From positions 413,477-477,476 of the forward strand of contig NZ_CVQP01000005.1 in assembly GCF_001040705.1 (NCBI RefSeq): a stretch of 64,000 nucleotides of DNA. Reading direction: 5' to 3'. The position numbers were made by a program, and so were the translations under genes. The stretch is from Rhodococcus sp. RD6.2. Its GTDB lineage: Bacteria > Actinomycetota > Actinomycetes > Mycobacteriales > Mycobacteriaceae. The notes beneath the pieces were generated by a model. That model was not told where the DNA came from, made no database searches, and saw only the letters and a program-made list of their open reading frames with translations. Below are positions 1-64,000 of this stretch, piece by piece (position 1 is the first letter of the stretch; every line of letters starts with the position of its first letter).

Positions 1-441
1 GGCCTCAAGACCGGGTACTTCGCGCAGGAACACGACACCCTCGACGACGAGGCCAGCGTGTGGGAGAACATCCGGCACGCCGCGCCGGACGCGGGGGAGC
101 AGGACCTGCGGGGTCTGCTCGGTGCGTTCATGTTCTCCGGCCCTCAGCTCGACCAGCCGGCGGGCACCCTGTCGGGTGGCGAGAAGACCCGCCTCGCGCT
201 GGCCGGTCTGGTGTCCTCGGCGGCGAACGTGCTGCTGCTCGACGAGCCGACCAACAACCTCGACCCGATCTCCCGCGAGCAGGTGCTCGAGGCGCTGCGC
301 AGCTACACGGGCGCCGTCGTGCTGGTCACCCACGACCCTGGCGCGGCCGAGGCGCTGAATCCGGAACGCGTCATCCTGCTCCCCGACGGCACCGAGGACC
401 ACTGGTCGCAGGACTACCTGGACCTCATCTCGCTGGCCTGA
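1..441 (+). CDS. ABC-F family ATPase, C-terminal fragment
   Basis: This is the end of an ABC-F (duplicated ATPase, no membrane domain) protein; the gene begins before the window. The reading frame is open from base 1. Visible are the ABC signature LSGGEKTRLALAGL, Walker B LLLDEPTNNLDP and an H-loop VLVTHDPG, all in the second nucleotide-binding domain. The run GYFAQEHDTLDD just before the signature is typical of ABC-F. Family members act on ribosomes in translation or antibiotic protection rather than in transport. The position, followed by a small HTH gene, acnR and acn, matches M. tuberculosis Rv1473, so it is probably that orthologue. Which ABC-F subgroup it belongs to cannot be told from this fragment. 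Confidence 0.93.
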   Translation, partial: GLKTGYFAQEHDTLDDEASVWENIRHAAPDAGEQDLRGLLGAFMFSGPQLDQPAGTLSGGEKTRLALAGLVSSAANVLLLDEPTNNLDPISREQVLEALRSYTGAVVLVTHDPGAAEALNPERVILLPDGTEDHWSQDYLDLISLA

Positions 442-491
442 CGGCCGGCCCGGGCCGCGGTCGCGGATCTGTACTAGCCTGGATTTCGAAT

Positions 492-507
492 GGTGACGTG
501 CATCACA
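492..507. promoter_or_regulatory. CRP/GlxR-type binding site candidate
   Basis: GGTGACGTGCATCACA fits the CRP-family pattern TGTGA-N6-TCACA with one mismatch in the outer bases; the GTGA-N6-TCAC core is exact. It ends 26 bases before the start of the small HTH gene at 534 and lies just downstream of a possible -10 TAGCCT at 475-480. In that arrangement bound regulator would more likely repress than activate. The function is inferred from the motif only. Confidence 0.45.
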
Positions 508-533
508 TCTGGTGTCTTTTGAGGGGACGGGTG

Positions 534-761
534 ATGGCAGATCTGAAGCAGGTGAGGAAGGGCACGCGCATCTCGGGTGGCGCCCGCGACGAGCTGCAGA
601 CCGAGGTCCGTGCCCGCTACGTCGGGGGCGCCAGCATCCGATCCCTCGCCGACGCCACCGGACGCTCCTACGGCTTCATCCGAACCCTGCTCACCGAATC
701 CGGAGTCGAACTGCGTGGGCGCGGCGGCCCCAATCGCCGCCGCGCCGTCCGCGGTGCCTGA
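534..761 (+). CDS. small helix-turn-helix DNA-binding protein (Rv1473A-like)
   Basis: A 75-residue basic protein. An HTH is visible at about residues 31-55: ASIRSLADATGRSYGFIRTL looks like helix 2, turn and recognition helix. It is followed by a basic Gly/Arg tail. The ATG at 534 is chosen because a purine-rich stretch (GAGGGGACGGG, 521-531) precedes it at normal spacing; an adjacent GTG at 531 would add one residue. Its place between an ABC-F gene and acnR matches Rv1473A of M. tuberculosis, a small putative regulator. Targets are unknown. A CRP-like palindrome lies just upstream. Full-length and intact. Confidence 0.85.
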   Translation: MADLKQVRKGTRISGGARDELQTEVRARYVGGASIRSLADATGRSYGFIRTLLTESGVELRGRGGPNRRRAVRGA

Positions 762-804
762 CCACTGGACTCGAGCGCACCGAGGGTGCGCGGACGCGGT
801 TGCC

Positions 805-1380
805 TCAGTCGGACGAGCGCTGAGCGCGCACCGACTCCTCGACCAGATCGAGCACCGCGGAGAGGTTCTCGCCGCCATGGCCGGAAGCGATCCGGGCGAT
901 CAGGCCGTCCAGGACGAGGTCGAGGTAGCCGACCAGTACGTCGGTCGGTAGGTCGTCGCGGAGCCGTCCCGCTTCCTTCTGGCGCTCCAGCCGAGCAACC
1001 GTGGCCTCGGTGAGTTCCTCACCTCGCCGGCTCCACTCCTTCGCGAACGCAGGATCCGTGCGCAGACGACGCGAGATCTCCACTCTCGTCGCCAACCAGT
1101 CGAACTGGTCCGGCTGCGCGAGCATGTCTCGCATCACCTGGACCAGACCCTGCTCGGCGGCGACGTCGGCCATCCGCGTCGCGTCCTCCTGGGCCAAAGC
1201 CAGGAAGAGGCCGTCCTTGTCCTTGAAATGGTGGAAGATCGCACCCCGCGACAACGCGGTGGCGTCCTCCAGCCTGCGCACCGTGGCGCCCTCGTAGCCG
1301 AACTCCGCGAAACAGCGGCGAGCGCCATCGAGAATCTGCCGTCGACGTGCCAGCAGGTGGTCCTCACTGACCTTCGGCAC
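805..1380 (-). CDS. acnR: TetR-family repressor AcnR
   Basis: A 191-residue TetR regulator. The N-terminal HTH (residues about 12-58; GYEGATVRRLEDATALSRGAIFHHF) is well conserved and is followed by an all-helical ligand/dimer domain. In Corynebacterium glutamicum the neighbour of acn, AcnR, represses aconitase; position and length match here. It lies directly downstream of acn on the same strand, 113 bases after its stop. A perfect 14-base palindrome (1391-1404) overlaps its own ribosome-binding region (AAGGAA), which suggests autoregulation. A sequence matching the published AcnR motif lies upstream of acn at 4441-4456. Confidence 0.93.
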   Translation of the reverse strand: MPKVSEDHLLARRRQILDGARRCFAEFGYEGATVRRLEDATALSRGAIFHHFKDKDGLFLALAQEDATRMADVAAEQGLVQVMRDMLAQPDQFDWLATRVEISRRLRTDPAFAKEWSRRGEELTEATVARLERQKEAGRLRDDLPTDVLVGYLDLVLDGLIARIASGHGGENLSAVLDLVEESVRAQRSSD

Positions 1381-1390
1381 AGCCGGGTTC

Positions 1391-1404
1391 CTTTCGTACG
1401 AAAG
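1391..1404. promoter_or_regulatory. 14-bp perfect palindrome upstream of acnR
   Basis: CTTTCGTACGAAAG is a perfect palindrome ending 10 bases before the acnR start codon and overlapping its Shine-Dalgarno purines. TetR repressors bind such symmetric sites, so autoregulation is possible. However, it differs from the AcnR-type site at 4441-4456 and shares with it only the GTAC core. Confidence 0.45.
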
Positions 1405-1409
1405 CGGAA

Positions 1410-1444
1410 CGGCGGGCCCGAGACGAGACGTCCCGAGCCCGCCG
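1410..1444 (-). terminator. hairpin after acn
   Basis: CGGCGGGC at 1410-1417 and GCCCGCCG at 1437-1444 form a perfect 8-bp stem with a 19-base loop, 50-84 bases past the acn stop. No U-tract follows, so it would be a factor-assisted terminator or a processing hairpin between acn and acnR. Confidence 0.4.
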
Positions 1445-1493
1445 TCAGCGCACTACACGGTCACTGGGTCACACGGTGGCCCAGGTGATCGGG

Positions 1494-4436
<2,943 letters not shown>

Positions 4437-4440
4437 CTAA

Positions 4441-4456
4441 CAGTACGCTTGTCCTG
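4441..4456 (-). promoter_or_regulatory. AcnR operator in the acn promoter region
   Basis: On the acn strand this reads CAGGACAAGCGTACTG. That agrees at every fixed position with the AcnR motif I recall for corynebacteria and mycobacteria (CAG-N-AC-NNN-C-GTACTG). It lies 143-158 bases upstream of the acn start codon, in the long acn 5' region. A weak -10-like stretch (GTTAGAGT) follows it, so bound AcnR would overlap the promoter. The motif is recalled, not looked up. Confidence 0.75.
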
Positions 4457-4664
4457 TTGAGACTCGCGGGCGGGGTGCTCCGCGCGTCACACCTCGTGAT
4501 CCTTGTCTCCGGGGCGGCTGTCCGCAATGTGAGTGCGCCTTCCCGGAGGGGCGTCTCGGCGAAACGGCATTGTCACTCTGTCCGTTTCCTGCGCAACAGT
4601 CCCGTAATGTGCGTGGCGGTCCCGCGGCACCCGCCGCACCCGCTACCGACGCTCCGGAAGAAAG

Positions 4665-5183
4665 ATGCCTGTTTCCCACACCATCGCGTTCCTCCCGGCT
4701 CCCGCCGACATTCCGAACAGCGTCGATATCGACACCATCCTCGCCGACCTCCAGGACGACGGGGTGTCCGCGCCCGCCGACGACGTGGCCGGTCTCCAGG
4801 ACGTGGTCGCCCGTGCGGACCGCGAGGGGATCACGCTTCGGGTGGTGGTGCTCGACGAGAACCCGGGACGCGACTCGCAGCTGCGCGACATCGCGACCGA
4901 CGTCGGCGAACAGCAGGGGGGAACCATCCTGGTTCTCAGTCCGAACTGGGTGGGGACGTCCAGCGACGCGCTGCCCCGCGTTGCGGTCGAGGATGCGCAG
5001 GATCACGCCTACACCGGTAACGCGGTGGCTTCCGCGAACCAGTTCCTCGATGCGGTCGTCGAGCCGGATGCGCCGTACGGACTGATCACGGTGGGGCTCC
5101 TGCTCGTCGTCGGCGCGGGCGCCGCCGTGACGTGGCGACTGCGCTCGCGCCGGGCCGCGGCCGCGACCCGCGTGGAGGACTGA
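4665..5183 (+). CDS. Rv1476-like membrane protein (DUF6676 type)
   Basis: A 172-residue protein with an N-terminal soluble domain of about 130 residues and one C-terminal TM segment (about residues 138-158, LITVGLLLVVGAGAAVTW) followed by a positively charged tail. This topology puts the soluble part outside the cytosol or in a tail-anchored position. It has no signal peptide. The ATG at 4665 is preceded by GGAAGAAAG. Its position between acn and ripA matches M. tuberculosis Rv1476, a conserved mycobacterial membrane protein. The soluble domain binds no recognised cofactor. The molecular role is unknown; proximity to ripA suggests envelope biology. Confidence 0.85.
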   Translation: MPVSHTIAFLPAPADIPNSVDIDTILADLQDDGVSAPADDVAGLQDVVARADREGITLRVVVLDENPGRDSQLRDIATDVGEQQGGTILVLSPNWVGTSSDALPRVAVEDAQDHAYTGNAVASANQFLDAVVEPDAPYGLITVGLLLVVGAGAAVTWRLRSRRAAAATRVED

Positions 5184-5335
5184 CCGCCACCCGAGCGTCG
5201 GCGGTTCGAATTCTCAAGCCGGAAAATATCTTTCGCTACCCGCGAGTTACTCCCAGTACAGGCGGGGTGTGTGCGGTGTAATTACTCCTGTGTCAGTTGT
5301 GACTGGAGTTTCGCTAGTTCGCGAAGTGTCGTACG

Positions 5336-5453
5336 GTGCCAATGGCACTCTTGGGGAAGAAGTGTCGCTGTGGGCAGGACCGCCACGTAAGTGGCGCCTG
5401 CTCACCGGAGTCCACGGGTGAGCATGCCTGGGACGTCCTCCGGCGTGCACGCC
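5336..5453 (+). promoter_or_regulatory. hairpin-rich 5' leader of ripA
   Basis: The 305-base gap before ripA contains a run of inverted repeats: GTGCC/GGCAC (5336-5348), CACTCTT/AAGAAGTG around GGGG (5346-5364, sharing bases with the first), CGCCAC/GTGGCG with a GTAA tetraloop (5381-5396), TGCTCACC/GGTGAGCA (5399-5424), GGACGTCC (5431-5438) and GGCGTGCACGCC (5442-5453). The first two cannot form together. Upstream, TTACTCC occurs twice (5247-5253, 5282-5288), spaced 35 bases, as a possible activator repeat. This resembles a structured regulatory leader. I could not match it to the ydaO c-di-AMP riboswitch, which controls related genes in actinobacteria. Confidence 0.45.
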
Positions 5454-5488
5454 TTCCCCGGGTGGTTGCGCGACCGAGGGAGACGATC

Positions 5489-7057
5489 GTGAGACGAAGG
5501 GCACCGGGCGGGACCCGCAGATTCACGCGGAAACGGGTCCGCCGCGCGCAGACCCTGGTCGGGTTCGGCCTCGCAGTTGCGGTCCTCGTTGCCACGCCGG
5601 GACTCGTCGGTGCCGTTCCGCCGCCGCCCCCGAACCCGAGCGACGGACAACTGCAGCAGGCCGACGACGACGTCGCCGCCCGGATCGGCCAGGTCGGATC
5701 CCTCATCAACGAGGTGGCCAGTGCGGACCAGCGGCTCCGCGCACTCGACGACGCCGTCGCGATCAAACGCGAAGCGGTGAACAAGGCCCTCGTCGACCTC
5801 CAGTCGGCCCGTGATGCCGCGGTCTCCGCCGCCGACGCCGTAGCGGGAACGCTCCAGGCACTGCGAGATGCGGGCGCTCAGATCGAGGCGGCGCAGGTCC
5901 GGTTCGACGAGTTCGCCGCCAGCACGTACCGGCAGGGCACCGGCGTCTCGTCGATGGCGTCGTTCATCGGTTCGCAGGGGCCGGACGACATCCTCGACCG
6001 TGCGCAGGTGATGCGCGTACTCGCATCGAACAAGAACGCCGTCCTCGACTCGCTGCAACGCGCTCGGACGGCGGAGGCCAACCGGAACTCCGCGGCCCGC
6101 GAGGCCAAGCAGCAGGCTGACGAGGCGGCGTCGGCGGCCGAGGCCCGCAAGGCCGAAGCGGAAGGCGCCATCGCCGAGGCACGGGCCGCGCTGGCCGATC
6201 AGCAGTCGAAGAAGGCGGCGGTCGAAGCGGAGAAGGCCGCCGCCGAGTCGCAACTCGCGTCGGCCCGGGACAACGTCTCGGGGCTGCAGAGCCAGCGGCA
6301 GGCCTTCGTCAACTGGGACACCCAGCGGGCCGCCGAGCAGGCCGCCGCCGAGGCCGCCGCGGCAGCAGCTCGAGAGGCCGCCGCCGAGGCTGCCGCCCGA
6401 GTCGCCGCGGATCAGGCCGCGCGGGACCGCGCTCGGGCTCTCGCCGAAGGGCAGCGAAGCCACACGCAGGTCGAGGACCAGGACGACACCGACTCCGGCG
6501 CCGCGGACAGCGACGACACGGACTCCGGCACCGCGGACAGCGACGACACGTCGCAGGACAGCGAGGAGGCCGAGACCGCGCCCACCACCAAACCCAAGCC
6601 GAAACCGACGAAGCCGCGACCGTCGATCACCGGCAGCGCCGCAGTCGAGTCCGTCATCGACCGCGCGATGTCGCAACTGGGCATTCCGTACGCGTGGGGC
6701 GGGGGCAACGAGAACGGTCCGACGCTCGGCATCCGCGACGGCGGCGTCGCCGACAGCTACGGCGACTTCAACAAGGTCGGATTCGACTGCTCGGGACTGA
6801 TGATCTACGCGTTCGCCGGCATCGGGATCTCGCTGCCGCACTACACCGGATACCAGTACACCGCGGGCGAACAGGTTCCGAGTTCTCAGATGAAACGCGG
6901 CGACATGGTCTTCTACGGGCCCAATGCCAGCCAGCACGTCGGGCTGTACCTTGGCAACGGGGAGATGATCGAAGCTCCGCAGTCGGGATCGGTGGTCAAG
7001 GTCTCGCCTCTGCGCTGGGACGGCATGACCCCGTACGTGGTCCGGTTGGTGTCCTGA
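5489..7057 (+). CDS. ripA: NlpC/P60 peptidoglycan endopeptidase, RipA-like
   Basis: A secreted D,L-endopeptidase that cleaves peptidoglycan stems during cell separation (known for RipA). The GTG at 5489 gives 522 residues, has GAGGGAGA upstream and makes the N-terminus (RRRAPGG) align with RipA. Order: signal peptide about 18-43 (ending LVGAVP), long Ala/Glu/Lys coiled coil about 52-340, acidic Asp/Ser linker, Lys/Pro stretch (TKPKPKPTKP), NlpC/P60 domain from about 395. The catalytic Cys434 (FDCSGLM) and His483 (SQHVGLY) are present. The frame is open further upstream to 5336, but that stretch is Cys-rich and hairpin-rich and I treat it as leader. No ripB follows; the next gene is moxR. A second small NlpC/P60 gene lies at 31320. 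Confidence 0.94.
   Translation: MRRRAPGGTRRFTRKRVRRAQTLVGFGLAVAVLVATPGLVGAVPPPPPNPSDGQLQQADDDVAARIGQVGSLINEVASADQRLRALDDAVAIKREAVNKALVDLQSARDAAVSAADAVAGTLQALRDAGAQIEAAQVRFDEFAASTYRQGTGVSSMASFIGSQGPDDILDRAQVMRVLASNKNAVLDSLQRARTAEANRNSAAREAKQQADEAASAAEARKAEAEGAIAEARAALADQQSKKAAVEAEKAAAESQLASARDNVSGLQSQRQAFVNWDTQRAAEQAAAEAAAAAAREAAAEAAARVAADQAARDRARALAEGQRSHTQVEDQDDTDSGAADSDDTDSGTADSDDTSQDSEEAETAPTTKPKPKPTKPRPSITGSAAVESVIDRAMSQLGIPYAWGGGNENGPTLGIRDGGVADSYGDFNKVGFDCSGLMIYAFAGIGISLPHYTGYQYTAGEQVPSSQMKRGDMVFYGPNASQHVGLYLGNGEMIEAPQSGSVVKVSPLRWDGMTPYVVRLVS
6483..6549 (+). repeat. 30-bp tandem repeat in the ripA linker
   Basis: Two nearly identical 30-base units (6483-6512, 6513-6542) and a partial third encode an acidic decapeptide repeat, D-D-T-D-S-G-[AT]-A-D-S. 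The repeat length is a multiple of three, so copy-number change would lengthen or shorten the linker before the catalytic domain without a frameshift. Confidence 0.8.
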
Positions 7058-7105
7058 TCCGCTCGGTCGAGTGGGGTCGGGGGGAGTGAAAGTGGTGGAT
7101 TCTTG

Positions 7106-8287
7106 GTGACCTCACAGGGCGCGGGCCGTGATCTCGCGGTTGCCGCAGCAGCCGACGGCGGGACAGGGTCCGGCGGCGCGGCGACGCCCGACACGGCGAA
7201 GCCCGAAACCGCGAAGCCCGGGACGGTCTCGACGACCGCGTCGGACGTCCAGTCCGAGGCGCAGCTTCTCGAGAAGGTGATCTACGAGGTCAAGCGTGTC
7301 ATCGTGGGTCAGGACCGGTTGGTGGAGCGGATTCTCGTCGGGCTCCTGGCCAAGGGGCACGTGTTGCTCGAAGGTGTGCCCGGCGTTGCCAAGACGCTTG
7401 CCGTCGAGACCTTCGCGACCGTGGTCGGTGGCAGCTTCTCCCGTGTGCAGTTCACCCCCGACCTGGTGCCCACCGACCTCGTCGGCACCCGTATCTACCG
7501 GCAGGGACGCGAGGCGTTCGACATCGAGCTCGGTCCCGTTGTCGCGAACTTCCTCCTCGCCGACGAGATCAACCGCGCGCCCGCGAAGGTGCAGTCGGCA
7601 CTGCTCGAGGTGATGGCCGAGCGGCACGTCACCATCGGCGGCAAGACCTTCCCGATGCCCGAGCCGTTCCTGGTCATGGCGACGCAGAACCCCATCGAGA
7701 ACGAGGGCGTCTACCCGCTGCCGGAGGCGCAGCGAGACCGATTCCTGTTCAAGATCCTCGTCGACTACCCGTCGGTCGAGGAGGAACGCGAGATCGTCTA
7801 CCGGATGGGTGTGGCGGCGCCCGAACCGCGCCAGGTGCTCGGTCCCGACGACCTGATCCGGCTGCAGAAGACGGCAGCAGGCGTGTTCGTTCATCACGCC
7901 CTGGTCGACTACGTGGTCCGAGTGATCGCTTCGACCCGTACGCCCGAGTCGTTCGGGCTGACGGACGTCGCAGGCTGGATCTCGTACGGTGCATCGCCCC
8001 GCGCGACGCTCGGCATCATCTCGTCGTCGCGGGCGCTCGCGATGCTGCGCGGCCGTGACTACGTGGTCCCGCAGGACGTGCTCGACGTCATCCCGGACGT
8101 CCTGCGTCACCGTCTGGTGCTGTCGTACGACGCGCTCGCCGACGAGGTGAGCCCCGACGATGTCATCGCGCGTGTGCTGCAGACGGTCGGTCTCCCGCAG
8201 GTGGCGGCGCAGCCTGTCGCGCCGGTGCCCGCGCCCGCCCCGAACCCCGCTGCTGCCGCGGCACCGGTAGGGGGCGCGCCGCGGTGA
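7106..8287 (+). CDS. moxR1: MoxR-family AAA+ ATPase
   Basis: A 393-residue MoxR ATPase, a chaperone-type AAA+ protein usually acting with VWA proteins. A disordered Thr/Lys/Pro N-terminus of about 45 residues precedes the AAA core. Walker A is GVPGVAKT, Walker B is LLADEIN, and the sensor run MATQNPIENEG is present. The C-terminal Ala/Pro tail follows the lid domain. The start is uncertain: GTG 7106 is used, but TTG 7103 is adjacent. Its stop overlaps the next start (GTGA, 8284-8287), showing translational coupling to the DUF58 gene. The order moxR-DUF58-VWA matches Rv1479-Rv1481. Confidence 0.95.
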   Translation: MTSQGAGRDLAVAAAADGGTGSGGAATPDTAKPETAKPGTVSTTASDVQSEAQLLEKVIYEVKRVIVGQDRLVERILVGLLAKGHVLLEGVPGVAKTLAVETFATVVGGSFSRVQFTPDLVPTDLVGTRIYRQGREAFDIELGPVVANFLLADEINRAPAKVQSALLEVMAERHVTIGGKTFPMPEPFLVMATQNPIENEGVYPLPEAQRDRFLFKILVDYPSVEEEREIVYRMGVAAPEPRQVLGPDDLIRLQKTAAGVFVHHALVDYVVRVIASTRTPESFGLTDVAGWISYGASPRATLGIISSSRALAMLRGRDYVVPQDVLDVIPDVLRHRLVLSYDALADEVSPDDVIARVLQTVGLPQVAAQPVAPVPAPAPNPAAAAAPVGGAPR

Positions 8288-9240
8288 CGCCGTCCGGTTC
8301 ACCGCTGCCGTCCCTGCGGTCCGGACAGCTACGCGACCCGGAACTGTCGGCGGCGTTGCGGACCCTGGAGTTGACGGTTCGTCGGCGTCTCGACGGCGTC
8401 CTGCACGGCGAGCACCTGGGGTTGATCCCGGGCCCCGGTACCGAACCGGGTGACGCACGCATGTATCAGCCGGGCGACGACGTCCGGCAGATGGACTGGT
8501 CGGTCACCGCCCGCACGACGCACCCGCACGTGCGGCAGTCCGTCGCGGACCGCGAGTTGGAGACGTGGCTGGTCGTCGACCTGTCCGCCAGCCTCGACTT
8601 CGGCACCACGGGTGCGGAGAAGCGGGACCTCGCGGTCGCGGCGGCGGCCGCGGTCACCCACCTCACCAGTGGGGGCGGCAACCGGATCGGCGCGATCGTC
8701 ACGACCGGCCACCGGACCGTGCGCATCCCGGCGCGTGGCGGCCGGATCCACTCCAGGGCGATGCTCCGTCAGATCGCGACCACGCCGCACGCGCCCGACG
8801 GGGTGCGCGGCGACCTCAAGGGTGCGATCGAGTCGCTACGGCGGCCGCAGCGACGTCGCGGACTCGCCGTGGTGATCAGTGACTTCCTCGGCCCGCTCGA
8901 CTGGGAACGGTCCCTCCGGGCCGTGTCCGGCCGCCACGACCTGCTCGGCGTCGAGGTGCTCGATCCGCGCGACCTCGAACTGCCGGACCTCGGTGACGTG
9001 GTCCTGCACGACCCCGAGACGGGCCGAACCCGCGAGTTCACAACGACTCCGCGGCTGCGGGCCGATTTCGCCACGGCCGCGCAGGCGCACCGGGTGGACG
9101 TCGAGCAGGCGTTGCGTCGGTGCGGTGCACCGGTACTCGGCCTGCGCACCGACCGTGACTGGATCGCGGACGTCGTGCGCTTCGTCGCGGCCCGCAGACA
9201 CAGCTATGGTTCCCGGGTGAATCGAGCGGCCCGCCAGTGA
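8284..9240 (+). CDS. DUF58 domain protein (Rv1480-like)
   Basis: A 318-residue protein with the DUF58 signature [18 protein letters not shown] and a following VWA-like fold that starts at [12 protein letters not shown]. The D-x-S-x-S pattern (DLSAS) suggests a metal-binding VWA site. It has no signal peptide and no membrane segment. It overlaps moxR by four bases and the downstream VWA gene by four bases, so the three are one translationally coupled unit. In other bacteria this trio works as a chaperone or insertion module; the substrate here is unknown, though the ripA neighbour suggests envelope enzymes. Confidence 0.93.
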
Positions 9241-10217
9241 GTCTGACCCAGTTCGCGTCACCCGGGTGGTTGGCGTTCCTCCTCGTCGTCGCCGCACTCG
9301 CCGCCGCCTATGTGCTCGCGCAGCGCCGGCGGCAGCGCAACATGCTCCGGTTCTCGAATCTGGAGTTGCTGGAGAAGGTGGCGCCCACGCGACCGGGTCG
9401 GCTTCGGCACCTGCCGACAGCCTTGGTTCTCGTGGGGTTGATGCTGCTGACGGTGGCGCTCGCCGGTCCGACGTCGGACAAGAAGGTTCCGCGCAACCGG
9501 GCGACGGTGATGCTGGTGATCGACGTGTCACTGTCGATGAAGTCCACCGACGTCGCGCCGACCCGGCTCGCGGCCGCGCAGGAAGCCGCGAAGCAGTTCG
9601 CGGACGGGCTCACCCCCGGCATCAACCTCGGCCTGGTCGCCTTCGCGGGCACCGCGTCCGTCCTCGTCTCGCCGACCGTCAACCGCGAGGAGACGAAGGC
9701 CGCGATCGATCACCTCACCCTCGCCGAGCGGACCGCGACCGGTGAGGCGATCTTCACCTCACTGCAGTCGATCGAGACGCTCGGCGCCGTCCTCGGTGGC
9801 GGCGATCAGGTTCCGCCCGCGCGGATCGTGTTGCTGTCCGACGGCAAGCAGACGGTTCCGGACAGCCCGGACGACGCCCGCGGCGGCTACACGGCAGCGA
9901 GTGAGGCGAAGGAGCGGGGCGTCCCCATCTCGACGATCTCGTTCGGCACCTCGTACGGCACCGTCGACATCGGCGACGATCGGATCGCCGTGCCAGTAGA
10001 CGATCCGTCGCTGCGTGAGATCGCGAATCTGTCCGGTGGCTCCTTCTTCACCGCGTCGAGCCTCGAGGAACTCAACAAGGTGTACGACACGCTCGAGGAG
10101 CAGATCGGGTTCGAGATCACCCGCGGTGACGCGAGCCGGGCGTGGCTGGTTCTCGGTGTCCTCTTCACCGCTGCCGGAATGGCCGCTGCACTGGTTCTGC
10201 GCCAACGCCTGCCGTGA
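9237..10217 (+). CDS. VWA domain membrane protein, BatA-like (Rv1481-like)
   Basis: A 326-residue protein with a TM segment near the N-terminus (about residues 10-26), a second at about 60-77, a VWA domain and a C-terminal TM segment (about 302-320). The MIDAS motif DVSLSMKS and the later acidic residue in LLSDGKQT are intact, so metal-dependent ligand binding is expected. The topology BatA-TM-VWA-TM is typical of MoxR partners. It starts inside the DUF58 stop (GTGA overlap) and ends 62 bases before fabG1. Confidence 0.93.
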
Positions 10218-10267
10218 CCCAGTGGCGCCTGACAGAATGTGCCTCCGGCTGACCCTTACCCAACAGA

Positions 10268-11002
<735 letters not shown>

Positions 11003-11055
11003 CCGCCTCGAACCTTCTCCCACACCACGACTTACATCTCCAGAGGAGCACAACC

Positions 11056-11889
11056 ATGGGCGGACTGCTCGAAGGCAAGACAATTCTCGTGACGGGCATC
11101 ATCACCGATGCCTCCATCGCGTTCCACACCGCGAAGGTCGCCCAGCAGCAGGGTGCCAAGGTGATCATCACCGGCATCCCGGAGCGGCTGCGACTGATCG
11201 ACCGGATCGCTCAGCGTCTCCCGGAGCCGGTGCCGGCGGCGATCCCCCTGGACGTGACCGACGAGGAGAGCCTCGGTGCGCTCGCCGACAAGGTCCGTGA
11301 GTTGGCCCCCGAGGGTCTCGACGGCGTCGTCCACTCGATCGCCTTCGCGCCCAAGACTCTGATGGGTCCCGATGCCGTGCCGTTCCTCGACGGTCCCGGA
11401 CCGGACGTTGCCAAGGCGTTCGAGATCTCCGCGTGGAGCTACGCCTCGCTCGCGCGCGCCGTGCTTCCCGTCATGAACGAGCGCGGCTCGATCGTCGGGA
11501 TGGACTTCGATCCGCGCACCGCGATGCCGGACTACAACTGGATGGGCGTCGCCAAGGCCGCGCTCGAGTCCGTGAACCGGTACGTGGCACGGGAAGTGGG
11601 CTACGCCAAGAAGATCCGGTCGAACCTGGTTGCGGCGGGCCCGATCAAGACGCTCGCGGCGAAGGCGATCTCGGGCACTGCGACGGACGACGCCAAGAAG
11701 CTGAACATGCTGAACGACTACTGGGACGGCGCATCGCCCATCGGCTGGAACGTCGACGATCCGGGCGTCGTGGGTACCAGCGTGTGCGCGGTGCTGTCGG
11801 ACTTCCTGCCCGCCACCACCGGCTCGATCATCTACGTCGACGGCGGAGCCAGCCACAACACGTGGTTCCCCGAGAACTTCATGGGCTGA
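11056..11889 (+). CDS. inhA: enoyl-ACP reductase InhA
   Basis: NADH-dependent enoyl-ACP reductase of FAS-II, 277 residues (about 8 more than M. tuberculosis InhA). The Gly-rich loop [12 protein letters not shown], Tyr160 and Lys167 in [13 protein letters not shown] (the Tyr158/Lys165 pair of InhA), and the [12 protein letters not shown] loop are present. Ser94 (VVHSIAF), the site altered in some isoniazid-resistant M. tuberculosis, is the wild-type residue here. The ATG at 11056 follows AGAGGAG with good spacing. It ends four bases before the ferrochelatase GTG, so the two are likely coupled. Confidence 0.97.
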
Positions 11890-11893
11890 CACG

Positions 11894-12946
11894 GTGTACG
11901 ACGCCCTCCTGCTGCTGTCCTTCGGCGGACCCGAAAAGCCCGCCGACGTGCGACCGTTCCTCGAGAACGTCACCCGCGGCAGGGGGGTGCCACCGGAACG
12001 CCTGGACGAGGTGGTCGAGCACTACCTGCACTTCGGTGGGGTCTCGCCGATCAATCGCCTCAATCGCGACATCATCGCCGCGATCGAGGGTGAATTCTCT
12101 TCTGCGGGAATCGAACTGCCAGTGTACTTCGGCAATCGCAACTGGCATCCGATGGTCGGGGACACCGTCGCTCGCATGCGCGACGACGGTGTCCGTTCGG
12201 CCCTGGTGTTCCCGACGTCCGCGTGGGGTGGCTACTCGGGGTGCAGGCAGTACCACGAGGACGTCACCCGGGCGCGGGCTGCGGTCGACGGGGCGCCGGA
12301 CCTGACGAAACTGCGTCAGTACTACGACCATCCGTTGATGGTCGCTGCGTTCGCGGACGCGATCACCGCGGCCCGCAGCGAGTTGCCGGAGTCGCAGCGT
12401 GACGGTGCGCGCCTGGTGTTCACCGCGCACTCGGTGCCGGTCGCGGCGGACGCGACGGGAGGTCCGCGCGCCGAGGGAGGCGGACTTTACAGCCGTCAGG
12501 TCGCCGAGGCCGCGCGGTTGTGCGCGGCGGCGGTCGGCGCCGCGGACCACGACCTGGTGTGGCAGTCGCGGTCCGGGCCGCCGCAGGTTCCGTGGCTCGA
12601 ACCCGACATCTGCGACCACCTCGATGCGGTCGCCGCGGCCGGGGCTAGCGCGGTGATCGTGTGCCCGATCGGATTCGTCTCGGACCACCTCGAGGTGATC
12701 TGGGATCTCGACACCGAGGCCCGGGACCGGGCAGCTGAGTTGGGGCTCGGGTTCGCGCGCGCGGGAACACCCGGCACCGATCCGCGATTCGCGGCGATGG
12801 TGGCCGAGCTGGTCGCCGAACGCGTCGACGGGGTCCCCGCGCGCAGGCTCGGCACCGAACCGTTGTACGGCGTCGGAACGAACGGCAACCTGTGTGCGCC
12901 CGACTGCTGTGTGCCACCGGCACGGCCGACGCGCAGGCCGAGCTGA
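11894..12946 (+). CDS. hemH: ferrochelatase (coproporphyrin III type)
   Basis: A 350-residue ferrochelatase that inserts iron into the porphyrin. Actinobacterial members use coproporphyrin III (CpfC), which is known family biology. Visible are the N-terminal [11 protein letters not shown], the metal-site His in [10 protein letters not shown], the substrate run [16 protein letters not shown] and the acidic motif [13 protein letters not shown]. The C-terminus GNLCAPDCC carries three Cys residues of the kind that bind the [2Fe-2S] cluster in mycobacterial ferrochelatase. The GTG start lies four bases after the inhA stop. The gene is in the mycolate operon, and the window also encodes heme degradation and uptake at 58.9-62.5 kb. 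Confidence 0.95.
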
Positions 12947-13024
12947 CGACACGCCCTGGTTTCGGGCGCCGCGGCGGGGCAGGATGGAACCTGTCGTAGT
13001 CGCTCCCACCGAGAGGAGTCGCCG

Positions 13025-13333
13025 ATGACTCTCCTCAGCACCGAACCGGTCCGCTCGCTCGGACCGCGCTTCGCCTCACGCCTCCGCCGCGCGGCTGTCG
13101 TCGCCGTGTGCGCCTGCGCAGCCTGCGTGCTCGCGCCACTCGGTGCCGCCGCAGCGCCCGGTGACACCTACATGAGCAACCCGCCCCAGGACAAGCAGCT
13201 CATCGGCTACTGCCAGGACCAGGCGAGGCTCGCGAACAATCTCGTCGACAGAGGCGATCCCGACCGTGCCGCCGACGTCGTCGGCGCCGCGAACCTTCGC
13301 GGCTGCCGGATCTTCACCTTCGGCGAGATGTAG
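13025..13333 (+). CDS. small secreted protein of unknown function
   Basis: A 102-residue protein. An Arg-rich start is followed by a hydrophobic segment (about residues 24-42) and AAA before PGDTY, a clear Sec signal peptide with cleavage near residue 44. The mature part, about 58 residues, has two Cys (in GYCQDQ and RGCRIF) that could form one disulfide. GAGAGGAG precedes the ATG at 13025. It does not resemble a domain I can name. The hairpin GCGCC/GGCGC at 13333-13345 lies between it and the convergent glutamine-synthetase-like gene. Confidence 0.8.
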   Translation: MTLLSTEPVRSLGPRFASRLRRAAVVAVCACAACVLAPLGAAAAPGDTYMSNPPQDKQLIGYCQDQARLANNLVDRGDPDRAADVVGAANLRGCRIFTFGEM

Positions 13334-13346
13334 CGCCACAGGCGCG

Positions 13347-14636
13347 TCAGTTGGTCCAGGCGTATCTCAGGCGTGCCGTCGCCTCCGCGGCGGCGATGCC
13401 TCGGTAGCGGTCGAGTTCATAGGAGCGCACTGCCTGCAGTGCCTCGCGGACGGTCGGGGTGAACAGGTCGGCAGCCAGTCGTGAGTTCGCGAACCGGTCG
13501 AGCATGTCGTCGGCGGCGGTCGGCATCACGGTGACGCGCTCGTCGGCGGGCAGTTCGCCCGGGTTGACGATCACCTCGGGTGGCAGCGCCGCGCCGGCGG
13601 TCAGACCCGCGTGGGCCGCGCCGAGCGCGACGGTGGTCGCGAGGTAGGGGTTGGCTGACGGATCGATGGGTTTGACCTCGATGTTCGCTCCGATCGGATT
13701 GCCCATGGTGTCTTCGCACAGTCGCACCGCCGCCTCCCGGTTTTCGAGGCCCCAGCAGCAGTGGACGCCGGCCCAGTTGTCGGGGCGCATCCGTAGGTGC
13801 GACACCGCCGACCCGGTCAGGACGAGCGGGAAGTCGGGGAGGACGGCGACCAGTCCGGCGATCGCGTGTGCGCCGGCATCGGTCAGTCCGTGCGGTCCGC
13901 GACCGCCCGACAGCAGTGGTGCCCCGTCGCGCCACAACGACAGGTGCTGGTGGGCGCCGTTGCCTGCACCCTCGAGGGTCGGCTGAGGCGAGAACGAGGC
14001 GAGCATCCCGTGTGCGCGAGCGGTCGCGCAGATCACCGTGCGGGCCAGTACCGCTCCGTCTGCGGCCGCGACGGGATCGGTGGGCGCCAGGGACACCTCG
14101 AACTGGTCGGGGCCGTACTCGGCGTGCACCTGGTCGACGGCGATGCCCGCCCGCGCTGCGGCATTCAGGACGTCGTTCACGAAATCGTCCTGGCGCAGAA
14201 CCGATTCGAGACCGTACGCTGCCCATCGTCCGGTGTCGGGTACTCCGAACAACGTGAACTCGAGCTCGTGGCCCACCAGCGCCCCGACACCTGCCTCTGC
14301 CAACCGGGTGACGGTGGTGCGCAGCGCCTCGCGGGGGCATCCGGGGAACGGCGTGCCGTCCTGGTAGGTGAGATCCGCAGGAGCCCAGAGGTTTCCGCTT
14401 CCGAGCTCGCGTACCTCGTCGCGGGTGATGCGCAGCCGCAGGTCCCCGACGACGGACAAGTCGGGTGTGAACGCGAGGTGGTCGTCCACGCAGAATACCA
14501 ACCACGACACGGAGACCCCGGCACCTGCTGCGACGAATACGTCCATGCGGTCCGCGGGCATCGCCTTGGCGCGGGACACTCCGGCCATGTCGACGAACGA
14601 TCCGACGACCAGCCGCGGCGTGGTGGCTTCGGTCAT
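13347..14636 (-). CDS. glutamine synthetase family protein (GlnA-like ligase)
   Basis: A 429-residue GS-fold ligase. The metal/ATP motifs are GHELEFTLF, EYGPDQFEVSL, GNGAHQHLSLW and the Arg-bearing ENREAAVR. The N-terminal beta-grasp domain is short, and the adenylylation loop of classical GlnA is not seen. Members of this divergent type (GlnA3/PuuA-like) join glutamate to polyamines, ethanolamine or other amines rather than ammonia; the substrate here is unknown. The ATG at 14636 is used; an open frame runs 32 codons further but is Arg/Cys-rich and unlikely. The divergent gene is a START-like protein. Confidence 0.88.
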   Translation of the reverse strand: MTEATTPRLVVGSFVDMAGVSRAKAMPADRMDVFVAAGAGVSVSWLVFCVDDHLAFTPDLSVVGDLRLRITRDEVRELGSGNLWAPADLTYQDGTPFPGCPREALRTTVTRLAEAGVGALVGHELEFTLFGVPDTGRWAAYGLESVLRQDDFVNDVLNAAARAGIAVDQVHAEYGPDQFEVSLAPTDPVAAADGAVLARTVICATARAHGMLASFSPQPTLEGAGNGAHQHLSLWRDGAPLLSGGRGPHGLTDAGAHAIAGLVAVLPDFPLVLTGSAVSHLRMRPDNWAGVHCCWGLENREAAVRLCEDTMGNPIGANIEVKPIDPSANPYLATTVALGAAHAGLTAGAALPPEVIVNPGELPADERVTVMPTAADDMLDRFANSRLAADLFTPTVREALQAVRSYELDRYRGIAAAEATARLRYAWTN

Positions 14637-14846
14637 GGCAACTCGATCCGGCTGACGGATGTGGTGGTGCGCGATTCCAGTGTCGCACCGACGCGGGCAG
14701 ACCCGGTCCATTACCGTCGAGTCGATGGACACCGTTTCGCTGGTACTCGGCTCGCCGCGTGGCCGCCGCTTCTGTGCCGGCGTCGGAGGTCAGGGTGGGG
14801 CACCCGGACCGACCAGGTCCCGAACGATGCAGGAAGAGGAGTTCAC

Positions 14847-15305
14847 ATGGTTGTGAGGCTCGAAGTGTCGCGCGACATCGCTGCCTCCCCAGCCGCGGTG
14901 TACGCGGCGATCTCGGACGTCACCCGAATGGGGGAATGGTCCCAGGAGTGCCATGCCTGCCACTGGCACGACGGCATCGACGGACCGTCCGTCGGCGCGA
15001 CGTTCGACGGACACAACCGCAACGGCGATCATGAGTGGACCACCCAGGGGACCGTCGTCGAAGCCGAGCCGGGCAGCAGCTTCGCGTTCGGCTGCTCGAT
15101 GTACGGCGTGCACTACGCGACCTGGGGGTATCGCATCGAGCCAGTCGAGGGTGGCTGCCGGGTCACGGAGTGGACGGACGACCTGCGGACCGAGCACGCC
15201 CGGGCGTACGGTGCGCGGGTGTCCGGCGTCGACGATCGCGCCACCCGGAACCGGCAGACCATGAGCGGCACCCTCGAGCGGATCGCGGCTGCCGTCGAAG
15301 GCTGA
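14847..15305 (+). CDS. SRPBCC/START-like (polyketide cyclase family) protein
   Basis: A 152-residue protein with the START/SRPBCC fold pattern: [25 protein letters not shown] at the start (helix and strand), then beta-rich sequence and a long C-terminal helix ([19 protein letters not shown]). The family binds hydrophobic ligands in a deep cavity. The ATG at 14847 follows AGGAAGAGGAG. Four Cys/His residues near [10 protein letters not shown] could bind metal, which is unusual in the family but unproven. There is no signal peptide. The ligand is unknown. Confidence 0.85.
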
Positions 15306-15340
15306 TCGCCCGCTTCTGCGACCGCGGCCGGGTCGACGGA

Positions 15341-16153
15341 TCAGGCGCGCGGCTGCCCGCTGCGGACACACGCCGCGACCGCGGCGGTACGGGCGCCGCG
15401 CACCGCTGCCCAGAGGGGACGCAGAGTGTCGTCCCGGAGGGCCGCCCCGGTCGCGGTCTGCGCGCGTCCCGACGACTCGCCTGCCACGGTGAGGATCGCC
15501 GCGACCTGGTCGGCGGTGTCGAGGATCCGCAGTACCCGGGCCGGCGTGCCGTCCGGGGTCGTGTGGTGGGCGATGTCGGCGAGGGCTCCGGCGATCCGGC
15601 TGCGCGGATCGCCCGCCGCGGCGGAGAACCCGCCACGCAGGGACGACAGCGCGGCGGCTGCGTCCCGGACGGCCTCCCGCAACGCGAACTCCGCCTCCCC
15701 GAGCCCGGTGTGCTCGGTGTGAAGCGGAAGCGCAGGGACCCCGAACACCTTCCAGCGCAACACGTCCGGACCCTCGACGGTCGGCACGATCCCGATGCCG
15801 GGGTTCCCGGGAGCGCCGACGAGCACGCCCTGCCCGGCGTCCAGTGCGGCGGTCGCGAACGCCGACCCGACGGGAAGCCCGCGCACGTCACCGGCGGCGG
15901 GCAACACGAGGCTCGGCGCCGCCTCGTTGTCGGATGTCGTCACCGCTCGCACCGCCTGCAGCAGTGTCACCGGCCCCGCGTCGGTCGGATCGGGCCACGG
16001 CAGATCCCAGCGCAGCGCGACCGCGGCGTCGGCAGCGACAATCAGATGCATCGGGGCCCACGCCCGGACGGCGTCGATCACGTCGTCCGGCGACGTGGCG
16101 CCGGCGAGCCACGACGCCGACCACAGGGTGAAGGTGATGCTGGGGCAGGACAC
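15341..16153 (-). CDS. conserved hypothetical protein (Rv1486c-like)
   Basis: A protein of about 270 residues, Ala-rich, mostly helical in its second half, with no TM segment. The start is uncertain: GTG 16153 (VSCPSITFTLW) is used; TTG 16162 and ATG 16252 are alternatives, the last overlapping the divergent gene. In M. tuberculosis, Rv1486c takes this position after ferrochelatase on the opposite strand. I see no recognised catalytic motif. The divergent neighbour (16206) is DUF3097. Confidence 0.75.
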   Translation of the reverse strand: MSCPSITFTLWSASWLAGATSPDDVIDAVRAWAPMHLIVAADAAVALRWDLPWPDPTDAGPVTLLQAVRAVTTSDNEAAPSLVLPAAGDVRGLPVGSAFATAALDAGQGVLVGAPGNPGIGIVPTVEGPDVLRWKVFGVPALPLHTEHTGLGEAEFALREAVRDAAAALSSLRGGFSAAAGDPRSRIAGALADIAHHTTPDGTPARVLRILDTADQVAAILTVAGESSGRAQTATGAALRDDTLRPLWAAVRGARTAAVAACVRSGQPRA

Positions 16154-16205
16154 GGTATCCAAGCTTAGGACCCGCGAGCGGCGGTGAACACTAGCCTGGT
16201 TCCTC

Positions 16206-17030
16206 GTGAGTGGACGCGACATGTACAGCGGGAACATCTTCGACGGGCACACGAGGCGCCGGGCCCGCGAGTATCCGAAGGTGCCCGCCGATCGAGGTCT
16301 CGTCGTCGAGGACGCCGCGACCGGGTGGTGTGGCGCCGTGGTCGGAATGGAGAAGACCTACGACGGTGACTACGTGCGACTCGAGGACGCGCGGAAGCAG
16401 ACCCGCCTGTTCGCGATGCGCGAGGCCGCCTTCCTGGTCGACGGCAAGCCCGTCACATTGGTCCGGCCGACCGTGACGAAGCCCGCCGCCCAGACCCGGT
16501 CCGCGTCCGGTTCGACCAGGGTCGAGGGTGTCAAGGCCCGCGTCGCGCTCCCCAGCCGGATCTGGGTCGAAGGGGTGCACGACGCGGCCATCGTCGAGCG
16601 GGTCTGGGGACACGACCTGCGGATCGAGGGCGTCGTGGTCGAGCAGTTGGAGGGACTCGACAACCTCGCGGAGCGGCTCGTCGAGTTCGGTCCGGGACCG
16701 GGCCGGAAGGTGGGCGTGCTCGCCGACCATCTCGTCGAGGGGTCGAAGGAGACCGCACTGACGCAGGGGCTGGGGCCGTACGTGATGGTGACCGGGCACC
16801 CCTACATCGACGTGTGGGAGGCGGTGCGGCCGAAGTCCGTCGGGATCGCGGCGTGGCCGACGATCCCGCGCGGGCAGGACTGGAAGACGGGGATCTGCCG
16901 TGAACTCGGTTGGGGCACACCGCAGGACGGGTGGCGTCGGGTGTACGGCGCGGTGTCGAGCTTCCGTGACCTGGAGGCTCCGCTGATCGGCGCGGTCGAA
17001 CGGCTCGTGGATTTCGTGACCGTCGACTGA
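16206..17030 (+). CDS. DUF3097 protein, Toprim-like
   Basis: A 274-residue actinobacterial DUF3097 protein. The N-terminal part (residues about 20-90) is a small beta-rich region. The central part begins RIWVEGVHDAAIVERVWG, continues with VVEQLEGLDNLAERLVEF and KVGVLADHLVEGSKET, and then ITGH-type VTGHPYIDVWEAVRP. WVEG-x2-DA and the later L-A-D-H acidic strand are spaced as in Toprim domains (as in DnaG and RNase M5). A metal-dependent nucleic-acid enzyme is therefore plausible, but that is inference. It is intact. Confidence 0.82.
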   Translation: MSGRDMYSGNIFDGHTRRRAREYPKVPADRGLVVEDAATGWCGAVVGMEKTYDGDYVRLEDARKQTRLFAMREAAFLVDGKPVTLVRPTVTKPAAQTRSASGSTRVEGVKARVALPSRIWVEGVHDAAIVERVWGHDLRIEGVVVEQLEGLDNLAERLVEFGPGPGRKVGVLADHLVEGSKETALTQGLGPYVMVTGHPYIDVWEAVRPKSVGIAAWPTIPRGQDWKTGICRELGWGTPQDGWRRVYGAVSSFRDLEAPLIGAVERLVDFVTVD

Positions 17031-17095
17031 CGCCTGCAGCCCCCGTGGGAGTCGGGCACGCCCGTTCGCCGCTCGCCGTGGCTAGAGTGGGTGAT

Positions 17096-17527
17096 GTGGC
17101 AGCGGTGATCTGGTTGGTGGGCGGCGTACTGCTCGCGGCGGCGGAGGCGGCCACGGGGGACTTCTTCCTGCTCATGCTCGCGGGAGGCGCCCTGTCGGCA
17201 GCCGGTTTCAGCGCGCTGACCGATCTGCCGGTCTGGGTCGACGCGCTGGTCTTCGCGCTGGTGTCCGCGGCGCTGATCGTCGGCGTGCGGCCCGCGCTGC
17301 TCCGTCGCTACGCCCAGCCGCCCGTGCTGCCGACGAACACCGCCGCGCTGCCCGGCAAACATGCGCTCGTGCTCGAAGAGGTTTCCGAGCATCAGGGTCA
17401 GGTCAAGCTCGCAGGTGAGGTCTGGACCGCCCGTCCGCTCGACCACACCGAGGTCTATCCGCAGGGAACCACCGTCACCGTGATGGAGATCGACGGCGCG
17501 ACCGCCGTCGTGTGGCGGGGTCCGTAG
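17096..17527 (+). CDS. NfeD-like membrane protein (Rv1487-like)
   Basis: A 143-residue protein with two or three hydrophobic segments (about residues 3-18, 24-40 and 50-68) followed by an OB-fold NfeD C-terminal domain (LPGKHALVLEEVSEHQGQVKLAGEVWTARP). The GTG at 17096 gives the length of Rv1487. NfeD proteins pair with SPFH/stomatin proteins, and here the SPFH gene starts 21 bases after the stop. The pair probably organises membrane microdomains or assists protein quality control. Confidence 0.92.
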   Translation: MAAVIWLVGGVLLAAAEAATGDFFLLMLAGGALSAAGFSALTDLPVWVDALVFALVSAALIVGVRPALLRRYAQPPVLPTNTAALPGKHALVLEEVSEHQGQVKLAGEVWTARPLDHTEVYPQGTTVTVMEIDGATAVVWRGP

Positions 17528-17548
17528 AACCCAAGGGGGAGTGAACAC

Positions 17549-18730
17549 ATGGCCGCACTGATCGTGCTGGCGGTGATTGTCGTGCTCGTGGTGATCGTCG
17601 TGGCGAAGTCCGTCGCGTTGGTCCCGCAGGCCGAGGCCGCCGTGATCGAACGACTCGGTCGCTACCAGCGCACCGTGTCGGGACAGCTGACACTGCTGGT
17701 GCCGTTCGTCGACAAGATTCGCGCCAAGGTGGACCTGCGCGAGCGGGTCGTCTCGTTCCCGCCGCAGCCGGTGATCACGCAGGACAACCTGACGCTGAAC
17801 ATCGACACCGTCGTCTACTTCCAGGTGACGAACCCGCAGGCCGCGGTGTACGAGATCAACAACTACATCGTCGGCGTCGAGCAGCTGACCACCACCACGC
17901 TGCGCAACGTGGTCGGCGGCATGACGCTGGAGGAGACGCTGACCTCCCGCGACTCGATCAACGGGCAACTGCGCGGCGTCCTCGACGAGGCGACCGGGCG
18001 ATGGGGTCTGCGTGTCGCCCGCGTCGAGCTCAAGAGCATCGATCCGCCGCCGTCGATCCAGGAGTCGATGGAGAAGCAGATGAAGGCGGATCGGGAGAAG
18101 CGCGCGATGATCCTCACCGCCGAGGGCACCCGCGAGTCCGCGATCAAGACCGCCGAGGGCGCCAAGCAGAGCCAGATCCTCGCGGCCGAGGGTGCCAAGC
18201 AGGCCGCCATCCTCGACGCCGAAGGTGAGCGGCAGTCGCGAATCCTGCGCGCGCAGGGTGAGCGGGCCGCGAAGTACCTGCAGGCGCAGGGTCAGGCCAA
18301 GGCCATCGAGAAGGTGTTCGCCGCCATCAAGGCCGGAAAGCCGACGCCGGAACTGCTTGCGTACCAGTACCTTCAGACGCTGCCGCAGATGGCGCAGGGG
18401 GACGCGAACAAGGTGTGGCTGGTGCCCAGCGACTTCGGTGACGCGCTCAAGGGATTCGCGAAGACGCTCGGGGCGCCGGGTGACGACGGCGTGTTCCGCT
18501 ACGAACCGAGCAGCGAGGAGGCTGCTTCGGGGCCTGTCGACGACTCCGACGAGGTGGCCGACTGGTTCGAGGTCAAGTCCGACCCGGCGGTCGCGAAGGC
18601 TGTTGCCGCGGCGGAAGCGGTCGCGAACAAGCCGGTGGCGTCGTCGGTGCTGTCCGAGCACGAGCTGCCGACGACACCGGGGCAGCACGCGTTGCCGTCG
18701 CAGGAGCAGCCTGAGGCCGAGCAACTCTAG
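17549..18730 (+). CDS. SPFH/stomatin-like protein (band 7, Rv1488-like)
   Basis: A 393-residue protein anchored by an N-terminal TM segment (residues about 2-25), then an SPFH domain (AEAAVIERLGRYQRTVSGQL through the RDSINGQLRGVLDEATGRWG region). It continues as a long coiled coil with repeated E-G-A/T-x-x-x-A-I units (about 180-270) and ends in an acidic, Ala/Pro-rich tail of about 100 residues. GGGGGAG precedes the ATG. It forms a two-gene unit with the upstream NfeD. Such proteins oligomerise as rings or cages around membrane protein complexes. Confidence 0.95.
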   Translation: MAALIVLAVIVVLVVIVVAKSVALVPQAEAAVIERLGRYQRTVSGQLTLLVPFVDKIRAKVDLRERVVSFPPQPVITQDNLTLNIDTVVYFQVTNPQAAVYEINNYIVGVEQLTTTTLRNVVGGMTLEETLTSRDSINGQLRGVLDEATGRWGLRVARVELKSIDPPPSIQESMEKQMKADREKRAMILTAEGTRESAIKTAEGAKQSQILAAEGAKQAAILDAEGERQSRILRAQGERAAKYLQAQGQAKAIEKVFAAIKAGKPTPELLAYQYLQTLPQMAQGDANKVWLVPSDFGDALKGFAKTLGAPGDDGVFRYEPSSEEAASGPVDDSDEVADWFEVKSDPAVAKAVAAAEAVANKPVASSVLSEHELPTTPGQHALPSQEQPEAEQL

Positions 18731-18764
18731 GGTTGCTCGTAAGCCGGTAGTTGGAGGTCCTGCC

Positions 18765-19577
18765 GTGACACCACCGGTCGAGGACGAGCCGGGGCGCGGC
18801 CCCGGCGTGATCCTGCGCGGTCGGTGGTTCTCGGCGGTGATCTTCGATCTGGACGGGGTGATCACCGATACCGCGGCGGTGCACCGGCGGGCCTGGGCCA
18901 CGGTCTTCGACGAGTTCCTGGCCCGACACCATCCGGAGCAGCCGGAGTTCGGCGAACAGGACTACCTGACCTACGTGGACGGGAAGAATCGCGCGGACGG
19001 GGTCCGGTCCTTCCTCGACTCCCGGTCGATCACCCTGCCGGAAACGACTGCGGAAGACGAACCGGCCGCCGGGAGCGTGGCCGCGCTCGCGGAGCGGAAG
19101 GATCGGTTGTTCCACGAGGTGCTCGACGCGGAGGGGCCCCACCCGATCGCGCCCACCGTTGATCTCATCCGGCGACTCCGGTCCGCCGGGGTGCCGGTCG
19201 CAGTGGTCAGTGCGAGCCGCAACGCCGCGACCGTGCTCAGCCGGGCCGGAGTCGCTGTCGACGTGCGCGTCGACGGCATCGACGCCGACCGCCTCGGTCT
19301 GCCGGGGAAACCGGATCCAGCGCTGTTCCTCGAGGCCGCCCGACGGCTGCGGCTCGATCCGGCCGATGCGATTGTGGTCGAGGACGCCGAATCCGGTGTC
19401 GCAGCCGCGACGAGTGGTGGGTTCGGCCAGGTCGTGGGGATCGCGACCGCGGGGCGCGCCTCGGCTCTCGAGCGAAGCGGCGCAGACGTGGTGGTACCGG
19501 ACGTCGCCGCGCTGACCTGGTCCACCCCGTCCGCGGTCGAGCGGAACCGTGGTCCGGATCGGACAAACGGCGGGTGA
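18765..19577 (+). CDS. HAD phosphatase, beta-phosphoglucomutase-like
   Basis: A 270-residue HAD enzyme. Motif I IFDLDGVITD has both Asp (28, 30), the cap domain follows, motif II is VVSASRN, motif III is the Lys of GKPDPA, and motif IV is VVEDAESGVAA. This set and length match beta-phosphoglucomutase, which converts beta-glucose-1-phosphate to glucose-6-phosphate. The GTG at 18765 has TTGGAGG upstream. Its stop lies one base before the end of the convergent trehalose-phosphatase/GH65 gene. Since a GH65 phosphorylase would make beta-glucose-1-phosphate, the two may act in sequence. Confidence 0.9.
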   Translation: MTPPVEDEPGRGPGVILRGRWFSAVIFDLDGVITDTAAVHRRAWATVFDEFLARHHPEQPEFGEQDYLTYVDGKNRADGVRSFLDSRSITLPETTAEDEPAAGSVAALAERKDRLFHEVLDAEGPHPIAPTVDLIRRLRSAGVPVAVVSASRNAATVLSRAGVAVDVRVDGIDADRLGLPGKPDPALFLEAARRLRLDPADAIVVEDAESGVAAATSGGFGQVVGIATAGRASALERSGADVVVPDVAALTWSTPSAVERNRGPDRTNGG

Positions 19578-19578
19578 G

Positions 19579-22500
19579 TCAGTCCAGGGTGACCGTCTCG
19601 CCGGGCCGCAACTCTCTCAGCTGACCGTGACACATGATCGTGATCGGTCGTTGATGGCCGGCCCCGGACTGCACGGTGACCTTGCGTCCGCTCACGGTGA
19701 GCCACAGCTGGTGCCCCCGATACTTGATCGGAAATTCCAGGTCGCCGAGATCCTCCGGCCAGTGTGGTGCGAAAAACAGCATGTCGCCACGGGTTTCGAG
19801 TCCGGTGAAGCACCGCTGCAGCAGATCGACACTGCCCGCCATCGCCGCGAGGTGGATGCCCTCGGCCGTCGTGCCGCCCTGGATGTCGGTGATGTCGGAT
19901 GCGAGGACGCTCTCGAAGTAGTCCAGCGCCTGGTCGCGGTTGAGGCGGGCCAAGACCCAGGAAAGGACCACCGCACTCAGGGTCGAACCGTGTGAGGTCC
20001 GGTCGACGTAGTACTCGACGGTGCGCGCGATGTCGTCGGGTTCGAGCCGATATCCGAGCCGCCCGAACAGATCTCGCAGTTCGTCGGCCGAGAGGAGGTA
20101 GAACAGCATCAACACGTCCGCCTGTTTGGACGCGCGGTAGCGGTTGACGTCATCGCCCTCTGCCTCGAGGATGCGGTCGAGTCGTCGCATGTCTCCGTAA
20201 CGCTGCCGGTAGCCGTCCCAGTCGAGTTCGATCAGATCGCCGTAGCCCTCGAACTGGCTGATCACCCCTTCGTGGAACGGTACGAACATGTGACGGGAGA
20301 TTTCCTCCCACCGGGCCAGTTCCGGCGCGTTCAGGTGCAGGCTGTCGAGAAGTTCGGTGCGGCGAGGGTCGGCGACGGCGTCGAGTGAATCGAGGGCCCG
20401 CAGAATCACCCATACCGCCATGACATTGGTGTATGCGTTGTTGTCGACCCCGTCGTACGGCGCCTCCGGATAGCCGGAGTGGAACTCGTCCGGTCCCATC
20501 ACGGCGCGGATGACGAACCGGGACCGCGACGGGTCGAACGACGCGAGGCTGGTGAAGAACCGGGCGATCTGGAGCAACATCTCGGCGCCGTAGTTGGCGA
20601 GGAACTCGAGGTCGTCGGTCATCTGGTAGTACTGCCACACGTTGTACGCGACCGCGATTCCGATGTGGTGCTGTCGCCAACTCGCGTCCGGAAGCCACCG
20701 CCCCGAGCTCGGATTCAGGTGCAGTTGCTGGCTCTCCTCCCGGCCGTCGCTGCCCGACTGCCACGGGAACATGGCGCCCCGGTGTCCGGCGGCGTGCGCC
20801 GCGCGACGGGCCTCGGGCAGGCGGCGGTACCGGTAGCGCAGGAGTGACCGGGTCAGCTCCGGCGCGCGCAGCGTCAACACCGGGAACACGAACAGCTCGT
20901 CCCAGAAGATGTGGCCCCGATATGCCTCCCCGTGCAAGCCGCGGGCCGGGATACCCACGTCCAGGTCGGCGGTGTTCCGCGAGACTGTCTGCACCAGGTG
21001 CACGAGGTGGAACCGGAGGAGTCGCGACACCTCCGGCCGGCCCGCGATGTCGATGCCGATCCTGTCCCACAGGTGCTCCCAGGCCAGGGCGTGACCTGCC
21101 AGGAGATCCTCGAATCCCTCCAGCCCTGACAGCAGGCGTTGTGCCTCGTCATCGGGATCGGACACTGCGTGGTCGCGCCCGGTGAACAGGATTGCCGTCT
21201 TGTCCAGCGTGACGGATCGACCGGCCTCGAGTTCGAGCGAGATGTCGTGGCCGGCGGCACCGTCGATGTCGAACCATCGGCGCCGGGACGCGCACGGTCC
21301 ACCGTCACGGAGCACCACGGTCCGCGCCGCGACCGCGATCGGTACGCGGGACTGGTTGGTCTCCACTGTCAGCAGGACCGAGTCCGGCGGCAGCTCGGTG
21401 GCCTGTACGCAGCGCAGGTGATCGGAGGCCAGGTCGCGGTATCGGTCGACGAGGGTGTTGCGCACCGAACCGTCCACCGCCGATCGGAATTCGATGGTTC
21501 CCGACCAGTCCTCGGCCACGACGGTCGTCTGCAGCGCGCAGACGTGGGGGTGGTGCATCGCGACGAGCCGCCGCTGGAGGACCGCCGTCGTCCGTCCCTC
21601 GGCATCGCGGAATCGGAGGCGGCGGGTGAGAACCGCCCGGCGCAGGTTGAGATTCTGGTGGTGCTCGAGCAGGTCGACCTCGTCGACGTCGAACCAGGGC
21701 CCGCCGTCGATGCGGAACGTGAACGGCAGCCAGTTCGGGACGTTGACCATGCTCTCGTTCGAGATGAGGACGCCCTGCCGTTCGTCGCTCAGGCGGTTGA
21801 AGAGTCCGGCCACGTAGGTGCCCGGATAGTGCGCGGGCCCCGCTGCCGCCTCGGGTGCGCAACCGCGGGTTGCGAAGTAGCCGTTGCCCACCGTGCACAG
21901 TGCTTCGCGCAACTTCTCGGCTTCCGGATCGTAGCCGTCGAAATGCAGGATCCAGCCCCCGTCCCGGGACGTGGTCGGCGAGTCCCGTTCCACGTTGCAG
22001 GCGAGCCGGTGCAGCAGTTCGCGCACCTGGCCCGGGCCGTCGACGGCGAACAGCGCGGCCGACCGCCGATTCGCGGCCTCCGCGCTGCGCACCACGATGC
22101 CGACGCCCTTGGCTGGCAGTGAATCGAACGCGTCCTCGTCGGTGAGATCGTCACCGACATGGATCGGGAGGAGCGCGTCGACCTCGGCCGGTGGGCAGAG
22201 TGGGTCGGTGGTGCCGTCGCTCGAAGCGTTGATGCGGTCGAGGATCCACTGCAGGGCCCGGCCCTTGTCCCAGTCGACATCGGGACGCAGTTCGATCACC
22301 TTGCGGCCGAGTGTGATCCGGAGTGTTTCTTCGCGGGCACCGACTTCGTGCACGGTGCTCGTGACCTCGTCGACACGATCGGCGGGCACGTTCCGGTAGT
22401 GGACGGCGACGGTGAACCGCTTGGGCTCCACCAGCACCCCCGGGACGTGACGGAGGCTGTCCTCGAGCACCCGCGTGACCCGCTCCAGCGCGGGCATGGC

Positions 22501-23292
22501 GGCCAGCGCGACCGGATTCTCGTACCTCTCGTCGGTGGGGCCGAGGAGGTCGAGGCCGTGGCTTCCCCCGTACCAGATGCCGGGAACACCCACCCGGGCC
22601 CGGATATCGGTCAGATCGCGACCGCTGATCACCGCGACGGGACAGTGGGCCGCCAGCCGACTCAGAGCGGCGGCGGCACCGTCGACGAGGACGGCCGCCG
22701 CCGGGTTGCCCACGATGTCGGCCAGGGTGCCGTCGAAGTCGAGGAGGACCACGGGCCGGCGGACGCACAGCGGTGCCGCCAGCTCGTGGCGGTCCGTCAG
22801 GGCGGACGGAATGTCGGACAGGTGGCGGTCACCGGTGCGGAGTTCGACGTCGGAGACGTCCGCGACCACCACGTGGGCGCCCCGGCGCAGTAGTTCGTCC
22901 ACTCGGCGCTGGTCGCGGTCGACGCCGATCACCAGTGCGAAGCCGCTGCGGCGCGCCTGCGCGATGACATCCGGGGCGGAGGCGACGAGGACCGCGTCCG
23001 CGGTGGAAGCGCCGAGGCGGGCCACGGTGTCCGCCGGTGCCGCCTCGACCACCCGGACCGGAATCCGGCGCGCGACCTCCGCGGCCGCGGGACCGGCTGC
23101 GGCACCGTCGCTCGCAATCACGGCGCACGGGACACCGGAGCGCTGGAACCGGTCGATCACGGCAACGGTTGATTCCACGCAGCGCGCCCCGTCGACGGAA
23201 TCGATCGCGAGGTCGAGGTCGATGGCGACGGCGTGATGCCGTCGCAGATCTATCACAGGTCGAACCGAGCCCCCGGTGTGCGCATCTGGCAT
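19579..23292 (-). CDS. otsB1: HAD-like / trehalose-6-phosphate phosphatase / GH65 fusion protein
   Basis: A 1237-residue multidomain enzyme like M. tuberculosis Rv2006. Residues 1-165 look like a HAD domain with Asp25 and Asp27 (AIDLDLAI) but with motif IV changed from the usual acidic run to VASAPD, so it is probably inactive. Residues about 178-430 are a trehalose-phosphatase domain (LLDFDGTLAD, VISGRD, HVGDDLTDED). The rest is a GH65 glycoside phosphorylase/hydrolase, with its presumed general acid Glu936 in VMGPDEFH and the conserved IFWDELFVFP at Glu799. Substrates are probably trehalose-phosphate and an alpha-linked disaccharide. It is cytoplasmic. Confidence 0.93.
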   Translation of the reverse strand: MPDAHTGGSVRPVIDLRRHHAVAIDLDLAIDSVDGARCVESTVAVIDRFQRSGVPCAVIASDGAAAGPAAAEVARRIPVRVVEAAPADTVARLGASTADAVLVASAPDVIAQARRSGFALVIGVDRDQRRVDELLRRGAHVVVADVSDVELRTGDRHLSDIPSALTDRHELAAPLCVRRPVVLLDFDGTLADIVGNPAAAVLVDGAAAALSRLAAHCPVAVISGRDLTDIRARVGVPGIWYGGSHGLDLLGPTDERYENPVALAAMPALERVTRVLEDSLRHVPGVLVEPKRFTVAVHYRNVPADRVDEVTSTVHEVGAREETLRITLGRKVIELRPDVDWDKGRALQWILDRINASSDGTTDPLCPPAEVDALLPIHVGDDLTDEDAFDSLPAKGVGIVVRSAEAANRRSAALFAVDGPGQVRELLHRLACNVERDSPTTSRDGGWILHFDGYDPEAEKLREALCTVGNGYFATRGCAPEAAAGPAHYPGTYVAGLFNRLSDERQGVLISNESMVNVPNWLPFTFRIDGGPWFDVDEVDLLEHHQNLNLRRAVLTRRLRFRDAEGRTTAVLQRRLVAMHHPHVCALQTTVVAEDWSGTIEFRSAVDGSVRNTLVDRYRDLASDHLRCVQATELPPDSVLLTVETNQSRVPIAVAARTVVLRDGGPCASRRRWFDIDGAAGHDISLELEAGRSVTLDKTAILFTGRDHAVSDPDDEAQRLLSGLEGFEDLLAGHALAWEHLWDRIGIDIAGRPEVSRLLRFHLVHLVQTVSRNTADLDVGIPARGLHGEAYRGHIFWDELFVFPVLTLRAPELTRSLLRYRYRRLPEARRAAHAAGHRGAMFPWQSGSDGREESQQLHLNPSSGRWLPDASWRQHHIGIAVAYNVWQYYQMTDDLEFLANYGAEMLLQIARFFTSLASFDPSRSRFVIRAVMGPDEFHSGYPEAPYDGVDNNAYTNVMAVWVILRALDSLDAVADPRRTELLDSLHLNAPELARWEEISRHMFVPFHEGVISQFEGYGDLIELDWDGYRQRYGDMRRLDRILEAEGDDVNRYRASKQADVLMLFYLLSADELRDLFGRLGYRLEPDDIARTVEYYVDRTSHGSTLSAVVLSWVLARLNRDQALDYFESVLASDITDIQGGTTAEGIHLAAMAGSVDLLQRCFTGLETRGDMLFFAPHWPEDLGDLEFPIKYRGHQLWLTVSGRKVTVQSGAGHQRPITIMCHGQLRELRPGETVTLD

Positions 23293-23426
23293 GCGTATCG
23301 CCTGCTCTACGAACGGATCACGGCCTGTGGTCAGGGTACGTCGGTCTGGGCTTCGTTGGGAAGGACATCGCTCGGAGATGCACTGTTGGTGAATGCGCCC
23401 TTGGGGGTGATGGGTGGGCGCATGAA

Positions 23427-23936
23427 TCAGGTGATGAGGGCCTGCGCGACTCCGGTGACGGCGACCGCGTACAGCACCGAGGTGAAGGTGCCGATGATGA
23501 ACTGTTCCGACGCGTGCGGTTCGCGTAGTTCGGGATAGCGGGCCAGTCCCTTGACCGCGAGGACGATCGCCAGGCCCTCTGGCCAGCCGGAGAGGATCGC
23601 GACGGCGACCGCGACGCGTTCGAGGACGCCGATGGTGCGCCCGCCGCGCAGCGGCCCCTCGTCGGGTCGGGCGCCGGATTCGGAGCGGCGGCGCGCTATC
23701 CGGAAGGCCGCGAGCACCAGGGGAGCGCCGCCGGTCGCGGCGGCCGCCACCGCGATGACGAGGGTCGCGCCGAGGGCGAAGCCGGTGACGGGGCGCGTTG
23801 CCGTCGCGGCGAGCGCGCTGCCTCCGAGTGCGAGCGTGGTCACGACGGGTGCGATCCAGGTGGGGATCCGCTTGGCGGACAGGACGAGCGGTGCGATCGC
23901 TGTGACGGCGAGCAGGATCAGTGCCAGTGCTGTCAT
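23427..23936 (-). CDS. polytopic membrane protein paired with SatD-like regulator
   Basis: A 169-residue protein with about four hydrophobic segments: residues 2-18, 27-43, 52-76 and a pair from about 105 to 166. The C-terminal part (GRTIGVLERVAVAVAILSG then AIVLAVKGLARYPELREP) resembles the C-terminal half of DUF3307 membrane proteins. SatD family genes often sit beside DUF3307 genes, and here the ATG overlaps the stop of the upstream SatD-like gene by four bases. I know of no biochemical function. Between it and the start of otsB1 (23293-23426) I see nothing of note. Confidence 0.8.
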   Translation of the reverse strand: MTALALILLAVTAIAPLVLSAKRIPTWIAPVVTTLALGGSALAATATRPVTGFALGATLVIAVAAAATGGAPLVLAAFRIARRRSESGARPDEGPLRGGRTIGVLERVAVAVAILSGWPEGLAIVLAVKGLARYPELREPHASEQFIIGTFTSVLYAVAVTGVAQALIT

Positions 23937-24499
23937 CGGTCGGCTGCCTCCAGCAGTTGCGCGGCGAGCGGGCGTCCCGCTTCCTCGGCCTGCCAGCCTG
24001 CCACCGACAGTCGTTGCGACATGGCCTGTTTGCTGATTCCCAGGTGGGCGGCCGCGTCGGACTGTGTCATGCCGGTCCGCATCGCGTCGACGGCCGCTCG
24101 TCCGGCATCGGAGCGGCGGGTGATGGTCGCGGACAGGAGCATGAGGGCCGCTTCGGCGCCGGGGGATCCGTCGACGGCGATGGCTCCCGGAATGTTCTTG
24201 GCACGTTCGACGGCGCGGCGGGCCGCTTCGAAGGCGGGTCCGCGGCCGGCGCGGGTGCTGTCGGGGAGTGGGAGCTCCACCGCCCCGACACCGATTCCGA
24301 CACTCCAGTGGCCGGCGGCAGCGGCGTCGAGTGCGATGTCGACCACGAGTTCCGCATCGTCGGTGACCGCCTGGGCCTCGTCGCCGGCAGTGCGTTCGAA
24401 TGGGCGGAGCAGGGGCCGGTCGGCGTTGTGCGCCAGCAGATCCGGGATGCGGTCGACGTCGCGGCGGCTACGACGCTGGTCGATCGTCAGCACGAACAT
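23933..24499 (-). CDS. SatD-like protein with C-terminal HTH
   Basis: A 188-residue protein. The N-terminal half (FVLTIDQRRSRRDVDRIPDLL, LRPFERTAGDEAQAV) resembles the SatD family. The C-terminus has an HTH at about residues 145-172 (MTQSDAAAHLGISKQAMSQRL). The promoter upstream carries a 15-base palindrome in its spacer, so it probably regulates itself. It is translationally coupled to the membrane protein at 23427. Whether the N-terminal domain binds a ligand, or is cyclase-like in fold (the G-D-E and G-I-G-V pattern), is open. Confidence 0.8.
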   Translation of the reverse strand: MFVLTIDQRRSRRDVDRIPDLLAHNADRPLLRPFERTAGDEAQAVTDDAELVVDIALDAAAAGHWSVGIGVGAVELPLPDSTRAGRGPAFEAARRAVERAKNIPGAIAVDGSPGAEAALMLLSATITRRSDAGRAAVDAMRTGMTQSDAAAHLGISKQAMSQRLSVAGWQAEEAGRPLAAQLLEAADR

Positions 24500-24505
24500 T
24501 GGTCA

Positions 24506-24534
24506 AGGCTAAAACCTGGACACTGTCCAGTCAA
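24506..24534 (-). promoter_or_regulatory. leaderless promoter with operator in the spacer
   Basis: On the minus strand TTGACT (24534-24529), a 17-base spacer and TAGCCT (24511-24506) form a good -35/-10 pair. The ATG of the SatD-like gene follows six bases after the -10, so the transcript should be leaderless. The palindrome CTGGACA-C-TGTCCAG (24516-24530 on the plus strand) covers the spacer and the end of the -35, an ideal place for a repressor. The direct repeat CCTTGAC flanks it. Confidence 0.7.
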
Positions 24535-24537
24535 GGT

Positions 24538-25266
24538 TTAGGACTTGATATCACTATGTCCAGTGTGAAGGCCTGACGCGGCACGCGCCTCGTCGAGGGT
24601 CAGCTCCGGTGCCGCGGGGACCCCGAGCCGAGCGTCCACGACGAGCCCGACCACGCCGAGCAGCAGGCACGCCGCCGACACCGCGAGGAGCGCGGGAGAC
24701 GTGTCGCCGCCGATCGCGTCGCCGAGCACCACCACGCCGATCGTCCCGGGGACGATGCCGACCATCGTCGCCAGGATGAAGGGCCAGAACCGGATCGACG
24801 ACAGCGCGGCGCAGTAGTTCGTGATCGAGAACGGCACTGGCGCGATCAGCCGCAACGATCCGACGGCCAGCCAGCCGCGGCGGGCCAGCCTGTCGTCGAT
24901 CTTCTGCACCGCAGGGTGTGTCAGATGCGCCGCGACGACGTCCCGGCCCACGGCTCTGACCAGGAGCAGCGCGATCGCGGCACTGACCGTCGTCGCGCCC
25001 GCGGCCAGGGCGATGCCTGCCACCGATCCGAACAGAAGTCCCGCTGCGAGGGTGAAGACCGTCCGAGGTACCGGAGCCACCGTCACGATCGCGTGCACGA
25101 CGAAGAACGTCACCGGGAACGCCGGTCCGAGCGAGTCCGACCACTCCCGCAGCTGGTCGACCGTCGGCAGCGGGACGAACAGTGCCGCCGCGCCGAGCGC
25201 GAGCAGCAGCACCGCGAGCAGCAGCACCTTGGGGTTACGCAGCAGTCGGACGGCGGAGTTCACCAC
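24538..25266 (-). CDS. TVP38/TMEM64 family membrane protein (Rv1491c-like)
   Basis: A protein of about 242 residues with six hydrophobic segments and the SNARE-associated/VTT domain: FPVTFFVVHAIVTVAPVPRTVFTLAAGLLFG, then SLRLIAPVPFSITNYCAALSSI and MVGIVPGTIGVVVLGDAIG. DedA/TVP38 proteins are membrane lipid or ion transport factors. The start is uncertain: GTG 25266 is used, with GTG 25281 (overlapping the thioesterase stop) and ATG 25374 as alternatives. Its stop overlaps the promoter of the SatD-like gene. It matches Rv1491c, next to mutA in M. tuberculosis. Confidence 0.87.
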   Translation of the reverse strand: MVNSAVRLLRNPKVLLLAVLLLALGAAALFVPLPTVDQLREWSDSLGPAFPVTFFVVHAIVTVAPVPRTVFTLAAGLLFGSVAGIALAAGATTVSAAIALLLVRAVGRDVVAAHLTHPAVQKIDDRLARRGWLAVGSLRLIAPVPFSITNYCAALSSIRFWPFILATMVGIVPGTIGVVVLGDAIGGDTSPALLAVSAACLLLGVVGLVVDARLGVPAAPELTLDEARAASGLHTGHSDIKS

Positions 25267-25274
25267 GCCGGAGT

Positions 25275-26072
25275 TCAGCACGCCGGGGAGGCGTCGGGGT
25301 CGCGCCGCAACGTCACGGCGGCCGTCGAGCATTCGCGGCCCGCAGCGTCGAGCGCGACGACCCGTACCATGCACACCCGGCGCCCGTCACGGACCACCGT
25401 CGCATCGAAGACGGTCGTCGCGTCGACGGGGACCGGCCGGAAGAAGTTCACCTTCATCGACGCGGCGCGCATGGAACCGCCCGCCGCCGCGGTGGCGGCA
25501 ACGTCGTGCGCACACGTCAGGACGCCGCCGTGCATCATGCCGATGGCGTTGACCAGATCCGGGTTGGGGGGAACGGTCAGGCGCGCGCCGCTGTCGGTGC
25601 TCTCGACGGTCCCACCCAGTGCGTCGGCCGGGTCCGACGCTCCGACGGAGAGGGGCGCGGGTGTGATCTCCGTCGCAATGGGGCGGGACTGTGTGACACC
25701 GTCCACGAACGAGCCCCACAGCGTTCCCCTCGCGACGAGGGCGCCAGCGGAGTCGACGATCCGGGCGGATGCCAGGCCGCCGTCACGGTCGAGCACCTCG
25801 ACCGCGCCCTCTGCCGTCAGAAAGGGGCCCTGCCACCCGGTCGGCCGTACGAAATCGACGGACAGTGTGGCGCTGACCAGGCCGTCTCGCTCGCCGCGGC
25901 GGTGAAAGAGGGTGAACCCGAGGATGTCGTCGACGAGGACGCCGAGAGCTGCGGTGGCCGCGGGCCCGTCGCCGAGGGTCATCGTCATTCGATTGACGTC
26001 GCCGTCGCGGACCGCCCGGCTCACTCCGAACAGCGATTGGGGAGTGCGGCCCAGCTCGGTGGCGATGCTCAT
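25275..26072 (-). CDS. double hotdog thioesterase (PaaI/acyl-CoA type)
   Basis: A 265-residue protein made of two hotdog domains. The first (about 1-125) has LGVLVDDILGFTLFH and VSATLSVDFVRPTG. The second (about 130-265) has the PaaI-like signature NAIGMMHGGVLTCAHD followed by ASMKVNFFRPVP. The family hydrolyses acyl-CoA thioesters; the substrate here is unknown. It is divergent from the methylmalonyl-CoA mutase operon, which suggests acyl-CoA metabolism. A -10 (TAACCT) six bases before the ATG suggests a leaderless transcript. Confidence 0.88.
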   Translation of the reverse strand: MSIATELGRTPQSLFGVSRAVRDGDVNRMTMTLGDGPAATAALGVLVDDILGFTLFHRRGERDGLVSATLSVDFVRPTGWQGPFLTAEGAVEVLDRDGGLASARIVDSAGALVARGTLWGSFVDGVTQSRPIATEITPAPLSVGASDPADALGGTVESTDSGARLTVPPNPDLVNAIGMMHGGVLTCAHDVAATAAAGGSMRAASMKVNFFRPVPVDATTVFDATVVRDGRRVCMVRVVALDAAGRECSTAAVTLRRDPDASPAC

Positions 26073-26078
26073 GCCGTG

Positions 26079-26084
26079 AGGTTA
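26079..26084 (-). promoter_or_regulatory. -10 element of a leaderless thioesterase transcript
   Basis: TAACCT on the minus strand ends six bases before the ATG at 26072, and no Shine-Dalgarno sequence is present. This is the same spacing as for fabG1 and the SatD-like gene. No -35 consensus is seen. Confidence 0.45.
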
Positions 26085-26182
26085 CCGAACGTTAGATTGA
26101 GCCAGCGGATCGTGCTCGCCGGGGCGGGGTTAGCATCACACGCACAATGACCATGTCCGAAAACCGAGAGGAAGCAGACACC

Positions 26183-28069
26183 GTGCCAGTGTCACCCGCT
26201 TCACAGACCGAGGAGGCCGCCCGCGACCACGCGGCGTGGCAGCAGGCGGTGGCTGCGGTGCTCGCGAAGGCCCGCAAGGTCGACGTGTCCGAGCTGCCCG
26301 CAGATCCGGAGCACCTCCTCGACACCGTCACCTACGACGGCGTCACCGTCACGCCGCTGTACACCCGCAGGGAGGAAACCGCCGAGGCGCCGCTGCCGGG
26401 CGTGTTCCCGTTCGTCCGCGGACGCGACGCGCACCGCGACGTCAACAGCGGATGGAAGGTCAGCGCCGCGTTCGGCGCCGACGAGAGCGACGCGAAGAAG
26501 ATCAACGAGGCCGTCCTCGACGGGCTCGAGAACGGCGTCAGCGCCATCTGGTTGAACGTCGGCGGCAACGGGCTGTCCGCCGACGCTCTCGATGTTGCGC
26601 TCGGCGGTGTTCTGCTCGACCTCGCGCCGCTGACCCTCGACGCCGGAGCGGCCACTGCCGCCGCGGCCGAGAACCTCTACGCGCTGATCGACGCGCGTGC
26701 CGCGGCCGGTGACGGCGTCACCGATCGAGCCGCGATCACCGTCGCGCTCGGCGCGTCCGCGCTCACCGATCGCTACTCGGGTGCGGACGGGGTCGACCTG
26801 GCCGCCACCGTCGCGCTCGCCGGGGCAGCGGCCGACCGCGCCGAGACGGTTCGCGCAATCACCGTCGACGGCACCGCATTCCACAATGCGGGTGCGTCGG
26901 ATGCCGAGGAGCTCGGTGCCGCTGTCGCTGCGGGCCTGGAATACCTTCGTGCTCTCACCGATTCGGGTCTGACGATCTCGAAGGCACTGGGACAGGTCGA
27001 GTTCCGCTTCGCGGCCACCGACGACCAGTTCCAGACGATCGCCAAGCTTCGCGCAGGCAGGCAGCTGTGGGCACGCGTCGCGCAGGTGTGCGGCGCGAGC
27101 GAGTTCGGTGGCGCACCGCAGCATGCGGTCACCTCCGCCGCGATGATGTCGCAGCGCGACCCGTGGGTGAACATGCTCCGCACCACCCTCGCGGCGTTCG
27201 GCGCCGGAGTCGGCGGCGCGGATTCGGTGACGGTCCTGCCGTTCGACGCCGCACTGCCCGAGGGAAGCGTGGAGACGTCGAAGTCGTTCGCGGCCCGCAT
27301 CGCCCGCAACACCCAGCTGCTGCTGCTCGAGGAGTCGAACCTCGGGCGCGTGCTCGATCCGGGTGCGGGCTCCTGGTACGTGGAGGACCTGACGTCGCAG
27401 ATCGCGGCGAAGGCGTGGGAGTTCGTGCAGCAGATCGAGGCCGCAGGCGGATACGCCGCAGCCCTCGAGGCCGGCGTGATTGCCGAGCGCATCGCCGCCA
27501 CCCGCGACAAGCGTGATTCCGACATCGCTCACCGCAGGACCGCGGTCACCGGTGTCAACGAGTTCCCGAACCTCGGCGAGACCCCGATCGCGGAGGGTGA
27601 TTCGCCGCTCGCCGGTGTCGCCCGCTACGGCGCGGCGTTCGAGGCGCTGCGTGACCGGTCGGACCGATTCCTCGCCGAGCGTGGCCACCGGCCCAAGGTG
27701 CTGCTCGCGGCGCTCGGCCCGGTCGCCGAGCACAACGGACGCACCACCTTCGCCGCGAACCTGCTCGCCTCCGGCGGCATCGAGGCGGTCAACCCCGGCA
27801 CCCTCGACCTGGCGACCGTCGCCGGGATCGTCAAGGAGTCGGAGACCACCATCGCGGTCCTGTGCGGCACCGACAAGCGGTACGGCACCGACGGCGTCCC
27901 CGCGGTCGACGCACTGCGCGCCGCAGGCATCGAGACCGTCCTCCTCGCGGGACCGGAGAAGACGTTCGCCGACGCGCAGGGCGCGGACCGGCCGGACGGC
28001 TTCCTGACCGCTCGTATTGACGCAGTGTCGGCGCTGACCGGTCTGCTCGACACCCTGGGAGCGAAATGA
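26183..28069 (+). CDS. mutA: methylmalonyl-CoA mutase small subunit
   Basis: A 628-residue small (beta) subunit, which stabilises the MutB catalytic chain and does not itself bind B12 productively. The GTG at 26183 is chosen because GAGGAAG precedes it by nine bases; an ATG at 26147 would add 12 residues and has no ribosome-binding site. TIM-barrel sequences such as [26 protein letters not shown] and [15 protein letters not shown] are present. The C-terminal B12-fold lacks the D-x-H-x-x-G motif. Its stop overlaps the mutB start (ATGA). It handles propionate-derived methylmalonyl-CoA. Confidence 0.96.
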
Positions 28070-30318
28070 GCATCACGCACGACATCGGCAGCTTCGCCGA
28101 CGTGCCGCTGACCGACCCGGACTTCCCGGCACCCGCCGCGCCGACCGAGGCCGAGACCGCCGCACACATCGAGGACGCCGCCAAGGCGAACAACTACGCA
28201 GCCGAGGACGTCGTCTGGTCGACGCCCGAGGGCATCGACGTCAAGCCGGTGTACACCAAGGCCGACCGCGACGCCGCCGAGGCATCGGGCTACCCGCTCG
28301 ACAGCTTCCCCGGTGCCGCGCCGTTCCTGCGCGGCCCGTACCCGACGATGTACGTCAACCAGCCGTGGACCATCCGGCAGTACGCCGGCTTCTCCACCGC
28401 CGCCGAGTCCAACGCCTTCTACCGCCGCAACCTCGCGTCCGGTCAGAAGGGCCTGTCGGTCGCGTTCGACCTCGCGACGCACCGCGGCTACGACTCGGAC
28501 CACCCGCGCGTGCAGGGTGACGTCGGTATGGCCGGCGTGGCGATCGACTCGATCCTCGACATGCGTCAGCTGTTCGACGGCATCGACCTGTCGCAGGTGT
28601 CGGTGTCGATGACCATGAACGGCGCGGTGCTGCCGATCCTGGCGCTGTACGTCGTCGCCGCGGAGGAGCAGGGCGTCGCGCCCGAGCAGTTGGCCGGAAC
28701 CATTCAGAACGACATTCTGAAGGAGTTCATGGTCCGCAACACCTACATCTACCCGCCGAAGCCGTCGATGCGGATCATCTCCGACATCTTCGCGTACACC
28801 AGCGCGAAGATGCCGAAGTTCAACTCGATCTCCATCTCCGGCTACCACATCCAGGAGGCGGGCGCGACGGCCGACCTGGAGCTGGCGTACACCCTCGCCG
28901 ACGGCATCGAGTACATCCGCGCCGGTCTCGACGCGGGCATGGACATCGACAAGTTCGCGCCGCGACTGTCGTTCTTCTGGGCGATCGGCATGAACTTCTT
29001 CATGGAGGTCGCCAAGCTCCGCGCCGGGCGTCTGCTGTGGGCCGAGCTGGTCGAGAAGTTCGAGGCGAAGAACGCCAAGTCGCTGTCGCTGCGCACCCAC
29101 TCGCAGACCTCCGGCTGGTCGCTCACCGCGCAGGACGTGTTCAACAACGTCGCGCGCACCTGCGTCGAGGCGATGGCCGCGACCCAGGGCCACACCCAGT
29201 CGCTGCACACCAACGCGCTCGACGAGGCGATCGCGCTGCCGACCGACTTCTCGGCCCGCATCGCGCGCAACACCCAGCTGCTGCTGCAGCAGGAATCCGG
29301 CACCACCCGGCCGATCGACCCGTGGGGCGGCTCGCACTACGTCGAGTGGCTCACCAACGAGCTCGCGAACCGGGCCCGGGCGCACATCGCCGAGGTCGAG
29401 GAGGCCGGCGGCATGGCGCAGGCCATCGGTGAGGGCATCCCGAAGCTCCGCATCGAGGAGGCCGCGGCCCGCACCCAGGCCCGCATCGACTCGGGACGGC
29501 AGCCGCTCGTTGGCGTCAACAAGTACGTGCCGGACGAGCCGGACAGCATCGAGGTGCTCAAGGTCGACAACACCAAGGTGCGTGCCGAGCAGCTCGCGAA
29601 GTTGCAGCAGCTGCGCGCCGAGCGCGACGAGGCGGCCACCCAGGCTGCGCTCGCCGAGCTGACCCGCGCCGCCGCCAGCACCGAGGGCGGCATGGAGAAC
29701 AACCTGCTCGCCCTGGCCGTGAACGCGGCCCGCGCCAAGGCCACCGGCGGAGAGATCTCCGATGCGCTGGAGAAGGTGTACGGGCGTCACCAGGCCGAGA
29801 TCCGGACCATCAGCGGTGTGTACCGGGACGAGGCCGGAAAGTCGGAGAACATTTCCAGCGCAATCGAACTCGTCGAGAAGTTCGCGGAGGCCGAGGGCCG
29901 TCGCCCGCGCATCCTCGTCGCGAAGATGGGCCAGGACGGCCACGACCGCGGCCAGAAGGTGATCTCCACCGGCTTCGCGGACATCGGATTCGACGTCGAC
30001 GTGGGACCGCTGTTCCAGACCCCCGAGGAGGTCGCCCAGCAGGCGGCCGACGCCGACGTGCACATCGTCGGCGTGTCCTCCCTCGCCGCCGGTCACCTCA
30101 CGCTGGTGCCCGCGCTGCGGGAGGCCCTCGCGTCGGTCGGCCGTCCCGACATCATGGTCGTCGTCGGCGGCGTCATCCCGCCGGGCGATTTCGACGAGCT
30201 GTACGCGGCGGGCGCTGCGGCGATCTTCCCGCCCGGAACGGTCCTCGCGGACGCGGCGGTCGGGCTGCTGACGAAGCTGGCAGATCAGTTGGGACACGAT
30301 TCGGTTGCCGCCGACTAG
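28066..30318 (+). CDS. mutB: methylmalonyl-CoA mutase large subunit
   Basis: A 750-residue catalytic subunit. It converts (R)-methylmalonyl-CoA to succinyl-CoA using adenosylcobalamin. The TIM barrel includes [20 protein letters not shown] and [14 protein letters not shown]. The C-terminal B12-binding domain carries the D-x-H-x-x-G motif ([11 protein letters not shown]) and the following [11 protein letters not shown] and GGVIPPGDF. It is coupled to mutA by a four-base overlap and overlaps meaB by 14 bases, so the three genes form one operon. The opposite-strand ORFs are shadows. Confidence 0.98.
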
Positions 30319-31300
30319 TCGTCCGCCACTGGATCTGACCGCTCTCGGAGATGCGGTTCTCGCCGGCAGGCGGGGCGAGATCGCGAAGGCGATCACCCTC
30401 GTCGAGTCGACCCGGACGGATCATCGGGAGCAGGCGCAGCAGCTGCTGCTGCGCCTGCTCCCGCACGCCGGTGGTGCCATCCGCGTCGGCATCACCGGTG
30501 TCCCCGGGGTCGGCAAGTCCACGACCATCGAAGCCCTCGGGATGTATCTGATCTCGTTGGGGCACAAGGTCGCCGTGCTTGCGGTCGACCCGTCGTCCAC
30601 CCGGACCGGCGGCTCGATCCTCGGCGACAAGACCCGCATGCAGAACCTGTCGGTCGAGCCGAACGCGTTCATCCGGCCGTCCCCGACATCGGGCACCCTC
30701 GGCGGCGTCGCCAAGGCGACCCGCGAGACGATGGTGCTGATCGAAGCCGCCGGGTACGACGTGATCCTCGTCGAGACGGTCGGCGTCGGGCAGTCCGAGG
30801 TGACCGTCGCGAACATGGTCGACACGTTCACCTTCCTGACGCTGGCCCGCACCGGTGATCAGTTGCAGGGCATCAAGAAGGGCGTGCTCGAACTAGCGGA
30901 CATCGTCACCGTCAACAAGGCGGACGGCAAGCACGAGCGGGAGGCCAAGGCAGCGGCCCGGGAACTCGCGGGCGCGTTGCGGCTGATCTACCCCCACGAC
31001 GCGCTGTGGAAGCCACCGGTGCTGACGATGAGTGCTCTCGAGAACACTGGCGTCGACAAGTTCTGGGACGAGGTGCTGCGGCACCGCAAGGTCCTCGGCG
31101 ACGCAGGCGAACTCGAACGCAAACGCCACCAGCAGCAGGTCGACTGGACATGGTCGATGGTTCACGACCAGTTGTTGCGCCGCCTCGACACGGATCCGGC
31201 GGTCAAGGCGATCCGCGGTGACGTCGAGCAGCAGGTCCGCGATGGTTCGCTGACCGCGGCGCTCGCCGCACACCGGATCTTGGAGGCATTCGACGAGTAG
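30305..31300 (+). CDS. meaB: MeaB/ArgK GTPase, mutase chaperone
   Basis: A 331-residue G3E-type GTPase that guards methylmalonyl-CoA mutase and gates adenosylcobalamin delivery. The P-loop GVPGVGKST, the switch region [29 protein letters not shown] and the base-recognition NKADG are all visible. The start is the TTG at 30305, inside the end of mutB; this overlap suggests translational coupling. It is adjacent to its client genes as in most genomes. Confidence 0.95.
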
Positions 31301-31319
31301 AGCTCTCGGGAGGGCGGCA

Positions 31320-31904
31320 GTGGAACCGAGTAGGACGGTGTCGCCCACCGAGAGGTCCTCGGGCCGAATCCGCCTGCGGCCGGTGCTGGTCGCGGTCGGA
31401 CTGCTCGCGGCCGTGACCGGTGCGGTGGTGGTCCCACCGATGCTGGCCCGCTCGACCGCCGACCAGATCGACCGTCTGTCCGCGCAGGAGATGACCGAGG
31501 AGTCGGCTCCGCCGGAGGAGGCCGAGCTCGACTTCCTCGACACGTCCGCCTCGAGTCCGGCGGGACTGGCGGCACTGGCCGCCGCCTACACGCAGGAGGG
31601 CAAGCCGTACCGCTGGGGCGGAACCGGCCCCGACGAGTGGGACTGTTCGGGCCTGGTGCAGTGGGCATTCGGGCAGGCAGGCGTGGTCCTGCCCAGGGTG
31701 AGTGAGGACCAGGCGTTGTTCGGTGAACCCATCCGGGTGGAGGAGATGGCGCCGGGGGACGTGATCACCTTCCGTGACGCGGCCGACCACGTCGGCATCT
31801 ACGCGGGAGACGGGCAGGTGTTCAACGCCTACGACGAGGATGTCCCGATCGGTCTGACCGAGCTCGCCGAACTGCCGCCGATCCACAACGTGCAGCGCTT
31901 CTGA
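31320..31904 (+). CDS. small NlpC/P60 endopeptidase
   Basis: A 194-residue protein with a signal/anchor segment (about 19-41, RPVLVAVGLLAAVTGAVVV), a short linker and a C-terminal NlpC/P60 domain from about residue 80. The catalytic Cys is in WDCSGLVQWAF and the His in ADHVGIYAGDG, so it should be active in peptidoglycan hydrolysis. The GTG at 31320 has GGGAGGGCGG upstream. It sits 19 bases after meaB with no obvious functional tie. It lacks the coiled coil of the RipA-like protein at 5489. Confidence 0.9.
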   Translation: MEPSRTVSPTERSSGRIRLRPVLVAVGLLAAVTGAVVVPPMLARSTADQIDRLSAQEMTEESAPPEEAELDFLDTSASSPAGLAALAAAYTQEGKPYRWGGTGPDEWDCSGLVQWAFGQAGVVLPRVSEDQALFGEPIRVEEMAPGDVITFRDAADHVGIYAGDGQVFNAYDEDVPIGLTELAELPPIHNVQRF

Positions 31905-31921
31905 AGCGAAGGGCCTGCGTG

Positions 31922-32710
31922 TCAGCGCTGCATGGCCGTTGCGACGAGATCGTGGCCGAGATCGAATCGGATGCCGTCGGGATTGGTCAGACCCGTTCCG
32001 GTGTACCAGGATTCGTCGGCCTCCGGATGTGGACCGACGAGTCCGACGCGCCCACGGCCGTACGGGGTGACGACGGCCGCGACCTCGTCGTTGGGGTAGC
32101 GCGCCAGCACCGTCGCGCCGACCGCGTCCCAGTCGTCGTGGGCGACGGCGAACGCCGTGCCGTCCTGGAAGTACATGTGCCGCTCCCGGTCTCGCCAGCT
32201 GACCGAGACGACGGTGTCGTCGGTGTCGTGGACCGTCGCGTCGTCGGTGCCGATGTACTGCCGTACCCGACCGGGGAACAGGCGGTAGCCGGGGTCGTCG
32301 CCCGCGAGGTAGGCGCCGAGGCAGAATCCGAGGTACGTGCCGCCGCCGGCGACGAAGTCACGCAGTTGGGGTGCGTAGTCCCGCGTGTGCCGCCATCCCC
32401 GGGCGAGGCTCCCGCCGCCGGGTTGCGCGTACGCGGCGGCCCCGGCGAGCGATTCGGGCGTCACGTCGACGTCCTCGTCCGGGCCGCAGTACACCGGGCG
32501 CAGTGGCGTCGGCGCGGAGGCGAGCAGGTCCGCCACCGATTCCGCGCACCCCGAACAGGTCGCGGGTCCGCGGTAGACGAGCGCGACCGGCCGGTCGTCG
32601 GTGTTGCCGACCAGACCGGGCACGGTCAGTGCCGCCGCGGCACCCGCCAGACCGAGGCCCGCCGCGCCGATCAGGACGCGGCGCCGCGTCACCGGCACTC
32701 GGGGCCTCAC
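31922..32710 (-). CDS. Tat-exported BPL_N (GATase-like) protein 1
   Basis: A 262-residue protein. TRRRVLIGAAGLGLAGAAAA at residues 8-27 is a twin-arginine signal. The rest is a BPL_N domain, a class-I glutamine-amidotransferase-like fold named from biotin-protein ligase: ALVYRGP, AYAQPGGGS, nucleophile Cys130 in GGTYLGFCLGAYLAG, and His228 and Glu230 in GPHPEAD. The triad is intact. The start is GTG 32710, overlapping the acyltransferase stop (GTGA); the frame is open to 33361 but upstream it shadows that gene. It is the last gene of the Pls-like operon. Substrate and activity are unknown. Confidence 0.85.
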   Translation of the reverse strand: MRPRVPVTRRRVLIGAAGLGLAGAAAALTVPGLVGNTDDRPVALVYRGPATCSGCAESVADLLASAPTPLRPVYCGPDEDVDVTPESLAGAAAYAQPGGGSLARGWRHTRDYAPQLRDFVAGGGTYLGFCLGAYLAGDDPGYRLFPGRVRQYIGTDDATVHDTDDTVVSVSWRDRERHMYFQDGTAFAVAHDDWDAVGATVLARYPNDEVAAVVTPYGRGRVGLVGPHPEADESWYTGTGLTNPDGIRFDLGHDLVATAMQR

Positions 32711-33924
32711 GCGCGTGCGACGCGGGTCTCGACGGCCCGGCGGACGCGGCTGGTCACGGAGGTGACCAGACCCTCGAGCGGGCCGCGTCCCGCGGTCGCC
32801 CGCCACGCGAGCGCCAACGCACAGATCACCAGCACTTGCCGCAGATACCCCTCCGTCGGGCCGTACAGGTCGAAGTCGGAGTTGATGAACATGATGTGGC
32901 CAACGTAGACCGTGAGCGACATCGTTCCCACCGCGACCAGGGGTGCTGTGACGACGCGCACCGTTCCGGCCACGACCGGCCGGGTGATCTGGAACAGCAT
33001 CAAACAGAGACCGAGGACGAGCAGCGAACTGCCGACAGTGCTCGCCAGGTCCAGCGGAGTTCCGGTGTGCGGGCCGTTGACGGCCAGCCACCACCAGGTG
33101 TCGGTGGGAACGGTGCCGTCCGAGCCGAACGTGAGGATCTCCTCGATCGTGTCGGGATCCGAGACGGCCTCGATCCGGCTCAACCCCTCGAACGGGTGCA
33201 GGAACATCCACGACACGGTCGCCGAGAGTGACACGAGCAGCGCGCCGACGCCGACGAGCCAGGCGGTGACCCGAATCGAGGAGAGGTCGAGTCGGCCGAC
33301 CACCATGCCCACGACCACATAGGTCATCCACACGAAGGCCGGGAATTCGCCGGTGAAGCACAGGTTGGCAAGCGACTGGAGCGGCTCGACCAGCACCGTC
33401 TCCCAGGACACCTGCCGGGTGAACGGTGACGGCAGGTGGGGGCGTACGAGCTGGCTGAGCACCGGCGTGAGCAGGGCGGACACGAGGGCCAGTACGGCCA
33501 GCGTGCGAGTTCCCAGGTACACCAGCGGGACAGCGAGGAGGAACATGACGGCGTAGTAGGGCAGGATCACCACCCCGTAGTCGATCTCGGTGTATCCCAA
33601 CGACAATCCGATCACCGCGAGCAACAGTGCGCGGGCGGCGAGCGAGGCGGCGGTCCCGAGGGACTGTCGTCCACGCGTGAGTCGGCGCCGACCGGACAGG
33701 AACGCGATCGCGACACCGGCCAGCAACGCGAACATCGCCGAGGCGTGCCCGGCCGACACCGTGTACGACAGCGTGGCGCGCCCCTCCACGTCGTAGTCGT
33801 TGAGGGAGTGCACGGCGATCATGCCGAACACGGCCAGCCCGCGCGCGAGGTCGATTCCGCTGAGGCGAATCCGTCGCCGCTGCGGCGGCGTGGCGGCCAC
33901 GGGTACGGCAGTTTCGGTGGTCAT
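32707..33924 (-). CDS. polytopic acyltransferase, HGSNAT/DUF1624-DUF418 type
   Basis: A 405-residue integral membrane protein with about ten TM segments. The N-terminal run RLSGIDLARGLAVFGMIAVHS is typical of the heparan-alpha-glucosaminide acetyltransferase/DUF1624/DUF418 group; the His in MIAVHSL corresponds to its conserved His. Family members move acyl groups from acyl-CoA across the membrane to an amino or hydroxyl group. It starts one base after the stop of BPL_N 2 and overlaps BPL_N 1, so it is translated with them. A natural acceptor would be an amine of the Pls-like product, but that is inference. Confidence 0.87.
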   Translation of the reverse strand: MTTETAVPVAATPPQRRRIRLSGIDLARGLAVFGMIAVHSLNDYDVEGRATLSYTVSAGHASAMFALLAGVAIAFLSGRRRLTRGRQSLGTAASLAARALLLAVIGLSLGYTEIDYGVVILPYYAVMFLLAVPLVYLGTRTLAVLALVSALLTPVLSQLVRPHLPSPFTRQVSWETVLVEPLQSLANLCFTGEFPAFVWMTYVVVGMVVGRLDLSSIRVTAWLVGVGALLVSLSATVSWMFLHPFEGLSRIEAVSDPDTIEEILTFGSDGTVPTDTWWWLAVNGPHTGTPLDLASTVGSSLLVLGLCLMLFQITRPVVAGTVRVVTAPLVAVGTMSLTVYVGHIMFINSDFDLYGPTEGYLRQVLVICALALAWRATAGRGPLEGLVTSVTSRVRRAVETRVARA

Positions 33925-33925
33925 G

Positions 33926-34609
33926 TCAGCTCATCACCGCATCGATCAGGTCGAGGCCGGCGGCGGTGCCGACGTCGGTGGGGGTGGACAGGCCGGAGTC
34001 GGCGAACCACGCGGCGTCCGCCTCGGGATGGGGGCCGACGACGCCGACACGGCCCGCGCCGAATCGCGCGGTGAGTGCGGCGACCTCCCCATTGGCGTAC
34101 GCCGCGAGGACATACATGCCGGGGGTGAAGTGGTGCGGCAGCTCGAATGTCGGCCCGTCCTGGAAGTACATCGGCTGAGGGCGTCCCCGCCACCGCACGT
34201 CCACGACGCGGGCCTCGGTGCCGGGGACCTCGGAGCGGGGTGTCGCGATGTACTGATCGGTGTCGCCGGGGAGCAGATCGAAGCCGGGAGTGGAGCCTGC
34301 GAGGTACCCGCCGAGGCAGAACCCGAGGTATCGGCCACCGCCGCGGACGTAGTCCCGGAGGACGTCACGGTGCCTGCGCATGCGACGCCAGGCCGGGAGG
34401 AGCTCGTCGCCGCCGGGCTGCGCGTACACGGTCGCGCACCCCAGAACCTCCGGGGTGAGACGGAGATGCTCCCGCGGGCCGACGTAGTGCACGTCGAAGT
34501 TCCAGCGGCTTCGTCCGAGCAGGGCCGCCACCGATTCGGCACTGCCCGGCAGGGTGGCTCCGCGGCCGCGGTAGACGAGTGCCAGCGGGCGCGGTGGCGA
34601 CGACCTCAT
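33926..34609 (-). CDS. cytosolic BPL_N (GATase-like) protein 2
   Basis: A 227-residue protein consisting only of a BPL_N domain, with no signal peptide or TM segment, so it is likely cytosolic. ALVYRGRGATLPGSAES, VYAQPGGDELL, Cys98 in GRYLGFCLGGYLAG, and His194 and Glu196 in GPHPEADAAW form an intact Cys-His-Glu triad. Its ATG overlaps the Pls-like stop (ATGA, 34606-34609), and it ends one base before the acyltransferase start. It is clearly paralogous to BPL_N 1 and 3. Role unknown; the GATase-like fold could serve as an amidase, ligase or transferase. Confidence 0.85.
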   Translation of the reverse strand: MRSSPPRPLALVYRGRGATLPGSAESVAALLGRSRWNFDVHYVGPREHLRLTPEVLGCATVYAQPGGDELLPAWRRMRRHRDVLRDYVRGGGRYLGFCLGGYLAGSTPGFDLLPGDTDQYIATPRSEVPGTEARVVDVRWRGRPQPMYFQDGPTFELPHHFTPGMYVLAAYANGEVAALTARFGAGRVGVVGPHPEADAAWFADSGLSTPTDVGTAAGLDLIDAVMS

Positions 34610-37600
34610 GTGCGAACCGCCTGGGCCGGAACACCTTCCCAGCGGGTGCCCGCGGGAAGTTCGTCGCCCTTCATCAGCAGCGAGAGGGCCGCGAGTTCGG
34701 CGTGGTCACCCACGACGGAGTCGTAGAGGACGACGGCGCGGGTGCCGACGGTGGAGGCGGCGCCGACGGTGACCGTCGACATCTTCATGACGCGATCCTC
34801 GAACAGGTGGGTCTGCAACGACACACCGGCACCGATTGCGGCGTCGTCGCCCACCTGAACCAGATCGAATTCGGTGAGATAGGTCGTACCGATCCAGACG
34901 CGCCTGCCCATTCCGGCGCCGAACCAGCGCAGGATCATCGGCAGGTAGGGTGTGCCGGTCAACTGGTTGAGCAGCACCGGGACGGCGGCAGATTCGTACA
35001 TGCCGGTGGCGAACTCGGATCGGCGGACGAACTTGGCCCACAGCGGCTCCACCCGCGGCCGGTAGGTGCCGACGAGGTTCTTCTTCACCGCGGCGGAGAA
35101 CAGGACGACTCCGAGTGCGGTCGCGAGCGCCAGGAACGGCGCGGTCAGGACGGTCCAGAGCAGGGTGCTGCTGCGCGCAGTCAGCGACAGACCCAGCAGG
35201 TAGAAGTACAGGCTGACGCCGATCACCGTGGGTGGCAGCACGATCCGGAAGAACTCGATCCACCAGCGATGGGCGACCACGCCCCGATCGGGTGTGAACG
35301 TCTCCGCCTCGTCGTACTCGCCACTGTCCTGACGAACAGGCAGGTGGAACGCGGGGTTACCGAGCCACGACGTGTCCGGCGGCACTCCGTCGGCGGGTGG
35401 CACGGTCAGCACCCCGACGAGTGAGCCGTCACCGGTGCGCATGCCGCTGGGAAGAACCGCCGCATTGCCGACGAACGCCCGGGTGCCGACCGCGGTCGGG
35501 GCGAACATCATTCGGCCGTTGCAGAAGGCACTGCCGCCGAGGCTCGCCATGTCGGCGACGAAGCTCTCCTGACCGATGGTGAGCAGGTCGGGGTCGATGT
35601 GCGACACGGTCGAGACCTCCGCGCCGCGCCCGACCCGGGCGCCGAGCGCGCGCAGCCACGGCACGGTGTAGAGGGTGGCGTACAGCGTGTTCGTGTACAG
35701 CAGGCTCATCTCGAGCAGCTTGTCGGTGACCCATTTCCGGACCCCGAGTACGGATGCTTCGGGGAAGGTACCGACCGGCAGCGCGGGCAGGATCAGCTTC
35801 TTCCCGAGCAGGACCACCGCGCAGACGCTGGCGACATAGACGGCACCCGACACCAGCGTCGCGAGCAGAGACGCGATCATCCCGAACTCGAGCAGGACCG
35901 CCCACACCAGCACCAGGCTCGGCACGATGGTGGCGATGGCGAGCGCTTCCAGCGCCACGACCCCGACGGCGGTCAGCAGCAGTAGCTTCGGGCCCCACCC
36001 GGCCGGCCGGGGCTGCGCCGCCATGGATTCGATACGTGCGTCGAGGGCCGGGACGCGCTGCGGCGGTGATCCCGCCCATCGGGTCCCCGGTGGCAACGCG
36101 ACGCCCTCGGTGAGCACGGACTGGTCACCGAGCATCGTGCCCTCGCCGACGGAACTGCCCGCTTCGAGAACGCTGTTGGAGGCGACGTAGGCGCCCGCAC
36201 CGATGACGATCGGGGCCACGATCACCTCGCGCCCGACCACCCGCCACGGCCGGACATCGGTGTTGGTGCCGACGGACGCGCCGTCACCGATGTCGACCAG
36301 CGCCGGGAACGAGATCGTCGACGTTCCGATGTGGGTGTCGCGGCCGACCCGAGCGCCGAGCGCGCGCAGGAAGGAAGCCATCAGAGGCGAACCGCTCAAC
36401 ACCGGCATCGGGGCGAGCAGCATGAGGTGATCGACCATCCACAGGCGCAGATAGGTTGTGCCCCACAGTCGATAGCGGCCGGGGGTGATCCCGGCCGACA
36501 GCGGCCTGATCGCGAGGACCGGCAGCACCCAGCGGACCACGAGATAGGACGGAACGGTGGCGATCAACAGGTCGACGAGGGCGTCGAACGACGGTTGGCC
36601 GTGGTGAGCGTGGTAGACGACGGACACGGGGATCGTCACCACCAGCAGAACCAGCAGGACGAACAGTCCCTGGACGGCGCCTGCGCTGCGGATGGTGGCG
36701 TTTCCGGTCGGCTCGTCGCCCGGTTCGTCCACCAGCGGAGGAGGGGGAGTGGGCGGCCCGCCCGAGCCGTACGAAAGGTCGTGGGGGAGCGCGCCTGCCA
36801 TCGCCCGGATGGTCGGGTTGGCGTACACGTCCCTGATCCCGGCGGTGGGGTGCATGCCGCTCTCGCGCAGTCGGGTCACCAACTGTGCGGCCGCGAGGGA
36901 GTGTCCACCGAGTTCGGTGAAGAAGTCCGCTTCCACCGAGACGTCGTCGACGGGAAGTCCGAGCAGCGTCGCCCAGAGCTGCCGTAGGTCGTTCTCGACA
37001 TCGCCGTGGGCCGCGACGACCGGTCCGGCAGGGCCGGACAGTCGTCGACCCGACGGCGCGGGCAACTTGGGCCGATCGACCTTGCCGCTCGGCATCATCG
37101 GAAGTTCGTTCACCACGTCGAGGAAGGTCGGGACCATGTAGTCGGGCAGGCGCCGGCCCGTCTCGTCGGCGAGACGGGCGAACAGTGCATCGATCGTGTC
37201 CGGGGAGGCGCCCGTTCCCGGCATCAGCACCACCCACGCGGCGAGTTGTTCCACGTCGGCGACCGTCACGAGTGACACAACTGCGCTGGCAACGCCGTCG
37301 TCGACGAGGAGGACGCTCTCGATCTCGCCGAGGTCGACGCGGTGACCTCGGATCTTGACCTCGCTGTCGGCGCGGCCGAGGTATTCGATCTCCCCCCACT
37401 CGGTCCATCGTGCGAGGTCGCCGGTGCGGTAGAGGCGGCCGTCGATACCGCTCTCGGGGACGTGGAGGAACTTGTCGGCGGTGAGATCGGGGCGGCCGAC
37501 GTAACCGCGCGCGACGCCGGGACCACCGATGCACAACTCGCCGACCTCGCCGTCCGGCACGACGCGCCTGCCCTCGTCGAGGATCACGCAGGAGTACGTC

Positions 37601-38598
37601 GGAAGCGGCACACCGATGGTGACCGGCCGACCCGGTACGAGCTCGCACCAGGTGGCGGTTACGGTCGCCTCGGTCGGTCCGTAGGTGTTCAGGATCCGGC
37701 GACCGGGCCGGCCCCAGCGCTCGACCAGTTCGCGGGGACACGCCTCGCCGCCGACGAGGATGTTGCGCAGCAGCGGCAGCTCTCGCGGGATCGTGGCGAG
37801 CAGGGTGGGGACGCAGTAGAGGACCGTGACGCGGTTGTACTCGAGGAAGTCGGCGAGTTCGCCGCCGAGCCGCCCCGCCCCGGTCGGGCCGGGGACGAGG
37901 GTCGCGCCAACGGCCCACGTCGGCCAGATCTCCTCGATCGAGAAGTCGAACGAGATCGTCATGCCCTGGTAGACGCGGTCGGTGGGCTGCACGTCGTAGA
38001 CGGTGGGCACGATGTCGAGGAAGTTGCAGATGCTGGACTGCGCGACCTCGACACCCTTGGGGCGTCCGGTCGAACCGGACGTGTAGATGATGTACGCGGC
38101 CGGATCCCGGTGCATCACCTCGAAGTTCGGTCGTGTCACGGCATTCTGTGCGATGAGTTCGGCTTCGCCGTCGATCTCGGTCCAGGGGACGCCGAGCGGT
38201 GCGAGCAGGCCGGCGAACGACGTGCTGGTGATCACGAGGTCGACGCCCGCGTCGCTGGTGATGTAGTCGACGCGGTCGGCGGGGGAGGCGGGATCGATCG
38301 GGACGAACGCGGCGCCGGCTTTGAGCACGGCGAGCAGCGCGACATACGTGTGGGGGGATCGTTCCAGCAGGATGCCGATGCGTGCACCGACGTCGATGCC
38401 GACGCTGATCAGGTGGTGGGCCAGCTGATTGGCCCGCCACTCGATGTCGGCGTACGTGAAGGTATTGCCCTCGCAGAGCAGAGCGATCGAATCCGGGGTC
38501 CGGTCGGCCGTCGCCTCGAACACGTGTTCAAGGCGACGCCTGGTCCCGGCGACGGCGGCGGACCTGCCGGTCGCCCGGGTCGGGTACGGGCCAGACAT
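34606..38598 (-). CDS. membrane NRPS of the epsilon-poly-lysine synthetase (Pls) type
   Basis: A 1330-residue enzyme with the Pls architecture. Residues 20-515 are an adenylation domain (TSGSTG 173-178, NTYGPTE 304-310, YRTGDLAR 390-397, Lys506 in PSGKVDRPKL). A carrier domain has Ser567 (LGGHSLAAA). Then come six TM segments (about 643-662, 675-697, 872-892, 895-930, 1117-1139, 1146-1170) alternating with three left-handed beta-helix domains (745-845, 983-1085, 1225-1325). There is no ordinary condensation domain; in Pls the three tandem domains join residues. The specificity residues read D-F-E-Y-L-G-T-V-T-K, compatible with a basic amino acid. The ATG at 38598 follows GAGGATCC. It leads the operon. 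Confidence 0.92.
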   Translation of the reverse strand: MSGPYPTRATGRSAAVAGTRRRLEHVFEATADRTPDSIALLCEGNTFTYADIEWRANQLAHHLISVGIDVGARIGILLERSPHTYVALLAVLKAGAAFVPIDPASPADRVDYITSDAGVDLVITSTSFAGLLAPLGVPWTEIDGEAELIAQNAVTRPNFEVMHRDPAAYIIYTSGSTGRPKGVEVAQSSICNFLDIVPTVYDVQPTDRVYQGMTISFDFSIEEIWPTWAVGATLVPGPTGAGRLGGELADFLEYNRVTVLYCVPTLLATIPRELPLLRNILVGGEACPRELVERWGRPGRRILNTYGPTEATVTATWCELVPGRPVTIGVPLPTYSCVILDEGRRVVPDGEVGELCIGGPGVARGYVGRPDLTADKFLHVPESGIDGRLYRTGDLARWTEWGEIEYLGRADSEVKIRGHRVDLGEIESVLLVDDGVASAVVSLVTVADVEQLAAWVVLMPGTGASPDTIDALFARLADETGRRLPDYMVPTFLDVVNELPMMPSGKVDRPKLPAPSGRRLSGPAGPVVAAHGDVENDLRQLWATLLGLPVDDVSVEADFFTELGGHSLAAAQLVTRLRESGMHPTAGIRDVYANPTIRAMAGALPHDLSYGSGGPPTPPPPLVDEPGDEPTGNATIRSAGAVQGLFVLLVLLVVTIPVSVVYHAHHGQPSFDALVDLLIATVPSYLVVRWVLPVLAIRPLSAGITPGRYRLWGTTYLRLWMVDHLMLLAPMPVLSGSPLMASFLRALGARVGRDTHIGTSTISFPALVDIGDGASVGTNTDVRPWRVVGREVIVAPIVIGAGAYVASNSVLEAGSSVGEGTMLGDQSVLTEGVALPPGTRWAGSPPQRVPALDARIESMAAQPRPAGWGPKLLLLTAVGVVALEALAIATIVPSLVLVWAVLLEFGMIASLLATLVSGAVYVASVCAVVLLGKKLILPALPVGTFPEASVLGVRKWVTDKLLEMSLLYTNTLYATLYTVPWLRALGARVGRGAEVSTVSHIDPDLLTIGQESFVADMASLGGSAFCNGRMMFAPTAVGTRAFVGNAAVLPSGMRTGDGSLVGVLTVPPADGVPPDTSWLGNPAFHLPVRQDSGEYDEAETFTPDRGVVAHRWWIEFFRIVLPPTVIGVSLYFYLLGLSLTARSSTLLWTVLTAPFLALATALGVVLFSAAVKKNLVGTYRPRVEPLWAKFVRRSEFATGMYESAAVPVLLNQLTGTPYLPMILRWFGAGMGRRVWIGTTYLTEFDLVQVGDDAAIGAGVSLQTHLFEDRVMKMSTVTVGAASTVGTRAVVLYDSVVGDHAELAALSLLMKGDELPAGTRWEGVPAQAVRT

Positions 38599-38624
38599 CC
38601 GGATCCTCACGGTAGCGAACAAGA

Positions 38625-38670
38625 GTCAGTCAACGTGTAGCTAACTGGGGGTTGGGCGGCGGTCAGTCAA
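38625..38670. promoter_or_regulatory. direct repeat GTCAGTCAA upstream of the Pls-like operon
   Basis: GTCAGTCAA occurs at 38625-38633 and 38662-38670, 37 bases apart, 27 and 64 bases upstream of the Pls-like start. On the operon strand both read TTGACTGAC, so one may serve as a -35. The repeat could be the binding site of the adjacent LuxR-type regulator. The 377-base gap (38599-38975) between the divergent genes holds this repeat, the palindrome at 38881-38896 and no ORF I would call. Confidence 0.45.
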
Positions 38671-38880
38671 GCACGTTCCGACATGAAGGACGAATGTCCA
38701 CATGATGGGAAGGTGCTGGGGTGATGTCCTCGATGTCGGGGTGGGTTCGGGGCGGTTCTCGGATCGTTCCTGCAGGAGTAGCGGCTGGGAGAGTGGTTCG
38801 GGAGTCATCCCGGTCAGGTGCAAATCTCCGTGTGGCTGCCGAAGGAATCACCCGCGAATTCACCCACTCGCCGACGCGGA

Positions 38881-38896
38881 CGTGAGCGCACTCACG
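38881..38896. promoter_or_regulatory. CRP/GlxR-type palindrome in the divergent promoter
   Basis: CGTGAGCGCACTCACG is a perfect palindrome with the GTGA-N6-TCAC core of CRP-family sites. It lies about 38 bases upstream of a -10-like TAGGCT (38934-38939) in front of the LAL regulator gene. It may tie this region to cAMP control. The assignment is from motif only. Confidence 0.45.
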
Positions 38897-38975
38897 ATCC
38901 GGGGGTTGGCGGGGTGCGACCTGCAGATATCGGTAGGCTATTTCGGACATGTCGGACGGTTCGAGGGGGTGGGGG

Positions 38976-41435
38976 ATGACTGATGTCCGGGTTTCGGCAC
39001 GTCGGTTACGCCTGCTTCGCAGGCTGGACGAGTCGCCCCTGACGGTGGTGTGGGGGCCGGCCGGATACGGCAAGACCGAGCTCGTGGAATCGTGGCTTGC
39101 GCTCCGCGCCGACGTCGTCGCATGTCGAATCGCGGCTCCGGGCCCGGCGACGGGACCGGACGCGTACTGGGCTGCCGTGGCATCTGCATCCGCATCCGCG
39201 TCGGCGGGGGGTGCGGACGTGATGGTCGTTCTCGACCTTCCGGAGAAAGGCCTCCTCGCGAACATCGGTGTGAGGCTGTGGGATCTGCAGGTCCGCACCC
39301 CGACCTGTCGATTCGTCCTGACCACGCGGGACGGGTCGGTGTTCGACGACCGGTTCCCGTCGTCCGGAGTGTCGGTGGTGATGCCCGCAGAACTGGAGTA
39401 CACCCTCGACGAGGTCGCCGAGTTGCTCGCCGATCGGCAGGCCTCGTCTTGGAGGGCTGCGCGCGACGTGTGGCTCATGACGGGAGGGCACCCCGCGCTG
39501 GTTGCCTTGGCGGAGAACGTGCTCCGCATCTATGGAAAGGATCTCGAGCTCGAACGAGAGCGCGCCTGCCTCGCAGTGGAGGTGCAGGTCGACCGGTACG
39601 TCGACGCCAATCTCCTCGAGCCTCTTCCGCAGAGTCTGCGGGCGGCCGCCCGGACGGTGGCGGCGGTCAGGCGGGTGACCGCGACGGTGGTGACGATGCT
39701 CCGCGTCGACGACGCGGAGAAGGCGATCGCGGCGCTCGAATGCGCCGGGCTGCTGTACCGAATGCCGCCGTCACCCGAGCGGTACCACGTTTTTCCCGAC
39801 GCGATTCGCAGATCGCTGCGCCGTGGAGCGATGCGTGAGGGAATGCAGCCGCCGCCCGAGGTGTCGGCCGCCCTCGCGCGGTGGTACGAGACGGTCGGCG
39901 ATCCCGTCGAAGCGTTGCGTCACGCCACCGAGGGGCAGGACTGGGATCTGGTCGTGGAGGTGCTGGCGGCGCACTGGGTCGAGATCACCGCCACCAGATT
40001 CGGCGTGCTGTTCCGTGCACTCTGTGGTTTGCCCGAGCATGTACTCCGATCACGGCCCGCGATGCTGTATGCGCGTGAACTGGCGGTGCGGATCTCCTCC
40101 GACCTCCGTCCCCTGCCGCGATCACTGCCCGAGGTGATTTCGCCCGGCGCGGACATCGACGGGCAGGACTCGTTCGACGTCGCGCTCGCACCCGGCGTGC
40201 TTCGTTCGACACTGATGCGCTGGATCGGTGACTACGACGAGGCCGTTCGAAACCACGCCGAACTCGTCGACCTCGCAACCCGAATCGAATCCGAGGGCGC
40301 AGATCAGGGCGCGCGGCCCGACCTGGCTCCGGTGTGGACGCATCTCGGTTTGACCAGTGAGTACCGCGGCGACCACCAGAGGGCCGCGGATCTGTTCGAG
40401 CGCGCCGTGATCGGTTGTCCTCGTGGTCCGGGCGACTTCGCGGCGCGACAGGCTGCCGGGCAACTGGCCCTCCAGCAGGCGGTACTCGGTGAGGGTCGCC
40501 GCGCACAGCGCTGGATCGAACAGGAGTCCACCTTCGGCAGCGTCGCCGGATGGCTCGGGACCACGATCGAACTGCCTGCGATCACCGCACGGGTGATCGT
40601 CGCGCTCGACCGACTGGACGTCGCTGCCGCCGAACAGGTTCTGACGACGCTGCCGGAGTTGACCGGCAACATCGAGAACTGGGCGTTCGTGGTGTACGCG
40701 AGGGCCCAGTACGAGCTGATGCGCGGTCGACCCGAGGCAGGCCTCGACCGCGTACGACGGCATCGGGCGGAGTTCGGGAAGTGGCTCGGCCCAGCCGCAT
40801 TCGCCCGCCCGCTGCTCGACGCGGCGGAGATGGACCTGAACACGGCGCTGGGCGCGGGCTCCGATGTGCTGGAACGGGCCGAACTCGTCAGCGGGCCGCT
40901 GCACCCGTTGGTCCGGTTGTCGACGGCTCGTGCGGCGTTGCTGACCGGGAACACCTCGACCGCAGCGAAACACGCAACCGAACTGACTCGCCGACGGGGG
41001 ATCTACACGAGGGTGCGGCTCGAGGCGTTCCTGATCGAGTCGATGGTGTCGCTCCACGCGGGTGAACGAGACGCTGCCCGCGTCGCATGGAACCGTGCGG
41101 TGGCGCTGTCGGAGGACACCGGACTGGCGCGGCCGTTCACGACGGTGCCGGCCGAGATGCGCAGCACACTGTCCGAGTTCGGCACGCCACCTGTCGATTT
41201 CGGAGCGCAGGAATGGGCACCGTACCCACTGCCGGCGCCCGCAGTGCACCTCACCGATCGGGAGCTCGCGGTGCTGCACGGACTGAGTCGCGGCCACCCC
41301 GTCGTCGACATTGCGAAATCCCTGTTCGTCTCACCCAACACGATCAAAACGCAGCTCCGGGGCCTGTACCGCAAGCTGGGGGTCCACTCTCGGGGCGATG
41401 CGGTCCGCGAGGCGCGGCGGCGAGGGTTGGTCTAG
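38976..41435 (+). CDS. LAL-type LuxR transcriptional regulator
   Basis: An 819-residue regulator with an N-terminal ATPase (P-loop GPAGYGKT, residues 27-34), a helical repeat-rich middle part (about 300-740, MalT/TPR-like) and a C-terminal LuxR HTH (LTDRELAVLHGLSRG, then FVSPNTIKTQLRGLYRKLGV). The class acts as ATP-dependent activators. The ATG at 38976 is used because of GGGGGTGGGGG upstream; an in-frame ATG at 38949, nine bases after a -10-like TAGGCT, is an alternative. It is divergent from the Pls-like operon and convergent with BPL_N 3, and probably controls both. Confidence 0.92.
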   Translation: MTDVRVSARRLRLLRRLDESPLTVVWGPAGYGKTELVESWLALRADVVACRIAAPGPATGPDAYWAAVASASASASAGGADVMVVLDLPEKGLLANIGVRLWDLQVRTPTCRFVLTTRDGSVFDDRFPSSGVSVVMPAELEYTLDEVAELLADRQASSWRAARDVWLMTGGHPALVALAENVLRIYGKDLELERERACLAVEVQVDRYVDANLLEPLPQSLRAAARTVAAVRRVTATVVTMLRVDDAEKAIAALECAGLLYRMPPSPERYHVFPDAIRRSLRRGAMREGMQPPPEVSAALARWYETVGDPVEALRHATEGQDWDLVVEVLAAHWVEITATRFGVLFRALCGLPEHVLRSRPAMLYARELAVRISSDLRPLPRSLPEVISPGADIDGQDSFDVALAPGVLRSTLMRWIGDYDEAVRNHAELVDLATRIESEGADQGARPDLAPVWTHLGLTSEYRGDHQRAADLFERAVIGCPRGPGDFAARQAAGQLALQQAVLGEGRRAQRWIEQESTFGSVAGWLGTTIELPAITARVIVALDRLDVAAAEQVLTTLPELTGNIENWAFVVYARAQYELMRGRPEAGLDRVRRHRAEFGKWLGPAAFARPLLDAAEMDLNTALGAGSDVLERAELVSGPLHPLVRLSTARAALLTGNTSTAAKHATELTRRRGIYTRVRLEAFLIESMVSLHAGERDAARVAWNRAVALSEDTGLARPFTTVPAEMRSTLSEFGTPPVDFGAQEWAPYPLPAPAVHLTDRELAVLHGLSRGHPVVDIAKSLFVSPNTIKTQLRGLYRKLGVHSRGDAVREARRRGLV

Positions 41436-42562
41436 GAGGCAGGCGCGGCTGCTCCGGCTCCCATGCGAATGACGAAGTGCCGCACGAACGGGACCTCGGC
41501 GACCAGGCCGAACGGCCACGGCAGCACCGGCGGCTCGGGTGCGGTTGCCGCAGGCGTGGCGGGAGCGTCCGGCGGTGCAGGAACGGCTGGTGCAGCCGGA
41601 ACGGCCGGTGCAGCCGGAACGGCTGGAGGAGCAGGCGCGTTCGACTGCGCGATGGTCGGGGTCTGGATCGCGGCGCCCGGCACGGGCATCGCGGAGGCGG
41701 ACGCGATCGCCGGTGGGAGTGGGAGCACGGGAAGCCCGGGGACGACGGGTGCCGGTGCCGGAACAGGGGACGCCGTCGGCGTCGGGACCCGCCCGGACGT
41801 GTTGCCCTGCACGGTCGTTTCGATCAGGTCGTACGCGAGGTGCGGGTTGACCGCACCGTCCGGTGACAGGCCATCGTCGACGAACCAGCTCCGGTCCGCC
41901 TCGATGTGGGGTCCGGTCACCCCGACTCGCCCCTTGCCGTGATCGACGGCGAGCGCGGCGATCTCGCCTCCCTCATAGGTGGCGAGGATCGTTGTGGAGT
42001 CGTCGGGCTCGATGTCGAACCCCGGCGGATCCTGGAAGTAGGTGGTGTACTCCTGGCCGCGCCACACCACCGTCGACCGAGCGGGATCCTCGTTCCACAC
42101 CGTCGCGCCGCGCTTGGCGCTGTACTGGTAGGTGTCGCCCGGCAGCAGGTCGTAGCCCGGGGTCGCCCCTGCGAGGTAGCCGCCGACGCAGAAGCCCAAA
42201 TAGTTTCCGCCGCCCGCGATCCAGTCCTCGAGCAGGTCGGCATACGGCCGCATCGCCTTCCACGCCGTGCTCAGGCTCGGTCCGCCCGGTTGCGCGAACA
42301 CGGTGGCTCGCGCCAGGGTGGCCGCGGTGATCGGGGTGTCGTTCGGGCCGACGTACTCGACACGGAACTTCGACGGCGAGTTCCGGAGAACGGTGGCAAC
42401 CGATTCGGCGGTACCGGGTACCGAAGCCGGACCGCGGTACACGAGCGCGAGTGGCTGCGCAGGCGCGGTCGGAACGGCGGCGTGCGCGGTCACCGCGGCC
42501 AGCGGGCCGAGCAGTGCGATCACGGCTGTCAGGACGATCAGAACCCGCCGGTGAGTGTGCAC
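41432..42562 (-). CDS. Sec-exported BPL_N (GATase-like) protein 3 with Pro/Ala tail
   Basis: A 376-residue protein with a Sec signal peptide (residues 5-29, ending VTAHA), a BPL_N domain (about 37-250) and a Pro/Ala-rich tail (about 255-345). The nucleophile is Cys125 in GNYLGFCVGGYLAG. The His/Glu pair is His219 and Glu221, but the motif is GPHIEAD rather than GPHPEAD. The start is GTG 42562. Its stop codon shares bases with the stop of the convergent LAL regulator (41432-41435). It is a paralogue of the two BPL_N proteins in the operon and is probably cell-surface or secreted. Confidence 0.85.
   Translation of the reverse strand: MHTHRRVLIVLTAVIALLGPLAAVTAHAAVPTAPAQPLALVYRGPASVPGTAESVATVLRNSPSKFRVEYVGPNDTPITAATLARATVFAQPGGPSLSTAWKAMRPYADLLEDWIAGGGNYLGFCVGGYLAGATPGYDLLPGDTYQYSAKRGATVWNEDPARSTVVWRGQEYTTYFQDPPGFDIEPDDSTTILATYEGGEIAALAVDHGKGRVGVTGPHIEADRSWFVDDGLSPDGAVNPHLAYDLIETTVQGNTSGRVPTPTASPVPAPAPVVPGLPVLPLPPAIASASAMPVPGAAIQTPTIAQSNAPAPPAVPAAPAVPAAPAVPAPPDAPATPAATAPEPPVLPWPFGLVAEVPFVRHFVIRMGAGAAAPAS
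41580..41626 (-). repeat. 18-bp tandem repeat in the BPL_N 3 tail
   Basis: Two 18-base units (41580-41597, 41598-41615) and a partial third encode P-A-A-P-A-V repeats of the Pro/Ala tail. The period is a multiple of three, so length variation would keep the frame. The tail looks like a cell-wall-spanning spacer. Confidence 0.65.
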
Positions 42563-42634
42563 CGCACCTCGATTCGTTGCCGATTCACCACCGCCGCCAC
42601 CATGCGACGATGCCCTGACAGTACAGCCGCGTGG

Positions 42635-43672
42635 TCAGCCCGGTGTGATGTGCCGCACCGCGGGTCCGATCCGCTCGACGAGGTGATCGAAGAATGCGTC
42701 GGGGTCTGCGGCGACGGCGATCTCGGCGTTCGGGTCGCGTCCCCACATCCCGTGCCAGTCCGCGACGGTGCATCCGCGGGTCAGGGTGCCGTCGAGTTCG
42801 ACGTCGACGGTGGCCGGCCGGGTCCGAGCCCACGTCGGGTCCAGCGCCAGTGCCGCGGCGAACGGATCGTGCATGTGTGCGAGGAAGCCCTGACCGTGGT
42901 CGTCGTGGAAATGCAGGTAGAACCGGATCGCGTCGAACAGTGTGCGCAGCACTGGATTGCTCGTGCGTGACCGGGTTCCCGGTGGGTCCTGCGCGGTGAT
43001 CAGCTCGGCGGGCTCGCTGCCCGCCGCGACGGCGAGCCTGCGCAGGTGCTCGGGACGCATCTCGATCGTCTCGGTGACGTCGAGCGGGCACACGAGGGGG
43101 CGGCGGTCGGCGGGTGCGTCGGAGAACGCGTCGAACACCGCCTTCGCGGCCTCCGGGTCGACGGAGATGTTCCATTCCGACTTCGGGGTGGTGTTCCCCG
43201 GATGGTTGAACGCGCCGCCCATGATCACCAGTCGCCGGAGCAGTCTCGGCAGTTCGGGCTCGATGCGCAGTGCGAGTGCGAGATTCGTCAGCGGTCCTGT
43301 GACCAGTCCGGTCACCTCACCGGGACGAGACCGGGCCTCGTCGACCCAGGCCTGGGCGGCGCTGCGCTCCGCGAGTGGACGTGACGACACCGGAAGGACG
43401 GCATGTCCGAGTCCTTGCGGGCCGTGCGTGTCCTCGGTGGTGCGAAGGTCGCCGACGAGGGGGACGGCCGAGCCGAGCGTGACCTCGATGTCGGGCCTCC
43501 CGCACAGGTCCAGCCATGCGAGGTTGTTCGCGGCGACTTGTGCGGTCGGGACGTTGCCGCCGGTACTCGCAACGGTGAGGATCTCGGCATCCGGACTCGC
43601 GACGAGGTACAGCAGCGCGAGTGCGTCGTCGATTCCGGTGTCGACGTCGACAATCAGCGGCGCGGTGGGCAT
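42635..43672 (-). CDS. inosine/uridine-preferring nucleoside hydrolase
   Basis: A 345-residue IUNH enzyme that cleaves nucleosides to base and ribose. The Ca-binding N-terminal motif DVDTGIDDALAL is complete, with GPLTNLALAL, VIMGGAF and HDPFAAALALD also present. The ATG at 43672 is preferred over 43681 because GGGAG then sits at normal spacing. It is 57 bases downstream of the CoA-transferase gene on the same strand. There is no signal peptide, so it is a cytosolic salvage enzyme. Confidence 0.93.
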   Translation of the reverse strand: MPTAPLIVDVDTGIDDALALLYLVASPDAEILTVASTGGNVPTAQVAANNLAWLDLCGRPDIEVTLGSAVPLVGDLRTTEDTHGPQGLGHAVLPVSSRPLAERSAAQAWVDEARSRPGEVTGLVTGPLTNLALALRIEPELPRLLRRLVIMGGAFNHPGNTTPKSEWNISVDPEAAKAVFDAFSDAPADRRPLVCPLDVTETIEMRPEHLRRLAVAAGSEPAELITAQDPPGTRSRTSNPVLRTLFDAIRFYLHFHDDHGQGFLAHMHDPFAAALALDPTWARTRPATVDVELDGTLTRGCTVADWHGMWGRDPNAEIAVAADPDAFFDHLVERIGPAVRHITPG

Positions 43673-43729
43673 GGCCGCCATTCTCCCAGACCGTGCGCCG
43701 GGCAGGCGGCGGCGCGGTACCGCACCCAC

Positions 43730-45064
43730 TCAGACCCAGTGCGGCGCATCGGCGCCCCAGTCGTGCGCAGGGAACGGGTACTCGGAGTACCCCGGCAAGG
43801 CGGGCCGAGCCGTCGTGATCGCCCCGTGGGTGATGGCGGCCGACGGGCCGACGGCGAGGGGTTCGGCGGGTGAGGCGACGCGGCCCGGCAGATCGAGGAG
43901 CGTGCGTGCCGTCCGGGCCAGGGACGCAGACACATCGCGTCCCAGCCCGTCCGCGTCGCGGCGCGTGACGGCATCGACGATTCCTGCGGCAAGGAGGTAT
44001 CCGCTCGCATGGTCGAGCACCTGCGCCGGAAGGACGCCCGGATGCTCGCCGCCCTCGACCAGGGCGATCCCCGACGCCGCCTGCACGATGCTGTCGAAGC
44101 CCCGGCGCGACGCCCACGGACCCCGGTCGCTCCACGCGCTGACCGATGCCCGCACGAGTCCCGGTGCGTCCCCGGTCAAGTGAAAGCGGTCGAGGCTTCC
44201 CGGCCGATAGCCGGTAACGAGCACGTCGGTCGTCGCGACGAGGCCGCGCATCGTGTCCAGATCGGCGGCGGTGGTCAGATCGAGCAGCGTCGATCGCTTG
44301 CCCTGACCGGTGTCGCGGTGCTGCCAGTCGATCTCGTGCAGGTGCGGTGGATCGACTCGGAGGACCTGCGCGCCGAGCAGTGCCAACGCGCGCGCGGCGA
44401 CCGGACCGGCCAGCACCCGTGTCAGATCCAGCACCCGCAGCCCCGCGAGCGGGCGAACCGGATCCGCCACCGACAGGATCGCGCCCGAGTACGTGCCGGT
44501 CGCCGCCATCGCCACCAGCGGACCCGCGGACGCGGCGAGCGATTGCGGGTGCGCCGCCCACTCCTCCTCGGTCCGGACCCGAGTCGCCACCGCGTCGGCG
44601 TCCGCGCACCGGTTCTCGACGTCGCTCGCCGCCAGTTCCCCGATCCGGACCGACAGCATCCCGGGATCGGCGTCGGCCGGGAGATCCAACGCTGCGAGCA
44701 GTCTCGTGCGGTGGTGCGGATAGTTCGCGTGGGTGCGCACCCAGCCGTCCGCCGCCGCGAAGAACCCGGACATCGGCGCGAATCCCTGCACGGGCTCGCC
44801 ACCGATCCGCATCAGCCGGTCCGCGGTGAAGGATGCTGCGATTCGCTCGGCATCGAGCACCCACGTGTGCGGGTCGCGTCCGCGTGAGACGAGCAACCGG
44901 TTCACGGCCGACGCGAGAGCGCCGACGGAACCCGCCGCCAACGCCGCCGCGGGCAGCCTCGCGGCCAGGAATCCCGACGGCACCGGGTACCGCACCGAGC
45001 CGGGGTCCGCGGACATTCCGCAGCCCCGCTCGTACTCGTCGTGCACCGCTTGCAGAGATGCCAC
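43730..45064 (-). CDS. family III CoA-transferase (CaiB/BaiF)
   Basis: A protein of about 444 residues. LRVLDLTRVLAGPVAARALALLGAQVLRVD and GKRSTLLDLTT are typical of family III CoA-transferases, and the presumed nucleophile Asp is in RRGFDSIVQAASGIA. An N-terminal extension of about 200 residues precedes this core and looks like a second, more degenerate CoA-transferase unit (SVGALASAVNRLL, MLSVRIGELAA). The GTG at 45064 is used; the frame is open to 45133 but would overlap the divergent gene. The acyl substrate is unknown. Confidence 0.87.
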   Translation of the reverse strand: MASLQAVHDEYERGCGMSADPGSVRYPVPSGFLAARLPAAALAAGSVGALASAVNRLLVSRGRDPHTWVLDAERIAASFTADRLMRIGGEPVQGFAPMSGFFAAADGWVRTHANYPHHRTRLLAALDLPADADPGMLSVRIGELAASDVENRCADADAVATRVRTEEEWAAHPQSLAASAGPLVAMAATGTYSGAILSVADPVRPLAGLRVLDLTRVLAGPVAARALALLGAQVLRVDPPHLHEIDWQHRDTGQGKRSTLLDLTTAADLDTMRGLVATTDVLVTGYRPGSLDRFHLTGDAPGLVRASVSAWSDRGPWASRRGFDSIVQAASGIALVEGGEHPGVLPAQVLDHASGYLLAAGIVDAVTRRDADGLGRDVSASLARTARTLLDLPGRVASPAEPLAVGPSAAITHGAITTARPALPGYSEYPFPAHDWGADAPHWV

Positions 45065-45098
45065 GATCGAACGGTACCGCGCGGCATACGATCGGCCG

Positions 45099-45800
45099 AT
45101 GATGCTCGACGTGCCGTCCCGCCGCGCCGCCACCGTTGTCGCGGTCGTGTTCGTTGCCGTTTCCGTGGTTCACCTCGTCGCGCAGCTCGTGGGCGCGGAC
45201 GGGGTGGCGGACGTCAGCCAGTGGTTCCTGATGCCGCTGCTCGGCGCGACGCTCGTCGCGGTCACCACGTCACCCCGGTCGCGGCTGGTGCGGATCGCGC
45301 TGGTGGCGTTGGCGTTCTCGTGGCTCGGTGACACAGCACCCGACGCCTTCGACGGTGACGCCGCGTTCCTGGTGATGATCGGGTTCTTCCTGCTGGCGCA
45401 GCTGGCGTACATCGCCGCGTTCCTGCCGTATCGGCAGCGGTCTGCGCTGCGGCGTCCCGGCGTCGCCGGATACGGGCTGGCCGTTGCCCTCCTCGTGGCG
45501 GCCTGCGCGCCCGGCGCCGGGGCGCTGCTCGTCCCTGCGCTGGTCTACGGCCTGTGCCTCGGCGCGATGGCGGTGCTGTCCACCGGGCTCGGCGCTGTCG
45601 CCGGGGTCGGTGGGGCGCTGTTCCTGCTGTCCGACGCGATGATCGCGCTCGGCGCGTTCGCCGACTGGTTCACCCCGCCCGCCGAGGGCTTCTGGGTGAT
45701 GCTCACCTACATCGCCGGACAGTCGCTGCTCGTGTACGGCGTCGCGGCAGCCGACCGGGCCGCCGCGACACCGCAGGCCGTCAGTTCCGTCGCACGCTGA
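45099..45800 (+). CDS. YhhN/TMEM86 family membrane protein (lysoplasmalogenase-like)
   Basis: A 233-residue polytopic protein with about eight TM segments. The family-typical acidic positions are in ALAFSWLGDTA and FLLSDAMIALGAF. Characterised members hydrolyse the vinyl-ether bond of lysoplasmalogen; the bacterial role is less clear. Two successive ATG codons (45099, 45102) could start it. The last 20 bases overlap the end of the convergent reductase gene. Confidence 0.87.
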   Translation: MMLDVPSRRAATVVAVVFVAVSVVHLVAQLVGADGVADVSQWFLMPLLGATLVAVTTSPRSRLVRIALVALAFSWLGDTAPDAFDGDAAFLVMIGFFLLAQLAYIAAFLPYRQRSALRRPGVAGYGLAVALLVAACAPGAGALLVPALVYGLCLGAMAVLSTGLGAVAGVGGALFLLSDAMIALGAFADWFTPPAEGFWVMLTYIAGQSLLVYGVAAADRAAATPQAVSSVAR

Positions 45801-47019
45801 TCTCGAAGCCCGCCCCGCGGAGCCGGTCGACGAGAGCGTCGCCGATCGCCGACGCCGGGGTCAGCACACCCGCCGCATCGGGCAGCTTGTCCCGGTCGAG
45901 CGCCAGCGCCAGCGCCGACTCTCCGAGCATCACCGCCGTCGCCTTGTATCCCGGATCGCCCTGGGCGCGCATCCGCGAGGCGTAGCGGGCACCGGTGGTC
46001 GTGGTGGCGTAGACGTCGGTCGTGAAATGCCCCGTGTTGCGGGTCTTCTCGCTCGGACCTTCGCCCGGGTCGGGGAGGAGCCGGTCGAGCAGCTTCCTCG
46101 TGGGGCCGAACGCGAGGCCGGCGACCAACCCGCCGAGGCCTGCGGCGACACCGGCCGCCACGACGGGGGACAGCCACGACTGCCCGACACTCGTCACCTC
46201 CCGGTACCGAAAGGTGCGGCCGTACGCCCAGCCGCGCAGTGCGTTGCTGCGCCGGACCACACGCGTGTTCACCGACGCCATCGGGTGAGGTGCCGTCACG
46301 CCCTTCAGGTTCGGGGCGATGTCCGACCCCTTGACGAGGGCGCTGTCGGACTGGCGGCCGAGGTCCGGTTCCGCAGCGACGTCGGGGCTCAGCGAGTACG
46401 GCTGCAGCACCATCGACCGCGTCCGCTTGTCGGACTTCGCGGCATCGACGACGCCGCGCATCGAGTCGATGGTGCCGCCGCTGACGCCGCCGCGGAACGA
46501 CGACAGGACCAGGGTGGTGTCGGCGAGCGTGCCCTCGCCGTCGGCCGCGACCTGCTCGTGCAGGACGTGGACACCGATGTCCGAGGGGACGGAGTCGAAA
46601 CCGCAGGAGTGCACGATCCGGGCACCGCTCGCGGCGGCGACGTCGTGATAGCCGTCGATGGACGCGCGCGCGAACTGCACCTCGCCCGTCAGGTCCGTGT
46701 AGTCGGTACCCGCTTCCGCGCAGGCACGAACCAGATCGATCCCGTACCGGGCGTAGGGGCCGACGGTGGTCACCACGACGTGGGTGGCGTTCGCCAGAGC
46801 GGTGAGCGAGTCGGGATCGTCCGCGGAGGCGATCAGGATCGGCCATTCCGACGCGCCGGGCAGCGCCTCACGGATCCGTTCCAGCTTGTCGCGGGACCGG
46901 CCTGCCAGCCCGATACGGGTGCCGTCCGGTGCGTTGCGTGCGAGGTAGTCGGCGGTGAGGCGGCCGACGAAGCCGGTGGCGCCGTAGACGACGACGTCGA
47001 GGTCGCGGGTGCGTGTCAT
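45781..47019 (-). CDS. trans-acting enoyl reductase / saccharopine-dehydrogenase-like protein
   Basis: A 412-residue protein with an N-terminal Rossmann fold (VVVYGATGFVGRLTADYLA) and the saccharopine dehydrogenase-like pattern HVVVTTVGPYARYGIDLVRACAEAGTDYTDLTGE. The family includes mycobacterial Rv2449c and the trans-acting enoyl reductase Rv2953 of glycolipid synthesis. A hydrophobic stretch at about 279-300 suggests membrane association. No lipid PKS lies nearby, so a role in lipid reduction is uncertain. Confidence 0.88.
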   Translation of the reverse strand: MTRTRDLDVVVYGATGFVGRLTADYLARNAPDGTRIGLAGRSRDKLERIREALPGASEWPILIASADDPDSLTALANATHVVVTTVGPYARYGIDLVRACAEAGTDYTDLTGEVQFARASIDGYHDVAAASGARIVHSCGFDSVPSDIGVHVLHEQVAADGEGTLADTTLVLSSFRGGVSGGTIDSMRGVVDAAKSDKRTRSMVLQPYSLSPDVAAEPDLGRQSDSALVKGSDIAPNLKGVTAPHPMASVNTRVVRRSNALRGWAYGRTFRYREVTSVGQSWLSPVVAAGVAAGLGGLVAGLAFGPTRKLLDRLLPDPGEGPSEKTRNTGHFTTDVYATTTTGARYASRMRAQGDPGYKATAVMLGESALALALDRDKLPDAAGVLTPASAIGDALVDRLRGAGFEISVRRN

Positions 47020-47030
47020 GGGCGGCAACG

Positions 47031-48551
47031 TTACTCGTTGGTCAGGTGGTGTCCAGGGCTGTCCCACGTGTGCACCGGGGCGTCCGAGTGCATCCGCTCG
47101 AGGTAGTCCGCGACCATGCCTGTTAGTGCGCGGTCCCGGTCCTCGCCCGCGGCCTCCCGCGCCGCGACGGCATCCCGCTGCCAGCGCGCGCCGTTGCGCC
47201 CGGTTCGGCAGCGGTCCTCGACGACCCCCAGATAGGTGTCGCGAACGCGCGGGTCGACACCGAGCGAGTCGAGGCCGGCATGCGCGAGGGGAAGCAGCGT
47301 GTGGAGCACCAGGTCCGATGGCGACGTCCATCCGCGATCCGGCCAGTACAGCCGCGCGCCGAAGCCATGCCGAGCGCCCTCCTGCAGATTCGCGGCCGCC
47401 GCCTCGAACGGCATCCGCGACCATGCCGGCCGCTCCGCCCGGGCGAGCGCCCGCACTGCCCCGTAGTAGAACGCCGCATCGGCGACAGTGTCGCGGACGG
47501 TCGGACCGGCGGGCAGGACCCGATTCTCGAGGCGGAGGTGGTGGTCGGTGTCGGTGGTGTCGTAGATCGGGCGGTTCCAGCGGTAGATGGTGCCGTTGTG
47601 CATCCGCAACTCGGCCAGTTCCGGGACTCCGCCTGCCGAGATCACGGCGTGAGGGTCCTCGTCGGTGCACTCCGGGAGCAGCGCAGGGAAGTACCGCGAG
47701 TTCTCCTCGAACAGGTCGAAGATCGACGAGATCCAGCGTTCCCCGAACCACACCCGAGGGCGCACCCCTTGATTGCGCAGTTCGAGGGGGCGGGTGTCCG
47801 TCGCCTGCTCGAACAGGGGGATACGCGTCTCGTGCCACAGCGCCCGCCCCGCGAAGAACGGCGAGTTGGCCGCCATCGCCACCTGTACGCCGGCCAACAT
47901 CTGCGCGGAGTTCCAGTGCGCCGCGAACTCGCGGGGTGAGACCTGCAGGTGGAGCTGTGTGGACGTGCACGCGGCTTCGGCCAGGATCGTGTCGGTCACC
48001 ACCGCGAGGCGTTCGCCGTCCGGCTGCTGCGCCAACGCGACACCGGCGATGTCGAGTTCGATGTCCTCGCCGCGGGCAGCGAAGATCTGCTGGTCGAGGG
48101 CGGTGTATCGGGGATCGGACGACATCCAGCGTTGCTGCAGGTGCTGCTTACGCAGGGTCGGGAGGATGCCGATCAGGGCCAGGCGCCCGCCCACCGCCTC
48201 GGCCCGGTCGTTCGCCTGGTTCAGCGTGGTGCGGAGCTCGCCCTCCAGGGTGGCGAGGTTGTCGCCGTCGAGCCTGCGGGGTGCGACGTTGACCTCGATG
48301 TTGAACTGGCCCAGTTCCGTCTGGTAGGCCGGGTCCGCGATGGCGTCGAGGACCGACGTGTTCACCATTGCCGGGTTGCATTCTCCGTCAACCAGATTGA
48401 GCTCGACCTCGAGGCCGACGGTCGGTTCGCCTCCCGCGTCCTCCTCGCCGGCCAGGAGGTCCGCGAGTGCGTCGAGGCAGGCGTGGACCTTCTCGCGGAA
48501 CACCTGTCGGTCCTTGCGGGTGAACACCAGACTGGTGACCTCACGGCCCAT
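47031..48551 (-). CDS. glutamate-cysteine ligase family protein
   Basis: A 506-residue carboxylate-amine ligase of the GCS2/YbdK superfamily. The N-terminal GLEVELNLVD carries the Mg/ATP-binding Glu residues, followed by IEVNVAPRRLDGDN, STQLHLQVS and WNRPIYDT. The ATG at 48551 follows GAGGGAG. It is longer than YbdK and shorter than EgtA, and no ergothioneine genes are adjacent, so the product is open. It lies 11 bases upstream of the reductase at 47019, on the same strand. Confidence 0.85.
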   Translation of the reverse strand: MGREVTSLVFTRKDRQVFREKVHACLDALADLLAGEEDAGGEPTVGLEVELNLVDGECNPAMVNTSVLDAIADPAYQTELGQFNIEVNVAPRRLDGDNLATLEGELRTTLNQANDRAEAVGGRLALIGILPTLRKQHLQQRWMSSDPRYTALDQQIFAARGEDIELDIAGVALAQQPDGERLAVVTDTILAEAACTSTQLHLQVSPREFAAHWNSAQMLAGVQVAMAANSPFFAGRALWHETRIPLFEQATDTRPLELRNQGVRPRVWFGERWISSIFDLFEENSRYFPALLPECTDEDPHAVISAGGVPELAELRMHNGTIYRWNRPIYDTTDTDHHLRLENRVLPAGPTVRDTVADAAFYYGAVRALARAERPAWSRMPFEAAAANLQEGARHGFGARLYWPDRGWTSPSDLVLHTLLPLAHAGLDSLGVDPRVRDTYLGVVEDRCRTGRNGARWQRDAVAAREAAGEDRDRALTGMVADYLERMHSDAPVHTWDSPGHHLTNE

Positions 48552-48682
48552 GCGGACTCCCTCGATCGTTCGCGAACGCGTGCCAGGAGTATTGACCGGA
48601 TCCTCGGGTTTCAACCGTATCGCAGGTAGGGGAGCTGCGGGGCGTCGCGGCCCCGCAGCTCACCGTGGCTCGGACGGGTGGC

Positions 48683-50149
48683 TCACCAGGCGGAGGGCAC
48701 GAAGTCCTTGAGGAAGCAGCCGTACAGGTCCACGCCTGCCTCGCCCTGGACGATCGGGTCGTACACGCGGGCGGCGCCGTCGACGAGGTCGAGCGGGGCG
48801 TGGAAGCCCTCCTCCGCGAGGCGCAGCTTCGTGTAGTGGGGGCGCTCGTCGGTGATCCAGCCGGTGTCGACGGCGGTCATCAGGATGCCGTCCTGCTCGA
48901 GCATCTCGGAAGCGCTGGTCCGCGTGAGCATGTTCAGCGCGGCCTTCGCCATGTTGGTGTGCGGGTGGCCGGGCCCCTTGTACCTGCGGGAGAACTGGCC
49001 CTCCATCGCGGACACATTGACGACGTACTTGCGGCGCGCCGGCGACGCGGCCATCGCGGGACGCAGCCGGTCGACGAGAATGAACGGCGCGACCGAGTTG
49101 CACAGCTGCACCTCGAGCAATTCGATCGGATCGACCTCGCCGACGTTCTGCACCCAGCTGTTCGTGTGCGCGAGGTCGGGCACGAGACCGCCGGCGTCGA
49201 TCGCGATGCCCTGCGAAATGCGTTCCGGGGTGGCCGATCCCGCGACCATCGCGAGTTCGCTGACCTGGTGGACGATCGACTGCGTCGCGGCGGGAAGCGA
49301 ACTGGCGAGGGCGGCCGGATGCGCGTCGCTGGTCTTGCCGAACGTCACGACCTCGGGCAGCGCGCCCGCGGGCAGCGGACCCGACTCCGCCTCGGCGAGT
49401 GCGGAGTAGGCGCCCGGCGACCGACGCACGGTCTGGGCGGCGTTGTTGATGAGAATGTCGAGCGGCCCCTGCGCCGCAACGTCGTCGGCGAGCGCCACCA
49501 CCTGAGCGGGGTCGCGCAGGTCGATGCCGACGACGCGGAGACGGTGGCTCCAGTCGGCGCTGTCCTCCATCGCCGTGAACCGGCGGATCGCGTCGTTGGG
49601 GAAGCGGGTCGTGATGGTGAGGTGGGCGCCGTCGCGCAGCAGGCGCAGCGCGATGTACATGCCGATCTTGGCCCGTCCGCCGGTCAGCAGTGCCCGCCGG
49701 CCGCTGAGGTCGGTGCTCGCGTCCCGCTTGGCGTGGCTGCGTGCCGCGCACTCGGGGCACAGCTGGTGGTAGAAGGCGTCGACGACCGTGTAGCGCTGCT
49801 TGCAGATGTAGCAGGGGCGGGGCCGGATCAGGGTGCCCGCGGAGTCGCCTGCCGTCGGGGAGGAGATGAGCACGCCCGCGGTCTCGTCATCGATGCGGTT
49901 CGGGGAGCCGGTCGCGGTGGCGGCCACGACGGCGCGGTCGGCGGCCGACTTCGCGTCGCGAGTCTCGATGCGCTTGCGGCGCTTGAGGCGCTTGAACATC
50001 TTGCCGCTCGCGCGCTGTAGCGCGACCGAGTCGGGATGTTCGGAGTCGAGTTCTCCGGCTGCGGCGAGGACCTTCAGACAGGTCTCCAGATCCTTGGGGT
50101 CGATTCTCTCCGTGTCGGTGGGATCGATACCTGTCATCGGTTGTGCCAT
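48683..50149 (-). CDS. short-chain dehydrogenase with N-terminal zinc ribbon
   Basis: A 488-residue fusion. Residues 113-134 hold a zinc ribbon: Cys113, Cys116, Cys131 and Cys134 (CYIC...CPEC). From residue 150 an SDR Rossmann domain begins with TGGRAKIGMYIA and INNAAQTV. The usual Y-x-x-x-K is altered: the Lys in HTNMAKAALNM is preceded at the Tyr position by Thr; a nearby Tyr (RRYKGPG) might take over. The first 100 residues are charged and probably disordered. Substrate unknown; cytosolic. Confidence 0.85.
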   Translation of the reverse strand: MAQPMTGIDPTDTERIDPKDLETCLKVLAAAGELDSEHPDSVALQRASGKMFKRLKRRKRIETRDAKSAADRAVVAATATGSPNRIDDETAGVLISSPTAGDSAGTLIRPRPCYICKQRYTVVDAFYHQLCPECAARSHAKRDASTDLSGRRALLTGGRAKIGMYIALRLLRDGAHLTITTRFPNDAIRRFTAMEDSADWSHRLRVVGIDLRDPAQVVALADDVAAQGPLDILINNAAQTVRRSPGAYSALAEAESGPLPAGALPEVVTFGKTSDAHPAALASSLPAATQSIVHQVSELAMVAGSATPERISQGIAIDAGGLVPDLAHTNSWVQNVGEVDPIELLEVQLCNSVAPFILVDRLRPAMAASPARRKYVVNVSAMEGQFSRRYKGPGHPHTNMAKAALNMLTRTSASEMLEQDGILMTAVDTGWITDERPHYTKLRLAEEGFHAPLDLVDGAARVYDPIVQGEAGVDLYGCFLKDFVPSAW

Positions 50150-50296
50150 CGGTGGGGTGCTCGGTTCCTGGATCTCGTGGGTGATTTCGGCCGCAGTTCA
50201 GCCGTCGACCGCGACGGGCGGCCGCGATCGATTCTACCGACACGCGCGGCCACCAGCAGATTCCCCTGGTCGCGCCGCGAATTCGCAAGGCGCACA

Positions 50297-50338
50297 ACAG
50301 AAGAAGGCCCCGGACTCGCGTCCGGGGCCTTCTTCTGT
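50297..50338 (-). terminator. terminator downstream of tRNA-Leu
   Basis: ACAGAAGAAGGCCCCGGA (50297-50314) and its exact complement (50321-50338) form an 18-bp stem with a six-base loop. On the tRNA strand it ends CCTTCTTCTGTTGT, a broken U-rich tail. It begins 17 bases past the tRNA 3' end. Confidence 0.85.
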
Positions 50339-50355
50339 CTGTCTCAACTCAGAGT

Positions 50356-50440
50356 GCGCGAGGGGGGACTTGAACCCCCACGTCCATTAGTAGGACACTA
50401 GCACCTCAAGCTAGCGCGTCTGCCATTCCGCCACTCGCGC
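50356..50440 (-). tRNA. tRNA-Leu(GAG)
   Basis: 85 bases forming a complete class II tRNA on the minus strand: acceptor GCGCGAG/CTCGCGC, D-arm, anticodon stem CTAGC/GCTAG with loop TTGAGGT (anticodon GAG), a long variable arm, and GGTTCAAGTCC in the T-arm. The CCA end is not encoded. It reads CUC and CUU. Confidence 0.97.
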
Positions 50441-50487
50441 TTGCACACTCTTTGTTCTGCTCGCTGCTCTTCGCTGCGTGCTGGGAA

Positions 50488-50516
50488 AGATTAACCCACC
50501 CCGACCCAAAGGCCAA
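50488..50516 (-). promoter_or_regulatory. tRNA-Leu promoter
   Basis: TTGGCC (50516-50511), a 17-base spacer and TAATCT (50493-50488) form a good sigma-70-type promoter on the minus strand. Transcription should start near 50481, about 40 bases before the tRNA 5' end. The rest of the gap to 50601 (plus strand) holds no other feature I can support. Confidence 0.65.
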
Positions 50517-50601
50517 AATCGCCTCGTTGTCGCAGGTCAGAGGGGGTGAATTCGCGTCGACTCGGCGCTGAGGGTGGTGTGACGGGTGGTAGGAAAGGGT
50601 G

Positions 50602-51984
50602 GTGCCGCACATCGAGAACGCAGAGAACCCCGAAAACGCCGTCCGGTCCGGAGAAATTCGCAGTCGAGCCGAAGCGGAGGTCGTCGACCTCGTCAGCGCG
50701 CTCATCCAGTTCGACACCTCCAACACCGGTGACCTCGCCACCACGAAGGGTGAGCGCGAGTGCGCGGAGTGGGTCGCGAGGAAGCTGGAGGAGGTCGGCT
50801 ACGAGACGGAGTACGTCGAATCGGGTCAGCCCGGCCGCGGGAACGTCTTCGCGCGTTTGCGCGGCGCGGACCCGTCGCGCGGAGCCCTGCTGATCCACGG
50901 CCATCTCGATGTCGTGCCCGCCGAACCCGCCGACTGGAGCGTGCACCCCTTCTCGGGCGCCGTCGAGGACGGATACGTGTGGGGCCGCGGCGCGATCGAC
51001 ATGAAGGACATGGTCGGGATGACGCTCGCGCTGGCCCGACAGTTCAAGGCCGAGGGGACCGTCCCTCCGCGTGACCTGGTGTTCGCGTTTCTCGCCGACG
51101 AGGAGGCGGGAGGCACCTGGGGATCGCAGTGGCTGGTGAAGAATCGCCCCGACCTGTTCGAGGGGATCACGGAAGCGGTGGGGGAGGTCGGCGGGTTCTC
51201 GCTGACAGTCCCTCGGCCGGACGGCACCGACGCACGCCTCTACCTGGTTGAGACCGCCGAGAAGGGCCTCGGCTGGATGCGCCTGACGGCCCGGGCTCGC
51301 GCAGGTCACGGCTCGTTCCTGCACGAGGACAACGCTGTCACCATCCTGGCGGAGGCGGTGGCGCGGCTCGGGCGTCACACGTTCCCGCTGGTCGTCCCCG
51401 ACTCGGTGGCCGAGTTCCTCGGTGCGGTGTCCGACGAGACCGGCCTCGACTACGACCCCAGCGCACCCGACATCGACACCACGCTGCAGAAGCTCGGCAC
51501 GATTTCGCGGATCATCGGCGCGACACTGCGGGACACCGCGAACCCGACGATGCTCGATGCCGGCTACAAGGCCAATGTCATCCCGCAGACCGCGACTGCC
51601 GTTGTGGACTGCCGGGTGCTGCCCGGGCGGCAGGCCGAGTTCGAGAAGGAAGTCGACCGGTTGATCGGGCCGGACGTGACGCGGGAGTGGATCACCAAAC
51701 TCGATTCGTACGAGACCACCTTCGACGGACACCTGGTCGACGCGATGAACGCCGCGATCCTCGCGCACGATCCCGACGGACGCACCGTGCCGTACATGCT
51801 CTCCGGCGGCACCGATGCAAAAGCGTTCGCCACGTTGGGGATTCGGTGCTTCGGTTTCGCGCCGCTGCAGCTTCCCGCGGACCTCGACTTCACGGCACTG
51901 TTCCACGGAGTCGACGAACGAGTCCCCGTGGACGCACTAGAGTTCGGCACGCGGGTGCTCGAGCACTTTCTGTTGAACAGCTGA
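50602..51984 (+). CDS. M20 family metallopeptidase (Rv2141c-like)
   Basis: A 460-residue M20 peptidase/deacylase. The binuclear zinc ligands are seen in [20 protein letters not shown] and [13 protein letters not shown], with the later His-bearing AGHGS. The dimerisation lid domain lies in the middle. GTG 50602 is used, with GTG 50599 adjacent; AGGAAAGG precedes both. It is followed by PEBP and pyrD as in M. tuberculosis Rv2141c-Rv2139. The substrate is unknown, probably a peptide or N-acyl amino acid. Confidence 0.94.
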
Positions 51985-51995
51985 GAGGACACTTC

Positions 51996-52529
51996 ATGGT
52001 TCACGATCCCTACGCCGACCTGCCGGACCTGCCGACCTTCTCCCTGACGTCGGAGCAGATCTCCGAGGGGGACACGGTGCCCACCGAGCAGCTCAGTGGC
52101 ATCTTCGGGGTGCCGGGCGGCCAGGACGTCTCGCCGCAGCTGTCCTGGTCCGGGTTCCCTCCGGAGACGAAGAGCTTCGCGGTCACCATGTTCGATCCGG
52201 ACGCCCCGACGGTGTCGGGCTTCTGGCACTGGGCCGTCGCGAACATTCCGGCGTCGGTCACGTCACTGGAGGAGAACGCGGGCGACGAGGGCGGGGCAGC
52301 GCTGCCCGAGGGTGCGATCACCCTGCGCCACGACGGCGGCGGCCACCGCTTCCTGGGCGCGGCTCCGCCGAAGGGTCACGGCGACCACCGCTACATCTAC
52401 GCCGTGCACGCCCTCGACGTGGAGACGATCGACGGCCTCACCGCCGACTCGACGCCGGCCTTCCTCGGCTTCAACCTGTTCGGGCACGCCATCGCCCGCG
52501 CACTGCTGACAGTCACCTTCGGTCACTGA
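51996..52529 (+). CDS. PEBP family protein, YbhB/YbcL type (Rv2140c-like)
   Basis: A 177-residue phosphatidylethanolamine-binding-protein family member. The anion-pocket motifs are [18 protein letters not shown] and [13 protein letters not shown]. It has no signal peptide. The ATG at 51996 follows GAGAGGA, which overlaps the stop of the M20 gene, so the two are co-transcribed. Mycobacterial Rv2140c is its likely orthologue. A bidirectional hairpin ends the unit. Confidence 0.94.
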
Positions 52530-52536
52530 CCTCGCA

Positions 52537-52586
52537 GGGTGAGGGGAACCGGGCGCCGGGCGGCCCGGCAAGGGTTCCCCTCACCC
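52537..52586. terminator. bidirectional terminator between PEBP and pyrD
   Basis: GGGTGAGGGGAACC (52537-52550) and GGTTCCCCTCACCC (52573-52586) are perfect 14-bp arms around a 22-base GC-rich loop, between two convergent genes. No U-tract follows on either strand. Confidence 0.75.
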
Positions 52587-52605
52587 CGAGGTGATCAGGG
52601 AGGTA

Positions 52606-53676
52606 TCAGCGGCGGGTGCCTGCACCGACCGCGTCGGCAAGTGAGGCGTAGCCGCCCTCGCGGACCTTGCGGGCCAGCCCCTTGTGAATCCGCTTCATCC
52701 AGAACGGGCCACCGTAGATGAACCCGGTGTACGCCTGGATCAGGGATGCCCCCGCGAGGATGCGCTCCCACGCCTGGTCGACGGTCTCGATGCCGCCCGC
52801 CGACACGAGGACGATCCGGTCACCGACCCTGGCGTGCAGTCGGCGCAGCACCTCGAGCGAGCGCTCGGCGACGGGGGCGCCGGAGATGCCGCCCGCCCCC
52901 AGTGCCGCCACTTCATCCGCGGGGGTGTTCAGCCCGTCACGCGAGATGGTGGTGTTGGTGGCGACGATTCCGGCCAACCCCAGTTCGACGGCGAGGTCGG
53001 CGACCGCGTCGACGTCCTCGTCGGACAGGTCGGGGGCGATCTTCACAAGCACCGGCACGTCCACGCACTCGAGTACCGCCGCGAGGATCGGGCGCAGTGA
53101 CTCGACGGCCTGCAGGTCGCGCAGACCGGGGGTGTTCGGGGAACTGACGTTGACGACGAGAAAGTCGGCGAGCGGGCCGAGTAGGCGGGCACTGGTCGCG
53201 TAGTCGTCCGCGGCGTCCTCCGCGGCCACGACCTTCGTCTTGCCGATGTTCGCGCCGATCGGCAGCGTCGTGATGCGCTTGCGCAACTCGTTCGCCGCCG
53301 GACCGGCGCCGTGGTTGTTGAAGCCCATCCGGTTGAGCAGGGCCCGGTCCGCGGGCAGCCGGAACAGGCGCGGCGCGGGATTGCCGGGCTGCGCCTGCGC
53401 GGTGACCGTCCCGACCTCGGCGTACCCGAATCCGAGAGCGCCCCACACGTTCACACCGGTGGCGTTCTTGTCGAAGCCGGCAGCGAGGCCGAGTGGTGCG
53501 GGGAAGTCGATGCCGAACGCCCGGGTCCGCAGAACCGGGTCGGGGACGGTGAGGATCCGCGACACCACGGTCCGCAGCGGTGCGAGGGTGGTGACGAGAC
53601 GCATCGCGAAGAACGCGAGATGGTGCACGCGTTCCGGCGGCAGCAGGAACATCAGACGCAGCAGCAGCTTGTACAC
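52606..53676 (-). CDS. pyrD: dihydroorotate dehydrogenase (quinone), class 2
   Basis: A 356-residue class 2 enzyme that oxidises dihydroorotate to orotate in pyrimidine synthesis, passing electrons to quinone. The N-terminal amphipathic membrane-binding segment ([24 protein letters not shown]), the FMN-binding [36 protein letters not shown] and the catalytic Ser in that run are present. Downstream [16 protein letters not shown] binds the FMN phosphate. It is convergent with PEBP. Confidence 0.97.
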
Positions 53677-53731
53677 GTTGGTGTCTCCAGGGCTATGCAG
53701 ATGGGGGCTGACGTGGATGGGGTCTGGTCGC

Positions 53732-54742
53732 TCAGTGTGCCGCGACGTCGATGCGCTGGACCCCGTCGCCGGTGCCCGACGCCACGAACACCGTGCCGGT
53801 CTCCGAGTCGACTGCGACCGAGTTGGGTTGGCGGACAGTGGGGTAGCGGTGCTTCTCGACGGGGCTGCCGGTCGAGAGGTCGAAGCCGATCACCTCGTTG
53901 GTGGCGGTCACGGTCACCCAGACCATGCCGGTGGTTGCATCGACCGCGAGCGCGTACGGCGAGTTCGGGACCGGGTACTTCTGATGCATCATCAGCGGAT
54001 CGGCGGTGAAGGAGAGCAGTGCGCCGCCGTCGGTGTCGGCGACGAGGATGCGACCGAAGTTGTCGGTGATCAGGTTCGTCGCACCGGTGCCTGCACGCAA
54101 CGCCATGCCGGGCCTCTCGCCCTCGAGGTTGATCTCGGTGACCGAGGTCTGCTGACGGTCGAGGGCGCTGACCTCCTCCCCGACGACGCCGAGCGCGTCG
54201 ACGGAGACGAGTCCGTCGACGGTGTGCGCGACCGCGCCGGAGGCGTCGATCTCGAGGACGTCGCCGTCAGCGGTGCCGACGGCGATGCGGCCGTCACCGA
54301 GGAGCGCGGTCGACTGCACGTCCGCGTCTACGGGAATCGTCGTGGCGGTGCCGTCCGCGATGTTCACCGTCGCGACTCCCCGGCCGGCGGGGACCGCGAG
54401 GACGCCGTCGCGCGGTGCCGACAGCGACGCGGTTCCACCCGGCAACGCCACCTCACGCGGCGCCGCAGCGGGATCGGTTGCAGACACCGTCAGCAGGGTG
54501 CGGGCATCATCTGTGAGCATCGCCACGGTCCCCGTCGACGGGTCGAACGTCGCCGCCGCGATCCGCTGCACGAGCGGGGTCACCGTACCGGCGGGAGTGT
54601 TGGACTGGACGGGTGACTCGGCCGCGGTCGCCGCCTCGATCGTCTGGATCTTGTCCTCCCCACCATCGCTGGCACAGCCGCTGACCAGCAGCAACGCCGC
54701 TCCTGCGAGTACGGTCGCGGTGCGTGCGCTCGGGCCCGGCAT
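53732..54742 (-). CDS. lipoprotein with beta-propeller-like repeats (Rv2138/LppL-like)
   Basis: A 336-residue lipoprotein. The signal peptide ends at the lipobox LLVSGC (Cys about 23). The mature part is rich in short beta-strand repeats ([51 protein letters not shown]), consistent with a YncE-like beta-propeller. The ATG at 54742 follows GTGAGGAG. The position next to pyrD matches LppL. It is probably a surface-exposed binding protein; the ligand is unknown. Confidence 0.9.
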
Positions 54743-54914
54743 GTACGTCTCCTCACGGTGGTGGATCTGTTCGCGGTCGATGGCGAACGAGAGTCGGCCT
54801 CCAGCATTCCCGATCGCCTCCCCGTTCCCCGAATCACCACCCCGTGATCGCCCTCGGACAGCCCCTCCGGCCGACGCCAAGTCGTCGCCAAGTGCGGGGG
54901 TTCAGCCTCGTGAC

Positions 54915-55604
54915 ATGACCATCACACCCGCACTCCTGTATCGGCTCAGCGCCTGGGCGATCATCGTCGCGTTCGTCCTCAACCTCACCGGAGGGCTCCT
55001 GCATCCCGTCGTCGACGGGAACTCCCACTCCGCCGACTCGCTCACCGCGTGGACCAGTCCGTGGGCACAGCTGATCCTGCTCGTCGGTACCGTCGTCCAA
55101 CTCGTCGGGCTCCCCGGCGTCTACGCCTGGATCGCGCAGCGCGCCGGCTTCGCGGGGCTGATCGCGTTCGTGACGCTCTACGCGTCGCTGATGCTCACGG
55201 CGCTCAGTCACCTCACCGTCGAGGCCTTCGTCTCGTACGAGCTCGCATCGGATCCGGCGTTGGCGCACCTGCTGCCCGGAGACGGCTCGCTCTTCCCGTC
55301 CACGATCTTCGTGACGATCCAGACCGTCTTCGGGCTCGCGTACATGCTGAGCCTGATCGCCCTCGGCGTCGTGCTGATGCGTACCCGCGCGGTGCCGCGC
55401 TGGATCGGCGCGATCATGGCCATCGGCGGCGTGATCTGCGTCATTCCGTGGCCGGAGGCGCCCGGCGTCACCGGCCTGGTCATCGAACTGCCCCGTGGAC
55501 TCGCATTCGCGGCGATCGGCGCCGCGATCCTGCGTGTGGGAGGCACGCGCGACCGGTCCACTACGCCCGAGGTCGGACTCGAAGCTCGTGCGCTGTCCGT
55601 GTGA
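54915..55604 (+). CDS. polytopic membrane protein of unknown function
   Basis: A 229-residue protein with six or seven TM segments (about residues 9-26, 47-62, 72-96, 122-146, 156-172 and 178-198). No charged catalytic motif is evident apart from a conserved-looking H-L-T-V-E-A-F region in the middle. The last 44 bases overlap the convergent SARP-type regulator gene. I do not recognise the family. It could be a target of that regulator, but the orientation (tail to tail) gives no direct support. Confidence 0.8.
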   Translation: MTITPALLYRLSAWAIIVAFVLNLTGGLLHPVVDGNSHSADSLTAWTSPWAQLILLVGTVVQLVGLPGVYAWIAQRAGFAGLIAFVTLYASLMLTALSHLTVEAFVSYELASDPALAHLLPGDGSLFPSTIFVTIQTVFGLAYMLSLIALGVVLMRTRAVPRWIGAIMAIGGVICVIPWPEAPGVTGLVIELPRGLAFAAIGAAILRVGGTRDRSTTPEVGLEARALSV

Positions 55605-58600
55605 CGAGGTCCGAGGCGGCGGCCCGAAACCGGGCCGCCGCCTCGACGTCTCCGAGTGCAGCGGCGAGCGCACCGAGCGCGGCGTCGACCGGTCCGGCGT
55701 AGAACGATCCGGAGTCCAGGCCGGCGATCCGGCCACGGAACGGCAGCAGGGCGTCGTACAAGAGTCGCGCCGTGTCCAGTTCGCCCAGGCGTGCCGCGGC
55801 GTGCGCCTGGAACGTTGTCATCGCGAGCCAGTAGTAGTCGCGGCCGTACGGTGCGCTCGACGCCCACAGGATCCGTGCCCGGTCGGCGTCACCGGCGTCC
55901 AGGAGCGCGACGATCAGCGGGAACCGCACCGACTGCGGCCGCAGCGACTCGAGTTCCTCCAGTACCGGGACGAGCGGCGCGAGGTCGCCCGCCCGCACGG
56001 CGGCGCCGATCCACCCGATCAACCCGATCCACTGCGCCGACGCCACACCCTGCGCGGCCATCGCCGCGGACACGGCGTCGAACGCCGCGACGCCCTCCTC
56101 GACGCGGTCCGCCATCAGAAGCGCCATGGCATCGAACACGGACAGGACGCCGAGCATCTGACCCAACTGGTGCCCGGCAGCGTGCTTCATCGCCAGCCGG
56201 GCGTTCTCCTGGGCAGCGGGAAGGTCGGTCACCGCGGTGGCCGCGAGGAAGCGTTGGAAGTAGGCGAGGGAGGTGAAGCCCTCGTCGCCGGTCTCGTCGG
56301 CCGCGGCCAGCAGCGCCGCCGCGTTCGCGGTGCGTTCCGACACCAGATCCGGACCGAACGCGACGTATCCGAACGCGTTCAGCGCCCGCATGAGGACCCG
56401 AACGTCCCCGGATTCGGCCGCCGCGTCCCGCGCCGCGACCGCGGCCTCGAGGCAGCGCCGGTCGTCGTGGCCCTCCAGTTCGAACGTCAGCGTCGTCAAC
56501 AGCAGTGCCCGGTCGCCCGCGGTCAGGTCGTCGCGACCGAGGCAGGCGTCGATCGCGTCGAGCATCTCGGTATCCGGTGCCGCGTCGACCTGGATCGTCC
56601 ACACCACGGGCGCCGTCCACGACGTCACGGCACGCAGCAGGGCGTCCCGATCGCCGAGGTTCCGCGCGAGTTGGATCGCACGCCGCCGCAGTGCCCGCGC
56701 ACCGACGACGTCACCGGTACGCGCCTGCACACCGACCCGCGCGGTCACGACGTCGGCCGTCACGCGCGGATCGGCGGCAGTCGCCATGGTGGACAGTGCC
56801 TCCGCGGACTCCCACAACGCCATCGCGTCACGGTGTGCGGCATTGGCTTCGGCGTCGCGGGCACCCGCCCGCACGAAGTCGAGCAGGTCGGCGGCACTGT
56901 CGGGGGTGGCCGCCGCAGCCGCATGGTGTGCCAGGACGGCGGTGTCGCCGGGCCTGCGGATCGCCAACTCGGACAGCGCCGACGCGTGCAGTCGTCTGCG
57001 TCTCATCGGTGACAGCTCGTCGTAGAGCGTGGCGCGGACGAGGTCGTGGCTGAACCGCACCCGGTCCGGGGTCGGTTCGGTGACGATGCCCGCGAGAAGG
57101 GCGGGTTCGAGAGCGTCCAGCAGGGTGTCGTCGTCGGTCTGCCCCAGTCCGGCGAGGGTTTCCAGATCCGATTCGCGTCCGAGCACCGACGCTCGTCGCA
57201 GCTCGAGGACGGTGCGCTCGGGGAGTCGGGAGATCCGTCGGCGCAGCACGTCCCGGACCCCGTCCGGGACGCGAGTCCGGAACGCGTCGACGCCTTCGGA
57301 GGCGAGGAGGCGGGTGTACTCGCGCAGGAACAGCGGATTGCCATCGGTTCGATCCAGCAGTTCCGACAGCAGAGCGTCGTCGAGGTCGGGGAGTCCGGCT
57401 TCACGGGCGATGGCGGCGGCGCCGTCACGTCCGAGGCCGTGCAGGGTCAGTCGGGTGCCGGGGACGGCTGCCGTTGCCGCCCACGTCGCCTCCAGATCCG
57501 AGCCGACCTCCGTGGGACGGAAGGTGCACAGCAGCACCGTGACGGATCGTGCTCCAGTGGTCGCGACGTGCCTCAGGACCTGCAGCGACGGCTCGTCGGC
57601 GCGGTGCACGTCGTCGAGGACGACGACCGTGCGGACCCCTGGCCGGGTGAGCAGGTCGGCGACCCGCTGCCCGATCCGGAAGGGTGAATCCGAAGCAGCG
57701 GTGTCGTCGCCGAGATCGCGCAGCGCCTCGATCCACGGCCATCCCGCGGGAGCGCCGTCGACCTCAGGGCAGTAGCCCCGCGCCACCTGCCAGCCCGCCG
57801 CAGCGGCCTCGTCGGTGAATATTCGGGCGAGGGTGCTCTTCCCCTCGCCGGCGTCGCCGCCCACCCACACCATCTGCAGACCCGACTCGGCGGCACGACG
57901 GGCGGCGGCCCGGACACCACCCAGGAGGTCGTCGATGCCGGTCGCGCGGGAGTCGTCCCACCGGAGATCCGGCGCCGGTCCCGGCGCACGGTCGTCCAGC
58001 GGGCTCGGCGTGAGAGCCGCGTCCTGGCGCAGGATGTCGCGTTCGAGTTCCTGCAGTTCGGCGGAGGGGTCGACGCCGAGCTCGTCACCGAGATAGTTCC
58101 GGGTCCGGCGCAGCACTTGCAGCGCGTCCGCCTGCCGTCCGGTCCGGTACAGCGCCAACGCGTGCAGTCGGACACCGCCCTCGCGACCGGGGTGCTCGGC
58201 CGTGTGCCTGCTGAGGGTATCGAGGACGAGGTCGGGCGTGCCGAGTTCGAGGTGGGCCTGGGCCAACGCCTCGAGCGCGGTGCAGCGCAGGTCTGCCAGT
58301 CGGGTGTTCTCCGCACGTGCCCACTGCGCGTCCACGAACTCGTGATAGGGCTCGCCGGTCGCGAGTGACAGTGCAGCGGAGAGGATTTCGGCGCGTTCGG
58401 TGGCGTCGACGCGACGCAGGCCGTCGGTGACCAGGTTCTCGAACTGCCAGACGTCCACCGACTCCGCCGGCAGATGGAGCGCGTAACCCGGTGCGGCGCT
58501 GACGATCACCGACGCGGGCGTTCGAGGTGCCCGTGTCGGTTCCAGGACCCGGCGCAGGTTCGACACGTGGACCTGGAGTGCGGCCAGCGCCTTCGGCGGC

Positions 58601-58809
58601 GGCTGGCCCGCCCACAGGTCGTCGATCAGCAGGTCCGTCGAGACCACCCGCCCCGCCGCGGCCGCGAGGCGCGCGACGACGGACCGGGCGCCGGGACCCC
58701 CGAGCGCAGCCGGGGCGCCCGCCACGGTCGCGGAGAGGGGGCCGTGCACCCGCAGGTGCACGGCGTTGAGCGGTGTCGGTGCCGCGGGCACCGCCTGCGT
58801 CTCGGTCAT
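55561..58809 (-). CDS. SARP/BTAD-type regulator with AAA ATPase
   Basis: A 1082-residue regulator. Residues about 16-110 form a winged-helix OmpR-like DNA-binding domain (LLIDDLWAGQPPPKALAALQVHVSNLRRVL), followed by a BTAD domain (about 115-265, LATGEPYHEFVDA to GDELGVDPSAELQELE). Then comes an ATPase with Walker A GGDAGEGKST (about 323) and Walker B VVVLDDVHRAD. A long helical repeat region fills the rest to the C-terminus. Such proteins activate secondary-metabolite or stress gene sets. The target is not obvious from this window. Confidence 0.92.
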   Translation of the reverse strand: MTETQAVPAAPTPLNAVHLRVHGPLSATVAGAPAALGGPGARSVVARLAAAAGRVVSTDLLIDDLWAGQPPPKALAALQVHVSNLRRVLEPTRAPRTPASVIVSAAPGYALHLPAESVDVWQFENLVTDGLRRVDATERAEILSAALSLATGEPYHEFVDAQWARAENTRLADLRCTALEALAQAHLELGTPDLVLDTLSRHTAEHPGREGGVRLHALALYRTGRQADALQVLRRTRNYLGDELGVDPSAELQELERDILRQDAALTPSPLDDRAPGPAPDLRWDDSRATGIDDLLGGVRAAARRAAESGLQMVWVGGDAGEGKSTLARIFTDEAAAAGWQVARGYCPEVDGAPAGWPWIEALRDLGDDTAASDSPFRIGQRVADLLTRPGVRTVVVLDDVHRADEPSLQVLRHVATTGARSVTVLLCTFRPTEVGSDLEATWAATAAVPGTRLTLHGLGRDGAAAIAREAGLPDLDDALLSELLDRTDGNPLFLREYTRLLASEGVDAFRTRVPDGVRDVLRRRISRLPERTVLELRRASVLGRESDLETLAGLGQTDDDTLLDALEPALLAGIVTEPTPDRVRFSHDLVRATLYDELSPMRRRRLHASALSELAIRRPGDTAVLAHHAAAAATPDSAADLLDFVRAGARDAEANAAHRDAMALWESAEALSTMATAADPRVTADVVTARVGVQARTGDVVGARALRRRAIQLARNLGDRDALLRAVTSWTAPVVWTIQVDAAPDTEMLDAIDACLGRDDLTAGDRALLLTTLTFELEGHDDRRCLEAAVAARDAAAESGDVRVLMRALNAFGYVAFGPDLVSERTANAAALLAAADETGDEGFTSLAYFQRFLAATAVTDLPAAQENARLAMKHAAGHQLGQMLGVLSVFDAMALLMADRVEEGVAAFDAVSAAMAAQGVASAQWIGLIGWIGAAVRAGDLAPLVPVLEELESLRPQSVRFPLIVALLDAGDADRARILWASSAPYGRDYYWLAMTTFQAHAAARLGELDTARLLYDALLPFRGRIAGLDSGSFYAGPVDAALGALAAALGDVEAAARFRAAASDLVTRTAHELRVRPRA

Positions 58810-58863
58810 CGCAGCGGCAGCGTAACGCCGTGCCGGGCCGTTCGCTCGCTGTTCGGGTTCGCG

Positions 58864-59712
58864 TCAGCGCGGGTCGCGTCGGGGCAACACCAATTGGGCG
58901 CCGGTGCGCGGATGGTCGAGGACCTCGACGGGGTGGCCGTAGACCCGCCCGAGCAGCTCCTCTTCGAGCACCTCGCGAGGGGTTCCCAGCGCGGCGAGCC
59001 CGCCGTCCGCGAGCACGGCGACATGATTCGCGTAGGCGGCGGCCAATGCCAGATCGTGCAGGACCACCACGACCGCGGCGCCCTCCCGCGCGCGTTGCGC
59101 GGCCAGCCGCATCACCGCCTCCTGATGCCCGAGGTCGAGTGCCGCGGTCGGTTCGTCGAGCAGCAGGGTCGGGGTGCGCTGCGCCAGCACCCGGGCCAGC
59201 GCGACCCGCGCCTTCTCGCCGCCGGAGAGGGCCGCGAAGGGGCGCGCCGCGAACCGTTCGACGTCGCATTTCGCCATCGCCTCGGCGACCGCGTCGTCGT
59301 CCTCGTCCCGTAGCACGGTCCGAGCCCAGGGGGTGCGGCCCATCCGGACCACCTCGGATGCGGTGAACGAGAATCCGACGGTGTGCTGCTGGGGCAGCAC
59401 GGCACGGAGCCGAGCCATGTCCGCACCGGTCCACTTGCCGAGCGGGCGGCCGGCGAGCTCGACGTGGCCTGCCGCGACGGCGGTGTCCCCGGACAGAGCT
59501 GCCAGCAGGGTGGACTTGCCTGCGCCGTTGGGGCCGACGAGGGCGAGGACCTCGCCGGCCCGGACGTCGAGGGACACCGAGTCGAGGACGCGCCGGGAGC
59601 CGCGGTCGACGGCGACGTCGACCGCTCGCATCGTGACGTCGCCGTCGCCGGGACGGGTGGGTACGGGAAGATCGCGTGCGAACATCTCGCGCAGCCGGGT
59701 CGACACGGTCAT
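58864..59712 (-). CDS. hmuV: heme ABC transporter ATPase
   Basis: A 282-residue ABC ATPase with Walker A GPNGAGKST, signature ALSGGEKARVALARVL, Walker B LLLDEPTAALDLGHQ and switch His LHDLALAAAYA. The PQQHTVGFSFTASEVVRMGR run is typical of heme/siderophore importer ATPases. It starts in a four-base overlap with hmuU (59709-59712). It is the last gene of the hmuO-T-U-V operon. Confidence 0.94.
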   Translation of the reverse strand: MTVSTRLREMFARDLPVPTRPGDGDVTMRAVDVAVDRGSRRVLDSVSLDVRAGEVLALVGPNGAGKSTLLAALSGDTAVAAGHVELAGRPLGKWTGADMARLRAVLPQQHTVGFSFTASEVVRMGRTPWARTVLRDEDDDAVAEAMAKCDVERFAARPFAALSGGEKARVALARVLAQRTPTLLLDEPTAALDLGHQEAVMRLAAQRAREGAAVVVVLHDLALAAAYANHVAVLADGGLAALGTPREVLEEELLGRVYGHPVEVLDHPRTGAQLVLPRRDPR

Positions 59713-60785
59713 GCCCAGCCTCCCTGCTGCTTGCGCGTGCGGCGCAGCATCCAGAAGAAGAACGGCCCGCCGATCAGCGAGGTCAGCATGCCGAGCGGGA
59801 GGTCGGCGTTCGGCACCAGGGTGCGGGCGCCGAGGTCGGCGGCGAGCAGCACGATGGCACCGCACAGCACGCTGGCGGGGATCAGTATCCGATGTCCCGG
59901 TCCGACGATCATTCGCATCAGGTGCGGCACGACGAGCCCGACGAACAGGATGATGCCGGTGAACGCCACCGACGCCGACACGAGCAGCGCGACGATCAGG
60001 ACCGCGATCTGCCGCAGTCGCTCGACGTTGACGCCGAGGTGCGCGGCGGCGGACTCGCCGAGGGCGAGCAGGTCGAGGCGGTGCGCGATCAGCATCGTGG
60101 CGGCGATGCCGACCACCGCCATCGGGGTGACGACGGCGACGGCCTGCCAGGTGGCGCCGTTGAGGCTGCCGAGCTGCCAGAAGACGATCTGATCGCGGGC
60201 GGCGGGATCGGCGACGAACGTGAAGAACGCGATCAGCCCACCCGCGAACGCGTTGATCGCGACGCCGGTGAGGACGAGGGTGACCACTTCGGTTCGGCCC
60301 TCGGATCGCGCCAACAGGTACACGAGGATCGTCGTCGCGAGTCCGGTCGCGAACGCGGCGGCGGCGACGGCAGTGCCCGCGACGAACGCGCCGCCGGTGA
60401 GGATCACCGCGCACGCGCCGACCGCCGCGCCCGCGGAGACCCCGATGACGCCGGGTTCGGCGAGCGGGTTGGCGAACACGCCCTGCAGCAGTGCACCCGC
60501 GCAGGCGAGGCCCGCGCCGACGACGATCGCGAGGATCACCCTGGGGAACCTCACCTCCCAGAGCGTGACTTCGCCGACGGGGTGCGCCGGCATCGGCCCG
60601 ATGTCGAGACCGATGCGATGCGCGATCGATCCGAGTACCTCGGCGGGGGAGGTCGGCACCTGGCCGACACACGCCGAGACGAGTGCGAGGACGAGCAACC
60701 CGAGGGCGAGGGCGGTGAGCACGACGGCCGGACGCGGCCGCCGTGACTCGCCGCTCTCGACCGGGGCGGCGGCGCGGGTGGTCAC
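59709..60785 (-). CDS. hmuU: heme ABC transporter permease, FecCD type
   Basis: A 358-residue permease with about ten TM segments. FecCD-family sequences are visible: EVRFPRVILAIVVGAGLACAGALLQG, NPLAEPGVIGVSAGAA, and GLVVPHLMRMIVGPGHR. It starts at GTG 60785 in the hmuT stop (GTGA) and ends in the hmuV start. Acts as a homodimer with HmuV for heme import from the periplasm-like space. Confidence 0.95.
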   Translation of the reverse strand: MTTRAAAPVESGESRRPRPAVVLTALALGLLVLALVSACVGQVPTSPAEVLGSIAHRIGLDIGPMPAHPVGEVTLWEVRFPRVILAIVVGAGLACAGALLQGVFANPLAEPGVIGVSAGAAVGACAVILTGGAFVAGTAVAAAAFATGLATTILVYLLARSEGRTEVVTLVLTGVAINAFAGGLIAFFTFVADPAARDQIVFWQLGSLNGATWQAVAVVTPMAVVGIAATMLIAHRLDLLALGESAAAHLGVNVERLRQIAVLIVALLVSASVAFTGIILFVGLVVPHLMRMIVGPGHRILIPASVLCGAIVLLAADLGARTLVPNADLPLGMLTSLIGGPFFFWMLRRTRKQQGGWA

Positions 60786-61798
60786 TCGGCGCCGTAGAGG
60801 GCGACGGCGAGCGCCTGCAGCACCTCACCGGTCCGCGGGCCGAAGCTGAGCAGCACACCGTCCTGCATGTCGACGACGCGCTGATTCCGGCCGGCGGGGG
60901 TCTGGGCGATCCCGGGAATCTTCGCGAGACCGTCGAGGCCGCCGATGGAGTCGAGGCCCTTGGTCATCATGAGGAACGCATCGGGTGACGCCGCGATCAT
61001 CGCCTCGCTCGTGATCGGAGTGAACTGCTGCGTCAGACCTGAGGCGGTGCCCGCATCGACGGCACCGAGCGCCTCGATCAGCGAGTCCGCACCCGAACCC
61101 GGTCCGGCCATCATCGTGATCGAGGTTCCCCGCATGTACAGGAAGGCGACCTTCGGTGGGGTCCCGCCCTGTGGGGCCATCGCGGTGGAGGCCTCGATCT
61201 CGTCGGTGGTGCGTGCGGCGAGCGCCTTGCCCTGCTCCGGGACGCCGAGCGCGGTGGCGACCGCCTCGATCTGGCCCGGCACTCCCTCGAGCGTCCGGGT
61301 CGGGTCGAAGAACACGACGGGGATGCCGGCCGACCGCAGCTGGTCCTGAACCGTGCGCGGGCCGATGCTCGTGTCGGTGAGGACCACCGTCGGATTGAGC
61401 GCGAGGATCGCCTCGGCCGACATCGAGTGCCCCGACGGGGTCACGTTCGTGACCCCGTCGACAGCCGGGAACGTCGCGGCACCGTCACGTCCGACCAGAC
61501 GATCGCCGAGCCCGAGCGCGTACACCGTCTCGGTGAGCGTGCCGTACTGGTCGGCGGCGACGATGCGGCTGGTGTCGGTGACGGTGACCTGCGCGCCGTC
61601 GAAACCGGTGACCGTGACCGGCAGCGCCGGTGTCGGGTCGTCCGCGATCGGCGTCGGGTCGAGATTGTCCAGGGTGGCGGTGCTTCGGCCCGACTGGTCT
61701 GCCGACCCCGCGTCCTGGGAACTGCATCCCGCGGACACCACGGCGACCGCGAGAACGGCCACCGCGGCGCGGAACACCGTCCGGGTACGCATGGACAT
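60782..61798 (-). CDS. hmuT: heme-binding lipoprotein of the ABC importer
   Basis: A 338-residue lipoprotein: signal peptide residues 1-24, lipobox VVSAGC, a disordered Gln/Ser/Asp linker, then a class III substrate-binding fold (VTDTSRIVAADQYGTLTETVYALGLGDRLVG). A Tyr at YGTLTETVYALG and the later His (SGHSMSAEA) are candidates for heme ligands. ATG 61798 is used; ATG 61792 is possible. It lies eight bases after hmuO and overlaps hmuU. Confidence 0.93.
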   Translation of the reverse strand: MSMRTRTVFRAAVAVLAVAVVSAGCSSQDAGSADQSGRSTATLDNLDPTPIADDPTPALPVTVTGFDGAQVTVTDTSRIVAADQYGTLTETVYALGLGDRLVGRDGAATFPAVDGVTNVTPSGHSMSAEAILALNPTVVLTDTSIGPRTVQDQLRSAGIPVVFFDPTRTLEGVPGQIEAVATALGVPEQGKALAARTTDEIEASTAMAPQGGTPPKVAFLYMRGTSITMMAGPGSGADSLIEALGAVDAGTASGLTQQFTPITSEAMIAASPDAFLMMTKGLDSIGGLDGLAKIPGIAQTPAGRNQRVVDMQDGVLLSFGPRTGEVLQALAVALYGAE

Positions 61799-61806
61799 CG
61801 AACAGA

Positions 61807-62484
61807 TCACTTGACCAGGTAGGTGTCGATGTCGGCTTCGAGGTCCGCGAACAGGTTGCTGTTGAGTTCGTAGGCGAGGTTGACCTCGTCGATCAGCCGC
61901 TGCTGCTCGTCGTCGGTGAGCGGTGCCGCGTCGAGCTTCGCGCGGTAGGCGTCCTTGTAGAGCTTGGGCTTCTCGATGGCGTCGAAGATGTAGAAGCGAA
62001 GTCCGTCGGTGTCGTAGCCGTAGGCGCGCTCGAGCATCCGGCGGATGATCTGGCCGCCCGACAGGTCGCCGAGGTAGCGGATGTAGTGGTGCGCGACGAA
62101 GCCGGCAGGCCAGTCGTACGCGACCTCGGTGAGGCGGTCGATGTACCGCTGCGTTCCGGGCGTCGCCGTCACCTGGTCTCGCCACTGCGCGCCGAGCAGG
62201 AACTCGAGGTCGGCTTCGAGAGCCTCGGTGCGGAGAAGTTCGTCACCGAGGAACGGTGCGACGAGGGGATTGTCGGCGTGGGTGCGGCCTGCCTCCTCGA
62301 GGGTCCGGTACACGAGGTAGGTCTGCGCGATCAGAGCCGCATGGGCGGCGGGGGACAGCTTGCCCGCCAGCAGTTCGCCGACGAACCGGGATTGCTCGGT
62401 GTTGCGGTGTGCGGCGTCGGTCTGCACCTTGATCCGCTCGGCGAAACCGGGTGTGGCCGCTGCCGCCGGGTCGAGCACTGTCAT
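61807..62484 (-). CDS. hmuO: biliverdin-producing heme oxygenase
   Basis: A 225-residue HO-1-type enzyme that opens heme to release iron. The proximal His is in TDAAHRNTEQS and the distal helix is YLGDLSGGQII. The ATG at 62484 (MTVLDP) follows CAGGGGTAACG; the frame is open 18 codons further upstream without an RBS. It is first in the hmu operon, with the IdeR/DtxR-like box about 80 bases upstream. Iron limitation should therefore raise its expression. Confidence 0.96.
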   Translation of the reverse strand: MTVLDPAAAATPGFAERIKVQTDAAHRNTEQSRFVGELLAGKLSPAAHAALIAQTYLVYRTLEEAGRTHADNPLVAPFLGDELLRTEALEADLEFLLGAQWRDQVTATPGTQRYIDRLTEVAYDWPAGFVAHHYIRYLGDLSGGQIIRRMLERAYGYDTDGLRFYIFDAIEKPKLYKDAYRAKLDAAPLTDDEQQRLIDEVNLAYELNSNLFADLEADIDTYLVK

Positions 62485-62560
62485 CGTTACCCCTGTCAGG
62501 AATGGTTTGTCGTTGGACACGGACCATGATGGAAACACGTTGTCGGTAACCGTGTCTCAA

Positions 62561-62579
62561 ACAGGTTAGCCTGCCCTTC
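62561..62579. promoter_or_regulatory. IdeR/DtxR-like iron box upstream of hmuO
   Basis: ACAGGTTAGCCTGCCCTTC agrees with the IdeR consensus TTAGGTTAGCCTAACCTAA at 13 of 19 positions, including the core GGTTAGCCT. It overlaps a minus-strand -10-like TAACCT (62568-62563) about 78 bases before hmuO, and reaches the stop of the upstream PPOX gene. Confidence 0.7.
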
Positions 62580-63021
62580 AGTGGTCGTGCGTGCGGGCGA
62601 CCCACGTCACCCATTTCTCCGGCCGCACCACGATGACGGGGCCACCCGGCAGTACCGCCCTGTACTGCGAATACTTCCTCGTGAGCGCGCGAACGGCGGC
62701 GGCTCCGACCGCCGAGGTGGCGTCCACCACTTCCGCCGGACCGTCGACCCGGACCCACCACAGCCGGGTCCAGTCCTCGGCGTACTCGTCGACGAGGATG
62801 CTGGCCCGGCCGTGGGCGCGCACGTTGTCGAGTCGGCGCAGCCGTCGCGTCGACTTCGGTTTGTCGTCCACGGCGCTGACGATCAGGTCGCCGGACACCG
62901 CGAACACCACCGGCACCAGGTGCGGTAGTCCGTCCGCGGTCACCGTGCCCAGGGTCGCGACCCGCGCGGCCGCGAACCGTTCCCGCGCGACGTTCTCGTC
63001 CACACAGTCGAGGTTAGGCAC
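62578..63021 (-). CDS. PPOX-class flavin/F420-binding protein (Rv0121c-like)
   Basis: A 147-residue split-barrel protein of the pyridoxamine-phosphate-oxidase fold. VATLGTVTADGLPHLVPVVFAV and DKPKSTRRLRRLDNVRAHGRASILVDEY match the TIGR03668-type PPOX class named for Rv0121c, likely F420-dependent. The C-terminus RPEKWVTWV is family-typical. GTG 63021 overlaps the end of the aldo/keto-reductase gene by eight bases, so the two are probably co-expressed. Substrate unknown. Confidence 0.88.
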   Translation of the reverse strand: MPNLDCVDENVARERFAAARVATLGTVTADGLPHLVPVVFAVSGDLIVSAVDDKPKSTRRLRRLDNVRAHGRASILVDEYAEDWTRLWWVRVDGPAEVVDATSAVGAAAVRALTRKYSQYRAVLPGGPVIVVRPEKWVTWVARTHDH

Positions 63022-63940
63022 TCACGTCGTCGAGCGCCGCCGCGATCGCGGCGGGAAGTTCGAGCTCCTCCGCCGCGAGCACGCCGGTCACCTGTGCGTA
63101 GTCACGGGCACCGACGATCGCGCTCGCGACGCCGGGCTGATCCCGAACCCAGGCCAGGGCCACTGCGAGCGGTGACGCGCCGAGACCGTCGGCGGCGGTG
63201 ATGACGGCGTCCACCACCAGCCCCGCGTCGGCAGTCAGGTACTGCGACACCGACTCCGCCGTCGCGTCGGCAGCCCCGCGGGAATCCGCGGGAACGCCGC
63301 CCCTGTACTTGCCGGTCAGCACACCGCCGGCCAACGGCACCGCCGCGAACATGCCGATCGCATGGTGCTGCGCAGCGGGAATCAGTTCCTCCTCGACACC
63401 GCGCGCGAGGAGCGAGTACTCGGCCTGCGTCGCGGTCAGTGGTGCCGACCCCAGTGCCCGGGACGTCGCCGCCGTCGCCAACTGCCACCCGAGGTGCCCG
63501 CGGGCACCGACGTATCGCACCCGGCCCGACTCCACGGCATACGCGAGGGTCGCGGCGATCTCGTCGACGGGAGTCTGCGGATCCCATGTCGCGACCTGCC
63601 ACAGGTCCAGGTGGTCGGTGCCGAGTTCGCGCAGGGTGTCGTCGAGTTGGGCGAGCAGCGCGCGCCGCGAGCAGTCCACCCCGCCCGGGTGGACGCCACC
63701 GCTGCTCGAGATCACCAGGTCGGCGCGGGGCACGACGTCGTCGAGCAGTTCCGCGAGAATCCGCTGCGCCGTACCGCCGCCGTAGAACGGCGACGAATCG
63801 ACCAGTGTGCCACCGGCTTCCACGAACCCCAGCAGCTGTGCGGCCGCCTCGTCCCCGTCGGTGTCCCGGCCCCACGACAGGGTGCCGAGGCCGAGGCGGG
63901 ACACTCGCAGTCCACTACGTCCGACCGTGCGCTGCTTCAT
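63014..63940 (-). CDS. aldo/keto-reductase-fold protein with altered tetrad
   Basis: A 308-residue AKR barrel. RTVGRSGLRVSRLGLGTLSWG opens as in AKR11/12-type enzymes. Asp48 and Tyr53 (VDSSPFYGGG) of the usual tetrad are present. The Lys strand reads LVISSSGGV, with Ser at the Lys position, and the His position in LDLWQVATWD is Ala117. The late cofactor motif GVASAIVGARDYAQ is normal. Activity as a carbonyl reductase is therefore doubtful. It is followed by, and overlaps, the PPOX gene. The 60 bases after its start (63941-64000) hold no feature. Confidence 0.88.
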   Translation of the reverse strand: MKQRTVGRSGLRVSRLGLGTLSWGRDTDGDEAAAQLLGFVEAGGTLVDSSPFYGGGTAQRILAELLDDVVPRADLVISSSGGVHPGGVDCSRRALLAQLDDTLRELGTDHLDLWQVATWDPQTPVDEIAATLAYAVESGRVRYVGARGHLGWQLATAATSRALGSAPLTATQAEYSLLARGVEEELIPAAQHHAIGMFAAVPLAGGVLTGKYRGGVPADSRGAADATAESVSQYLTADAGLVVDAVITAADGLGASPLAVALAWVRDQPGVASAIVGARDYAQVTGVLAAEELELPAAIAAALDDVSA

Positions 63941-64000
63941 AGTTCGATCACCACAATTGCGACAGGGTAGTGCGGGACGGCGATATGTGTGCTCCTGACT

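What the first reader, a model, noticed from the sequence alone, without database searches (positions are those of the whole stretch)
31922..42562. Candidate new system: Pls-like membrane NRPS with three GATase-like (BPL_N) proteins, an acyltransferase and a LAL regulator
Seen: a 1330-residue Pls-architecture enzyme, a cytosolic BPL_N protein, a polytopic HGSNAT/DUF1624-like acyltransferase and a Tat-exported BPL_N protein form a chain with 4-nt overlap, 1-nt gap and 4-nt overlap. A divergent LuxR-LAL ATPase and a convergent Sec-exported BPL_N protein complete it. Known: Pls makes epsilon-poly-lysine by tandem beta-helix C domains, and HGSNAT acetylates an amine across a membrane. Inference: the locus makes a cationic homo- or oligo-amino-acid, trims or transfers it with the BPL_N proteins in two compartments, and acylates it. 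I know of no description of this combination.
Basis: partly seen in the sequence, partly recalled or inferred. Interest (0 to 1): 0.85.

Follow-up and report, generated by a model that had tools for sequence, protein, structure and literature searches.

The report
Polymer synthetase with GATase-like partner hydrolases
A soil bacterium carries a compact gene cassette that probably makes a short, positively charged amino-acid polymer, together with a little-studied enzyme family that probably cuts or releases that polymer.

Summary
A Pls/PosA-type membrane NRPS (34606-38622), a cytosolic BPL_N protein, a polytopic acyltransferase homologue and a Tat-type BPL_N protein form a tight chain; a Sec-type BPL_N and a LAL gene stand beside it. 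The block lies between meaB and a nucleoside hydrolase gene, which nearly touch in a same-genus genome without it. The partnership is not local: of 77 BPL_N loci kept from named genomes 69 carry a Pls, and 7 of the other 8 are contig ends; in a draw of 197 class genomes all 5 with BPL_N (the window's and 4 of one genus) have it beside a Pls. The linked synthetases share the pocket code DFEYxGTVTK (61 of 68 frames read), unlike poly-lysine synthetase (DAESIGTVVK); it points to diaminopropionate or diaminobutyrate. All 76 BPL_N proteins aligned keep Cys-His-Glu. An exported BPL_N and an exported M1 peptidase (the kind that degrades poly-lysine) never share a locus (0 of 71), though kinship leaves few independent contrasts. 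Best reading: a short-diamino-acid polymer cassette whose BPL_N proteins are polymer-processing hydrolases. The LAL gene is not core (3 of 77). Hydrolysis, acylation and monomer are inferred. New variant of a known kind.

The parts
34606..38622 (-). D: Pls/PosA-type single-module NRPS (A, PCP with Ser575 of GGHS, hexapeptide-type soluble domains between three TM pairs); code DFEYLGTVTK. Start may be the ATG at the ninth codon
33926..34609 (-). C: BPL_N protein without a signal, class I GATase-like, Cys98/His194/Glu196; 4-nt overlap with D
32707..33924 (-). B: polytopic HGSNAT_cat (PF07786) acyltransferase homologue; 1 nt after C
31922..32710 (-). A: BPL_N protein with a twin-arginine-type N terminus; 4-nt overlap with B
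41432..42562 (-). F: BPL_N protein with a Sec-type N terminus and a Pro/Ala-rich C-terminal tail
38949..41435 (+). E: LuxR/LAL regulator. Local accessory, not conserved with the system
31320..31904 (+). NlpC/P60 protein inside the same present/absent block; found in only one of the four other same-genus loci compared

Best explanation
The locus is a cassette for a short-side-chain cationic isopeptide homopolymer, most likely of 2,3-diaminopropionate or 2,4-diaminobutyrate. Shown by sequence: the synthetase family, its pocket code, a nearly constant BPL_N partner, intact Cys-His-Glu in all BPL_N copies aligned, and an old split between BPL_N forms with and without an export signal. Inferred: D adenylates the diamino acid, loads it on the PCP, and its membrane-embedded tandem domains polymerise and pass out the chain. 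C, translated with D, is a cysteine hydrolase acting on the chain or its carrier thioester on the cytosolic side. A and F are the same kind of hydrolase outside, cutting the released polymer for length control, self-protection or recycling, the job done by the M1 peptidase PldII in poly-lysine producers. B acylates free amines of the polymer at the membrane.
For: Pls/PosA family above cut-off, six TM segments in three pairs. Code: 68 frames were read in 65 of the 69 Pls loci; 61 are DFEYxGTVTK, 2 the same lacking the last letter, 2 are halves of one split gene, 1 is DFECLGTVTK, 2 belong to neighbouring enzymes (DAESIGTVVK in L115, DAQDFGLVDK in L124). PMC10522769 (sections 10 and 14 and passages) says PDAP/PDAB synthetases have Phe at position 2, poly-lysine synthetases Ala, and that Asp1 and Glu3 are conserved. 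BPL_N with Pls in 69 of 77 loci, 68 of them with Pls upstream on the same strand; all 5 of 197 class genomes with PF09825 have it beside one of 53 TIGR02353 matches. Cys98, His194, Glu196 in 76 of 76 aligned. Weak class I GATase kinship. Exported BPL_N without M1 32, M1 without exported BPL_N 23, both 0, neither 16 of 71 loci. Four of four poly-lysine-type loci read as own stretches (L055, L142, L144, L146) and L115 have an M1 homologue next to the Pls and, in the four, no BPL_N match (L115). pls and pldII also overlap by 4 nt (PMC4361855, passages); PldII lies outside the membrane and is called necessary for self-protection (PMC9223678, passages). Forms with and without a signal: 3 changes on the tree, shuffled mean about 36. 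Both PldA-type loci read (L143, L145) carry a B homologue, 32% and 34% identical.
Against: No activity was measured. The known Dap routes are not visible in the window's family: SbnB 0 of 10 genomes, ornithine cyclodeaminase 0 of 10. A Dab transaminase-family gene is present in 10 of 10, but one of these lacks the system, so it proves little. Five of 40 genomes show no SbnB or OCD match and no dat match over cut-off (G155, G158, G174, G175, G176). The M1/exported BPL_N exclusion rests on 2 to 4 independent contrasts and is not significant after allowing for kinship; 16 of 71 loci have neither within the stretch held, some of them short contigs. C has no signal whereas PldII is exterior, so C is not a simple stand-in. 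Export was called by a crude hydrophobicity threshold, which put both copies of L079 on the exported side. The GATase matches are weak: unrelated Pfam families reach similar E-values in single members and the next PDB hits are chance-like. No structure could be predicted.
Confidence: 0.55

Rival explanations
1. C is mainly a trans-acting thioesterase or proofreading enzyme: it frees stalled or mischarged chains from the PCP of D, which has no thioesterase domain; exported copies have drifted to another role.
For: No thioesterase domain in D. C is the constant partner, has no signal, and is coupled to D. PMC4668381 (parts 1 and 2 of 5 read) says the release step of PDAP synthetase is unknown.
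Against: Poly-lysine-type and PldA-type synthetases of the same architecture show no BPL_N match beside them (0 of 6 loci), so release does not in general need it. Exported copies keep the same triad.
Confidence: 0.2
2. BPL_N proteins are true glutamine amidotransferase subunits: they release ammonia for the diamino acid or to cap the polymer as an amide.
For: GATase-like Cys-His-Glu and weak GATase_3 and PDB glutamine amidotransferase matches.
Against: Many copies carry an export signal (41 of 117 non-lone copies), where glutamine and ATP-using partners are not expected. Among recurring neighbours I saw no partner synthetase other than Pls, but not all neighbour families were annotated.
Confidence: 0.1
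3. The polymer is gamma-poly-Dab rather than beta-poly-Dap.
For: The Dab-type synthetases, with dat beside them in S. celluloflavus (L143) and dat plus aspartate kinase in S. olivoreticuli (L145), have code DFECLSAVTK, sharing 7 of 10 letters with DFEYLGTVTK. Both also carry a B homologue. The window's genome has a dat-family gene and no SbnB or OCD match.
Against: The BPL_N-linked group is a separate clade from these, and no dat or ask lies beside D. S. noursei, kin of the PDAP producer S. albulus by recalled taxonomy, has only two Pls, a poly-lysine type and the BPL_N-linked DFEYVGTVTK one, which makes Dap attractive.
Confidence: 0.4
4. The genes are merely neighbours: BPL_N and acyltransferase serve unrelated roles.
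For: BPL_N genes without a matching Pls in the 16-20 kb around them exist (L050-L054), and one Nocardia has BPL_N apart from its Pls (L083, L183).
Against: 69 of 77 and 5 of 5 linkage, different genomic surroundings in different genera, linkage also in a bin named Ktedonobacteraceae (L182); the Nocardia genome still has a DFEYLGTVTK Pls.
Confidence: 0.05

Closest known systems
beta-poly-L-diaminopropionate synthetase (PDAPs, Streptomyces albulus PD-1)
   Same: Architecture (PMC4668381, parts 1 and 2); Phe at pocket position 2 (PMC10522769). Possibly the same enzyme group as the BPL_N-linked one of S. noursei (inference).
   Different: Its sequence and gene context could not be read here; no hydrolase partner is named in the parts of PMC4668381 that I read. 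Known Dap-route genes not found in the window's family.
epsilon-poly-L-lysine synthetase Pls with degradase PldII
   Same: Synthetase architecture; partner hydrolase with 4-nt overlap (PMC4361855, passages).
   Different: Code DAESIGTVVK; A domain 38-40% and terminal domain 30-33% identical to D; partner is an M1 peptidase, no BPL_N match.
gamma-poly-L-Dab synthetase PldA (dat, ask)
   Same: Closest outgroup: 52% A domain, 44-45% terminal domain. Both loci read carry a B homologue, 32 and 34% identical.
   Different: Code DFECLSAVTK; dat beside it in both loci, aspartate kinase shown in L145; no BPL_N match. That these two are PldA rests on code and dat/ask, as described in PMC8117764.
delta-poly-L-ornithine synthetase PosA
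   Same: Same synthetase family (PMC10522769).
   Different: Code DMEHNGTVSK (PMC10522769); its gene context was not examined here.
PF09825 BPL_N / class I glutamine amidotransferase-like proteins
   Same: Curated Pfam cut-off passed; Cys and His-x-Glu.
   Different: No biotin ligase domain found in A, C or F; paired with a polymer synthetase and partly exported.

Membership tests
Pls/PosA NRPS (TIGR02353) | score above curated cut-off | tested here: met
   555.7 against 423.1 bits
Pls/PosA NRPS (TIGR02353) | A + PCP, no classical C or TE domain; soluble domains between three TM pairs | tested here: met
Pls/PosA NRPS (TIGR02353) | Asp at code position 1 and Glu at position 3 | tested here: met
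   rule from PMC10522769
Pls/PosA NRPS (TIGR02353) | makes an isopeptide homopolymer | not testable with these tools
   needs enzyme assay
epsilon-poly-lysine synthetase | Ala at code position 2 and M1 degradase partner | tested here: not met
   Phe, and BPL_N instead of M1, in the window and the family loci
PDAP synthetase | Phe at code position 2 | tested here: met
PDAP synthetase | Dap supply (SbnB or ornithine cyclodeaminase type) in the genome | tested here: inconclusive
   0 of 10 genomes of the window's family; other Dap routes not excluded
gamma-poly-Dab synthetase PldA | dat and ask in the cluster | tested here: not met
   none among the genes annotated beside D; a dat-family gene only elsewhere, C1:177333
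BPL_N (PF09825) | curated Pfam cut-off | tested here: met
   for A, C, F; 76 of 76 aligned members match at E up to 5
Class I GATase-like | Cys in a GxCxG elbow and a later His-x-Glu | tested here: met
   76 of 76; that these form the catalytic triad is recalled
Class I GATase-like | glutaminase activity feeding a synthetase | not testable with these tools
   needs assay
HGSNAT_cat acyltransferases (PF07786) | curated Pfam cut-off | tested here: met
   39.9 against 22 bits
HGSNAT_cat acyltransferases (PF07786) | conserved catalytic His | tested here: inconclusive
   His39 and His286 in 35 of 35, His343 in 34 of 35 aligned; not mapped onto HGSNAT, no PDB match

The most novel reading that the evidence does not exclude
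BPL_N proteins are an unrecognised family of cysteine isopeptide (or thioester) hydrolases dedicated to one class of polycation synthetase, deployed on both sides of the membrane. The exported form is interchangeable with the M1 degradase of poly-lysine producers. With the acyltransferase the cassette makes a trimmed, acylated diamino-acid polymer not yet isolated, across Actinomycetes and perhaps reaching Chloroflexota.
Probability: 0.4. Interest if true: 0.78.

Novelty: new variant of a known kind. Interest (0 to 1): 0.62.

Why it matters
How Pls-type synthetases release chains, set their length and spare their producer is, as far as I could read, worked out to some extent only for poly-lysine. 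A partner enzyme family found with nearly every synthetase locus of the DFEYxGTVTK type seen here makes that testable in one knockout. It would give bacterial BPL_N proteins a function and a search key (BPL_N beside TIGR02353) for dozens of loci in named strains.

Tried and rejected
Rejected: lysine as monomer (code). Rejected: LAL as core part (3 of 77 loci). Not resolved: Dap or Dab. Literature searches (listings seen, and the papers named in the report) showed no described BPL_N partner of such synthetases; mostly matched an unrelated abbreviation, and figures and supplements (for example the gene-context figure of PMC8117764) could not be seen, so a prior depiction is not excluded. A search for OpuAC in the own genome was needless and is not used. 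In one search the window rows A and F were cut in the wrong frame; one search replaces it. Structure prediction was off, so no fold comparison was made. Rows dropped: the BPL_N alignment A4 holds 76 of 113 usable copies (110 from the named loci, plus 3 of the window); the acyltransferase alignment A5 holds 35 of 45; copies with a stop or too short were left out beforehand; seven stretches from genomes already present among the named loci were not counted twice in the 71.
Full report
Observation. D (34606-38622, -), C (33926-34609, -), B (32707-33924, -) and A (31922-32710, -) form a chain with ATGA overlap, 1-nt gap and GTGA overlap; E (38949-41435, +) is divergent from D, and F (41432-42562, -) converges on E. 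Pfam: three BPL_N, one HGSNAT_cat, one AMP-binding/PP-binding/Hexapep protein, one GerE protein with weak TPR matches. D is a Pls/PosA enzyme by TIGR02353 with three TM pairs.

A discrete block. On one side lie meaB and, before it, two genes that I read as mutA and mutB (recalled names; only meaB was scanned), on the other an inosine-uridine nucleoside hydrolase gene. Four other same-genus genomes carry the system at this site (L041-L044). A same-genus genome without a match, G021, has meaB ending at L167:7631 and the convergent hydrolase frame ending at 7653. The window's block, 31301-42634, is therefore present or absent as a unit; gain and loss cannot be told apart. It also holds an NlpC/P60 gene that one of the four shares. 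In genera g10, g16 and g18 the set lies in other surroundings, and one g16 genome has it twice. Named records put the window near Rhodococcus, nearest R. maanshanensis (Pls 82% identical).

Co-occurrence. Among 151 genomes of the family, 14 have a relative of C: the window's own, 8 whose 9 loci have D, C, B and at least one further BPL_N, and 5 with BPL_N but no matching Pls in the 16-20 kb taken; weak D hits in three of those are to another adenylating enzyme by score. A scan of one genome per species with the BPL_N alignment found 220 relatives and kept the best 80, 77 loci. 69 of 77 carry a Pls; in 68 it lies upstream on the same strand as a BPL_N gene, in L085 it is divergent. Of the 8 without, 7 begin within 1.5 kb of a contig end (L074, L100, L101, L103, L110, L125, L129). 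The eighth, L083 (Nocardia), has BPL_N apart from its Pls, yet its genome holds a DFEYLGTVTK Pls (L183). Six of these eight genomes were searched for Pls: five matched, four over cut-off, and G368 (L129) did not. The bin of L074, named Ktedonobacteraceae, has a DFECLGTVTK Pls divergent from a BPL_N gene (L182). An even draw of 197 genomes of the class, the window's included, gave PF09825 in 5 and TIGR02353 in 42 with 53 matches; all 5 BPL_N genomes have it beside a Pls, and for the other 48 matches no PF09825 match was reported at E up to 1e-4. The loci were picked by BPL_N, so the class draw is the fairer sample; but 4 of its 5 are from one genus and the fifth is the window's genome.

Which polymer. 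By alignment to D the code is D226 F227 E230 Y269 L289 G291 T313 V321 T322 K514, the same in 10 of 10 family members (the mapping to Stachelhaus positions follows a recalled GrsA frame, and it yields DAESIGTVVK, Ala at position 2, for the poly-lysine types). In 65 of the 69 Pls loci 68 frames were read: 61 DFEYxGTVTK, 2 the same without the last letter, 2 halves of a split gene, 1 DFECLGTVTK, 2 of neighbouring enzymes (L061, L066, L073 and L131 were not read). The poly-lysine types L055 (own genome), L142, L144 and L146 each have an M1 homologue next to the Pls and no BPL_N match. PldA-like DFECLSAVTK enzymes stand in L143 with dat and in L145 with dat and aspartate kinase, without BPL_N match. 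PMC10522769 (sections 10 and 14 and passages) links Phe at position 2 to PDAP/PDAB synthetases. PMC4668381 (parts 1 and 2 of 5, and passages) shows that PDAPs uses Dap. S. noursei A-2-1 has only two Pls at E up to 1e-30, the poly-lysine type and the BPL_N-linked one, so the latter is the likely PDAPs counterpart if S. noursei and S. albulus are as close as I recall; its open frame, 1422 codons, is shorter than the 4,338-bp PDAPs gene, which speaks against identity. Against Dap: SbnB over cut-off in 9 of 40 genomes, no match in 10 of 10 of the window's family; ornithine cyclodeaminase in 23 of 40, none in the same 10. For Dab: dat over cut-off in 27 of 40 and in those 10 of 10, one of which lacks the system. 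Five of 40 show none of these. The monomer is open.

The BPL_N proteins. 76 of 76 aligned copies keep Cys98, His194 and Glu196, as do 30 of 30 of an earlier set. Kinship to class I GATases is weak: GATase_3 in 11 of 76, best E 0.0023, among unrelated families at E down to 0.015; PDB 9xfs, a glutamine amidotransferase, E 0.025, aligned over the nucleophile elbow, then chance-like hits and HisH 1ka9 at 0.39. Copies without (76) and with (41) an export signal form nearly separate groups, 3 changes against a shuffled mean of about 36, so the division of labour is old. In 71 Pls loci (69 named plus L046 and L049) 32 have an exported BPL_N and no M1, 23 an M1 and no exported BPL_N, none both, 16 neither (one of the 32, L085, has only the exported copy). 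The M1 proteins are of two kinds. On the Pls tree the exchange needs at least 3 changes, but only 2 to 4 independent pairs exist, too few for significance. PldII overlaps pls by 4 nt (PMC4361855, passages), lies outside the membrane and is called necessary for self-protection (PMC9223678, passages; PMC8117764, section 5, says postulated). The parallel makes a polymer hydrolase the best guess for A and F. C, without signal and the constant partner, may act on the chain or its thioester.

The acyltransferase. B homologues are in 46 of 71 loci, in 31 of 32 with an exported BPL_N and in 9 of 23 with M1. D25, R28, H39 and H286 are invariant in 35 of 35 aligned. An independent hint: both PldA-type loci carry a B homologue, 32% identical in S. 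celluloflavus (L143:14128-15357, DUF418 and HGSNAT_cat by Pfam) and 34% in S. olivoreticuli (L145:13947-15077); the four poly-lysine-type loci show none. So the acyltransferase goes with short-diamino-acid polymers in two synthetase groups.

Verdict. A conserved variant of the isopeptide-polymer synthetase systems, with a partner family that I found in no paper listed or read. The family of the synthetase and the linkage are firm; the chemistry is inferred.

Noticed in passing
L055 (own genome C2:22001-42000), 7684-12979: Second Pls of the genome, poly-lysine-type code DAESIGTVVK, with an M1 peptidase gene (Pfam) at its 3' end: an ordinary poly-lysine-like pair.
   Followed up: partly
L062:9216-10010 and 18 other loci of the 77: A DDAH/arginine-deiminase-like gene (PF19420 in L062) matched in 19 of 77 loci, in L062 between Pls and BPL_N; 12 of the 19 are Micromonosporaceae by recalled taxonomy. 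Role unknown.
   Followed up: partly
L143:803-15357: S. celluloflavus locus of PldA type (DFECLSAVTK, dat, acyltransferase homologue) also has an M1 homologue about 5 kb upstream.
   Followed up: no
L102:11958-12812: PAS/GGDEF-like protein gene between the acyltransferase and the exported BPL_N gene in one of two copies of the system in Antrihabitans cavernicola; the other copy was not examined for it.
   Followed up: no
L182:677-6152: Bin named Ktedonobacteraceae (Chloroflexota) with DFECLGTVTK Pls divergent from a BPL_N gene: the partnership crosses phyla, unless the bin is contaminated.
   Followed up: partly
L050-L054: BPL_N genes without neighbouring Pls in two other genera of the family; L052's N terminus looks like a lipoprotein signal. 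Whether those genomes hold a matching Pls was not tested.
   Followed up: no
window 41432-41800: F carries a C-terminal Pro/Ala-rich tail of about 120 residues, also seen in L041; other exported copies were not examined for it.
   Followed up: no
L122:2740-9571: In Fodinicola feengrottensis the Pls, acyltransferase and one BPL_N match are split over several frames: decay or poor sequence.
   Followed up: no
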